Position numbers and translations under genes: made by a program
In this document: positions 1-64,000 of the stretch, in pieces
Numbering within the stretch: the stretch's first letter is position 1
Layout of the letters: the number at the start of each line of letters is the position of its first letter
NCBI RefSeq assembly: GCF_009389715.1
Contig: NW_024067666.1
Location: forward strand, 3,947,001 to 4,011,000
DNA from: Phoenix dactylifera
Lineage: Eukaryota > Streptophyta > Magnoliopsida > Arecales > Arecaceae
DNA length: 64,000 bases
Reading direction: 5' to 3'
Notes under the pieces: model-generated
The model's input: the letters and a program-made list of their open reading frames with translations, nothing else
Told to the model about the DNA's origin: nothing
Databases searched by the model: none

Positions 1-448
1 TGGAAACATCTTTGTTGTTCTTTGCGTTCTAATATGTAGAAACTGGCATGGGCACTCATTCTGCAAGTGATAGAAAGTTGTAGCTGTGAACATGTTCTGA
101 AAGAAATGAAGATCCCCATGATACCTCTTTTCTTTCTTTCTTTTTTGTGAGCAAGAGGTGGTTTACTACCCAAATGTTGGGAAATACCTGTCTAAATTTT
201 ATGTTCTGTTGTTGAGCAAAAAAGATAATAAGTAGTTGAAGTTATAGGAGTCAAGTTCAAGCGATTACGTTAGAGAGTAAAGAAGCTATCAAAATTTTTA
301 CATTCTTCATTTTCCCTTAAAATTTGAATTTTATTTTTCAGTCATCTAAACTTATTCTGAACTTTCCATAATATTCACTAAAATTATCCATGGTTAAGTA
401 ATATTTATGCACCAATTTGTATAATTTCACTCTATCGCCTGACAATGT

Positions 449-1712
449 TGTGAGGACTTGTGCGGATATGTGTTTAGTTCCATATCGCTTATACACTGGG
501 TAGTTCTTAGATACTTATGCAAGGCTAATGGTAATTATTAGCAATTCTGGATTCATGTAGGTGAGTTGCAACTTGCAATCCGAATGAGATAGGTTTTTGG
601 AGTGTTCTCGCCCTTAAGGGATTGTGACCTTTTGGCCTGACTATTGTAGCATGTGCGTCACCAAGGGTATAAGGAACATGATGACTTGATATTATACTCA
701 CCTTCCTCAGCCTTACCATAGGCATTTGTTTGGGATTCCAAAATCAATGGTAGCAACTAAACACGAGGGTTGCGTTTATTGTGGGACTTAACCCAAAAGC
801 ACCCTCTTTGCTTTGCATTGAAGTGAATCCAAATTACACGTTTCGACTAACCTTTTTAGGTGGTCCTGCATTGTCACAAATGGTATCAAAGAGGACCTGA
901 CCTATAGCCCATGTGTACTAGGGCATTGTAGTACGAGCCCATTTGGGTTGACCACGGGCTGCTTGTGATATTTATGATTGGATTTAAATAGATTTGGATC
1001 CTAAGCTGGGCAAAGATGTTAGAACTTAAACCGAAAGAATATACGAGGACCCGTGTAGCATGTATTTAGTCCCATGTCGATTATACACTCGGTAGATCTT
1101 GGATTCTTATACAGAGTTAAGAAATTTGTATAACACTTTCTAGCTGTTCTATATGGGTAAGATCGGAGATTATTATAAATGGTATCAAAGCAGACCTAAC
1201 TTATGGCCTATATAGACTAGAGTACACTGTAGCACTAGTGATTAGATTTATGGTACTTATGATTGAATTTAAATAGATTTGGACTTTTATCCTTATGAGG
1301 ATGTAGAGGCTTAAAAAGAAAGAGTACGTGAGAACTCGTGTCGGCTTGTATTTAGTCCTATATCAATTATATATTGGATAGATCTTGAGTGGATTTTATA
1401 CTACAAATAATATAAAAACAATCTTGGCTTATGGTCCATGTGGACAGTATGAATCCATTCGGGTTGACCAGAGTTGACCATATTTATAATTAGATCTATA
1501 ATACTTATGATTGGATTTGAATGGATTTTATACTTTTAATATGGCGAGGATGCCAAGGTTTAAATGGATGGAGTGTGTGAGGACCCGTACATGTATTCAT
1601 TTAGTTTTTCATCGGTTATATACTAGACAGATATTGGAAACTTATATATGGACCGAATAATCCAAATAATACCTGCTAATTAACTTTTTTGGATGAAAAG
1701 CTGATTGTTATG
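449..1712 (+). mobile_element. Tandem array of TRIM (miniature LTR) retro-elements
   Basis: Four related LTR segments alternate with three short internal segments. LTRs lie at about 449-878 (interrupted by about 300 bp of unrelated sequence), 1039-1177, 1327-1408 (incomplete) and 1576-1712. LTRs start near TGTGAGGACCCGTG. The first two internal segments begin just after the LTR with ATGGTATCAAAG, close to the plant primer-binding motif TGGTATCAGAGC that pairs with initiator tRNA-Met; in the third this part is not clear. Each runs about 150-160 bp and ends in a purine-rich stretch. There is no coding capacity, which fits a TRIM. The intact LTR size of 137-139 bp matches the copies near 11.7, 25.3 and 38.6 kb. 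The shared-LTR layout suggests unequal recombination between copies. It is an old, decayed fossil. Confidence 0.75.
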
Positions 1713-3136
1713 AATATATTATTTTATTATCATTGCTCTTCCTTTGTCTTTTCTTCTTACCATTATTCGGGTGATTTTAGCAATGGCATCCCTTTATAAT
1801 CTTAGTGGGTTATTGCATTTGTATCCCGTATAAAGTTGCTTTTTGTGAGAATATTATTCCTTTCATCCATCATAGGCCTTTCGAGTCTTTCACTGCTCTC
1901 TCTCTCTCTCTCTCTTGTCTCTTTCAATAACCTTTTATCTTCTTTTATAAATTCTCATGCCTTCATGTTGGCTGATCCAAATCTTTTCTCTACTTTCATC
2001 TCCACTCTATTCCATTGCCCCCATCTCCATGACCTTTTTTTTTTCCTTTTGAGTGACAACCCCATGACCGTTGTTTCTTTCAACAATTGTCTTCTTTTCT
2101 GGAGCACTGCTTATACCTACCACAAAGGTTATGATCCAAAGCCATGTTAGCAACGTGCGAACGTTGCCTTTATGCTTCATGTGGACGATGTACTTCCTTA
2201 TGGACCATCGTTATCACTTGCATACAATCAGTTGTTCTCCAACTTGATATGTTTAGTTTGCCTTTTCAGATAGCTATTTAAGTATTTCAACCATTATGAA
2301 TATATTGTACCAAAAAAAAAAAAACATTATGAATATATATGATATCATTTGAGCACCAACCAATTCAAATCATGTCATGGTGATCTTTCACTGTTCAAGT
2401 CATCAAATTTTTGAGATGTAATACCTTGTTCTTTTCAAGAGACCAAGTGTCACGACATTGCTTCAAAAGTTGACAGACTATGCTTATGATTCACAGTTCT
2501 CTTTCTTGCACTTATTTTATCCACTTTGTGGCATTGCGATGGCAACCACTATGCTAATGCAATCAATCTTTCACCAGCAATCAAAGCATATGAAGATCGA
2601 ATATCACTTTTGCCTACATCCTTACGTAGTTCATACTAACGATATCACCTTACCATCTATGTCTTCACACCCTATGTTGTTGATCTGGATCAAATATATA
2701 ACTTCAAGCAGGAGGTTGATATTGATGGATACATCTCTGCTGGTCTAGATGGGTGCCACATTTCCTCAATCTCGCAGGTACATGGACTCAGCAGCGTGCC
2801 CTTTCTTTAAGGCAAGGCGAGGACTCAGGAAAAGCTTCACGAGGAGCACTCCAACTGGATCCTTGGAAAGCATAAAATAATAGAGGCTTGGCTTGTAAAG
2901 TTATGGATCCCCTGGATGCTTCAACGGTTATATATTTGTATTAAATTAGGGTGCAAGCCTTTCCTCCTCCTCCTCCTCGATCTGATAAAAGCTTTAAGAC
3001 CCAATAATCGCTATCCGAGCCCGCATGGGGGTACGGCCCCTATGACTTGCTCCAATCCTTTGTTGCTGCGCTGTGCCGCCCTACACCCTGCAACCCTAAC
3101 CCTTCTTCCACACCTATGTCACCCCTATGCTCTGCG
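1713..3136. other. Intergenic, no gene seen
   Basis: AT-rich sequence with a short CT microsatellite near 1893-1917. The open frames here are short, have no recognisable domain, and largely reflect CT-rich composition. Confidence 0.5.
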
Positions 3137-3142
3137 AAACTG

Positions 3143-3175
3143 AAACCCTAACCCTAACCCTAATCCTAACCCTAG
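3143..3175 (+). repeat. Short interstitial telomere-like repeat
   Basis: About five units of CCCTAA, one imperfect, following AAACCCTAA. The unit is six bases, not the usual seven-base plant unit CCCTAAA. It lies 110 bp upstream of a TATA box that could serve the first MIR167 locus, so it may act as a promoter telo-box; that is inference. Confidence 0.6.
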
Positions 3176-3282
3176 TCTCCATCTGGATCCTTGTCTTTCT
3201 TCCCTCTCTCTTTCTACTTTATGGCTCACCCACCTTCGATGGACATGGGATCTTTAGCCACCTCTCCACCAGCTCTTCCCTC

Positions 3283-3289
3283 TATAAAT
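3283..3289 (+). promoter_or_regulatory. Candidate TATA box for the first MIR167 locus
   Basis: TATAAAT preceded by CT-rich sequence. It is the best core promoter motif upstream of the hairpin at 4.18 kb, but the 0.9 kb gap means a closer promoter or a spliced 5' part is possible. Confidence 0.35.
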
Positions 3290-4159
3290 CCCACATCCCA
3301 AGTGGGGTGGGTTTGTGAGATATTCCCATCAACTTCCTCCACTAGGGTTTTATGGTAGCCTTGCTTTGCTCTTTATGCTATTCTCACGTCTCCCATCTCC
3401 CATCTCCCATCTCATCTCTTTTTACATGCCTGACTTATATATTTGTGTGTTTCTTTTTATAATTGTTTCTTAGCTTCCTCCTCCTTCATCTACTCTACTT
3501 CCCTTTTGGGCTTGGTAGTTGCACCCAGTTTCTTTCTCTATTTTGTTCTGAAAGTTGTCGAATGATTTTTATCTCCCATCCACCATTCTTTTTATTTGCT
3601 TCTATTTTCCTTTTCATGGTGCTAGCCCAACTTGCAGTGGGAGTTCCTTGAAGGGGCTGTCTTTTTTTTTTTTTGTATTTGTTCTCATGTTTGTTTTTGT
3701 AGTCCTAGCAGACTCTTTCTTGTAGAATGGCAAGGTTGTATGGCATGTAGAGCTTCTCTTCTGGTTTGTTGAGTAGTTTAGAACGGAGAAAGCCGGGCCA
3801 TGCGTGTAGCTTAAGTTTTCTTTGCATGCTTGCATGTATTGTAACATTCACAGGTTGGAAGGTTAGCTTCCCCTTTAATTTCCTACTAGGAGGCAACCTA
3901 GTTCTTTTCTTTTCTCTTCATTAAACGTATGATGCCTGCCTATTTGCATCCTACCTTTCAGATCATTCAGTACTCATATTGTGGGCTCCTTTTCCTCCTC
4001 CTCTAATTTCCTATAGACTGGACCACCCTATGTGCTCTTGCATTCTTTAGTATTTCCCTCTCATCTAGTGCCAGTTCTCTCTCTATCTCTCTCTCTTTCT
4101 CTCTCATACACACACCCACACCCACACAAACATTTCCAATCTGATGCTTCAGGCTTCCA

Positions 4160-4310
4160 AGTGTAGTGCCCAGGGGAATGAGTGAAGCTGCCAGCATGAT
4201 CTAGCTTTGATTGACTAAAACGACTTATGTATGTGTGGTAGTTTTAAGTCAGCCAATCTTTGCTAGGTCATGCTGTGACAGCCTCACTTCTTCCCATATG
4301 AATGGGCATA
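4160..4310 (+). ncRNA. MIR167: MIR167 precursor hairpin (locus 1)
   Basis: The 5' arm holds the 21-nt mature miR167 at 4183-4203, starting TGAAGCTGCCAGC and ending ATGATCTA, identical as far as I can recall to the canonical a/b/c form. The 3' arm holds the star strand at about 4266-4288, starting GGTCATGCTGTGACAGCC, like known miR167 3p strands. The arms pair along the duplex with a small bulge near mature position 9. The 62-nt loop region pairs further (GATTGACTAAAAC against GTTTTAAGTCAGCCAATC). miR167 is known to cut mRNAs of auxin response factors ARF6 and ARF8, acting in flower, root and seed development. A good splice donor (AAG/GTGAGT near 4355) lies downstream, so the primary transcript may be spliced. 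The position is intergenic and it is probably an independent transcription unit. Confidence 0.94.
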
Positions 4311-5590
4311 TATTGCATTCTCCCATAACCAAATGAAAGGAGGGTAAGAGACAAGGTGAGTATATTCCTTCTACCTATGTTACATAACATAACCATGCCT
4401 GCTGACAATTCTTGTGTTTCTTTAATCTTTTTCCAAGCATCAGGAAATGAGAGTTACCACAACCTGTTGCTCTGAAACAAAGAGAAGCCTCACTTGTATG
4501 TTGTGGTTTCATCTTTTTTTTTTTTCTTTTCTTGTCCTTCTATTTTGTTTTCCTAGTTAATATTTGGAACCCTGTGGTGTATCCATCTGGAGGTACAGTT
4601 GCCTGGTTGTCGCAGATGAGTCCAGGTGGTCCTCATGAACCAAAGGTCCTCTTTTTTTTGTGGTTGGTTACATCAGTCTCAGTTCAATGGATCATACTCT
4701 GTGGATCGAGAGCCTTGGTTTTGCTCCTGTTTCCAGTCTTTCAGCATTGGGAACATATCTTTCCTATCTGTAGTTTTGCTGTTTTGCACTTAACAGCAAA
4801 GCAGCTAACAATATTGTTATCATGGCTGCTAATCCTCTGCTAACAAATGGATTGATGTGATATACTTGTACCAAGGGCCAACCTTGGCCGTCTGATTAAT
4901 ATGCCAACTGTCTTTGTGAAGGAAGCTACTAATTTCAAACCAGTTCGGTCTGTCCATTTGTACTCTACTGAGATATGTCATCAGAATTTCTGTACTTAGG
5001 TATCACACAGTACGTGATATGTCGTTTCCGTTTTCTTTCTTTTCATTAATAAGCAAAGTTTCCATTATCTTTCACTTGGTATAAATTGCTCCTTTTACCA
5101 TCATCAAAAGCCTAAGTTTATACTCAAAAGAGGAGCGCGAGCAAGTTAATATAGTTTGCAATCAACCATCCGTTAGCAAAATTTAAAGTAATAGGCAACA
5201 AGAACACTATAATAGAAGAAAAGAGAATTCTCTGAACTACTCAAGAACCAAAACTGTTCAGTCTATTCTGAACATTTTTCTACCAATGTCGTCATTTGTT
5301 TTTTAAGAACATCATGTAAAAATAAAAATCAGTGGCATAATAATGTCTGTTTTACCAAGTAGTGCCTAATTGATTAACTCCCTCTCCGAAGTTCTAAAAC
5401 TCTACCACACTGGGCTCATTCAGACTGTTGATGAATGTCAAATCTTTGTTTCAGATTTATAAACATGAATTTCAGGCACTTGCAGATGTGCTGAAAGACC
5501 TACCAATTTTTGCCTTATTAAAACTCCTATGATTCTTAAACTTGTTCAAGAGAGCTTTTTGAAGAACCTGAAATCTGCAAATGATTACAA

Positions 5591-5766
5591 GGTATTTGAG
5601 AATTGAAACCTTTGTATAAATGCCAAGCCAACTGCAGTATTGGTTCAGTGCAAGTTTGGAATTTGTGAAGGAATGTAGAATTACATATTAGCTGATTGGA
5701 GATGGAATAGGGAATTTGAACTTTCGTATAAATGCTAAGCCAGTGGCTATATTGGTTCTGTGCAGC
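5591..5766 (+). repeat. Imperfect direct repeat, period about 115 bp
   Basis: Segments 5591-5653 and 5705-5766 share an ordered series of words, including TATAAATGC, AAGCCA, TATTGGTTC and GTGCA. Identity by eye is roughly three quarters or more. It looks like an old local duplication with no coding role. Confidence 0.55.
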
Positions 5767-8522
5767 CTTTTTATTCTCTTTATTTATTCTTTCAATCAAG
5801 CATTGCTTTTTTTATGGAATGAACTATCCCTTTAGGTTACCAAGGATAAAAAATTTAGAGAGAGAGAGTGAGAGAGAGAGTGAGAGCTAACATACTTCAG
5901 AAATGGGGTAATCATAGGGAAAAGTACAAACATAAGGTGTGCAATAAGGACCGGGGTGCAGTAACCTGCGTTTGGGGATGTGAGGGTGCACACCTTGTAC
6001 TCCAATTGCTCTCTCATCATTCTTGAAAGAGAAAAAGACATAGGATTCAGTTTGTATCTTTTGCAAGAATAACTGATTTTCTTACTGATTTTCTTTCGAC
6101 TTCTTCAGCTTGTGTGATCCAATGGTAGATTCGTGCCAAGGAAGGTGAATCTTTCTTTCACGACATGTCATGCAACCAGTGAAGATGTCGTACCTACAGG
6201 TGGTGGTAGCAGTATGCCTTAAGCTTGCTCCCCTTGTCACATTTCATCCTCTTGCTACGGCTTTTGGTCAAAAAATGTCCTTCGAGGACTGCGGTAAAAG
6301 TTCTCGGACAGCGGTGGATTCAGGTTAGCTCTTAATAGAACATAAGTAGAATAGGGGTGGACCACATGGATTTCTATTCTACGTTGGATAGGCTCCCGTA
6401 GGGCCCCACCAAACAACTAGACTTACGTTTCGTGCAAGCATGTAAATGCCTAAAAGTCTGAGCATGTGTGTTGATTTAGTCATAGTGAGGGAAAACAATC
6501 CGGAGAAGGATAGATTTTGTTTTGTTTTGCATCATAGCAATAAAATTATGTTATGGTCATGCATTCATTGTGTAGAAACTCCCTGATAAATAATAATGGT
6601 ATTGAACAGAATATGAGCATATAAGTCTTAAATAGCTACTTAATCTATTAAATTTATTGTCAACAAGGGCAACCAGAGTCACCAGACAACCTTTTGCAAA
6701 TTTTTGGTTAGTAGCTGAATATCTTGCTTCTTATAATTACATTTACATTGCAAGGCTTCATTGCCTTTATGCAAGCTTGACATGTGTAGATCTCTGTCCA
6801 TCATGTGAGCCTCATATATTCAAAATAAAATGGATTGTTTGAATAATAATGTGCTAATTATCATAATTACATTAATATTATTTGGACATGCATGCAAGGG
6901 ATGCGGAAGCCACCATTTACTTTTTTTCTCATGTAATCACCACCACCGCGGCGCCGCCTAGTTGCTAATTATGATCTATTTCTGAAACTTGACTAATTAT
7001 TAGAAAACAATGTGTTAGGTCATCCAATCCAATTTTTTGTGCGCTTTAGGGGGCTCTCTGACCTCATTTGTAAAGAGAGAATTCTCCTTGAAATTCTCCA
7101 TGAGACTTGTGCCTATGAGACTCTTGCCAATGTAATATCAATGGTTTTTTCACTATTATTGTCTGATCAATGACTAACATGTGGCTTCTAGATGGCATTT
7201 TATTCTTCTATTCTCTACTATTAAAATGAAAATCCTCTTAGTCTTCATCTGCGGTCCCTTGCCATGCATCAGTGTTGAAATGCAAAGATCACAACCATAA
7301 AAGGCCATATGCTAACCCTACCCCTAATATCTAATACAGTTGATAAATTAATGTGCATGGTTCTCCTCCCATATATTTTACCACTTTGGCATGCTACAAG
7401 GTTCGGTGCTCATGAGAATGTCTGCTCCATTCTTTCAATCCAAGTCAAAAGAAGCTTTTATTTGGTATTCTTTTTGTAACCTCTTATATGTTTAACTATG
7501 CCAAGCTGCAGTTTTATAATTGCTTGATAAGATGTTTGATGTGTTATTAGTCCATATGATTAGAGGTCGATGGAAACTTATTCAACATTAATGTCATGTC
7601 AATAACTAAACTTACACTAAATGATGAAGAAACTTGAGGCCAGGCTCCTGAAGAAAATAGAAAACTAGAGGATTGAACGTATGCCACATAGAATTCGACT
7701 ATATTCTCGTCTTAGTCAAAAGCAGGGACCTCAGGGTCTCAAAAAGCTACAGCCTACAGATGTGAAATTTTGTTCCCCACCAATGTCATGTAACAGATCG
7801 ATAATTTATTCAGAACGCATAAGATTAGATTTGCTTTTGAAAAGAAATTTCAAAGAGTCATTAGATGGCATCCCATTTAATTAATTAGCGTTTTCCATGG
7901 AACAAACAAATAGGAAGGCGATTCGAGAAGTAATCATGGATTTCGTCCGCCTCAGAAACCAAAATTCTCCGAATGAAGCCTCTCCCCATTGTTGGGCAAT
8001 AGATCATAGAACTAGGAATATGCAAAAATATACTCGAGTGAATGATATTGAGCTGTTGTAATGCAGACATCAATCTTATGGTGGTTGCACAATTAGAGAT
8101 AAACATTTAATGATAGAATGCAACTAGAACAACAAACACAACATGGCTCAAAGCTTAGTTACGTTTATCTCTAAATAGGTATGGTTGTAAGCTTTATTAG
8201 GTTAAGCCTAATTAGAGACTCAATTCTATTTTGAGGGGGTAACTTAGGACAGTGCCCATGATCCAAAAGCAGATTGTAATCAGACATATCAATTTCTTTG
8301 TTGCTTGAATTAGGTTGTTGGTGATGCAGACTGAAGTTACAATGCGTACCATATGGAAGCTGCTGCCTTAAGCACCTACTTATGATCAACTGACACCACC
8401 ACCCACAGAGGTCAGCTGCATGCTCCCAAGGGATGGTGGACCAAGGCTAACTAAGAAAAGCAGTCATCTCCTAACAAAGAAAGATGCTCATGCGTAATAA
8501 GCTAAATGCCAATGCCAAAGCC

Positions 8523-8525
<3 letters not shown>

Positions 8526-8563
<38 letters not shown>
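8526..8563 (+). repeat. (GA)19 microsatellite
   Basis: An uninterrupted AG/GA dinucleotide run of about 38 bp. The open frames across it encode simple Leu/Ser or Arg/Glu repeats and are not genes. Confidence 0.95.
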
Positions 8564-8565
<2 letters not shown>

Positions 8566-9475
8566 GAGTATAAACAAAGCTAAAATGGTATATAGAAGCA
8601 CAAGTGAGGGGGGACCATCTTTCATGGACTCTTATGTGTTGTTGCATAAGGTTCACAAAAATGGATGAGGAGAGCATCTTAACCTAACAAATGCATGCAT
8701 GTGACCCCTCGCTCTTTCTCTCTATCTCTCTCTCTGGCTAGTAATGTTGTGGGGCATCACTAAATTACCACATCAGCTCCTCATTCCAACATGGCAAGAG
8801 GGGATTAGTGTGAAGGTTTTGATTGAATCGTAACATGCCATGGGTCTACTCAGTTACCCTATCGGCTCGTCATAACAAGATGGTACGAGCGAATTGGTAT
8901 ATCTCATGGTTTGCAATATCGGTATTACAGTAATGGTGCGATACAGTACGGTAAGTCTGGTACTGGTTAGCATAGTATATATGGTGCAGGAAATCATGAT
9001 ACAGCTCACGAGATTGGTGCAATATTCAAGAAATGGTCAAATAATGAGCTATATGCAACTGTTTATCGATGTTGGTATTAAAAATAAATAAATTTCATTG
9101 CCATGTGTCGTGTGGAAATTGGTGCTTCACACTACAGCCCCACCATGCACCAAACCGGTCCTACAAATAGTGCCAATCCACTTATGCCATATGGCATGGA
9201 GCTCCTTTCCCATGGCATCTAGTTTAGTTGAACGGAGCGTGGAGGTACAAGAAAGGGCCCCTCGAAAAGCAATTAAAGGCATGCAGTATATTTAGAAACC
9301 CTAACTGCATGGTGGTGGCCTGGGCATGACAATATTCAATATTTTCTTTCGCTCTTGGGAGGCTGGGACCACAATATTTAGTTGTTTTTAGTCTCCTTTC
9401 AGCCTCGGCATGAGAACAAATACCAGAGACCAAGTAAAAGAGATCAGTCCCCCACCCCCCATCCCTTTCTCCCTC

Positions 9476-9482
9476 TATATAT
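9476..9482 (+). promoter_or_regulatory. TATA box of the second MIR167 locus
   Basis: CTCTATATATCTCC after a C-rich stretch, about 140 bp before the hairpin base. That predicts a transcription start near 9505-9515, with the stem-loop close to the transcript 5' end, as is common for plant miRNA genes. Confidence 0.6.
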
Positions 9483-9614
9483 CTCCTTTCCCCACCCCTC
9501 CTGCCCACCATAGCATCCTTTTGAGGCCAGTTGCAGTTTCTTCTCTTCTTTCCTCTCTCATCTCTCTCCTTGCCTATTCCCTCCTCTCGCGGCCACAGCT
9601 TTGATGGTATATAT

Positions 9615-9745
9615 CATGCATGTGGTGCACCACGAGCAGCTGAAGCTGCCAGCATGATCTGATCTCTTCTTTCCTTTCTTCCAAATCTTGGATGAATATG
9701 CACATCAGATCATGTTGCAGTTTCATCTGCTGATCGGAGCACCAA
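9615..9745 (+). ncRNA. MIR167: MIR167 precursor hairpin (locus 2)
   Basis: Mature miR167 lies on the 5' arm at 9641-9661, starting TGAAGCTGCCAGC and ending ATGATCTG, the form ending in G known from the d-type group. The star strand is at 9708-9727 (GATCATGTTGCAGTTTCATC). With a 2-nt 3' overhang the duplex pairs throughout except for one bulged C at mature position 9 and a few G-U pairs. The lower stem continues: GGTGCACCACGAGCAG upstream pairs with CTGCTGATCGGAGCACC downstream. The loop is about 46 nt. The expected targets are ARF6/ARF8-type auxin response factors. It has the same strand and family as the hairpin 5.4 kb upstream, but a different star strand, loop and mature 3' base, so it is not a recent copy. 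Confidence 0.95.
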
Positions 9746-9849
9746 AAAACCCTAAACCCCCAAGTCCTTTCATACCCTAAATCCCTGCTCGGACTTCTCG
9801 AGGAACCCCTAGAAATTGAGATCTACAGAGAGAGCGCAAAATGGTTAGT

Positions 9850-11375
9850 CTTTTACTGAGCAGTTTTATCTTCAATATGCCCATAATTCTTACACTTTTT
9901 GGTTTGCGATGCTGGTACTGATGCTAATCTCTCTCTCTCTCTCTTTCTCTCTGAAGACATGAGGGCTGATCGGCAATTGAGAGAAGATGTGGGAAAGAAG
10001 AGAAGACAGAAGAGGTACTTCTTAGGTTTTAAAGTGGAGGGGATACGGCTTTGGTCTCTCACACATGGTTGGTACTTTTGAGATCTTGACCTTGGAGGCT
10101 GAACCTTGCATCCTTCCCTGTGAATTGCTATCGAATTCCATTCTCTTGAACTTTCTTTTGCTTTCCATCTTTATAGATTATTGCTCTCTTAACTTGGATA
10201 ATACTTTCTCTAATAACCGTTTCCTAAGGGCTTTCAACCTTGAATTTACATATATTGAGAAAGAAAAATTAGTGGCAGTTGCATGTACATAATGGTTTTA
10301 TCTATTTCATGGATTTTGTCCTCTTCTCACATTTTTACTCTCAACCTCTCTCTCTGTATTCATGTATGGATGGGACAGCACGGATGCATCTGTAACCTAT
10401 TTTCTATATCTTCGCATGCATGCGTGCGTTTTTCTACAATATTCCTCGCGTCAATCTAGGAAAATATGGCTTAGAACATCTGTAGCTCATCTATGTCTGT
10501 CATACATGTAACCTGGATCTGAAATTTGATTCTTTTGGTTTCCTTACATTCTATATCAAGGCTTTAAAAAAGCCGAAATATTACATAGAAGGTATATATG
10601 AGGCTACTGAAAGTTACATCTACTTGTACGAGAGAAAAGATCTTTGACTTTGTGAAGTGCTGGCGTGAACATTTAACGCAGTAAGCCTCGGAGAAAATGT
10701 CTGCTTTTTTTCTTTTCTTGTTATGTCCTTCCAAGGTTAGGTAAGTGAAAGAAGAAGATAGAGATTGCACCAAAGTTTGTTGTTTTCCCTTTGGCTTGTT
10801 GTTTGGTACTTTCTCTCTGTAATCTTTTTGAGGCCTTACAAAGAAATTCCTTTCCAGCATCTCTCTCTAATTGCTAGCTCTCGCCCTCCCCTCCCCCTCT
10901 CCCTCTCCCTTAATTAATATGTATATCGGAAGTAGCTCTCTTCCTCTTCAAGAAGAGCCTTCCCTCACTCCGATGCTCCTCATCCATGTTGGTCTGTTGG
11001 CATCTCTCACCACCCTGTTTCCACCCTTCTCTCTCTTGCTTCTGGTGGTACTTTGTCGCCTTGTAAGTTTCTTGGAAGCCTCAGGGGAGAGAATCACAAA
11101 TATCTTTTATGATTTGGTTCCTAGTACCTACATGGCCCTTAATGTCCAACTCACGGGTGGAAGACACATGGAAACTGTCCTGCTTCATCTAGTGTTTGTC
11201 TCCATGCAGTTCGAGTCTTGTTCTCATGAAGTCCAGAATCCTTGCCGCCTTGCTTGAGCTTAGCATCAAAGTGGCATGCCTATCTTTGTATAACTCCAAA
11301 AGTTAGACCCCATGGCACTTGTTTCACTAAAGGCCTTGTTCAAAATTGGAGAGTTGGAAGGCAGACACGAGAAGA
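9850..11375. other. Intergenic downstream of MIR167 locus 2
   Basis: Probably includes the rest of the MIR167 primary transcript. There are CT-rich tracts at 9929-9953 and 10892-10910. No recognisable protein or RNA gene is seen. Confidence 0.45.
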
Positions 11376-11814
11376 GTGGGGAGAGGGAGGGAGTTCTTCT
11401 AATTCTAGTAAGGAATCTCTTTTGGAGAAGATTTTGGATATTTATATAGGACTAAAAAATCCAAATAATACCTTCCGGCTAGCCAATTTAGGTGTGATCC
11501 TGAGTTGTTACGAATGGTATTAGAGCGAACTAGGCTCATAGCCTATGTGAACTAGGAGACACTGCAGCATGGGTTAATGGAGGCTGACCATGGGCCTATC
11601 GTGGTGCTTGTGATTAAATTTGAATGGATTTGAACCTTTAGCCTGAGCAGAAGGTCAGGGCTTGAATGAGGGGAGTATGTAAGGACTCGTGTGGGCATGT
11701 GTTTAATCCTACATTGGTTATTCGCCGAGAAGATCTTATGTATTTATACAGGACTAAGAAACTCAAATAATACCTTTTAGCCAACTATTTTGGGTTAGAT
11801 TCTGGGTTATTACA
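11376..11814 (+). mobile_element. TRIM retro-element
   Basis: A 5' LTR ends at about 11512, with its outer part strongly diverged. It is followed at once by the tRNA-Met-like primer site ATGGTATTAGAGC and an internal segment of about 165 bp ending in a purine-rich tract. The 3' LTR is 11678-11814, 137 bp, running TGTAAGG to TTACA. The same family appears at 0.4-1.7, 25.2 and 38.2 kb. It is non-coding by nature and looks like a mostly complete but aged copy. Confidence 0.75.
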
Positions 11815-14638
11815 TATAAAGCCTATTGAAAGGGGTATTTTTTTTTCTATTCTTTTTATTAGACTCGTTCGAACTTTGATGTCTTAATATCTATGGTACC
11901 TAACTGTCTAGTCCAAAAAAATTTTTGGAGACCTAATCTAATAACTTAAATTAAAAAATTTCTATTAACATTTTCATAGAAGACCACTCACAGGACTCAG
12001 CAAAGTCTTATTAACTCAACATGCTTTGCATTTGCCCCATGTCATAGAAAACCTTTATGCAAGGCTAAGTTCTGTATAGCATCAGCAAGAGCACCATAAC
12101 TTATGCTACAATAAACTGAACATGTCTGTGGGACAGAATAAGATAATGTGGATGAATTTACAAAATACTCTTCAACTACTACGAGTAGTTCCTATTTAGT
12201 TAATTATAAGCTCACAAGATCTTGTGTTGTGAACCCAACAAATAATAAGATCATCCACAAGGTATTAAGAAAAATTTCCCTTTTTTTTCTCTCTCTCTCT
12301 TGTTATCATTACAGACATCGAACCTAGATGATTTCAGTGATTCATTAGTGTTCCACATGCAGAATTATCTTATCATTAGCTAATGTGCAGCACATGAAGA
12401 GCACCAGTTCGCCACATGTTATCTCTGTTACATTACAATATAGCTGATCTCCGAACACATTGCCTTTCATAGTATGAAACGTTCCTCATCATATATATTA
12501 TCTTACTGAATGCATGGTTGTGAGAGTGTATGGGTTTAAAAAATTTGATAGTGACTTAGAGCACTCCTTTTTAGTTGGAAGATATGGAAAATGTGTCTCA
12601 TGCTATCCTCTGGGGATTCTTTTAAAAACTGAATTATGTCATACATCTGTATCGTTAAAATATATAACAATACCCGAGTCTTGTCTGTTAGTTCATGCTT
12701 GGCAGCAAAGAGAATTCGATGGTAAGATATCATCCCACATATGTTCAATGATTGGAGACTTTCAATTATTTATGGAATGTAACTGGGTGCATCATGCTGT
12801 TGATTCAAAAGAAGGATTGAAGCTGACAACAAAACAGGCTTTAAAGAGGGCATATAAAAAAGTAGGTACGTTCCCAAAATTTCACATTTACTTAGGTGTT
12901 GATTAGGAGGGAAGAATGTTGAGATTTGTCAAAACTATAACAATTTCAAAGATTACTTCTAACTCTAAATGACCGAGCCATTCTCTATAGTCTACCGATG
13001 GTTCTATTAGAATAGGAACCATAGCTAGAGTCAAGTTATTGTAGGCATTCTTTGGGACCCAAGCTAGCCCTGACTGACCACAACTTTATTTGAACTAGTC
13101 TAGACATTGACATGCACACTGATGTAACACGAACAAGCATGACACCAGTTGGCCTGATATGAACATTTCTTGCCAAATGGTTCATCTGCTTAACTCATTC
13201 ATGATGATGTTACAAATTATTATCTTATGTATCTATAGAGAAACAAGCATATAGTTATGCAGCAGCATGATTCATGATAATTATCGAATTATGAGATGGT
13301 TCAGGATAAAAACAAAATTAAAATGAGTAAGTTTATTTTTCTTAAGGGAATCAAGGGAATGATTGAGTGGAAGTTATCCAGTTCCTATGCAATGAGCTGC
13401 TTTATAGCTAAATATTGATGGTGACATCAAATATTTCACGGTCCTCTTCGAATCATTAATGGATGAACAGATATGGTGATAATGACATTTTAGACATTCA
13501 TAAAGAAGAAGAAAAAAAAGAAGCAGCAGATTACATAGCGGATTGATCAAAATAAGTTAGGTAAGAGAAATTTATCAACCCCCATCCCCTGGGGGACCCC
13601 CAAATACACACACCAAAAGAGAATAATAATAATAATAATAAAGAATAAGAAAAGAAAAGAAAGTAAAAGTGGAATAAATTGAACATAATTAAAATTTAAG
13701 ATATTTGTTAAAGATTGAAGATGAAGTAGATTTACATTAAGCAGATAGGAGAAACCTTCATTAAGAAAGATAAGGATGAAATAGTTAGAGGGGATGAATT
13801 ATATGGATAGGGGAACTGCTAATAGACTTCATAATTAAATTTTCTTTACATTAAGTGAAATGCTCCCAAAGTAATTCAGTTGCTAAAATTCATCTCAAAC
13901 AGAAGCGAAAAGGAAAAAAAGGAAAATTGGGAGACCAAGAAAGCTAATTGAGCTAACGTAATTATCATATAATTCTGGACCCAGATAAGAATTTCTCCAT
14001 GACCTAAGTAGTTGTTTTCTGTCACTATTATTTGCATTTTTGTTTTTTTTTTTTTTGAGGCACCATTATTTGAATATGATATGAGGATTTCATAATATGC
14101 GATAATGCACTGGACAAAAAGGTTAAAACTCTCTAATCTGCATGTGTTGCTAATGCTTAATGGAACAAGCTGCAGGAGGTGGTCTAAAATCATCACCTTG
14201 TCGGTTTTGTCTCAATTAGCAATTCAGAACCATTCGTGCACTAGAATGAATAGAAATAAATCCATGCAGGCTTTGGGTTAAGCTATCACCTAAGTTTTTC
14301 TCGAAAATGGGACTGGGCAACCATTGTGATAAATAAGCTATATGTAGCAGAAGCCTTAGACCTCTTCAAGAAATCAGAAGAAAAATTTAAATATTGGCTA
14401 GTTTCACTCTGACCAACAAAAATAACTTGGAATGGTAATTTTTGGCATCTCAATCGTTTCTTTCCATGAATTATGATAGTTTAAGATCCTCTGCCATGAC
14501 TAAGTTGAAATTAGTAAATTTATATGAGTTCTCTTAAGTTGCTTAGGTCTATGGTTTTTCCTTTCACATCAAGATTGTGCAGCCTGTGTATGTGTACATA
14601 AGGACAGTGCTATGTGATTGCTTCCGAGAGAGCGAGAG

Positions 14639-14693
<55 letters not shown>

Positions 14694-17100
14694 AATGCTT
14701 TGATTCATTCAGGTTTAGGCATTTGTATAATCACTTACTGAGTGAATTAAATTTTCCAGGTTTACTAAGATTACTTGTCCATTTTTCCCTGGCTGTAGTG
14801 TGAAACGTTGTTTCAACTAATCTACAACACCGTAATGGTTGGTCTTCGTACACGTAAAAATAAACATAGAACAAGCCTTGCACAAGTCCAATTGTTTTTA
14901 AACGGAAAATATTGCTAAATATGAATCATGAAAATACCAATTTCAAAGAAGAAATTAATGTGGAATACTTTTCTGCATGCTAAGTTGCATAGAAAATTCC
15001 ACACTCGGCGTTAACAATCCTTTCTCTCTTAAACTGTTGGATGAGCTAAGAATTTGAACGAATATAATATTTAAATCTTCCAAATACACAATAAATGACC
15101 AAAAGCTGCTGCAAAACAATGTGTCTAAGTTCTATAATTTTCTCAGGGCTTGCTGCTCTTTTTTATGCATATAAAAATGAATGACTAAACATATGATATC
15201 TGTAGATTAACTCTTATCATCCCCGCAAGATAATAGTTCTCCCTGATCCTGCACAAAACAAACATATATATTGCTTCTACTTGCATGCTTGTCCAAATAA
15301 TTAAGTTGTTAGTTGCATGTCAAATCTTATGTGCATATTACATATACATATACATACATGCGTGCATACTTAAATACATACATACATACATACATACACA
15401 CCCACCATCCTTCATTCCTACATCCAAAAGAAAGGCTGCCATCCTTATTGGCTTAACCACTGAAGCTTTCTAATCACTTGACTTCTCGCATCTGGTGTAT
15501 CCCATTATTAAGTTGGTGAAGTACGTTTCTAGTGAGTGGAAGGAAACACTCTCGACAGGGATGAGATTGATTGTGAGAGGACGCATGGTTATCGACACTC
15601 TTTATTAAAGGACGGTAGGTCTGGGTTTGGTTGGTTGATAGTAACCGCGCAACGACGTCCAACATCTAAAGGAGATGATAAACGGGACAGAACTCTGTAC
15701 CTTATCCTCGTGACCTCAAGGAGATGACAAACGGGTCGTCTTCTCTCGCTCATGAAAAATATATATATAGGAAGAATAGAAACACCTTCGCCAAAAGAAA
15801 TAAAAGAAGGAACACCTTCATGGTACTTCTGGTTTGAAAAAAAAAAAAATAACCTGGCTATATATGCATTTATGTTGGTGACAGATATGAATAGGTGATA
15901 TTTTAAGATGGGTTGCTACGAGAAAATCCAAACTTTTGAACGTGATCTACTACCTATAAACTAAAAAATATTTATTTCAGAAGATTTGTTTGGCTATATC
16001 AAGTTACTACAAACAAGCAATTTAAAATAATATAATATGTACGTAATAGTTAGATTACTTGATATACAGGTTAAAGGTCTCCAAAATAAATGGGTTTTGA
16101 TTTATAGGTAGCTTGCAAGTAATGGATCTATATCTCCCTTAAACTGTGTTTTGAAATGCACATCTTCACATTACACCTAACTGGATCTGATCTCAAATCT
16201 GATTAATCTTATTTAATCTATCTTACGAAATAATAAATCATACTCAAGGTGGATCTTGTTTTGGAATCCCCACACTTTAAATTTTACCTAACTGAATTGA
16301 GCCGCAAATCTCATTAATCTGTCTGTAGTCTACCTTTTATATAAAACTAGTAATCAAACACATTACATCTGTAATGCATGTTTAGGAAAAAATAAATTAA
16401 CAAAAAATAAAGAAGTAGGAATAAGCGAAGTAAAACACAAGGATGGAGAAAAGGCATTTTTCTCTTTTGTTTTTTTTAAATTAATTTCAGATAGAATTCA
16501 ATGGGTTAGGAATATTGATGAAAGATGGGTAGAGATTTTTTTTTTTAAATAGTTCAACTACTAGTTTATGATGTCTAGGAGAAACCATGTAGATGAGAGG
16601 ATGTGTTCCGCATGTTTTCTCCTGAGAAGATATTAGTAGCAAAATCAGGAAAAAGTTGGGAGGATGTGTTCCTGCTGCTAAGTTTGGAGAACATATTTTC
16701 TCCAACTGCCCCTTTTTTCTCCATATCATGAAACTTTGTCTGAAATTAGATGTTATTCATCCTCAAACTTCCTTTGAGAACTTATATGATACGGCTTGGA
16801 TTGATTTGCAATCCAATGGAAGTGGGAGAAAATACAAGAATAATTTCTTTGCAAGAAGGAAGATAACTTTCATTCAAAACCTGAATGCCTCCTCATTACA
16901 ATTCATGCAAGTCATGGGTAACATGAAAAGACAAAAGAAAATAAAAGGTCAAGAGTCACTTTGATATAGGTAACTCACACAATAAAAGACATCAAAGCTA
17001 AAACCAAATTCTCTTAAAGAATTTGAAAAGTCAAAATACACCTGCCTCTTAAAATACCTATAACTTCCAACCATAACTCTGATTTTAATGTTCTTGAGCT
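11815..17100. other. Intergenic, no gene recognised
   Basis: AT-rich. It includes an open frame of 130 codons at 12514-12906 (plus) with no domain I recognise and no supporting neighbour exon, an AAT run near 13624-13640, a long GA run at 14643-14692, and CATA repeats near 15376-15398. An imperfect repeat (about 16165-16210 against 16270-16330) and a repeated short motif AAGGAGATGA.AAACGGG at about 15669 and 15718 are also present. Confidence 0.4.
14643..14692 (+). repeat. (GA)25 microsatellite
   Basis: A continuous GA dinucleotide run of about 50 bp with a slightly interrupted GAGAGCGAGAG lead-in. It is long enough to be length-variable between individuals. Confidence 0.95.
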
Positions 17101-17188
17101 TGTTGGAAAGAAGAAAAAGAGACCTACAACTTTCATTTTAATAACTTTTTCAAATTCGGCCATTTAATGCCCTGAAAAATGACATAAA

Positions 17189-17471
17189 TTGTATGGCGTC
17201 CATGCACCTGCATCATTATATCTTGGTTGGAGAAGGAGGTCCTTCCAGAAATCTGCTCCACTGTTATTTGCAACTATCTGTTGGGCATGTTGGATGAAAA
17301 GGAATACTCTATTTTCTCTACCATATCTCCTCTCTTGTGTTTCTCTGATCTTCCTTCTATTCATATGTATTGCCCTTTCCTAAGCATCTAAATGTGTCTA
17401 CTTTGTAATTATTTTTCTGATTTGCAATAAAATTCGGGTGGCTTCGATCCTCCCTTATCATTAAAAAGAGG
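17189..17471 (+). mobile_element. LINE (L1-like) 3' end fragment
   Basis: The plus-strand frame contains LLFATICWACWMKRN, resembling the W..W..RN motif near the end of plant L1 ORF2 polyproteins. It is followed by a stop and an untranslated tail with TTTGTAATTATTTTTC, GCAATAAAATTCGGGTGG and a short A-rich end, a layout typical of plant LINE 3' ends. Most of the element is missing, so it is a truncated non-LTR relic. Confidence 0.55.
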
Positions 17472-17474
17472 TGC

Positions 17475-19825
17475 AAGCATATTATATATCTAACTTCTTG
17501 ATCGTATTTTTTTGCAAACATTCATGAGCGAGGGATTAAGGATAGTCCATTCAAAAAATTAGACAAATGGAATCTAACATGAAATATCTCTCTTCCATTT
17601 AAGTGAATAAGCTTGCTTTAAGCGCTGACATGTCTTTTTAAGAGAAATATGGTGGAAAAATTTTAAACTTGGATACTTTGAGAATGGATGACAATGCTTT
17701 CTTCCTATAGCCACCTAATCCCTTATTTTTCTTATAAAAATTTCCCCCTCTCTTTCTGTCTCTCTTGCTTCTTCTAGTTTATTTCAATCATTTCTTTCCC
17801 CGAAGATTTAAATAACAATGTTTTTCTTTATATTTGATCTTTTGAAATCTTTATTGACAATTATATCCATCATTATTTATCCCAATCTATGCATTTTGAA
17901 ATTATTAATTAATAAAATAGTAGTTATAATTATAATTATTATCATTATAATAATATTATAATGAAAAATGATTGATCAAAACAGAAAAATAACATTGTTA
18001 TATTTGTCTCCTTTCTCCAAGGTTTTAATAATAACAAGGTCCACTGTAACCAGTGTTATTGAAAAAGTTGCAATCATAGTGACATCCATTGTCAGCATCC
18101 AACCCATATGCACAGCAGATGCTGGACTTATTAGTATAATAAATGATAAGAAAGATGTTAAAATTAGTCTCATAAGATTGCTATAGGCCACAACAGCACA
18201 TTCCTAAGCTCAATTTCATGGTTAGAAGTGACCGGGAAATCATGCATGAGTGCCATGGAGGTCAAGTGCAACACTTTGGCCAGCTTTAATAAGTTACAAA
18301 TTCTCTCCCTAAAGATGACCTGTGTGTGAGTCAGGTCAAGGGTGGGTCAAGGTTGGCAGAGTGCAGTGGGCCTGCTACAGCATAAAAGGTTAATGGGCCA
18401 CAGCCCAGTGCTCCTCGACCCGTTCAGCATGGAGTATGGGCTTAATTCAAATCTTGCATGCTAACACTTAAATTTGGACCGAACTCAGTCTATGTTGTGA
18501 ATTTGAAATGGGTTGAGCTGCCCGAGCCTTCGACTCGAACATGATGCGAGATCAGACTGAAAATTCCAAATCGACATCCGAGCCAACTTAGATCGTCCCA
18601 AGTGGAAATTATACAGGATGGACCGAGTCAGCTTGAGTCAGCCCAAGTCTACCTAAACAAATTTTTTGAGTTCAGAAGACTAATCCACAAAGACCACGGT
18701 TGCAATTTGGATGTTGACGGCCTGTCCATCATTTTGACCAGAAGGGGTTGCAACTTTGCTAGGTTGGGTCAAGTCAATGAAAAAAGCTGCCTTTATCTTC
18801 ATATAACCAACCCCCTTGTTTGAACTTGTTTTTTTCTTTTTTCATTTCCACCTGCTTCAATGTAACTGATGGGGAAACCATCATCCATTTTAAGAATCTA
18901 AACTTATTCTTGAGTACCGTGTGTAGGTTATTTTAAAAGGAAAAGGGTTACACGCTTCATGGACCAGAAAGGTCCCAAATTCATTTCCAAGAAACTTGCA
19001 GCGATGGATTACTACTACTTTTTGGATTCTCATTTCAATTGTTTATCCAAGATGACCTTGACCTCTTATGTCACAAACAATATCCGAGATTATCGAAGAA
19101 TTTTAGTATCCTTTCTCTGCGACAGATGAATGCCCTAGCCTAAGTTTCAAACTATTTACAATCATCTGGTCTCTATCTAGGGACATGGAGGTTTGTCTCT
19201 CCAGTGGGGAGTCCTTAGCAAGCTTTTGCTTCCTGGTTGCCAACAAAGTATCCGAGATCATCCAACTCATTTCCAACTAGGTCAATCCTCCATCAAAATC
19301 ATAACATATTATCCACCAACTCTAGTTTAAATCATGCCTGACCTTGACTCGGCCGATCCATTTGCAACTCCTAGCTTTTTATTTCTCTTTTCTTTTTTCT
19401 CCATCACTTTTTTTTTCTTTCAATCATGGTCTTTCTTCAACTCACTCATCTATTCCAAATTAGAAACAATCTGGTAATTTGTTAGCTATGTTTCCACATA
19501 CCCTTTTATTTCATCTTCCTTGCACACAAGCTAAGCAGTTACCTTCCTACAAACTCTAGTTTTCTTTTGTTTCCTCTTAGTTATTAATAAGAACTCACCT
19601 TTTTCTCTCGAACATGACACAAATTCATCTTCACTTGCAACAACAACAATAACAAAAACTACAACTGCACAGCAAATCCATCAAATTTGGAATAAGTTTC
19701 ACAAATTATTGATACATACATATTCAAACCGAGATGACCTTAATATGTCTATCTTAAAAATTAAAAACAAGCACGAGAAGACCTTTGAGAGAGAGAGAGA
19801 GAGTCCTAACAATCAAGAAGGCAGC
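17475..19825. other. Intergenic, downstream of the Ca2+-ATPase gene
   Basis: No gene recognised. The stretch at 18300-18830 has moderate GC and many GGGTC/GACCC and CCAAGT/ACTTGG words, as in decayed transposon ends, but no terminal repeats could be fixed. A GA run at 19786-19803 lies just past the ATPase stop codon and may be in its 3' UTR. Confidence 0.4.
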
Positions 19826-19831
19826 AAACTT

Positions 19832-22800
19832 CTAATTGGAAACAGGTATGCATTTGGCAACCCAACCAATCGGCCATGAGAGCATTGCGATTCCAGAACA
19901 GAGGTTCCACTGGCCCCAATTTAACCTTGTTGTGCTTGCAAATCTATTTAAAACCTCCACCATCACCACCTGGAGGATCAGAGTAAATGCCACTATCCCT
20001 AAGAAGAGCCAATTCTTGTGAATACCCTCAAACACATTCTTCTTCTCCAGATTTCTTGCATTGAACTCGTTAAATATTTGGCAAAGAACGAAAGTATTAA
20101 AGATCACTGTGTTCTTGACCCTCTCATTGCCTCCAAAAAATGATCCTCCCTTCAGCTGTAGCACCAACAGAACAATGATCTGAAACAGAGCTTGGGCAAT
20201 GAGATTCCTCCACATAACCCTTGTTATAAGTGGCTCAATCCGACCTACAGGAGGTTTCTTCATCAACTCCGGCGTTGGTCTTTCGGTGGCCAATGCCAAC
20301 GCTCCCAACGTGTCCATAATTAAGTTCACCCACAGAAGCTGCACAGTTGTTAATGGAACCTTGCCAGAGGAAATCGCCGCAATACAATTGATCGCAAGCG
20401 CGGCGATGTTCACTGTAAGCTGGAATTGGATGAACTTCTGAATGTTATTATAAACACTCCTTCCCCATCTCAGCACTGTCACAATTGAATGGAAGTTATC
20501 ATCCAGGATGACAATGTCCGAGCTCTCCTTTGCGACGGCAGTCCCTTGGATCCCCATGGCTAATCCAACATCAGCTTCCTTCAGGGCAGGGGCATCATTC
20601 GTGCCATCGCCGGTGACCGCAACAACATGACCCTTTTGTTTCAAGCACTGCACCATCAAGAGTTTATCGAAAGGAGAGGACCTCGCCATCACACGAATCC
20701 TATCGACCTTTTCCAACCTTTCCTCCATCGAATAATCTCGAAATTCTTTTCCTTCTACTACTGTTCCATCTATATCAGCATCGTAAGGTGTAAGTATTCC
20801 ACATTCAGAAGCAATGGCTTTTGCTGTGAAGATATTGTCGCCAGTTATCATTTTAACATCTACACCGGCTAATTTGCAAGCTTTGACTGCTGATCTCACC
20901 ATCGGACGGCATGGATCCTTCAGACCGACTAATCCTAATAATGTTAATTCATTTTCTTCAAGTTTGTAGATATTATTTTCCGCGGAAATCTCGTTATCTT
21001 CTCTCATCACTTGTTTGCAGGCGAAAGCAATGCATCTAAGACTACATGCTGCCATACCATCTATAATTTGTTCAAGCTTTGATCTTTTCTCTGCATCAAT
21101 TGCTACGACTGTACCGTCACTCTCATAATAATTGGAACACCTAGCCAGAATCATCTCGGCTGCTCCTTTCCAATGTGATATAGCAGTCGTCTCTTCATCT
21201 TCCTTCCTAACAAGAACTCCACTGCGCTTCTTCTCTGAATTGAAAGCCTCAACACAGAGGATGGTGCAGCTCTGCTTCAGTTCATGAAATTCTAATCCCA
21301 GCTCCATCACTGCCCAGGAAAGAATGGCCTTCTCGGTTGGGCTACCAGTAAACTCTGGCTCTGACGCCGAGTTTGACTTGTAGACAGACCCTGCCGTGTT
21401 GAAGGCCGCTCCTTGGTGAAGCAACTCAACGACGCTTCTTGCCACAAACCTGACACCGTTTACAACTTCTTGTTCTCCCACCCAAAACTTGACAACCTTC
21501 ATGCGATTTAATGTCAAGGTGCCAGTCTTGTCGGTGCAAATGGTGGTGGTCGAGCCCATGGTCTCGCAAGCCGAGAGATTTCGGACCATAGCCTGATCCT
21601 CCATCATCCTTTTCATGGAGTAAGCTAGAGTGAGCGTCACCGCCAGCGGCAAACCTTCTGGGATTGCCACAACTATGATGGTAACTGCAGCGGATATATT
21701 ATCGACCATATCATTCATCACATTGTCAAATGTCGCCGTTCTTCTGTTGAACTCTCGCTGCCCGTTCTCATCCTTGGTGCTCCCGGTGAAGTAACGGATG
21801 GAGAGCACAGCAAGAACGATGCAGGCAATCGTCATGCCGATCTTCCCGATTTTCGATGTTAGCTTCTGGAGTCTTTCTTGCAACGGCGTTCGCTCATCGG
21901 TGTCGCGACTGATTGAGCCCATCATTTCACCCCAGGTAGTGTTCATGCCCACAGAGGTGATGAGAATGCGAGCATAGCCATCGACCACCTTGACTCCAGA
22001 GGTGAGGAAGGGGTTTCGATCACCATCGATTTCTACATGGTTGCTCTCCCCTGTCATGCTCGATTCGTCAACTCGCAACGAATAGCCATCCAGGAACAGC
22101 CCGTCGGCAGGGACTTGATCGCCGATTTTGAGGAAGACGACGTCCCCGACTACAACATCGAAGATGGACACATCTTGACGACGGCCACCTCTAACGACAG
22201 TAGCCTTGAGGACGTATGATTCAGCTGAGAGCTTGCGGAACCTCCGGTCTTGTCTGAAGTTGCTGAAGGCCGACACGGCGACAACTAAAAATATGGCAAG
22301 AAATATACTCATGCCGTCGTACCATCCACCCTTGATGCCATGTATTTTGATACCGAAGACAAGAGAGAGCACAGCACAGCCAGCAAGAATGAGAAGAAAA
22401 GCATCGTTGATCGCATCGAGGATGAACAGAAGGAACCCTTTCGGGATCGGCTTGATGTACGTGTTCGATCCGAACGTTTTGCGCCTGAGTTGGAGATCGT
22501 CATGGCTGCCCCGAATTCCAGTGTCAGCATCAGAAGCCAGCATGGCAGCAAGACCGCCGACGCCCCCGAGAAGTCGGAGATCCTCGAGGCTCTTCTTCTT
22601 CATTAGATTCATCAAGCTCTCCATGTCAACGTGAGAGAATGGCGTCTCCTCGCTGCTTCCATCTTCATCATGGAAGGATTGGATGTTGAGTGCAGTGAAG
22701 GACGGGCTTCGGAGAACTCCGACGAGAGCCCTCCGAGGGAGAGATCGCATTGCCCGGCAGGAGAGGATGACGACACAGGCGATGCGCCATCTCTTGCGAA

Positions 22801-22849
22801 GGGAAGCGGCAGGGCGCGGAGCATTGAGGAAGGAAGCAATGGAATCCAT
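19832..22849 (-). CDS. ACA: Autoinhibited P-type IIB Ca2+-ATPase, intronless (ACA12/13-like)
   Basis: A calmodulin-regulated Ca2+ pump that exports Ca2+ from the cytosol at the plasma membrane; the class and location come from family knowledge. One uninterrupted frame encodes 1005 residues from MDSIASFLN. The N-terminal basic amphipathic stretch (residues 16-50, LRKRWRIACVVILSCRAM) fits the autoinhibitory calmodulin-binding region. Actuator motif TGES is at 266-269, PEGLPLAV at 397-404 (fourth membrane helix), the phosphorylated Asp at 440 in DKTGTLT, KGAAE at 561, MITGDN at 667, and the hinge TGDGTNDAP at 746. Membrane helices flank these in the expected 2+2+6 plan. Full length for the family (about 1000-1040). 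The frame is open 46 codons further upstream to 22987, but a TATA-like box at 22941-22950 lies inside that extension and the family starts like MDSIAS, so 22849 is preferred. Lack of introns is known for the Arabidopsis ACA12/13 clade. No breaks are seen. Confidence 0.95.
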   Translation of the reverse strand: MDSIASFLNAPRPAASLRKRWRIACVVILSCRAMRSLPRRALVGVLRSPSFTALNIQSFHDEDGSSEETPFSHVDMESLMNLMKKKSLEDLRLLGGVGGLAAMLASDADTGIRGSHDDLQLRRKTFGSNTYIKPIPKGFLLFILDAINDAFLLILAGCAVLSLVFGIKIHGIKGGWYDGMSIFLAIFLVVAVSAFSNFRQDRRFRKLSAESYVLKATVVRGGRRQDVSIFDVVVGDVVFLKIGDQVPADGLFLDGYSLRVDESSMTGESNHVEIDGDRNPFLTSGVKVVDGYARILITSVGMNTTWGEMMGSISRDTDERTPLQERLQKLTSKIGKIGMTIACIVLAVLSIRYFTGSTKDENGQREFNRRTATFDNVMNDMVDNISAAVTIIVVAIPEGLPLAVTLTLAYSMKRMMEDQAMVRNLSACETMGSTTTICTDKTGTLTLNRMKVVKFWVGEQEVVNGVRFVARSVVELLHQGAAFNTAGSVYKSNSASEPEFTGSPTEKAILSWAVMELGLEFHELKQSCTILCVEAFNSEKKRSGVLVRKEDEETTAISHWKGAAEMILARCSNYYESDGTVVAIDAEKRSKLEQIIDGMAACSLRCIAFACKQVMREDNEISAENNIYKLEENELTLLGLVGLKDPCRPMVRSAVKACKLAGVDVKMITGDNIFTAKAIASECGILTPYDADIDGTVVEGKEFRDYSMEERLEKVDRIRVMARSSPFDKLLMVQCLKQKGHVVAVTGDGTNDAPALKEADVGLAMGIQGTAVAKESSDIVILDDNFHSIVTVLRWGRSVYNNIQKFIQFQLTVNIAALAINCIAAISSGKVPLTTVQLLWVNLIMDTLGALALATERPTPELMKKPPVGRIEPLITRVMWRNLIAQALFQIIVLLVLQLKGGSFFGGNERVKNTVIFNTFVLCQIFNEFNARNLEKKNVFEGIHKNWLFLGIVAFTLILQVVMVEVLNRFASTTRLNWGQWNLCSGIAMLSWPIGWVAKCIPVSN

Positions 22850-22940
22850 GGAGGAGGTAGGTGGTGTACGCAGCAGAAGTTTAGAAGTGGTCGTAAGGTT
22901 TTCTTGGGGTGTGGCTGCGTGGTGTTCTCTGGACGTTGGC

Positions 22941-22950
22941 TTAATAAATA
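22941..22950 (-). promoter_or_regulatory. TATA-like box of the Ca2+-ATPase gene
   Basis: On the minus strand it reads TATTTATTAA, about 92 bp before the chosen ATG. That predicts a start site near 22915 and a short leader, and it argues against using the upstream in-frame ATG at 22987. Confidence 0.5.
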
Positions 22951-23698
22951 GAAAGCTGAAGGGCTTAGCTGAAAAACGGAATACCAACTGACGCTGGTGT
23001 GATGATGTCGAGAGCCATGACGAAGAGCTTATTGGAAGAGGAAACGCTGACGACGGGCCAAAGAGTAATAATGAGAAGCCTCAGGGAAATTGTGTGGTTT
23101 GTTGAGATGTTGAATTCTCTCATCTGGCGTAATATTTAGATAGACTTTTCCTTTCCTATTCCAGGGGCTTGTTGTGAGTACGTATCAGATGATAGAATGA
23201 TGGAAACATTTCATTGGTTCATGGGATCCAATTATTTTTGCTATTTTTAAGATACGTGAGGGTAGCCTTGCCTCCCTTTTTTCCATCAAGAAAAATTTTC
23301 AGATTCGAGCGTAAGAAATTGTAATTGAGTTCAGCACCTATGCGTGAAAAGTTCTCTGAACTTTTGAGATGTAGAGAGAAGCAAATTTGAGTTTACATGA
23401 AAATTTCTATGCACGAGTTCAAGAGGACTATGATTTTTTGAGTGCATCTTCTTTGTGCAGAGACACGAACATAACATGCCAATTACGATTAAGAAGTCAA
23501 TTTGCATGCATGAGCATTGCGAATTGCATTGAACTTTGGTGAGCATAGCCAACAAGAAATCTGAAAGTTCACGTAAAAATTTCTATATGTACAAATATAT
23601 ACTAAAGCGAAAATAATTCCTTTTGATATGTTTATTTCTTTTTCTATAAAAGAGGTCCATAAATAATGTGATATACAAAATAGTGAGCATAATATCTC

Positions 23699-23969
23699 TG
23701 TTGAAATTGAAGAATAAGAGAAAAGAGAATTGTATTTCTGTTTGTTTGTTACAATGTACAGGAGCAACCTTTATATAGACTAAGAGGCTGACGAAATTGG
23801 GTAAGGCCAACTAAATTTGGCACAATCAATCAAGATGAAGTTTGGCAAAGCCGACTAAATTTGGCACAATCAACCTTTATGGAGACCGACTATATTTGGC
23901 ACAATCATTGTTGAAGTTTGTTAAGGCCGACAAAGTTTGGCATAAACAATCAATCAATGAATTCTAACA
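23699..23969 (-). mobile_element. Solo LTR, probably Copia type
   Basis: On the minus strand it begins TGTTAGAATTC and ends TTTCAACA, 271 bp, with the standard TG...CA ends. It is flanked by perfect 5-bp target duplications ATCTC (23694-23698 and 23970-23974). A TATA box (TATATAAAGG, minus strand) lies about two thirds along, followed by a pyrimidine-rich transcript-start-like stretch. The promoter part holds about four copies of a short motif around GACTAAATTTGGCACAATCA. No internal region or second LTR is present, so it is the remnant of an element removed by LTR recombination. The perfect target duplication suggests a fairly young insertion. Confidence 0.78.
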
Positions 23970-23974
23970 ATCTC

Positions 23975-25187
23975 AAATTCTGGTAAAAATTGGGATGTAA
24001 ATGAAAACAAAGTAAAAATATCGTATAACCATCACAAAATTTTGCCAGGTTCATGAACAAACACTATTGTTGCATCTTTCTTTTGAAACATTCACAATAA
24101 TCTAACATGCTAAATGCTAACTAATGAGTTTGCATAGAGATGTCCAAAAGACTCTGTGGACACATACACATCCAAGAATGTTAAACAAGACAGCAGTAAG
24201 GCGGATAAAGAGTCAGGAGTCAGGCCTACACGCGAGGACCTGATTGCATGAGCTGGGACAAGATTGCAAAACTTTCTTTGATGTCATAGTAGAATTTTGG
24301 GTGACATCATTTGCATGACAAAACTAGCCATGCGTCATCCTTTTTGCCAATGCATTGCGTTACATAGACAAGGAATCCATGTCCTAGGAGCCAGGTCTTC
24401 CAACTTCCTAAAGCTTTACATGTGCGAACGGAACCCACACACCAAATCTGATCGACAGGAAGACTAGGAAGACTAGGAAACAGTGAGATATAAAGAAAAT
24501 AAGAGAAGCAAGGACTTAGACTTCACGTTTGCCTAAGAATATGTTCCTCGGAAGACTGGAGTGGTATTGTGAGGAAATTTCGTTTGAAGAATTTATCTCT
24601 TTGATGTAAATGATAGGAGAAGCTCGTCCAAGTACTTACATACGGACATCATGCATGAAACGATCCACAAGCACTTCTTGTCACGAAGTTTCCTCTTAGT
24701 GACAGGTTGGCGTATAGAAATTCCCACTATAAATGTACAACGTTGACTCCTGGTCTTTAAGCTAATTATTTGACTTGTTCTACTTGGAGATTAGATCGGC
24801 ATTAGTATAGGCATTACTCTGGTACGTAACTCAATTCCACTTATTACAAAAAAAAAAAGAAAAAAAGAAAAAAAGAAAAACCCTAGAATAGTCCTTTCTC
24901 AGACTTCCGTAGTCAATCAATCAAAATCTGATATCCATAGAAAGGGCGCTCATCCGATTTCATCAACTATCTTAGAAAGAAATAACTTCCTAGAAATCAC
25001 AACTAATATTAATTACAGGACTTGCGTGTCTATTTGTTCCACCTTTAAATGTGTCCTCAAATGATGATATGGCTACACATGATCAGCAATGTAGTATCCC
25101 ATGTTGCCACCTAATTAAACTTTGTCAATACATATTTTGGACAACTTTGGTATTGGTAAAAATTTTCTTCGAGCTTGTACATACCTA
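23975..25187. other. Intergenic, nothing recognised
   Basis: AT-rich sequence between two solo LTRs with an A-rich run at 24847-24882. No coding or RNA gene could be supported. Confidence 0.45.
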
Positions 25188-25192
25188 AGCAG

Positions 25193-25329
25193 TGTAACAA
25201 CCTAGGACCTCACCCAAAATGGCTAGCCGGAAGATATTATTTGGGTTCCTTGATCATGTATAAGTACTCAAGATCTACCCGGCGAATAATTGATATAGGA
25301 CTAAATACACACCCGCACGGATCCTCACA
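25193..25329 (-). mobile_element. Solo LTR of the TRIM family
   Basis: 137 bp, the same length as the 3' LTR at 11678-11814 but in opposite orientation. On the minus strand it starts TGTGAGGATCCGTGCGG and ends GGTTGTTACA. The flanks AGCAG and AGTAG are a near-perfect 5-bp target duplication. It is the best-preserved LTR of this family in the window. Confidence 0.78.
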
Positions 25330-26154
25330 AGTAGTCCATGAAGATGTTACTTTAGCAAGCTGATAAAATCTTTAAGACTAAAATTCGAATGTCAAATTTG
25401 TTGAGGCTTAGATGATTGAAGAAGATTTAGGATATAGTTACCTATTATGAGTTCAGATCCTATTTGAGATTGAATTGGAGAGGTCCACTTCAATAATCAT
25501 AAGCCGCTTGTATATGATTTGAAGGCCTGATTATATGAACCTCACCCAGTATATAGTGCGGCGCATTGCATGTGCCATGTGAGGCCAATTTTAATCATGG
25601 CCGACACATGATATGTGGATGGTTGTGGTAAATAAAGTCAACCTCTAGAATTCAATCCCGAACTATGGTACTCTAACCTCTATTTTCTTCTTGATTACTT
25701 ACAATACTTGCATTAAAAAAAAGAACACTATATAAAAGTGGTTACATTTTTCAACTTTTCAATTTTCATAATAATTATTATGCAAAGAAACATCTAAATC
25801 TAAAGTTAGAAAAATAAAGAAAGAGCATATAAGAGACAAATTCACGTAATTTGCCCTACAATCTATATCCCCGAGCAGAGACAATTAAAAAAAAGGCTCA
25901 CTAATAGTAGAGAGTAAAAGATAAAGAGAAAACTCCAGTACAAATCTGTCATCTTGGCAACAATCGCAAGCCCTAATATAGAAAAGTGTAGCTCAAAACC
26001 TAAGAATATAATATATCATGTAAAAATATTAAATAACTTTATGAGTAAAATATATTCAAATCTAATCCATGTTAAAAATTTATCTTATGGTAGCTATCAT
26101 TCATTTTGCACGTGTTTTTACAACTAGTGAATATATGAATAGATATTTCACCGA

Positions 26155-26209
26155 ATACATACATACATGCATGCATGCATGCATGCATACATACATACAT
26201 ACATACATA

Positions 26210-26247
<38 letters not shown>
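26155..26247 (+). repeat. Compound microsatellite (CATA/CATG)n-(TA)n
   Basis: Runs of CATA, then CATG, then CATA, then about 20 TA units. The open frames across it (both strands) encode only Tyr/Ile/His/Cys/Met repeats and are not genes. Confidence 0.95.
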
Positions 26248-26250
<3 letters not shown>

Positions 26251-26538
26251 TAGATATATAAATAAATCATATAAGATGCCATAAAATAGAGCTCATAGGC
26301 AGATGTTGGGACATTCTCAAGCTTGGTTGGGCAATGAAGCAATTAAATTAGCTATAAAATTTTGTTTCCTACATTTTGAAAGAATCATATAAGACAATTT
26401 TAATCAAGAAAAACACCCCTGATATGATAAAAACATCACACAATTTCTCTCTTTTTATTGGCAATTCTATTGTTCGTGAGAGAGATACGAAGGAAAAAGA
26501 ATTAAGCAACCATTTGGTTGGCTAAGTTAGAACTCTTA

Positions 26539-27832
26539 GACTGTGTTTAGTTGCAGAATAACCATGTGATAAAGCCTGGTTATCTTGCTATTCCTCCAAA
26601 CAGCCTAACTTTTTGCTTGGAGATAATTGCTCAGTCAATAAATCAAAAGAAAATTACAGAGACATCCGTTAAAGTTTCGGCCATTAACACTTAGAACCCA
26701 AAAGTTTACAAAGTGTCACTTAGCCACCAAAACTTCAAAATTGTTGCGACAAAGGTCAACTATCTATCTGAGTCCTGATATTGTTATTAAAGTATGAAAA
26801 AAGATAAAAATACATTTGGTTCGGAGAGGCTTTCCTTTGTCATTCATCAACCTGCACAGATATCAAAGCACTTCATCTCTTATAATCCATCCATCCGTGC
26901 AGATCTTAAAGTATTCCAATCATCCATCCATCTGCGCAGATCTCAAGGCAATCTATTCTATATCATTCATCCACCTGTACAAAATTTTAAAATGCTTTCA
27001 TCATTTGTCATTCATTTGCCAGCATAAATATTAAAGTGCTCTGGCCTCAATCATCCTTTCGCATGCATGGAGCTCTTTGTTATCCATCCACCTGCACAGA
27101 TTTCAAAATGCTCCATCTTTGCCTATACAGATCTCAAAGCACTACATCCTCTATCATTCATCCATTTGTATCGATCTTAAAGTACTCTATCTTTTGTCAT
27201 CCATCCACCTACACAGCCTATCAAGGGCACTTCATCTTTTGTCATTCATTCGCCGGGCGCAGATCTAAAAGCATTGCTTTCCCTCCCCTTTCTTCAATTT
27301 CCATCAAAACAAGAGCCCCCAGTTAAGTTAGTTGGAAAGAGCAATTCTGAAATGTTATAACACAATTAGTTATCATATGATCCTCACATGATAATGTCTT
27401 ATAACGAAGATAGACGGACTAGGCTATATTGCAACGAATTTAAAGTTTTTGATTGCTAATTGATATTATTTTTGAGATTTAGGATCCAAATATAAATAGC
27501 CCAATCTTATACGGTATTGCCGTGATTTTCCTATAATCAAAATGATGGTTATCCGAGAAAACTTTATTCAAACAACAAAAGGTGAAATATAAGTTAACCC
27601 TCTAGATCTCTCCTCTCTCTGTGTCTCTCTCCCCTACTTTTTTTTATCACATTCCTTTTATCTCAGTAATCTTCAAACTCCAATAAACATCTGAAATAAA
27701 GGTTTTCTTTTATGGGGATATCTGAAATAAAGTTAAACCCAAGAATAAAGGAATGTTAGAAGGGTTTATGGTAGTCCATGTTAGCTCTAATCAGGTTAGC
27801 TATCTTGTAACCAAACAGAGCCTTAAAATATC
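26539..27832 (+). mobile_element. Non-autonomous PIF/Harbinger-like element with internal minisatellite
   Basis: The left end GACTGTGTTTAGTTGCAG and the inverted right end GGCTCTGTTTGGTTACAAG form imperfect terminal inverted repeats. Both are flanked by TTA (26536-26538 and 27833-27835), the target duplication of the PIF/Harbinger (Tourist) superfamily. About 1.29 kb, with no transposase. The middle carries about ten degenerate 45-bp repeats (26838-27283). It may be one large non-autonomous element, or a smaller one enlarged by repeat growth. Confidence 0.6.
26838..27283 (+). repeat. Degenerate minisatellite, about 10 x 45 bp
   Basis: The recurring unit runs approximately CATTCATCCACCTGCACAG, ATCTCAAAGCACTC, CATCTTTTGT. 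Clear units start near 26838, 26882, 26924, 26967, 27012, 27080, 27120, 27156, 27200 and 27243, with spacing mostly 40-46 bp and one longer unit of about 68 bp. Overlapping frames stay open through parts of it only because of the repeat. I do not recognise the repeat. Confidence 0.75.
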
Positions 27833-28256
27833 GAATGTTCTTTAACACATGTACTACCTTGGCCAGCATCAGTCGATAACCAGTAAATTCATATGATTTA
27901 CTACCAATATCTTATATGTTATAACTGAATCTTTCGCCGACAATTAGGCAGTCACATATTGGAAACTTTTCTTGTGAGACTTAAGATGCTCGAGGATTTG
28001 TTTGGGTTGGGCCGAGGTTTTCCAAATTATTTCCTGTGCATAGGCCCAGCTCATTGAGGTATATATATTAAATAAAAAATTCCTACTGGATCCAACCATA
28101 GCATCAATTTATTCCCATGGTTTGTCGATAGGAATATCTGTCTATGTATCCAAACAAGCTCTAGGATGAAAAATCACCAAGGATAAGAAAGGAGAGGCAA
28201 AAGATGGAAGAAGAAAAGAAGAGTGGGGAAGAGACTAACAAGAGACTTTAGACCCC

Positions 28257-28800
28257 TTTTTTTTTTTTTTGATGAAATTGGCAATTCATATAGCTCTAAC
28301 GTGAGTACATCCTACTAGATCAGAAGAAAGCAAAAAATACAATGGGGGCGGAAAACTCTGCTGTGGAAGTCCAACAGATCTCTCCGGAATGCTGTGGCAA
28401 TATAAGAGGCGACCCAGTCTACCACTCTGTTCGTCTCTCGGAATACATGTACTGCCTCAAACTCGTCTATCTCCAAAGCCAGCCTACGGGTCTCACGAAT
28501 AAGAGGGGTGACCATCATCATACCTATCCGCACCCCGAATCCAGTCGATAACTATAGATGAATCCCTCTCGAGATGCACCCGCCCGGCACCAAGCACCCG
28601 CTCGGCACCGACCACCCGCCCTCGCATAGGATATGCCCTCCTAAGCTGCCCGCAGCTCTGCCCCAACTACTGTGAGCCCAGGCATACACCGACCACCTGC
28701 TGCAACTAGTCGCCCCAGGTGATCTCTGATGACAATTTTCGAACCTTGGATCAAGTTGATAGCTCATGGGATATGATTTTTTTCCAAATGCCCGATCCTA
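28257..28800 (-). mobile_element. LINE 3' end with degenerate RNase H domain
   Basis: The poly-A tail is the T-run at 28257-28270 on the plus strand. Reading the minus strand, pieces in different frames match the plant non-LTR RNase H: IVIRDHLGRLVAAGG, then GLTVVGAELRAA, then HLERDSSIVIDWIRGA, then EAVHVFRETNRVVDWVA, which carries the H..RE.N...D...A block typical of RVT_3 domains. At least two frame changes and a stop separate these pieces, so the copy is dead. It is 5'-truncated, as is usual for LINEs. Confidence 0.75.
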
Positions 28801-29515
28801 AAATTTAATTTTTCTTAATGATATGCCATACCATAAAAACAGTAAATCTGGACACATTTTTTTAGATCTCAACCAAGTGGATTTGCAAGACTTGAATTAG
28901 ATCATGATATTTTATTGCTGGTCGGCAGAGAAACTGGCTGCATAGTAGAGAAAGAGGCCAGAGCAAGATGCAAAGTGATGGCAATCATGCCAACGTCTAG
29001 TATTTTAGCAAGAGTTGGTGTGGTGGAAATCAACTGCCACTCTGGGGGGAAAGAGAGAAAAAGAACAGAGGGGGCCCCTTCTTAGTCACTTTAGAACGCA
29101 CAAGAATGTTGAACCCCATACACAGAAATCAGAGCCATGATTAGATTAGAACTAAAGAACCAAAGGCTATAGGCCGCTTCAATGCACCTAGCATTAGCTT
29201 TTTCACCAAGAAGCATTGAAAGAATGGATGTATGGTTTTCTAAACACCCAAGCCTTCTCCTCTTGGGATCAGCTCCATTGCCTGCGCCGAAAGGTCTTCA
29301 CCATTAACAGCTGTTGTTAGATTACATGATCAAACCGTTGAGGGTCCATCGAACCGACCAGAGTTAAATTGGGTCCCACCAGGTATTCTTTCCAAATCGC
29401 AGTCACACGGATCTTGGTGTCGGCAAGAACAGTCGCTTAAATTTCTCAAAGAAAGACATCTAGTACTGATTACAGATATTAAAGATATAAAGTTACCTTA
29501 GCTGAGATCTGGTCT

Positions 29516-29523
29516 GTATATAA
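29516..29523 (+). promoter_or_regulatory. TATA box of the acidic-protein gene
   Basis: GTATATAAGCC, about 300 bp before the first ATG. It predicts a transcription start near 29550 and a 5' leader of about 270 nt. Confidence 0.5.
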
Positions 29524-29817
29524 GCCTTCTGTTGATGCCCACCAAATTGATGACTCTTAAGGGACTCGTCACTTGTGCTTCAAGCAATGGTCTTGGTTTA
29601 GCATCAAGTATGGCCCCCTGGCTTTTGCGCAGAACTCCGCTGTCTTCTGAGTCTTTATAGCTAATTTAACTGTGCAGACCATCATCATGGTATGGAGTTC
29701 ATAGCCCTTTTCCATGTCATTTTAATGGCTCAATCTTGGAAGCCTCTCTTAAGCACATCAGGGCCATAGTCACTCACCGCAGTCCTCAAATTTGCAGAGT
29801 TTGGATCGATAGGTACT

Positions 29818-32800
29818 ATGGGTAATGAGATGGGAAACTCAAATGCAACAGGTCTGCAAGGTATGTTTCTCTATTGGCTTTTATACTGATTAGCATCTAG
29901 TTGTGTGTGGTTACTTATTTTATGTTCTAAATGTTCAGCAACGGAGCAGGACAGTACTGAAGCTATGAACGAATCTTCAAACTCTTTGGCTATGTCGAAT
30001 AGTGTTGATGGCCTGAAAGGGGAAACTGATGGTCTTGCAGATGGTAAGCAAGTAAGTTTCTATTGCATTTGAGAGTAATTAGCTTTGATGCCTTAAATGT
30101 TGATTAATTCTGGTTCTGCGTATCTTTTCTTTTAAGCTACTGAACAACATGATTCTGAGGATGCCACAGCTGGCAAAACTCCAAAAGCTTTGATCATGTC
30201 AAATAATGTCGACGAGGATTCGAAGAGTGAGAAAGAATCAAACTTTTCAGTAGAATTTGACAACTTACATGAAAGCATGCGGCGTTGGCTTTTGATGACC
30301 CATCAGCAACAGATGATGATCTGATTCGGAAGCAGACGTCTGAGGAAGAGGTTAGTGCTCATCGTGATTCAACTATCATTCTTTTATGGTTTGTTTTCAT
30401 GATGAAATGCTTTACTAGAATACTGCTAGCCTGTAATGGTGTGTAGGTTTGTTTACTTCTTGCTCGTATCTCTGCCTATATAGGTACATAAATTGATTAA
30501 TTGATCAGACCTTTTCTACAAAGATATGTTATAAGATCATGTAGATGTAATTGAGAAACAAAAAATGGAAGATCGTATACGAAGTCATTAGGATCTAAAA
30601 AGGATGCTCGGCATGTTCAATTGTCATGCATAGAATTGACAAACAACTGATAATTAAAATGTCTGGTTATATAGAAAAAAGTTCATAACAAAAGTAAAAT
30701 TAACGCATTATTCAGTAATATACCTATTTCTGGGCACTCTTTTTATATGTGGAATTTGATTGCAACAGAGGAACAACAGATCAAGTCATCACTTGACACT
30801 TTGTCTAGAAATGGAGAAACATTAACAGTCCCATCAGTAGATCTAAAGAACAATGAACCCACCAGTATGACTTGTAATGAATCCGTTTGCTGAAGTCATA
30901 ATGGAACAGAGGGTTAGCAATGAGGACAGTGCAGGATCTGATGGAAGAAGGTGTGATGACTTGGGAAATGGGAAGGGGAGAAAGAATGAACAAAGTCACT
31001 GTCACCAATTCCGACCCAATATAGATAATACTATGAAAGAAAATCCAGCAGTTGAGAGTGGATCTTGTGGAGAGGGAGTTTTGATGAACAGTAATGTAGT
31101 TGAACAAAAAAATGAAGAAAATGGAGGGCAAACAACTTCCTGAATTTGATATGGTAGCAAATGAATCCTCACCAGTGCAACAGAAAAATAGTTCGTCAAA
31201 TGAATCCATCAACAGTGTTTATTTGGATGCTGTTGATTCTGAAATTAAAAGTTTGATTATAGAAGATCCAGAAGAGGTTGAAAATCACCTGAGATAAACC
31301 CAGATAAGAATGACATGGGCGTAAATCTGACTGACAGTGATGATTATAAAGGGACATTAGAAAAAGAAACAATGAAGGATGATATCAGATGTGAGAGTAT
31401 TGCTTCCCAACTTAGAGTCATAGATCCCAGCCAAGAAGAAAAGCAGGAAAGCAAGGATGGTGGGTCGGAAGATTCGGTGATAGAGCAGACAGCTCAAAAT
31501 GATGAGACAAAGAACATTAAGAGCACACAAGAAAAGCAACAAGATTACGCATCAAGTTTGATGTCTGAGGAGCAAAATAAACATTCAGAAGGAGAGATGA
31601 AGATAGTGGAAACAGGAATTACTGTTTTGGTTGTAGATAATTCAATCACAGATAACAAACATGAAGAAATATGGAACACAGCAATGGGGGATCATGCAAG
31701 GAAAACAAGCTTGAGGACAACAAAATCCATGAGAAAGGACTTTCTGAATTATCCTCATCTTTGTCAGATCCTGTTGCAACTTTGAGTAAAGAGATGGCGA
31801 TCGAATCAGAAGATTTAAATGAAACACAAAAAAGTGAAGAAGAGATAACTATCAAATGCGAAGATTCGGATGATGAAGCCAATATGTTAAAAGACAATGA
31901 CATCAATGGGAAAAGATTTTTCATATTGTCCTCAAATTTGTTGGATCCTGTTGACACAGCTAGTAAAGAAATGATGAAGGAAACAGAAACAAGAAAAACT
32001 GCAGGAGAAAAAAGTGAACTTCTTGTGGATGATCAAAACAAAGATGTTCCAGATGCAACCATGTCTGAGGAGGAACATGTATATGAGATAAATTTAGTAG
32101 AAACAGGAGCACCACCTGCACCTCTAATAGAACCATCTGATATGAAAAAAAACTTTATCCCGCCACATCCTGTTTCTCCAGACTGCTTTCAAGAAATTGA
32201 ATACCAACAAACTACAGAGGAATCTGAAAAAGATATTAAGATTGACTCCTTGAACAACGTTAGTGAATGCCTCGACGTCTGTTCAGGGGCTCCCAAATCA
32301 AACTGATAAAACTACTGACACGGTATTTAAGCCAGAAAATAAGGACCAAATTCCATGCGAGATAAATTCATCCCCGAGCCAGATGAGGACTCAAGCAAAT
32401 GAAGTTTCAAAATTTGAAAACAGTGAATCAGTTGTGAATTTGGCAATGCAATCTAGGAAAGAGGAACAGGAATGCAATTCAGTGAGCCATGCTGCTGTCC
32501 ATGTTTCAACTCTTGATCTCAAAGTACTAGAAAGCAGTGGGAGATTTGGCACAGAATCAAATGAAGAAAAGCTCAATGGATGGACTGATGAAACTACAGA
32601 AGCCGGCTACTGTCCTGAAAAATCAATTGTAGAAAGTGAAATTTCAGCACCACAGTCACACAAAGGAGGCGGTGAGGAAATCCCACTACATCCTCCAGCA
32701 GAAAGCGCAAAGTGTCTCACCGATTTATATGAAGCCCCGGGGAACTCTGCAAATAACATCAGCGAACTAGGAGTCAGGACTGAAGTATCTAAGCAAAATT

Positions 32801-33263
32801 GTTTTCCATATACTGATAAGACTGCTGCAGGTGTTATTTTGGGGTCTGAAAGAAGTGTTACTGAAACTGATGGGAACATGACAAGATACCAAACCACTGC
32901 AAGTCAAGAACTTATCAGCAGGATTGGAGCAGGAACTGAAGTTTCAATACTTGAAGCCAGCAGTGAAGAATCTGATAAGAGCCTGCTTCTATTCCATAAA
33001 AAGCCCATGGAGTGCGAACTTCCAACATTGGAAAGAAGTGACTCCGGGAAGCTGAAAACACCACTTCTCAACCTCATGAAAGAAGAAGCCTGTGTTGTGA
33101 AGTCGCTGGAGAAAAAAGTAGTAGTCCTGAAAAGGATGTAGATGAAGTATGGCAATCTCCTGCTAAGAAATTTGAGGCTACATCTCCCAGAGGGAGAGGG
33201 AAGCACAAGCCTAGAACATCCCTTTTCAGCAACTGCATGTGCTGCACAACAGCAATAAATTAA
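29818..33263 (+). pseudogene. Spliced acidic Glu/Ser-rich protein gene with multiple frame shifts
   Basis: I do not recognise the family. Exon 1 (29818-29860) encodes MGNEMGNSNATGLQ, and Gly2 could be myristoylated. Exon 2 (29939-30043) and exon 3 (30137-30350) start ATEQDS and ATEQHDS, are both phase 1 at their 5' ends, and look like duplicated exons. Exon 4 (30771-33263) encodes a long Glu/Ser/Lys-rich chain ending RTSLFSNCMCCTTAIN, whose Cys cluster could be lipidated. Splice sites are good (CAAG/GTATGT, TTCAG, TTTAAG). Coding potential passes between frames about seven times: near 30284, 30890, 31123 (in an A7 run), 31288, 31665, 32268 and 33120. I see no clear in-frame nonsense change other than stops met after each shift. 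Within exon 4, segments at 31706-31800 and 31883-31980 repeat (LSSSLSDPVATLSKEM and LSSNLLDPVDTASKEM). Either a recently decayed gene or clustered assembly indels; neighbouring genes are intact. Confidence 0.72.
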
Positions 33264-33381
33264 AGCTATTTTTATTTTCCTTTATCATTCTTTCCTATCT
33301 GTTCGTTTGAGTTACAGTTTTTGGATTTATTGAGTGGATGTGAAGAGGATGTAATAAGATCTGAATTGCTTGGGTTTCACA

Positions 33382-33387
33382 AATAAA
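33382..33387 (+). terminator. Polyadenylation signal AATAAA
   Basis: A canonical AATAAA about 120 bp after the stop codon of the acidic-protein gene. A second AATAAA overlaps the last codons at 33254-33259. Confidence 0.5.
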
Positions 33388-33868
33388 GGAATCTGGCGAG
33401 AATTTGGAGAGATCTCGTAGAAGTTAACTTTGGCTGCAATACCTTTGTCATTGTTTCTTTTTTTTTCTAAGTTTTGTAAACATTTTATTTTATGATGTAT
33501 GTGTGTAAGACTTTTACTTTGAGGTTTATAATCTTATGAAAGATTAAATGAACCGACTTCTTTGATGCTATATCATAATCTGGTTAAGTCTGAATCAGTT
33601 GTACCTGTAGAATTTTTCCATTTACAAAGGTATATGATGCTTGGCAAAAGATTGTAGTTTAATAGTATCACCGCACAAGGATAGACCTACCATTAATTTG
33701 TTTGAGCAAGCTAGACCTTTTTGATTTAAAAGACAAAGATTCATAACTTAATGGAGGGCGGGGGAGAGAGAGAGAGAGAGAGATTTGTGATTAGAAGTAT
33801 AGCATATCCTATGAAGAAATCTAAAGAAGCAATTTTATTTACGAAAAACAATATCAGTGTATCTCCGA

Positions 33869-34500
33869 CATTTTTTTTTTTTATGACAAGGAAGATATGA
33901 ACCACCCACTTTTATTTATAAAGAAGCAATAAATACAGTGACCTTAGAGGACTAGCCGTGCAAGAATAGCAGCCAAATTACAGAATACTTAACATAATAT
34001 AACCGTTAGAAATTAGAGGAGAGAAGATAGTAGACAGCCAAAAGAAACCATGTCCCAATTAACAGAAGTGAAGAATAGACAGCAGCCATAAGTAGAATAG
34101 CAATAAAATGCTTGCCTCAAAGCGAAAGAAGCAGCAGAAGAGGTACTTCAGATCAAAAGTCAGGGACACTCTCATCATATCCAGGGCGAAGCTGGATCAG
34201 AGCCGAAAAAGAGCCAGAAGCCAAACCTTCCTCGGCCTTATCATGTCCAGAAACAGTGTCAGCATCCAAAAAATTCAGCGAAGAAAGATCCTCCATCATA
34301 GAATCAGATCACAGGGCAATCCAAAAATCTTTGATATCATGCCATAGCTTGGAAAAGCCAGGCAAATCCTTTTGAGAACACAAAATGGATCAATCTTTGC
34401 ACTAGTGGAGGGCCTCAAGCGCAACAAAGGTAGTGGAAGAGCTTTTATTTAAGAAGATGCAAGGGTTTCTTTCACAACAGCAGCTCCAGAACATGAGGGT
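33869..34500 (-). mobile_element. LINE-like retroposon tail
   Basis: The T-run at 33869-33882 on plus is a poly-A tail when read on minus. Before it comes a T/G-rich untranslated stretch ending GGTTCATATCTTCCTTGTCAT, like plant LINE 3' UTRs. Further 5' on minus a short open stretch begins MEDLSSLNFLDADTVSG and ends with a stop before the tail. No diagnostic reverse-transcriptase or RNase H motif is visible, so the class is tentative. Confidence 0.4.
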
Positions 34501-34927
34501 AATCTATTAAGGAGAAAAGATGTATGAAGAGAAAACAAAGTAGAGACAGAGCTCGACTAAAGTATGGTGTTATAAAGAACTAAGAATTACACTGAATCCT
34601 TTGAGAACGTTAAGCGTACTTGGACAAGAGTCGTAATGTCATGGATGACATACACTAAAAAAAAGTGATGGACGACTAAAGGAAAGTTCTCCCGCTGCAC
34701 GCTTGCGTTCCATCATATCTACTAACGGACGGGGCTAGCTCCCAACCTTTTTCTCAAAAAAAAATTGTTAAGTTGAACAAACGCCCTCCGATGCCGCACA
34801 GAGAATATCTTATGAGACACCTGTCATATTTTCTCTAGCATCTATCTGAAACTTCAAAGTTATATCACGATACGATACTTCTACTATGAAAGTTCGCTAA
34901 TTTTGTAACTAAAAAAAAAAAAATCAA

Positions 34928-35597
34928 ATGATACACATCTAACAAAATAATTATCGAGACACATCTCTAGATAAATAGATACATAATTTTCAGAACATTG
35001 TGTTCACTAGTACATACTACATAACCAAATGATGTACATATAGCAAACTAGTCATCCAGTATTTCAATACACATTTTTGGTTTAATCAATACACAGTTTC
35101 TAAAATATAGTATTCACCAATGTACGCTAAATGGTTAGATGATGCACACCTAACAAATAGCCATTCAGCATCTCAATACGCACATCTAAGTAAATTGATT
35201 TATAATCTCTATAACACAATATTCGTCGGTATAGAAAATATGGCTAAATGATACACACTAGTTGATTTTCCAATATCTACTATAAGCTTCTTTTATACAC
35301 ACCCAGCAACAACCTAATACACATCTCTAAGTGAATTAATATACAGTTTCCGAAACATGGTCTTCACCAATGTCTAATACATGGTTAGATGATACATAAC
35401 TAACAAAATTATTATTCAGTATCTAATACACACCTCTAAGTAAATCGATATATAATTTTTAGAACATGATGTTCACCAGTACACACTACATTGCCAGGTG
35501 ATACACATCTAATAAAATAATCATATAGCATCCCTACACGTATCTCTATTTCGGAATATTGTATTTATCGGTATCTAGTATATAATCAAATGATAAG
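34928..35597 (+). repeat. Unnamed tandem repeat, period about 109 bp, about 6 units
   Basis: Units begin ATGATACACATCTAACAAA near 34928, 35029, 35139, 35248, 35389 and 35498, with a partial unit near 35589. Spacing is 101-109 bp, with one longer interval of about 141. Each unit carries the ordered words CTAACAAAATA, TCAGTATCT, CACATCTCTAAGTAAAT, ATAGTATTCACCAGTA and ACTACATGGTTAG in varying states. It is AT-rich and non-coding. The size is compatible with a local satellite or with tandem repeats inside a larger DNA transposon; neither is shown. Confidence 0.7.
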
Positions 35598-36299
35598 TTT
35601 TTTTGATCGTGAAAGAGAATAAAATTTAAGGAAGAAGAAAAGAACTAAAATTTAAAAAAGAAAAAAAAACTCGAAAAGTAAAAGAAAGACCTCGCGGTGG
35701 AAAAAGACGGCTTGGCAGGTGGCCGCATGCAATTTTATTTTTTTCTTTATTTTTTTAAAATCACAACCATAAAAGTTCTGCCTTGATTTGATTTTTCATT
35801 TTTAAAATGGAGGCGAAAGAAAGTACGGCAAAATAGAAAACTTACCCAAAGATTTAATTAGTTCAGTTATTCCTGGCATGATTAAACGGAATTTGTATAA
35901 TTGATATTTTAATCCTAGGCAAAACCATATCGAAAGCCTTAACCCAAGAGTTTAGATGCCTTGATCTCCTTCAACCATGCATGCACTCTCAGTTACAACA
36001 ATGGTAGCGGATTCATATTCAATATAGGTGATTTCACCAGAAAACAAATAGAATTACAATAGGAATCTAATGGAATATGGCAATGAAGCATTACCGCCCA
36101 AGCATATTTCTTTCTGAATTTGTTTGCACCAAAAAAAAAAAAACATTATTCATCTGAAACAACTTCTTTGCTCCGCTTCTCTTTATTGAATTTGTTATCC
36201 ACACTTGTAAAATGAAGACATTGTTTGCTTCCTAAAATACACGGATTTTACCTTCTTCTTATTCTTGTGTTTTTTTTTTCTCATTGAAAACACAACAGA

Positions 36300-36722
36300 A
36301 ACCACCGAGGTTGTAGCATGATTGAAATAGAGCTAACATTTCACCGAAATGGCCCAGATTCGAAATGTGCGGACATCGATTAAATGCAAGAATCGAATGC
36401 CTCCCGCCTGGTTTGCCCGGTGTGGTCTGCCGGTACTTAAATGGTGCTAGTGTGACGTACTCATATGTGGAAGGAGCTGCCACCTTGGTGAGGCTCTCCC
36501 GCGAATGGAGAGGGTATGAGTAAAACTTGTTTGGCCGTATCGAACATTCTTCCCCAGTGGGTTGCTATGCGGATGAGATCCTTCCCACGAATGGAAAGGA
36601 TATGAGTAAAACTTGCCTATCCATATCGAATATTCTCCAGCAGAAAGAGGGGCCAGTAGGGGTTGTTATGCGGGTGAGGTCCTCACCCCTCTTTCCTTTT
36701 GTTTAGCCAAAAAAAAAAAAAA
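36300..36722 (+). mobile_element. Poly-A-tailed retroposon-like insert with internal duplication
   Basis: A run of 14 A (36709-36722) follows TTTGTTTAGCC. Upstream, 36487-36570 and 36571-36671 are two diverged copies of an 85-100 bp unit sharing CGAATGGA, GGTATGAGTAAAACTTG and ATATCGAA (GTATCGAA in the first copy), with a third partial start at 36672. The tail suggests a SINE or LINE. No tRNA-type A/B boxes or coding motif were identified, so the class is open. Confidence 0.45.
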
Positions 36723-36785
36723 GAGGGAATTGCATGAACCCCACGCACCCATAAAAAAAAGTACACCATCTTTCTCTAGTTAACA

Positions 36786-37241
36786 CTACGCCACCGGATC
36801 CGGGGGACCTCCGTCCGGTGCCATCGGCGGGGGCACGATCTCTGGAGGTGGCGGGACACCCGGCGGAGTCTCACGAGGCGGAACCTCCAGCGGAGGTTCG
36901 ACTTCCGGCCTGGGCGGCTCTGGGAAGTGTGGCCCGGGGACTGGTATCTCCGGCGGTGGATCACTTGGCAGGGGTTCGAACTCTGGCGGCGGGTCTATTT
37001 CCGGGAGCTCGGTCGGAGGAGATGGTCGTTGATCGGGTGGTGCTCGTGGCACCTCCGGCGGCACGTTGGATGATCCCGGGCTTAGCATCATCATAGGGAA
37101 GAGTTGGAAATGGCGGTGGTGGTGGTCTCCGTTAGTTGGCAAAGGTGGTGGTCTCAAGTGAAAGAGCGCAGATGGTGGACGAAAGCTTCTTGTGGCCGAG
37201 CGGTAGATTGGAACGGAGATTTTGAGGTAGCTGATGGACAT
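36786..37241 (-). CDS. Small proline-rich protein (hypothetical)
   Basis: 151 codons. Residues 1-50 are basic and aromatic with HHHRHF. The C-terminal 100 residues are dominated by PPPE, PPEVP and PPP motifs (for example DPPPEFEPLPSDPPPEIP), an acidic proline-rich chain. There is no signal peptide, membrane segment or catalytic motif. The GC content of the C-terminal half is about 65 percent against AT-rich surroundings, a common sign of a real monocot exon. The family is unknown to me. A start at the internal MMMLSPGSSN (residue 50) is possible, and splicing upstream cannot be excluded. Two G-box elements sit 126-165 bp upstream. It could be an expressed small gene, or a shadow of another frame with equal openness on plus (36818-37096). 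Confidence 0.5.
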   Translation of the reverse strand: MSISYLKISVPIYRSATRSFRPPSALFHLRPPPLPTNGDHHHRHFQLFPMMMLSPGSSNVPPEVPRAPPDQRPSPPTELPEIDPPPEFEPLPSDPPPEIPVPGPHFPEPPRPEVEPPLEVPPRETPPGVPPPPEIVPPPMAPDGGPPDPVA

Positions 37242-37366
37242 TGGAATCCTTTTCTAAGAGAAGTTTCTAAAAAATTAAAGGTTTGTCGCGTTGGGGATGG
37301 GAGGGCGTCGGTAATTATACGTACGGAGAAACTCGACACGTTCTTTAGAGGAAGACACGTTTCTAC

Positions 37367-37406
37367 CCACGTGGCTCGATGAGGAAGAATTTAATGGACA
37401 CGTGTC
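37367..37406 (-). promoter_or_regulatory. Twin G-box/ABRE palindromes
   Basis: CCACGTGG at 37367-37374 and the 10-bp palindrome GACACGTGTC at 37397-37406 lie 22 bp apart, upstream of the proline-rich ORF. ACGTG-core pairs are the known binding sites of bZIP/ABF factors in abscisic-acid response and of some bHLH factors. The target gene assignment is inferred from position only. Confidence 0.45.
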
Positions 37407-37740
37407 ACCATAAAGCAAGCAGGGGCGGCGAGGAGGATCTCTATCCAAATCTATTCAAATGTAGATTAATTAGATTTCGATGATCCAAATCGCTAGCTAG
37501 AAGAAATTTACTATCTTTAAATCAATCATATAATAAAAATAAATAGTTAAAAAAATACATTATTTCATATTACTTAAATTGTTTATTTTTTGATTATTTG
37601 GTATATTGATGAAAATTTTTTAAATCAAATTAATTTGATTGCAAGTAATATAAAATAGTAGGTGGCATTCAACAATTCCTATTATTATTATAGAATTTTC
37701 ATCGTCTAATTTAAATCTAATAATTTAAATAGAGATACAC

Positions 37741-37744
<4 letters not shown>

Positions 37745-37773
<29 letters not shown>
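37745..37773 (+). repeat. (AT)14 microsatellite
   Basis: A continuous AT dinucleotide run in AT-rich intergenic DNA. Confidence 0.95.
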
Positions 37774-37775
<2 letters not shown>

Positions 37776-38248
37776 TTAAAATTTGAGAATGTTATTTAAA
37801 ATTTGGTGTCTATCTAGTTTATTTTTTTATGAGTAAAAGTATATGCTATAATGATTTTTTTTTATGGCAACGTACTGGTATCATCTTATTTATTTTCAAA
37901 AAACATACCGTTGGGATAAGCTTTGGTTGGCAATTTCAGGTTGCGTACAAAATTACATAGAGGGTGGAGAGCTTCAGCAAGGTCGCATATAAAAATTGCT
38001 ATAATGATTGTTGTTTTGATCATAATTGGAGGATGAGTTGGGGTCCAACTCATCCTAGTTTGGGGCGGAGACTCCACTCCACTAGGAAATAAATCAAAAC
38101 ACAACGAGAAAAAAAGTAATGTAAAAGGGATCGGATCCTTGCTCGGACCAAAAGCTGCCACAGAATGATCAAAGTCACCAGCCAGGGGAATAAGTGGCGG
38201 ACCGGCTGAGGTCCTCAACTAAAATGCGGGGGTCCCACCTAAGATTTA

Positions 38249-38676
38249 TTAGTATAAAACTTATGCATCAAAGAACGATACAGTTTATGGTGATTCACCG
38301 GCAAATCATAGATGCTTATGCAGAGTAAAAAAAACTCAAATAATATCTTCAACTAATTTTTTTGGGTAAAATTCTGAGTTGTGATAAATGGTATCAGTCT
38401 ATAATCTATATGGACTGAAGAACACTGTACTACGAGTTCATGAAAACTATCCATAAGCTGATCATGATGCTTATTATTAGATTCGAATGGATTTGAATTT
38501 TTAGTCTAGTAAAGCCGTCAAGATTTGAACAAAGGCGTATGCAAGAATTTATACAGATGTTTGTTTAATCCAACATCAGCTATGCATTGTATAGATATTA
38601 AATACTTATATAGAGCTAAAGAATCTAAGTAACATCTTCTGCTTAGCTTTTTTTGGTAAAATTCTAGGCTGTCACA
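38249..38676 (+). mobile_element. TRIM retro-element
   Basis: 5' LTR about 38249-38385, primer-site-like ATGGTATCAG just after it, an internal segment of about 150 bp, and a 3' LTR of about 138 bp at 38539-38676 ending GGCTGTCACA. Same family and internal words as the copies at 0.9 and 11.5 kb (for example GATTCGAATGGATTTGAA). It appears structurally complete but old and diverged. Confidence 0.7.
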
Positions 38677-40196
38677 GCTAATATGCAACTTCTTATTGTC
38701 TTGAGGCTTTATTCGGAAGGTTGTGCAGCTCAAGTAAAAGGGAGCAAATAAAAGGTTGCCATACCAGCATTTTAACATTGTGTAATAGTTTCTATTTTAG
38801 TCTACTACAGCAGGATGCCGAACAATTTAAACCAAGTAAAATAACAATTTATTCTTAAAATAATAGAGATTATTCACCTATTTCTTAATGCAAATAGAGC
38901 TTAGGACAAGGTCGTTTTTTTTTAACTTGTGTTTCTTTTTTTTATCATACCATTGTTCATCCAACAGAGGACTGTTTCCCGACCACCAGTCACTTCCAAA
39001 TGATTGTTATCAGAGACCAACTCTAGAATGGGGAACAAAGCAGCAATGGTTGTATGCTTTTTTTTTTAATTTATTACTCAATAAAAAAATGGCACTTCAT
39101 AAAAGATATCTGTGCTGTAGCTACTGGATTGCCTGTTGGACCTTTATAGAACGGCTGAGGAGGACAACACACGAATTCTAGTTGTATGCAAATCTTAAGC
39201 TGTCGAACACTAGAGTTTGTTTGTAAACATCTCTAAACTTGTCTACAGAAACCTACTCATCTTTTCTCAGATCAGAATTATAGCAGTTAGCAATGAAATC
39301 ATCTGTTTTCCTGCTCAACTTATCCAAAGGGTCAGATTCATATAGATAATTATACCATCTGATCAAACTAGTAGATGTTAATTTCTTGAACATAACCTAC
39401 ACAACTACTCAAAAACTCACATACCTTTTAGTCATCGCAGCAGGCCGACAGCTACTTGCCAAGTTGTTATATTCTCCTGTCTGAGAATCCAGGTCTCTTA
39501 TAAACAGTCCTGATAGACAATGAAATCCCCAGAGTCTCTGAAATTACTCAGCCATCGAAATTCAGGTTTTTTCCCCACTTTTTGGATTAAGTTTATAACT
39601 CAATTTGGACCAAAGGAGAGGTTGCATGCAACTTGTGTTGCACATCTTAAAGCGCATTTGATCATCCAATTAAACTCTTAAACATTCGTGATTAGTGGAA
39701 TATCATCCATCTGATGATAAATCAATGCTTCCAAATTTTGGAATATATTATCTATGTTGCACCTACACAACATTAGCATGCATATTCATATAGTATGCAT
39801 GTATAATGATTATTGATATAATGAATTCTTGTTTAGAGAGAAGGTACAGTGAGGATAACCTAAAAGGATTATTAATAAACAAGCAATATTAGGATCAAAA
39901 GGCGATATAGTGGGTGGCTGCCCAACCAAGGGCAGAAAATTTGGGTGGGCTAACTTAATCATAAAATAATTATTGTTTTCATATCGCTATTTGATTAAAT
40001 AAAAATATGCTGGTGATTGTCTATTATTTTGTCAACCGATATGATTCTTTATTTTATGGGCATTCTTTACTGCATTCTGACACAAAACCTAATATCAAGG
40101 ACCATTAACAATAGTCATTTTATTCCTAAAGGTCCAATCAGGTTGGAGTAGGCAAATTATAGTTTCATTGTAACTTATTCTTAGCATTATTTAACA
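38677..40196. other. Intergenic, nothing recognised
   Basis: AT-rich sequence with two poly-T runs. No gene, hairpin or repeat could be supported. Confidence 0.45.
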
Positions 40197-40229
40197 TGAA
40201 AGCATTCGAGTCCAACTTCGCATGATGTC

Positions 40230-40560
40230 CATATTTTTTAAAATTTTTTACATACATATCCTCTATAATATACAAAATTATATAAATATCTTCATAATAT
40301 TACTATTTATATTTATACTTTCATAAAATACTAATTTTGCATGTATATCCTTCTTTTTCTTTCTTTACTCGTACAATCTAATATCGTTAAAAAACAAACG
40401 ATTTAAATTTGAAAACTGAAATATTCTTACAAGTAGACACACATAAAAAAAAAAAAATCTTGTAAGAGTATACATGCAAATAGCAACTAATTACACATAT
40501 TTAGGATGGTATAAACTTAAAAAATTTTCATAAAAAATGATAAAAATTCAGTAAGATAAT
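40230..40560. mobile_element. Candidate foldback MITE (copy A)
   Basis: TTTTGCATGTATATCC near 40336 pairs with the inverted AGAGTATACATGCAAA near 40465. A core ATCGTTAAAAAACAAACGAT with AAATATTCTTA after it recurs in related form at 50.63 kb. Ends and target duplication could not be fixed. Confidence 0.4.
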
Positions 40561-41126
40561 TTAGTTGTTCTTAATCAAAAAAGTGAAAAAAATATATTTT
40601 TATATTACATGATTTCATGTTTGTCAACACTTATAAAATCAATTATGTTGTTTTTAATATAAATACAAATTTGAGAAACCAAGTATACATTCTTATAATA
40701 TTTTCACTTTGAATATACTTTTTTTTTAATCTAATTTTTTCCTCTAAATGCATGAAACAAGATAAGCACACCTTTTTTTTTTTAATTGAAGTACATGCAT
40801 CGAATTATATAAATAATTAACAAAATAAAAAAAAATAGTAGTAGTAATAATATATTATCGTTGTCGTGAGATGATGATGTTATTGGAACCTTGCTTTGCC
40901 CGGTCCGCTTACCTACCCACCACATGGATCAGAAAGAATCTCGAAACAAAGGAAGCAGAAAAGGCGAGCTTTTTTTTTTAAACATAGACACCGTCTCTCC
41001 TTTTCATTATTCTTTTTGGCCGATTCCCCCTTTCTAAAACCGAGAGTGATCTCTCTCTCTCTCTCGCTCGCTCGCTCGCTCTCTGGGGTCGGAGCTCGGA
41101 TCTCCGTTTCGACCTGTGGTGCTTTA

Positions 41127-41186
41127 ATGGAGGCTCGCGAGATTTGTACCCAAAGGACAAGGAGAGGGGACGTGGACGGCTGCTGA
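41127..41186 (+). promoter_or_regulatory. Upstream ORF in the G-gamma leader
   Basis: ATG at 41127 opens a 19-codon frame (MEAREICTQRTRRGDVDGC) that stops 100 nt before the main start. If the transcript begins upstream, it would reduce or regulate translation of the gamma subunit. It lies in GC-rich sequence just after a CT/CGCT-rich tract (41050-41082). Confidence 0.45.
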
Positions 41187-41286
41187 GGTGGTGAGGGTGG
41201 ACCCCTAGAGATCTCTGCGGCTGTTCCTCTGCCGTGGCATCCGGATTCGCGAGGGGAGGAGGGGGGCAATCAATCGGACCGCAGGG

Positions 41287-44200
41287 ATGCAAGCCAATGG
41301 GCTGGAGGCCTCGTCCATCGATCACAAGCCTCCGCCGCCGGCCGACAACAGGGGAAAGCACCGGATCTTAGCCGAGCTGAAGCGACTGGACCAGGAAGCG
41401 CGATTCCTAGAGGTTGGTCACACACCTCTCTCTCTCTCTCTCTCTTCTTCTTCTTCTTCTTCTTCTTCTTCTTCTTCTTCTTCTTCTCTCTTCTATCTTT
41501 TACTATTGATTGGTGCCCTAATCGATAAGGAGGAGAATAAAGAAAAACAAATAAAAAAGTTGGAATCTTGCTCCTTTTTGAAGAGATTTTGATTGAGTTT
41601 AGGAGAATAAAGGATCTATTTATCCTAGCTTTTTCGGGAAAAAAATCTTCGTTCTTGAGTATGGATTTCGCATTTTTTAATTCATAATTTGTTTTTGTAT
41701 TTGTTTTCATACGAGGCTAAAATAAAAATTTGATCTTGGCAAGAACTAGTGGATTTCTATAGAACAAATCTCTGAAAAAAGAGTGAGATTATTCAGTTTC
41801 TTTATTATTATGAAAGAGTGCTATGACCTGTCCCTGGGTAGATTTGCAATCTTGTCAAGAACTGAACTTGGCAGAGCAAGCATACATTGTGAGGAGGTAG
41901 ATTGTTGAGAAAAAGAAGTTGATGAAGGACATGCTCATAGCTGTTGCTTATTGACTACAAAGGCAAGGGAAATGACTGTTGGATGTTCAGTTAAGTGGAT
42001 TGATGAGGAAGAGGAGTGAAGCTATCCCAAAATAATTCTACATATTGTAGAGTACCAGCATTTTTGTAGCTCACTGCCAAGTTTCTAGTCTCTCAGATGT
42101 CCTTTATGATTCTTATTGTGGAAACCATATTAAATCAGACTTTAAAAAGGAGAAGGAAAATTCAAATTAAGGCAAGTTTCTCACACCTCAGTTTGGAACT
42201 CACAAATCACAATATATTAATATGTAAAAATAAATTAATTTTATTTGACTTTTGTGTCGTAGTTAGAAATTACCTAAATCAACATATTTCAATGCTGTAC
42301 TGCCATACCATATAGTTTGAGGTCGCTTCAAGAGCTCTAACTTCAAATATTCAGGTTCCCTAAACATGGTGCTAACTTGGCATTTTTGTGTTGAGTACAC
42401 TAATTTGGCATATAGAAACTGATAGAAGGGATAAAGCAGAAGGGATGTGGGATGATACACTTTAAGAAAAGAAAAAAAAACAAACTTAATAGTTTTGAAA
42501 TTGTTTTTCAAACATGAGCAAATCAAGTCCCCCATTTTTTCCATAATATTGAACTATTCTATCACTGGTATGCATCGTAAGTCAAGAAATTTAAATTTGA
42601 TGAAGTTCACATTAATTTGAATATACAAAAGGAACTCTATTGAGGGGGAGAAGTATGGTTCTATGATTTGCAGAAACACAGTCTTCCTCATTATGTGATG
42701 ACAAGTCGTACCACTTGATGCTCTGTCCAAACCTTATCTGCATGAAAACAATGCAGGACTATGTCTGCTGTTGTGCCCCCATGCACCACTTTCATGTCTC
42801 ATCTTTTCATAGTCAGGTGTAATGGTTAATGAATCTATTGACAAGTTAGGTGAATCTCCTGGCATTTAGGTACTGATTTTCTGACAAGATCTATATGCTT
42901 TTTCTAAACTTATATTTGAGCTGCAGTATAAATCTTGTTTAGTTGCTGATAAGATCCATAGATTCCACATTGAAGTTGTATATAGGATACTGACATTTTG
43001 CAAAGTCTTATATCATATCTTTATAAATTCTTGTCAAACTTAGAGAGGAGGAATCCTTCATTTTTAATGGTTGTGCGGAGAGAATTTAAATTCCGATGAA
43101 CAGTGACATTTTAGATATTGGATTCTTCTCCAGTTTCTGCAGTGTTAAGGGACTGCAAAAGGCTACTGATTACCATGCTATTCACATTTTTTGAATAAAA
43201 TTGAGAAAGGTTATTTTATCTAGTTAGGAGGTGGCTTGAGAGGTGTTAAAAATGATTGTATATAGGGCTGCAACTTGGGTAGGTTGGGTCAGATCGAGGG
43301 TAAACTCTAAGCAAATCCAACCTAACCAAATGTTAAGCAAAATTTGGGTTGGGTTGGGTTGGGGTGTGCCATGTTAATAGGGTTAAATGGTATTTAATTT
43401 AAGATAGGAGACAGATTTGGCATATGTTAGTTGGATTGATATCTGTTGAATTGAAGCCTCAATTAGTCATAAACTTCAATTGTACACTTAAACATGATTT
43501 AAGAAGATTGAAGATATAATTGTATAAACATATAAATAATCTAAATGAAACATAAATATACATTATTCATTTATTTATATATTGTGTCGTGTCAAGTTCA
43601 GTTTGGGTAAAAGGTTAATCCTAACCCAATCCTAGTTAAGGTCAGGCTAGGATTTTTGAGTCCAAGCCCAACCCAAATTTATAAAATCTCTGCCCAACTC
43701 AATGAGCAGTTTGGGCGGGAGGGTTTGGGTTGAGACCAACCCAAGTAGAACCCTTTATTGCATATGGCTATGTTTAAACATGTGTTTACCTACTTGCTAT
43801 CTTATGATCGGCCGCATGCAAATGAATATGTCCAAGTCTTACCACAACAAGTAGACATAGGCATGCCAAACTTGATTTACTGAAACATATAGCATAACCA
43901 AGCTTGGTTGGCAAAATTCTAATGAAGTTGTTATTGCTGTGGGTCACCTGTTGTTGACAATTCCTATAATTTTTGCCACGAAGAACATTCTCGTATGCAA
44001 TGTCATCCATTATTTTCATTTTGTTCTTGGGAAATGTAGCGTTCAGCGAATTTTAGATCCATTAGAGGACCATTTTGTATAAATCAAATTGCTAGATCAC
44101 TTCGTCATTTGGGTAAAAAAGTCTTTTCTAGGTTCCCAGGGTTTACGATTAATGGTAGAGCATTTCGAATCCATGTTATTACCCATTCTATGGTGGATGA

Positions 44201-45440
44201 TATTGTCAGAATCAGATTCCAATATGCCAATATCATCTTAAAATGCTGCCGTATTCCTGCATTGCTTGTGTATGTCCCAAATGTATGACAAGGTCAGATG
44301 ATTGTAGTTGTGCTTATACTCAGTCCCTAACCTTGCATAGCATGTGTGCTTAGTTAATTGTTGTGGCTGGAATCATTGTTCTGTTTAAATCAACCGTGTA
44401 ACATGTGTTACATGCGCTATCTAAAAGACACATTTTCTTGAGGTGTTTAAGTTTCGGTTTGTGATAGAATACGCATGCAAATTATACTATGCCTCTATGT
44501 TAGAGAATTTTTATGGTGGCACTAAACAATCCAAGTTCCAAGTGCATTCTTTAAATTAAGCGATAAGACATACTAAATGCTCAATTTATCCAGTGGATTT
44601 GTTTAGTTACTGATTGATGGTTGACTTGAAGGGTGTATTCAATTGACATTCCACAGAAATGCCTACCATGATCCTGACAATCAAATTTTCTTCATTCATA
44701 CCAGCTTAACAGCAATCTCTCTTTCAAGCAAATGAAGAATCTCAAGGATTCCTGTGTTATTCGAGTCTTCCCACTTAAGACTGGAAATTCCCAAAAAGAT
44801 CAAAGATTCCTGTGTTGTTTGAGTCTCATAGTTTAGTCGCTCTGGCAAACTGCACTTTATAGTGCATAGAGATACACTTGAATTGTTCATAGTTGGAACA
44901 AGGCTTGTTATTATGTTAGCAAGATAATATGAAATAAAAGCAGAATTTATTGCTAACTATTGTGTATGATGAGAAAAACCTTGTTTCCTTGTAAGGCGCT
45001 ATTGTGATTCCTCTTACTAACCTTTTCAACAAAAATGGTTGCAAACAGGAAGAGTTAGAAGAGCTTGAGAAAACAGAGAGAGTATCAGCTGCATTGCAAG
45101 AGTACGTAAAAAGATCACAGCAGAGTTTCAAATGACCCTAATGCTTCTAAAAATGAAAATAGTGTTACAGGGAACTGATGTTAAAGTTTGGTGTCTAACC
45201 AGATTGCTGCTCATAGTGGAAAGCACGCCAGATCCTCTGCTCCCAGTGTAATCATCAAAGCATCAGCCTTACTATTGTCTAAACTGAAGAAGATATAATG
45301 TATATTTTCCTGTTCTTTGGCCTCTGATGATGTTGTTCTTTTTTTGACATGGCAGAACAAATGCGCCTGCAAACCCATCTTGGGACCGGTGGTTTGAAGG
45401 ACCTCAAGATCTGCACGGCTGCAAATGCTGGATACTGTGA
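41287..45440 (+). CDS. RGG1: Heterotrimeric G-protein gamma subunit, type A (prenylated)
   Basis: The gamma subunit anchors the G-beta/gamma dimer at the plasma membrane for signalling. Four exons: 41287-41412, 45049-45101, 45203-45247 and 45356-45440, giving 102 residues from MQANGLEASS. All junctions keep frame with GT-AG borders (GAG/GTTGGT, CAAGA/GTACGT, CCAGT/GTAATC). The protein has the N-terminal helix and coiled-coil core KHRILAELKRLDQEARFLE-EELEELEKTERVSAALQE (residues 24-60), then the DPLLPV motif, then DRWFEGPQDLHGCKCWIL. The C-terminal CWIL is a CaaX prenylation box with a preceding Cys, as in rice RGG1 and Arabidopsis AGG1/2. Length and exon plan match the family. Intron 1 is 3.6 kb and holds a CT/CTT microsatellite directly after the donor and an hAT-like MITE. 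The gene runs tail to tail with the ARL5 gene. Confidence 0.95.
41426..41487 (+). repeat. (CT)n(CTT)n microsatellite in intron 1
   Basis: About 10 CT units followed by about 14 CTT units, starting 14 bp after the exon 1 splice donor of the gamma-subunit gene. Length change here could affect splicing, which is inference. Confidence 0.95.
43263..43756. mobile_element. hAT-like MITE in G-gamma intron 1
   Basis: Ends TAGGGCTGCAACTTGGGT and, inverted, AAGGGTTCTACTTGGGT. Flanks ATTGTATA (43255-43262) and ATTGCATA (43757-43764) are an 8-bp target duplication with one mismatch. Subterminal regions are full of GGGTTGGGTT and its complement AACCCAACC, as in many plant hAT elements. About 494 bp, non-coding. 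Confidence 0.65.
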
Positions 45441-45750
45441 TTCTAATTGAACGAGAGATCCAAAGATACTTACTGCTCGGCTTTTTTCAGTAGATATTAT
45501 TTCAGGCCATCTGTCAGCATGGTTTTGAACAGAAGATTTACTGAAAGAGAATTTGTTTTTCATGCAACAGTGCAAATTCTTTTGAAGCTAATCAAGTAGA
45601 TATTTTATACATCATAGTTTGATTTGTTGAATTGAAATGAGAAAGGAAGAAAAAATGCCGACTTATGTAGTTATACAGAAAGAACACGCTCCTCTTGAAC
45701 TTTCAACCTAGTCTCCTGTGGAATGGCACACGAGAAGAACCTCCCCAACT

Positions 45751-48929
<3,179 letters not shown>

Positions 48930-49333
48930 CTACAGGATCCGGCAGATAGCCACCACACTTCAATCTGCGAGACACAAGCAAAAGTTTACTTTTTTTTTCC
49001 TCCTGAAACGACTTCACAACATCTGAAACAAATCAAAAAAAAAAAACTCAATATATACAAATTTGAACACAAGATCGAGAGATGACAACAGACAGTAATT
49101 TTCGGTAAGTTAACAATCTGCAGGGCTCTATGAAACATAAGAAACATCAAAGGAACGTGGCAAAATTGAGGGGAGAAGGGGCGTGAGGGGGAGAAAATTC
49201 TGGAAGAAAGGAGATTCTCTGCGATCTCGTTCTATTAGAAAAGTTGGGATCTTTACAAAGAAACTGATGAAATATAAAACTAAAACTGGAGGGGATTAAA
49301 AAAAAAGGAAAAAAGGGGGACGGAGGATCTCAC

Positions 49334-49510
49334 CTGGAAGAGAGGCTAACAAGCGGCAGAGACGAGACTAAGAAGAGCGGATCGGAGGAGGGCGAACGTC
49401 CTCTAATGGCGGAGATCGGAGGGTTTCTCTGGTCCAAGAGATAGCAAACGATTACAAGGGGCAACCAGAGAAAAACCCTAATTCGAAATGGAGGAGGCAG
49501 AGAAAAGGAG
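49334..49510 (-). other. Non-coding first exon of the ARL5 gene
   Basis: Minus-strand leader exon ending CTCTTCCAG/GTGAGATCC at 49334. Its predicted start is about 30 bp after the TATA box at 49541-49550. It carries an AAACCCTAA telo-box on the plus strand near 49474. Leader introns are common in plant ARF-family genes. Confidence 0.55.
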
Positions 49511-49540
49511 AGCCTCCCCCTCCCCTTCCGGAGGCGAATA

Positions 49541-49550
49541 TATATTTATA
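49541..49550 (-). promoter_or_regulatory. TATA box of the ARL5 gene
   Basis: On minus it reads TATAAATATA in GGCTATAAATATATATTCGC, just upstream of a CT-rich leader. The transcription start is expected near 49510-49520. Confidence 0.65.
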
Positions 49551-49818
49551 GCCTCCAAACAAAGAAGAAGGAAAGAAATTAAATTAGGGAACCAAACTTG
49601 AGGCTCAAATCCATGGCACCACGGTGGCATGCTGACGTGGACTTTTTTTTTTTTTGGCTGCAAAATTTCTCTGATCTAAAAAGCTACGGCCACCTATCAG
49701 CTTGATAACTTTATAATAATAAAGCATGTATGGTTTGATGTCATATGGCCCTTACGATGGTATAACGGCTACTGTAAACTTGAGCCACATATTTTAATGG
49801 ATGTATGCATGATGTCCA

Positions 49819-50216
49819 CAGGGCCGGCTCAGGGGACTGAGGCGGTAGCCTAAGGCTCCGGCCTTCAAATGTATTTATTATTGTGAGTTTCAAAGTGAAC
49901 GAATCATTGCTATTTGATTCAGACCTATTTTAAAAAAGTTGGAATATTTCGAATTGTTTGTTGACATGGATAAAATAAGGAAAAACCTCAAAAATGATTT
50001 CAATATTGAACTTTAGACATATAATAGCTCCAAATCGAATCTTTTCAGAAAGAGAATTTGTCTCATGGTAGCCTGCTACGGTCTCCTTACGAAACTTTCG
50101 TGGTCTCCTTACGAAACTTTCGTTATTGGGTTAGCCGTAGCACGAGGCCCCCAAATGCATATATTTTGATGCCTTTGAGTTCGTCTTAAACCTCCAAATG
50201 CATTGAGCCGCTCTTG
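49819..50216. mobile_element. hAT-type MITE with perfect 8-bp target duplication
   Basis: 398 bp between perfect GATGTCCA repeats (49811-49818 and 50217-50224). Ends CAGGGCCGGCTCAGGG and, inverted, CAAGAGCGGCTCAATG are imperfect terminal inverted repeats typical of hAT elements. Near its right part a 22-bp unit (GGTCTCCTTACGAAACTTTC and two more bases) is exactly repeated at 50080-50101 and 50102-50123. Non-coding; the intact target duplication suggests a fairly recent insertion. Confidence 0.82.
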
Positions 50217-50484
50217 GATGTCCATTGCATAACAGGAATGACAAGGGTCATTTTTATCTTTTTATGGTGTTTGAGGGTTAAGTATTATTATGAGTTACAT
50301 TTTTATGAGCACAAAAGGCATCCATGATGTGATAAATTTACTGTAATCATTAATAATGGTTGTTATGATAATTATTGTTCTATTCTAACTAGATTGAAAA
50401 AATGGCCCCATTATTTTCCATTGCAGTGATCAATTAGGGTGTACTTAAATGATCATCTTAAGCATTATTGAGATTTTAATTTGG

Positions 50485-50930
50485 ATTTTTTTCATAAATA
50501 TCCTTATAAATATCGAATTTTGCATGAATACTCTTTCAAAATTGATATTTGTATGTATACCATCGTCTAACACTTGTTTTGCTATTCTAACTTTTTTTTA
50601 TCCTTATTTTTGTATATATACCCACGCCATTTAACGTCGTTAAAAAATTAACGGTTTCAAATTAAAATAACTAAAATATTCTTAATGAATAGATGTGCAA
50701 AAAGAAACATTTATAAAGCGATCGTGATGGAGGACAAAAAAATAATTTCAAAATTATATTTTATTTTTAATTAAAATAAATATGGTTTTTTATTAATGGT
50801 GTTGAAGAAGCATTATGTTAGGAGCATTTGTGCAAAAATAGTATTTTATGAGGTAAAAAATAAATATAAATTTTTAAAAAATATTCATATAAATTTGAAT
50901 TTTTAGAAGGATATACATGCCAAAAAAAAC
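50485..50930. mobile_element. Candidate foldback MITE (copy B)
   Basis: GCATGAATACTCTTTCAAAATT near 50522 pairs imperfectly with the inverted copy ending AGAAGGATATACATGCC near 50922. The core CGTCGTTAAAAAATTAACGG with TAAAATATTCTTA resembles the core near 40.39 kb. Borders are uncertain. Confidence 0.42.
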
Positions 50931-50935
50931 TATTT

Positions 50936-51914
50936 AATTTTTATTTGAGTGGCCCGTTATTTAGACCTTGATCTAATCTCAATCTTATGATCACAGAATT
51001 GGCCTTGGCAGGCTACAAATCCCACTTTAACACGAGCAATGCTAAGAAAATATCACTCAGGGTGTCTTGCACCAGTCACTTTGCTTCATTTAGTGGCATA
51101 TTTCACGATACCAATTTAAAAGGAGGAACGAGAATACACCACATCAGTGACTATTTAGGTGACATTTTTGAGCTACTAAAGCATTTTTGTTAACATAATA
51201 GTAATGCTCATGCAACAGAGTATATAGATATACAGAGAGTATGTAAATGGCTAAGCTTTTGTTACTCCAAAATATCAAAGTTGAGCTTTTTACCCTGATA
51301 CCCTATCCAGTCTAGGTCAGTGCAACGTCTTTGGCAAGTTTTAAAAAGCCATATCAAGTTCAATCTATGGTTTGCTTTGGCTTATCTCCATATTGTGGTT
51401 TAGGAGTGTGTTTTAAAAATTGCTATGAATTTAGATTTCTTTTAGCTGTTCGACTCTTTCAAATTTAATCTTGCGTTCGTTCGTGTTGGAGCTACAAATT
51501 ACCAGGTAACCTCACATTCGAGTTATGTATATTTCCATGGTTAAGTATATTTGTTACTCATTCTAAGAACATGCTCATACCTATGCCACTAGGTTAAACC
51601 AGAATCACCTTTGTTAGATCATATTCTCATATGGTTAACCTCAACTGACCCATGACTGATGTCGATCAACAATGAAATAAGGTTATGGATGATCAATGGC
51701 CATCTCTTTTGTCGCTCAGAAACTCGATAAATTCAGTTATTAGAAACTCATTTCCCTGGAGCTTGGTTGATGAGTGTTCAAGGGGAGTTCTATAAGATTA
51801 GTCATAAAATAAAAGTGACAAAATTGGCATAGCCATATGCAACTTATAGTTGAAAATGGTCAAACATAGCTTAATCTTCTATCTTCACTCACCTTTGATG
51901 TATTTTCAATATAT
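50936..51914. other. Intergenic, nothing recognised
   Basis: AT-rich sequence with no supported coding, RNA or repeat feature. Confidence 0.45.
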
Positions 51915-51917
51915 TAA

Positions 51918-52166
51918 GGATTTGTTTGGATGTTCCTATAGAAATATCTTGCAGGGCGAGGGCTCGTTGGCTCCCCCGAGTGCATCGGACCGGGTCAGGG
52001 CCAATTATTAAGCCCAATTCTGTAAGGCCCTCATCCCAAGCAAACAGGAAGACAAAAAGACCCACAGGATAGCAGGCTTTATATGGGCCCTGTGCAAGTG
52101 AGCTGCCCAATCTATCAATTCAACAAGAAATGCAACCTAATCCTACTGGATTACCCAAACAGGCCC
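51918..52166. mobile_element. Tourist-like (PIF/Harbinger) MITE
   Basis: 249 bp. The left end GGATTTGTTTGGATG and inverted right end GGGCCTGTTTGGGTA are imperfect terminal inverted repeats. TAA flanks both ends (51915-51917 and 52167-52169), the expected 3-bp target duplication. Non-coding. Confidence 0.6.
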
Positions 52167-52169
52167 TAA

Positions 52170-54708
52170 ACCTTCATCTGCCAATCCCTTATTCTGTGAA
52201 GAATCTAGCAGCCCCATCTTTAATCCACAAAACCTTGTCTGAAGTCCCACCTCTGCAATATATTGTACATCAGGTTCTGTTTATATACTGATGAATTGGA
52301 GATAAGAAATGAAAATGGAGGCTCGAAAATGTGCAATTTGTCATTCTAGGCATGACTGATCCTAATATCACTTTCGTACCCTAATACTTCATGTCCAATA
52401 AAACCATTACCAATCATACATACAGATTAATATCAATAAAAATTCTTAATTAAATTCTTTGCAGCACTAGTGCTGCATCTAGTCATATATATGAAGCAAA
52501 TGCTTTGATGCAGACTCGTAGTCATCATGAACAACAAAATGACCTTGGTGCGATTTTGAGTTTTCTAACAAATCAAGCTTCTAAAAGAAGTTCTATTCAA
52601 GTGTTTAGGCACTTCATCAGTGAACATGAACTTGAACTTCAACTTTCAAAAAGAACAAAGAAATGTTGGAGTATGACAAACTTCAGAGACTAAAGAGATA
52701 TGTAACACATCTTGAAAAAAAGATTCAATGATGAGCCCTTCTCTTGTGCATTCTCCAAAGAAATATTATATTTTCTAAACAAGGTTTGGTTACAACATAT
52801 GATAACTAAGACATAATATATGTAAAAGATGTAAAATGTTGAACCAGAAAGTTGGATGTTTTAGTGAAAAAAACTCAGATAATGACATGAAAGAAAGAGC
52901 TTATATATTACAAAACAAGAAGCGTAGTACCTTCTTTGTCAGATTATAGCTGTAATCATACCTGCAAATGTAAGGTGCAGCTCCATACTTACGGTGTGAA
53001 GGCAGGATTCCACTATGTAAGCATTAAAGCTCTGTTATCAAAACCTGGAGGGCTTACATGGATCCAAACATACAGCTGAATATAATGATGATAATAAATC
53101 TTGTGCTAGGAAATTATGGGCAAAGTCCTATGTTAAAGATGAGCTTGCATGATGAAACAGTAAAGAACTGGATAATAGACAAGGCAAACATTACTATATC
53201 CTACAGTAGCATGAACAAGAAATTTTGTTTAGCATCTAGCCCACTCCTTGTATACGTACATGTGCAACAATTACCTTACATGCCTCCTCAACAATTACCT
53301 TATAGACAGGTCATTCAACCTTATGAAATAACACATCGAACCCTTATACTGATCAGTTTCTTGGACAGTATTACAATTAGGTTGTTTACTCGTGAGACTG
53401 CAAATTGCCTTGAGATATAACAATTTAAGTACTTTTCATGCTCATGGCTGTTCCCTCTTTTATGCCTATGATGGGTTTATGTAACAACTGGGTACCTATT
53501 CTGCAATACCACCAAGTAGGAGATAGCCAGCTCCAGAGGGGTTCATGCAATCTTGCTTTCAGAAGCATAAATAAAGCTCCAAACCCACTAATGATGAAAT
53601 ATAACAACAATTTCTTGAGCCTCATAAGAGACTGATGAGTAGACTAATCAACACCTCTCTTCTTGAAATAGATAAAAATCAGCTTCAATTACTCTGAGAA
53701 CCTTCATTCAATATAACCCAAAACCCTAGGCTAATGAGGAAATAAAATATGGACCCCCCTTTTTTGGAGAACAATATGGACCTTTCCATGAAACTGAAAA
53801 ATAGGCAGAAGGCATGCACTAATCAAACAGCTTGAAACAGCAACTTTGGTCATAAGCCTAGCTATCCTGAATTTACACCATTTTTCATTTTTGTTGCTTC
53901 TTCTAAGTCTTTTATTCTTGCAACATTATTATTAAATTCTTCAGCACTCTTGCAGTTTTCCGACATTTGAGAGACCATGCGAGAGATGGCTCTTTTTTTG
54001 AAGGGACATTTGAGAGATGTCTAGGTCCTGAGATCTGGTACATTTGATCCCATGGTTTGCAGCCTATCTCTCAATCAAGAATATCAAGTACCTTTCACGG
54101 TTCTTCGCATTGTGTACTCCAAGTAATTTCAACCATATAGATCTCCATACTTTAAAATCTTTCAGTCGACTGCCTGAGTAACAGAACAGCCCGAACAAAC
54201 TTTCTTACAAATGTCAAACTAAATCATGCAAGCATTTCTCACTTGTCTTGGACTTTTCTTAAACCACATATTTAGTTGAGATTTTGATCAAAAAAACATC
54301 TAGTGGACATCAGCATATGATAGCGGAACTATGGACGCCTGGTATAGTATCAGCACTCACACAAAAGAATGCAAAAAAATCCTTATAGAGGGCAATGCGA
54401 TACATCCCTTAAGGGAGAAGGATGATAAGTGAGTAGTTGTCTGAAGCATTATTCATGAAATCTTTAAGAGGATTTTCTCTTTATTTTCGTTATCCAACCA
54501 TATTAAAGCAACTCAAATTTTCTCAGAAAGAGAATTATCCTCCTCTTAGCACTACACTACCTCTCAAAAGCCAGCATCTGTCCATTTTGCACAGGTAGCA
54601 ACATGCACTTCATCATATTGAAATATGACATCACAAATACATATAACTGTTAATTGATGATCTGATAATTCCTCTTCTTGAAAATATGCAAAATCAAAAG
54701 CATGATTA
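52170..54708. other. Intergenic, no gene recognised
   Basis: Contains two modest open frames (52505-52693 and 53058-53420, plus) without recognisable domains or splice support. A short repeat CAACAATTACCTTA occurs twice near 53268 and 53289. Confidence 0.4.
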
Positions 54709-54727
54709 TAATATAAGTAAATAAATA

Positions 54728-54893
54728 AAAAAAGGTAGCCCAATGCACAAGGTTCCTACAATTGCAGGACCTGGGAAAGCTTGGATATGCGCAGACTTAC
54801 CCCTGCATACGAAAAGGCTACTTTTATGTATCGAACCCATAACCTCCAAATCACAATTGAGCAACCTTACCGTTGCGCCAAGGCTTACCCTCT
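54728..54893 (-). mobile_element. Au SINE with 18-bp target duplication
   Basis: On minus it starts TAAGCCTTGGCGCAACGGTA, the conserved 5' end of the Au SINE family. The tRNA-derived promoter boxes are A-box TGGCGCAACGG and B-box GGTTCGATACA. It ends in GGGCTACC followed by a T-rich 3' tail. Flanking sequences 54709-54726 and 54894-54911 are an 18-bp target duplication with one mismatch (TAATATAAGTAAATAAAT and TAATATAACTAAATAAAT). About 165 bp, essentially full length. Confidence 0.92.
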
Positions 54894-54911
54894 TAATATA
54901 ACTAAATAAAT

Positions 54912-55564
54912 AACTCGCGATGACATTTAATCTATTGATGTATCAAGGAAAATACATATTTTATTTTGTGTGATAAATAGCTGAAATTCTATTTAGATAA
55001 CAAAAAATATCCCTTGCACACACTTTAAAAATATGTGAAATTCTCATACTCCTGATAACTTTGAGCTATGCAAGAGAACAGCCTTGCTTCTGATGCTTAA
55101 GCAACTCAAATAGTTTAGCTCTCATTAATGCAATTGGTTAACTTAATCTGATGCCATTTTTTCACAAAGTGGAATTGTAAGTAGGTTGTTGGCAGAAGCA
55201 ACTTTAGCATAATGCCATAATCAACGGAAAAGTTACTTCAATGATGAGATGAATTGTTTTAGTATTATAATTAACCAGCCATCAAGCTAAGTTAGAAGCA
55301 CAGAGTTCTGAAAGATTGCAAGAAGCAGTACCTGACTACTCTAGGAACATTTACATACATTACATAAAAGGACTAACAACAGTACAGTCCGAGAATTTCC
55401 AAGTTCACAGAAATTCTAACTATTATAACCACTCCTACACTAACTACAAAGCAGAATGATTTACAAAGTACATCAGGAAAAGATCCTTAAAGAAGGTTAG
55501 AGATATTTCTACAATTACCTGACCTTGTTGAAAGATGAGGATCATTAGGTGGGAGTCAAGAAGT
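54912..55564. other. 3' flank of the Agenet/ENT gene
   Basis: AT-rich, probably including the 3' UTR of the minus-strand gene that stops at 55565. No other feature seen. Confidence 0.4.
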
Positions 55565-58500
55565 TTAAGCAGATAACAGGTGCCTCAATTGATGTAAATG
55601 TTCTTCATTTGAAATATGAAGAGAGAGACGAAGATTTGTTAAAAGTGATTCCTGCTCCCAGCTTAAAGGACCCAAAGCATAAAAAGCCTTCACAGTAGAT
55701 TGGTATGCATGTAGTTCTAATTCATGGATGTTGGCAGCTAATTCATCTTCAGAAACACATCGGTACTTTTTCTCAGCCTCAGATGGACATGAAGACATGG
55801 CATCATCAAAAAAGCTACTGGCAATATCTCTAGGATATTTTCTCGTATTCTCATTAGTATATTCTGGTAAGTTGTTACCACTACAACTAGCAACGGAGCA
55901 TGCATTATTCTCTTCAATAATTTGCAAAGGTATGGAAGATGGATGCATAGCATGATTATTGGTCTCCTTACTAACAACCATCTCAGAAATTTTAATTATT
56001 CTGCCTTTAGTGGATAAATGCTGGCAATTCTCATCCATCATATCTTTTGATAAAGGAACAGCATCTACCTTTCTAGGCAGTGGTCTTGTAGTTAGCTGAT
56101 AAGATCCATCCACTTTTGGGTTTGCTTTCCTTTTCCTTCCTGTACCTTGAACCACAACATCTGGTAATAAGATACAGTGGGAATTGAGATTCTTCTTTCC
56201 AGTTCTTGCAGGAGAAAAAGAGCGAAAATGATCATCTTCTTGCTCATATCTCTGTCCAGCGCAAGCATCTTCAGATATACCTCCATGTGCTTCACAACCT
56301 AAGTCTATGTTATATTTGGAGCTAGAACAGTTGTAGCCATTGATAAATTGCTTCTTTCCACTAACCTGAAACCCAGAACACAATTAACCAGATAAATTAG
56401 AATAACAATTGATAATTTCTTTGTGCATAACAGTTGCAAAATGGAAGCAATAGAAGGACTGGCTGTTTTCCAGGTCATGCTTACAATCTTCAGAAATCAA
56501 TTTCCATTACTCTTTTCCATCCAATGATAAATAACTACTGAGGGATACATTATGAAATTAAAAAGGAGCAAATTCAAATTCCTTTTGAATTTACCAGATC
56601 AGTAAACAAAACCATTAATCCTACAGGATAATAAAGTAAACAAAAGGAATATTCTTACCACAAGAAAAAATTGAACTTAAAGATTTATTTGCAGCCACCA
56701 GAATCTGAATGCAAGAGGTGACTGAAATATTTTTTGAGACAGTAGTAAACATCATTAAGAATACAATTATCAAAAAGGGTATGGTCATAACCATTATAAG
56801 CATAAGACATAGGTAATGTCTACTGCCAAATGATATTTGATAAGAATAATTATAAGCATACAGGGCAAAAAGGTATTCAGTTGAAAATCACAGGAGCCAC
56901 AGTGACTAAACTAAGTTTGATGTTAATAGCACAGATTAGCTGTTGACTAATTAATAGCTTCAGTATTGTCACATTCTAGACTACTTTTAGAATTGCTTTG
57001 CATCGCATTATTTTTGTGTCACAAGCAGAAAATTTTATCTTAAAGATGGCTTCAAAGCACATGATATTCAATATATGCTGTTGACATTTTATGAAATATG
57101 CAATCTGGAGTTTCCCTACGGATAGTTACATTGACGCCTTGCATGTTAAATAAGATTATATACATGGAATATTTTGTATATACCATATTAAGTCCTGATA
57201 TTTGAATTGTAAACTCTAAGATTTAAATGGCACTATTACAACTCTTCATTCACCAAGAGATTCAGCTATATTGAGTGGGACTGATCCCAACCTGGCCAAT
57301 GTCAGACAAAAGGCAGATAGTTCAAAATAGGCTAAATTAGAGTTCATATAACTCAAATCATTTCCTAAGTTTGGACTGGAAAAATTTAGACTCGTCTCCT
57401 CTCAACATCAGGTTTGGGTCTCAACCATGCCCATCTCCAATATATTATTGTTAGCATCTTTTGCATCAGCCTTAGAGGATGTATTTCTTTTTCTGGATCG
57501 AATGTCTCTTATATGCAGTCCTACGCAACAAGAATTTACCCTGGACAAAGAAAGTAAATGAGAAGTGGGAACCAGAACTGGTCAGTGTCTTCCATCCACC
57601 AAGCATCATTAATAGAATGCCAGAACTAGGGTGTAAACACATGGGTCCGCTAATTAGACTTTGTTTACTGGACTCTGAAGATCCCATTATTATGTCAGTA
57701 AAACCATCTGAAGGATTTAGCATCAAGCTGTTCGTGTATACATGATTACATGTCCAAGTCCAACCATGTTCTTTATTTTTATCAATTGCTACCGCATGGA
57801 AGCTGAAAATAAAAGATTTATGTCATCAAATATGTAAGAGCTTCATGTGCTTATGTGAAATTTCTGAGCAGGAACTAGGTACATAAAGGTCACATAATAA
57901 TATGAAATGTTTAAGATACTTAAGAGGTTATATTGCTCTGGGTTCGAAAATGAACTTCCTGCCATATAATGACTTTTAAAACACAGGATAGGTGACAAGC
58001 TTATAAACAAATGCTGCTTACTGCATGCCATGTTAAATTCCTAGCAACATATACATTACCATTGAGGCATTGACCTTAAGCTTAATGGCTATGATAGAGC
58101 GCATTACACAGTAGTAGAACAGTGTCAAAGAAACTCATACAAAAGCAAAAGGTAGAGAAGCAATGCAGTCCAAATGTAGCATGGTATGCAGTTGTTGCAA
58201 ATATCTGCTAAACCCAAAAATGCCAATGTGTAGAACACAAGAAAGCAAAGTCATGATGGTCTGACAAAGACAGAGATCATGAGCTAGATGTGTAGTACAA
58301 GTTCTTTTTTTGTGACAAATTTGGGACTACACACTAACAAGTAAAAAGTAAAACACAAAATTGCCTTTCAAAATCCATGAGAATTAATGGACTTTGAAGA
58401 AATACCCTATAAATCATGCTTCTGAATACAGCTTTTAAGGATCAGCAACACATAATAGCAAGCAATCACCAAACATGATGAATCAGAAGTAGCTTTATTC

Positions 58501-59096
58501 AGAACACAAAATTATGAAATTCAATAAATGGAAAAGTGATACAATTTTTACCATAAACAGTTGCCCTAAATCATAAAATGTAAGAACAATATTTAATCAC
58601 AAAATCACAACAAAAGGGTCAGAATGATAGAATGGATAGCAGATAACAGATGGGTGAAAGGAGATTTCAAGAATAGTGGAAATTGGTCCTCTACCTTTCC
58701 AATCACGACCCACTGATTGTTATGCCAAGCTTGTCGAACCCTTAGACTAGAGACATGAAATTCTCTAAGCTGGATTGAGCCAAAGAGTCTGATGACAACA
58801 TTATTGCTGTTCAGAACTTTTGCAACCTTTCCAACCCTCCATGAATGGAGGTCGAACACCTCGGCTACATCACCAACAATCCATCTCTCCTTTCCATGAA
58901 CAGGAGGTGGACAAGGCCTAACATCTTCCTTGTGCACACTTTCTACTACTGGCTTTCCTTTGGCTGTCAGAAATAGGTCATATCTGACGCTGTATTTATC
59001 TCCATGTATTGAAGAAATTTTAGCAGGAATCCAAGAGCAATAACGATCCTCATTTCTTCTCATAACCTCCACCTTGTTCCCTTCTCTGAACCCCAT
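55565..59096 (-). CDS. Agenet (Tudor-like) protein with C-terminal ENT domain
   Basis: Two coding exons: 59096-58695 (134 codons) and 56365-55565 (266 codons plus stop), joined in phase 0 (GGAAAG/GTAGAG and TTTCAG/GTTAGT), giving 400 residues. Residues 3-60 and 68-132 are paired Agenet/Tudor-like folds (GNKVEVMRRNEDRYCSWIPA and WIVGDVAEVFDLHSWRVGKV), the family of plant histone-mark readers. The middle is disordered with a basic GRKRK cluster at 210-214, likely a nuclear signal. Residues 341-400 (ELAANIHELELHAYQSTVKA through LHQLRHLLSA) are an ENT domain, the helical dimer fold named from EMSY. The Agenet-first, ENT-last order resembles Arabidopsis proteins annotated as plant Tudor-like RNA-binding proteins, not EMSY-like proteins (ENT first). 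A likely chromatin or RNA regulator. A leader exon ends at 60132 (CCCCAG/GTCAGT) and joins near 59108. Extra small exons in the 2.3 kb intron cannot be excluded. Confidence 0.88.
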
Positions 59097-60131
59097 CCTT
59101 ATAATATACTGTTAGCCTAACCCTACACAATCCACATGAACTAATAAAAGCAGTGTAACTCTGTAGAAAGTAATTATGCTCAAAATTGTTATTAGTATTA
59201 CTAAACCATAGATCCAGCAATAGATGGACTTAACAGAAACGGAGAAGCAACAAAGTCAACAGTTCAAGTTGATACCTGAACAAAACCAGCTGCATGCATT
59301 AGAAGAAACCCAAACCCAAAGTCTTCAGATCTTGTGATCAAAGAGAATTCCTGTCATCCTGATGAGCAGTTTGTATACGTATCAGCTTTTACCCTTTATT
59401 TCCTTCTGTTCAGAAACTAAATATATAGAATTGGCAAGAAGGTTGATTGCTGATCTAAACAAAACAAAATCAATTGATACACTGAGACTTCTTTCCCCTG
59501 AACAGAAAGAAACCTTTTTAACAATGAACCAAATATTAGAAATTTCTATAAAAAAAGGGCATACTCAGAAAGCTGAAATCAAAGCAAGTACAAAGCTGGA
59601 ATGCAAAACAGAACTGGAATTAAAAATAGTCAAAGTGACGCATCAACACCAAATAGTACAAATCCCAAAGACCATTCTCCAAAACATCAACTAGAAACCA
59701 ATGAGAGAAGAAATTGGGTATTAGCCCACCAACCAATTTCCATATAATAGAGTTAAACTACTAAAGTATATACTGATCCAAAATTAAAAAAAAAAAAGGA
59801 AAAGAAAAAGAAAACAACAGGACATTAAAACAAAACGAACCCTTGACTCGAACTAATAAGAACCATTCGGCCAAAAAAGAGGGATCTTTTGGAGCTTCTA
59901 ACACAACCCATAACATTCTTGATCGAAACATCGCAAGAATCACCTAAAAACAAAGACTTTTCACCAAAACAATACATAAAGATCAAAGATTTGGACTAAA
60001 GAACAATAAGAACAGCTCGATTTCAGGCAAGAAACGCAAAAAAAAATAAAAAAACAATCTTTGACCATCCAAATTGCTTGAAAACAAAAACAGAACACGG
60101 GAAGAATGCAAGAAACCAATTGGGGACTGAC

Positions 60132-60230
60132 CTGGGGCGGATTGGCAGACTGGATTGGCGGTCCGGAGCCGATCCCGACGCTTAATTTCGGTGCCGGGAC
60201 AGCACAAAACAGGAAAACGGCGTGTTGGTT
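60132..60230 (-). other. Probable non-coding first exon of the Agenet/ENT gene
   Basis: GC-richer minus-strand block ending CCGCCCCAG/GTCAGTCC at 60132. An acceptor TAACAG at 59109-59110 lies just before the coding ATG. The 5' limit is not determined. Confidence 0.5.
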
Positions 60231-60239
60231 AGCTCCGGA

Positions 60240-61293
60240 TATCGGCTGGTATTGGGAACAACTTGTGAAAAATAAATACAAATTAAAAAACGGGAATTTC
60301 TTTCTCTTCTTTTTTGCTTTTAAATATCCATCGTCGCATAATTAGCTTCCCAGCTTTTTTAGAACACAAAAACCGCCATCTTTTTTATTTTCCTAATTTT
60401 ATCCAATATAATTTTATATAAAGCATAATATACTTAAATTAGTTGCGCCACCACGGAAATACCTAAAAAAAGGAGTCGACAAGAGATAGACACAGCGGGG
60501 TTTTGTTGGGTAGCGGGATCACGATCAACAAACTGGCAGGGCCCATGGCTCGACAATGGCTGATAACAACAATGACTTCTATATATTTATCTTTTTTTTT
60601 TTTACTGCAGAGAAATCTATGCAGGTAAAAATACTGTAGAGAGATCTAAAAAAAGATATAACTGGTGGGGTGGCTGAGATCAGCTTAGGGTGCGAGGATA
60701 GCCGTGAATGGATAAAACTTGTATTATTGACCAGATTTTTGAAGAAATCCCACATCTTTCATGCAACATGAAGAGACTTTTCTTGTAACGATAGCTCTCA
60801 CCTTGGATAACATTTTTGGTTAAATTTCTGTGATTTAGATTTTATACAATATCTCTCTTGGTGATGGATTGGGACGTGCTTCAGCCTGGATTATGCGCTC
60901 AGGAAAACAAGCGCAAAGATGGAAAATCATTTGATTTGCTACTAACAGGATAGTGTGGGTCGTGACTGACATTTGAATCCCATGTCCCTGGGATATTTTG
61001 TACCTTATAAACAAATGATTAAATATTTATCTAACAAATCCTTCTCTTTTTTTTTGGTGGTACGAGGACGGGATTATCAACAACTACCTAATAGTTAAAT
61101 TTATTGTCAAATTAATGCTTGCACACTCACCGTCTCTCGGAGTACTTTTTGTTTTCCTCAGTAAAAAAAAACATCAGAGCCTCCAGCCGACAGGAGTGCC
61201 TTTTTTTTTTTTAATAAAAGGAGGATTGCACAAAGGTAGAACCAAACCCTGGAAGCTTGCCTAACGTGGTAAGACGGACCTTCCAGCTTTCAC
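60240..61293. other. Intergenic, nothing recognised
   Basis: AT-rich with several T and A runs. It presumably includes the promoter of the Agenet/ENT gene near 60.25-60.4 kb. No repeat ends could be fixed. Confidence 0.4.
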
Positions 61294-61296
61294 TTA

Positions 61297-61765
61297 GGGC
61301 TCGTTTGGTTCGCGGGAAGTATTTTCCCTCCTAGGAATATGATTCCTGGGAATCAGATTTCTAGGAAGAGGATACCTAGGAAAGTATTTTTGGCATGTTT
61401 GGTTAACCATGGAAAAGTGACAAATTTCCAAAGTACTTATGTTTGGTTAACCATCCACTTTCCTAGGAAAGTTATGTATAATTTCTATTATGCCCTTAAT
61501 AAAAATTAGGTCTTTAATGCCTCTTTAATGCTGAAGGGTCTTTTTGGGAAAAATAAAAAAGGAGTGATTCCCACCTCATGGGAAAGTAACTTTCCCATGT
61601 TTCTCATGGGAAAGACTTTCCCATGAAATGTAGGAATCATATTCCCATGGGAATACAACTTTCCCATCTCTCTCCTTTGAAAACTCCAACCAAACAAGAG
61701 GCATTTCATTACTTTCCCGTTGACCACACTTTCCCCCCTCTTTTTCCTGCGAACCAAATGAGCCC
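61297..61765. mobile_element. Tourist-like (PIF/Harbinger) MITE
   Basis: 469 bp. Left end GGGCTCGTTTGGTTCGCGGG and inverted right end GGGCTCATTTGGTTCGCAGG differ at two of 20 positions. TTA flanks both sides (61294-61296 and 61766-61768). The interior repeats CCATGGGAAAG/CTTTCCCATG words in both orientations and would fold strongly. A frame of about 100 codons on minus across it is only the repeat. Confidence 0.82.
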
Positions 61766-61768
61766 TTA

Positions 61769-63467
61769 GGGTTTTCATAAGTGTTTTCCCCGTATTGAGA
61801 GTCCATAACACGCATTATGTTTCTTATGGAGAGGGGGGATTCAGAGCGTTCGGTAAAAGTTCGTCCAAGTTTTCCTTTCAAGTTGCCTCCCTTACCAAAG
61901 CCACATTAATCTCAGAGAGTGGTCCACCATCGGCCACTGATGATGGCCCAGAGAAAGCATCTTAGGATCCTCAGTGAACGGCACAGAGGAATCTATAATG
62001 TGGACATAAGCATCCGAATGAACAATTCCAGAATGTTACTGCCGTAATCAGATCATGATTGCCATAAAAACCATATACAGCGAATAACCCTGATAAGCTT
62101 TTCAATTGTAACCATGTCCAGCTTCAGGAAACTACATGTAGAAGTCACATTCATATTCCTGTATCCTGCTTCACTTCAATCCTGTATTCTGTACACGTAT
62201 TCTTTTTTTCACTGAATATGATTATCCCAGATACGTCATGACATGGAATTATTTGGACTACAAGTTCAAACCAGATTACATAAATCAGGATCTCATAAGT
62301 AACATTCAGCAAATTAAAATTCATTTATCAACAGATTTTTATCTTCCATTCGAACTCATTTCCATAATTCTTTTAGTTTCTTTAACAGGTGCAATTACTA
62401 TGGCCCATTAACAATAAATACAAAGAATTAAATTCCAAAATTTAAAATTTTTTAATAAATAAAATCAATGGAAATGTTTAAAATTTTTATAAGGTTTTAA
62501 ATTAAATATATCCATTGCCAATACCTTCTTTTGTAATATAATCATTCTATTGCAGTCAATTGGATTGTCTGTATTATTGTTCATATTGAAATGAACCTAG
62601 ATTGACAAGGAGTTAGTCAGTGATGTTCAAGCATGACTATGGAGCCCTTGCATATTTAGCTTCACATAAAAACATCTGAGAAATTCATCATTTGAAAAAA
62701 CATAAAAAAGAATTGTTGAATATTTCCCCCTCAACAAGTTTCAAGAACAGCAATCTATTCTAAAATCTCACACTTAAATTTGCTTCAAAAATGCCACAAA
62801 TCACCGAGTATATAGACATTGGAAATCACTCAACATAAATTGTTTTTAACCCAGCCAGACTGTTCAGCAACAAATACCATTCGTTCCATACAAAACTTTT
62901 ATTATTACTGAGGCCTTCGAACCAAAAGGCTTGGCAGTAACAAGTCAAACATAACCAACCTACCATTCGCTTTGTCATTATATTGTGTAAGTCAGCAAAA
63001 CAAGACTTGACCAAATAGTGTATAATTGTTCAATCATCGCCTATGCAAGAATAATCGCAAGCACAAAGAGCATGAAACATGTGCAAATATCAACAACCCA
63101 GCATGGTCAATGTATCCATATCAAGGAAAGGAACAAAAGAAACGCATAGCAATTTCACTAGAGCACTAAAATCCAGGTGCTAATAAAATAGGGTAATTTT
63201 GATTGCATTGATAGATACAGCTTAAAAGCTTTAGAGACAAAATGGCTAAGCTGATCGAAGCTTGTATCAGAAACTGCCGCATCCTATCAGCAAAAATATA
63301 TATGTTTGAAGTTCTCAGGGGGGACCGCACCAGAGTATCCCCAAATGATTGCTGCAAGGTTGAATAGAGAGAGCATATATTCCAGTATTTCAATCAATCT
63401 GCAACACAAACATAAAATAGGTTCAACAAGGATCCAGGAAATATTCTATGAATATAGAGGATGAGCC
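61769..63467. other. Intergenic, nothing recognised
   Basis: AT-rich, probably including the 3' UTR of the minus-strand gene that enters from the right edge. No supported RNA or repeat features. Confidence 0.4.
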
Positions 63468-64000
63468 CTACACTAATCCAAATGGGTCAGTAGCATGCAA
63501 ACAGAACCTACATCTGGGATACAGGCTGCTTCCATATGGAGGAGCTCCTTGCCTCGTCTGGAGGAACAAAAATAGAAAATTGTTGTATCAAAACAGATAA
63601 AGGACAAACACACAGCATGAAATTGGAAGATTTTAAAAAAGATGTCATCACTCATAAGGACTCTTAGAACCATGTATGTGCCAAAATGTGTAAGCTTGCT
63701 AGGTTTTCTCATCTCTCTTTTTGTCAACAATACAAATCCAACAAATAAAATTTCCTTCGCAAAATTTTAAGGTCAATACCTGAAGGGTGCTTGGGTACTC
63801 AGAAGTCCCATAAAGGGAACCTGATAATCCACAAAAGAACAATATTTGATTACAGTAAACAAATACCAAAATTAACGAAAAAAACATCGGCATAAATCCA
63901 AAACATACCACTGGCATACCCAGCAGCCGCAGGACGCTGATAGTATGGCAGAGAAGATCCAGTCGTGCCAGTGCCGGGGGGCGGTGCACCATAGCTAAAA
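63468..64000 (-). CDS. 3' end of a Gly/Pro/Tyr-rich protein, cut by the window edge
   Basis: Three exon pieces join in frame on minus: 64000-63909 (SYGAPPPGTGTTGSS, then LPYYQRPAAAGYAS), 63820-63780 (GSLYGTSEYPSTLQ) and 63557-63468 (TRQGAPPYGSSLYPR, then CRFCLHATDPFGLV and stop). Splice borders are AGTG/GTATGT, ATTATCAG/GTTCC, CTTCAG/GTATTG and CCTCCAG/ACGAGG, with phases 1 then 0. The repeated YG, PPYG and SLY motifs give a low-complexity tail like those of plant RNA-binding (KH or RRM) proteins, but no folded domain is inside the window, so the family is not assigned. The last piece may instead splice again near 63508 (TGTAG/GTTCTG), changing the C-terminus. Confidence 0.5.

Follow-up and report, generated by a model that had tools for sequence, protein, structure and literature searches.

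Two hairpins with the mature sequence of miR167, a plant microRNA that tunes auxin responses, lie a few kilobases apart in the stretch of date palm DNA analysed here (64,000 nt in full, referred to as the window). By setting the levels of ARF6 and ARF8, miR167 influences flower, root and fertility traits. The question is whether the two hairpins are complete and separate genes, how long ago they were duplicated, and whether they are transcribed singly or together.

When the 64 kb were searched with up to three mismatches, the miR167 core TGAAGCTGCCAGCATGATCT was found as two perfect copies, both on the plus strand (4183-4202 and 9641-9660), with a start-to-start distance of 5,458 nt. Shuffled sequences contained 0.01 copies on average and one at most, and none of 100 shuffles held two. 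The mature sequence UGAAGCUGCCAGCAUGAUCU(A/G) matches exactly on the 5' arm in both loci, nucleotide 21 being A at 4203 in locus 1 and G at 9661 in locus 2. The earlier note had described two MIR167 genes about 5.4 kb apart on one strand, and this description holds.

Annotation of plant microRNAs relies on a stable hairpin and a miRNA/star duplex that has 2-nt 3' overhangs and few mismatches or bulges. The region 4165-4310 folds at -67.6 kcal/mol (z -7.96) and the region 9615-9745 at -56.6 kcal/mol (z -6.33); in each case, none of 200 shuffles folded as well. In the pair list, mature 4183-4203 stands opposite star 4266-4288 at locus 1, with one mismatch and two 1-nt bulges in the star. At locus 2, 9641-9661 pairs with 9708-9727, or 9641-9662 with 9707-9727, and the duplex has a single bulged C on the miRNA side. 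The predicted duplex lengths are 21/23 for locus 1 and 21/20 or 22/21 for locus 2. Both loci thus show, by fold z and pair list, the hairpin and duplex features of the MIR167 family. Refolding (z below -6) and the 2-nt overhangs in the pair list agree with the earlier claim that both hairpins are complete, with mature and star strands in register.

The opposite strands can also fold (locus 1, z -9.10, 0/200 shuffles as good; locus 2, z -3.77, 1/200), so it is the mature sequence, rather than the fold, that assigns the strand. When 1,826 segments of 140 nt, taken on a 70-nt grid, were ranked by fold, locus 2 was 6th and locus 1 was 8th through a minus-strand segment. The best plus-strand segment near locus 1 was 165th, the hairpin being split by the grid. 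Five segments elsewhere outrank both loci, and fold strength alone therefore does not single them out. Rfam gave no match at the gathering score anywhere in the window. Its MIR167 model, RF00640, reached a subthreshold 47.0 bits on the minus strand of locus 2 versus 28.3 on the plus strand (cut-off 100), and no match was obtained at locus 1 (3900-10200, E up to 10). The consensus of this model, as printed, reads as the antisense of miR167; for this reason, the failed gathering score says little about membership of the gene family.

Positions of the MIR167 hairpins, their predicted products and nearby candidate elements in the window
Feature	Position	Strand	Remarks
TATA-like site CTATAAAT	3282..3289	+	candidate core promoter 901 nt before mature 1; consensus match only
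MIR167 hairpin 1	4166..4309	+	A-type mature as in rice miR167a-c; fold and pair list
miR167-5p, locus 1	4183..4203	+	ends in A; 21-mer identical to osa-miR167a-c (PMC4602222 Table 2)
Predicted miR167-3p (star), locus 1	4266..4288	+	23 nt; 2-nt overhang register
Inter-hairpin spacer	4310..9622	.	5,313 nt; without detected protein-coding gene (ORFs scanned)
Candidate 5' splice site AAG/GTGAGT	4353..4361	+	44 nt past hairpin 1; possible pri-miR167 intron
TATA-like site CTATATAT	9475..9482	+	166 nt upstream of mature 2; candidate core promoter, consensus match only
MIR167 hairpin 2	9623..9744	+	G-type mature as in rice miR167d-j; fold and pair list
miR167-5p, locus 2	9641..9662	+	21-mer with final G (9661) or 22-mer with final GA (9662)
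Predicted miR167-3p (star), locus 2	9707..9727	+	20-21 nt; 2-nt overhang register

The two hairpins have little in common outside the core. Their local alignment ends at the 20-nt core, a global alignment agrees in scattered columns only, and the stars share a stretch of 8 nt with one mismatch. The alignment score of the loops is reached by 108 of 200 shuffles and that of the 200-nt downstream flanks by 106 of 200, while the 200-nt upstream flanks score 31, equalled by 3/200. The 1-kb flanks beat all 200 shuffles (upstream 38 vs. a maximum of 37; downstream 34 vs. 33), and the best flank alignments are CT or T-rich repeat. The predicted 23-nt star of locus 1 is identical to acr-miR167a-3p (gma-MIR167a-p3), sequenced in Acacia, a legume, with 5 reads (PMC3981707). 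The precursor type of locus 1 must consequently be very old. For the predicted star strings of locus 2, no match was found in the literature. The pair had been read as an old duplication of two subtypes and not as a recent one; the difference at nucleotide 21, the dissimilar stars and loops, the loss of similarity beyond the core and the star shared with a eudicot all support this reading. A recent tandem copy is ruled out since nothing aligns locally past the core except CT- or T-rich simple repeats.

Close MIR167 pairs are known from other plants. Rice miR167a/h are called tandem in the available part of PMC3072343 (chr12, plus strand, 25443203 and 25447013). The pair osa-MIR167a/osa-MIR167h resembles that of the window in lying on one strand within a few kb, A-type upstream and G-type downstream (PMC4602222 and the same part of PMC3072343), with starts 3.8 kb apart there and 5.5 kb here. 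The rice precursors belong to different clades (a, clade I; h, clade III). In a comparison for orthology that covered the mature sequences, mature types, order and strand agree, and a shared origin of the window pair with rice MIR167a/h appears plausible on these grounds. In maize, zma-MIR167a/zma-MIR167g on the plus strand of chr3 are listed as a cluster, A-type then G-type, but are separated by only 1,809 nt (PMC2773440, Table 2 and other available parts), and precursor g is of clade II and not III. The accessible part of PMC3072343 also calls the poplar pairs a/b and c/d tandem, and its Table 1 lists grape vvi-MIR167d/c on the unplaced 'Chr Unk' at a distance of 5.2 kb. This grape pair and poplar ptc-MIR167b/a and d/c are same-strand pairs at 2.6-10.2 kb with an A-type upstream member in all three; downstream, grape has a C-type and poplar an A-type, unlike the G-type of the window (same part). 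The two complete subtypes and the old duplication proposed in the earlier note therefore stand, whereas its view of close spacing as unusual for MIR167 is weakened by these published pairs of rice, maize, poplar and grape. The present pair adds a tidy but unexceptional case of old duplication to a kind already described, and by itself it alters no established view.

The preferred explanation, to which a probability of about 0.8 is given, is that the window carries an old tandem pair of MIR167 genes on one strand, like rice MIR167a/MIR167h, probably with their own promoters and with ARF6/ARF8 targets. RNA polymerase II would transcribe the genes, probably each under a promoter of its own; DICER-LIKE 1 would free the 5p strand by cutting either hairpin, and the two 5p products would direct cleavage of mRNAs for auxin response factors of the ARF6/ARF8 type. 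Pairing was predicted with four published ARF sites of other species, selected among the 27 targets listed in PMC4602222 Table 2. The A form gave -30.6 to -31.4 and the G21 form -30.6 to -31.1 kcal/mol; the predicted ARF6/ARF8 pairing as a whole lies at -30.6 to -32.2 kcal/mol, values that stand without a shuffled control. Since the difference at nucleotide 21 hardly alters the predicted pairing, the genes most likely differ in the place or level of their expression rather than in their targets. Most likely, two separately transcribed genes would feed one miR167 pool directed against ARF6/ARF8. In the window itself, an ungapped search with up to six mismatches found no miR167 target site on the plus strand; on the minus strand, it returned one site with six mismatches at 79 and otherwise just the complements of the two loci.

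Each hairpin is preceded by a TATA-like site, which argues for two transcription units rather than one. CTATAWAW sites occur 10 times on the plus strand of the 64 kb and 9 times on the minus strand, so the match 0.9 kb ahead of locus 1 may be fortuitous. An improbable alternative is one long primary transcript, possibly with introns, that begins before locus 1, runs through both hairpins and yields both forms. The common strand, the ten longest spacer ORFs with their lack of Pfam matches and the candidate splice donor after hairpin 1 are consistent with it, and polycistrons of miR156 and miR166 have been confirmed by RACE in maize, but with hairpins less than 200 nt apart (available part of PMC2773440). 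Here, 5.3 kb separate the hairpins and a TATA-like site lies 166 nt before mature 2; furthermore, maize miR167a/g are not among the RACE-confirmed polycistrons named in that part of PMC2773440. That either copy has decayed into an unexpressed relic is extremely improbable. Both loci keep an intact mature sequence, a matching star arm and a z below -6, and arms free of constraint should have lost their pairing, in the way that loops and flanks have become dissimilar.

MicroRNAs of 22 nt trigger secondary (phased) siRNAs. The two genes might be split by product length: a 21-nt miRNA opposite a star of 23 nt would come from locus 1 and a 22-nt miRNA carrying a bulged C from locus 2, and only locus 2 could start secondary siRNAs. 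This division is unlikely, if less so than a joint transcript. The predicted duplexes of 21/23 and 22/21 fit it, DCL1 cuts Arabidopsis pri-miR167b into 21-mers and 23-mers (available part of PMC3799435), and acr-miR167d, an identical 22-mer, has 266 reads (PMC3981707). The 22-mer is also the listed form of bdi-miR167c,d, but locus 2 can equally yield the 21-mer listed for osa-miR167d-j (PMC4602222 Table 2), and phased siRNAs triggered by miR167 are not reported in the available parts of the literature examined. The pair also raises the question of why a second copy was retained, for the expression pattern it has or for a 22-nt product.

A more speculative proposal, doubtful but the least so of the lesser readings, is that the tandem pair predates the monocot/eudicot split and has kept its order, with the A-type 21/23 member upstream and the divergent member, here 22-nt-capable, downstream. 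The A-type lies upstream in all four pairs that differ at nucleotide 21 (rice, maize, grape and the window, from the available parts of the sources). This direction is weak evidence, expected by chance in 2 of 16 cases, with rice and maize non-independent and grape unplaced. In poplar, the mature sequences of the two pairs are uninformative and the upstream precursor is of clade I (available part). The identity of the locus 1 star in a legume also points this way. A date palm study reports three MIR167 genes on contigs, and its available part mentions tandem pairs for miR395 and miR396 only (PMC3738527); without a tandem MIR167 there, it counts against the universal presence of the pair. If the proposal were true, the ancestral pair would be a long-lived two-gene unit in place of a set of independent tandem duplications, with the output of miR167 divided between its genes according to length and expression domain. 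A divergent close pair in the rice-like arrangement is a convenient marker for tracing true MIR167 orthologues across flowering plants. For the rice calcium pump gene LOC_Os10g28240, which may lie near osa-miR167f on chr10, the accessible literature yielded no coordinates, and no synteny through it is claimed.

None of the ten longest spacer ORFs (stop-to-stop, 70-130 aa) had a Pfam match at E 0.1, and these ten give no sign of a protein gene between the hairpins. Ten further ORFs of the flanks (three in 1-4150 and seven in 9746-19800) gave two Pfam matches, at E 0.05 and 0.034, below the curated cut-offs. A scan for bacterial promoters and terminators was disregarded as unsuited to a plant. 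The auxin response element (TGTCTC/GAGACA) is absent from the 1 kb before either hairpin, a point against the preferred reading, and within 3001-11500 it occurs at 4348 and at 11197. The splice-donor 9-mer AAG/GTGAGT has a single plus-strand copy in the window and three on the minus strand. A pyrimidine-rich stretch follows the TATA-like site at 9475..9482.

The miR167 core, a 20-nt stretch common to both miR167-5p sequences, is present in the 64 kb as two perfect plus-strand copies, at 4183 and 9641 (search allowing up to 3 mismatches; mean of 0.01 copies in 100 shuffles). Both surrounding segments fold into long hairpins, at -67.6 kcal/mol (z -7.96) for the first locus and -56.6 kcal/mol (z -6.33) for the second; for each of them, none of 200 shuffles folded as well. 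The mature strand is paired with a predicted star (miR167-3p) in each, which bears out the two complete hairpins of an earlier note. The opposite strands fold as well (z -9.10 and z -3.77, respectively). For this reason, the orientation of the loci is fixed by the mature sequence. As that note had also claimed, the mature 3' base differs: nucleotide 21 is A in locus 1 and G in locus 2.

Mature and star strands of the two MIR167 loci (window coordinates)
Feature	Position	Strand	Basis
Mature/star, locus 1	4183-4203 with 4266-4288	+	Pair list of predicted fold
Mature/star, locus 2	9641-9661 with 9708-9727, or 9641-9662 with 9707-9727	+	Pair list of predicted fold

At 9630-9735, the Rfam MIR167 model RF00640 scores higher on the minus strand (47.0 bits) than on the plus strand (28.3 bits). 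The complement of miR167 sits in the 3' arm of its consensus, and the string is that of gma-miR167h (PMC4602222 Table 2). Antisense-annotated precursors apparently lie behind this model, which may be why both loci fall short of its cut-off.

The A form is that of osa-miR167a-c and zma-miR167a-d, the G form that of osa-miR167d-j and zma-miR167e-j, and a 22-nt form ending in GA occurs in bdi-miR167c,d among others (PMC4602222 Table 2). In the accessible part of the same paper, rice precursors a, b and c, and likewise gma-pre-MIR167a, fall in precursor clade I, and d, f, g, h and j in clade III. The 23-nt star predicted at locus 1 has the same sequence as acr-miR167a-3p, which was found in 5 reads and assigned by its authors to gma-MIR167a (PMC3981707, accessible text). 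This paper was the only literature text match for the RNA form of that star and for its 21-nt start; the DNA form had none. For the locus 2 star, three strings were searched and none had a match.

A close MIR167 pair is not unusual, and the view that it is out of the ordinary is weakened, as pairs have been published for rice, poplar, grape and maize. In the accessible parts of PMC3072343, rice miR167a and miR167h (chr12 +, 25443203 and 25447013) and poplar a/b and c/d are termed tandem, grape d and c lie at 7490493 and 7495686 (+, unplaced 'Chr Unk'), and Arabidopsis has 4 loci with no close pair. Maize miR167a and miR167g are 1,809 nt apart on chr3 + (PMC2773440), and miR167 is one of the families enlarged by tandem or segmental duplication (PMC2812943), each again from accessible text. 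The available portion of a date palm study mentions a tandem MIR167 on poplar chr2 and names only miR395 and miR396 as date palm tandems (PMC3738527). The present pair matches rice miR167a/h in mature type, order and strand.

The duplication behind the pair is old and not a recent copy, in agreement with the earlier note. Local alignment of the two hairpins ends at the core, and in global alignment matches beyond it are scattered. The loops (score 12, shuffle mean 11.6) and 200-nt downstream flanks (17 against 17.2) are close to shuffled sequence. The 200-nt upstream flanks score 31, equalled by 3 of 200 shuffles, and the 1-kb flanks on either side score above all 200, but for each of these three scores the top alignment is CT or T-rich repeat.

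In all four pairs with differing nucleotide 21 (rice, maize, grape and the present one), the A-type member lies upstream. All poplar members are A-type, with the upstream b and d forming a clade I pair (PMC3072343, PMC4602222, accessible parts). This order agrees weakly with a pair predating the monocot-eudicot split, given that the pairs are few, the grasses are not independent and grape is unplaced. No statement of such a rule was found in a literature search lying mostly outside subscription journals, including the accessible parts of PMC3072343, PMC2773440, PMC2812943, PMC3738527, PMC4602222, PMC8912876 and PMC3072373.

At four published ARF sites, picked from 27 listed target sequences, exchanging A for G at nucleotide 21 alters the pairing energy by no more than 0.3 kcal/mol; with the 22-nt form counted as well, the spread reaches 1.1 kcal/mol. 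Since these energies are nearly equal, common targets are expected, and both forms should be directed at the same ones. A possible difference between the loci is duplex length, predicted as 21/23 at locus 1, whose star has two extra nucleotides, and as 21/20 or 22/21 at locus 2, where one C of the miRNA strand is left unpaired. MicroRNAs of 22 nt are able to initiate secondary siRNAs. The accessible text of two papers dealing with miR167 and phasiRNA terms describes no such activity for miR167. With purified Arabidopsis DCL1, pri-miR167b is cut to 21- and 23-mers (PMC3799435, accessible text), the sizes predicted for locus 1.

Of the ORFs in the spacer separating the hairpins, the 10 longest were scanned and none had a Pfam match. 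The motif CTATAWAW has 10 plus-strand sites in the window, those at 3282 and 9475 lying one upstream of each hairpin. With these candidate TATA-like sites, two promoters are more likely than one, and each hairpin would have its own. Ten ORFs scanned in the flanks (1-4150 and 9746-19800) gave two Pfam matches, both under cut-off. The nearest recognisable protein gene among the ORFs scanned is a Ca2+-ATPase-type pump at 19832-23080 (-) (Pfam), whose best solved match is Calcium-transporting ATPase 8, plasma membrane-type. It is one open frame of 1082 codons, of the plant plasma-membrane type and apparently intronless.

Teloboxes (AAACCCTA or its complement) are found near both hairpins at 3143, 3343, 9296 and 9747, which makes up half of the window's 8 copies, and a short telomere-like repeat spans 3092-3174. 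Teloboxes are linked to Polycomb. H3K27me3 is reported on Arabidopsis MIR167a and MIR167d (PMC3072373, accessible part).

Elsewhere, a strong hairpin at 61500-61720 (-) (-88.4 kcal/mol, z -7.73, equalled by none of 200 shuffles) is built of repeated CATGGGAAAG-like units. It may be a small inverted-repeat transposon, although a search there for ungapped inverted repeats of at least 25 nt found none. ENT and Agenet domains, each on its own minus-strand ORF at 55565-59111, perhaps belong to one gene of EMSY-LIKE type. An ORF at 45751-46137 (-) resembles an exon of an ARF/ARL-family small GTPase. The stretch 36786-37253 holds a proline-rich ORF without Pfam match and also those 140-nt windows that fold best in the grid across the 64 kb (-72.9 kcal/mol at 36821 +).
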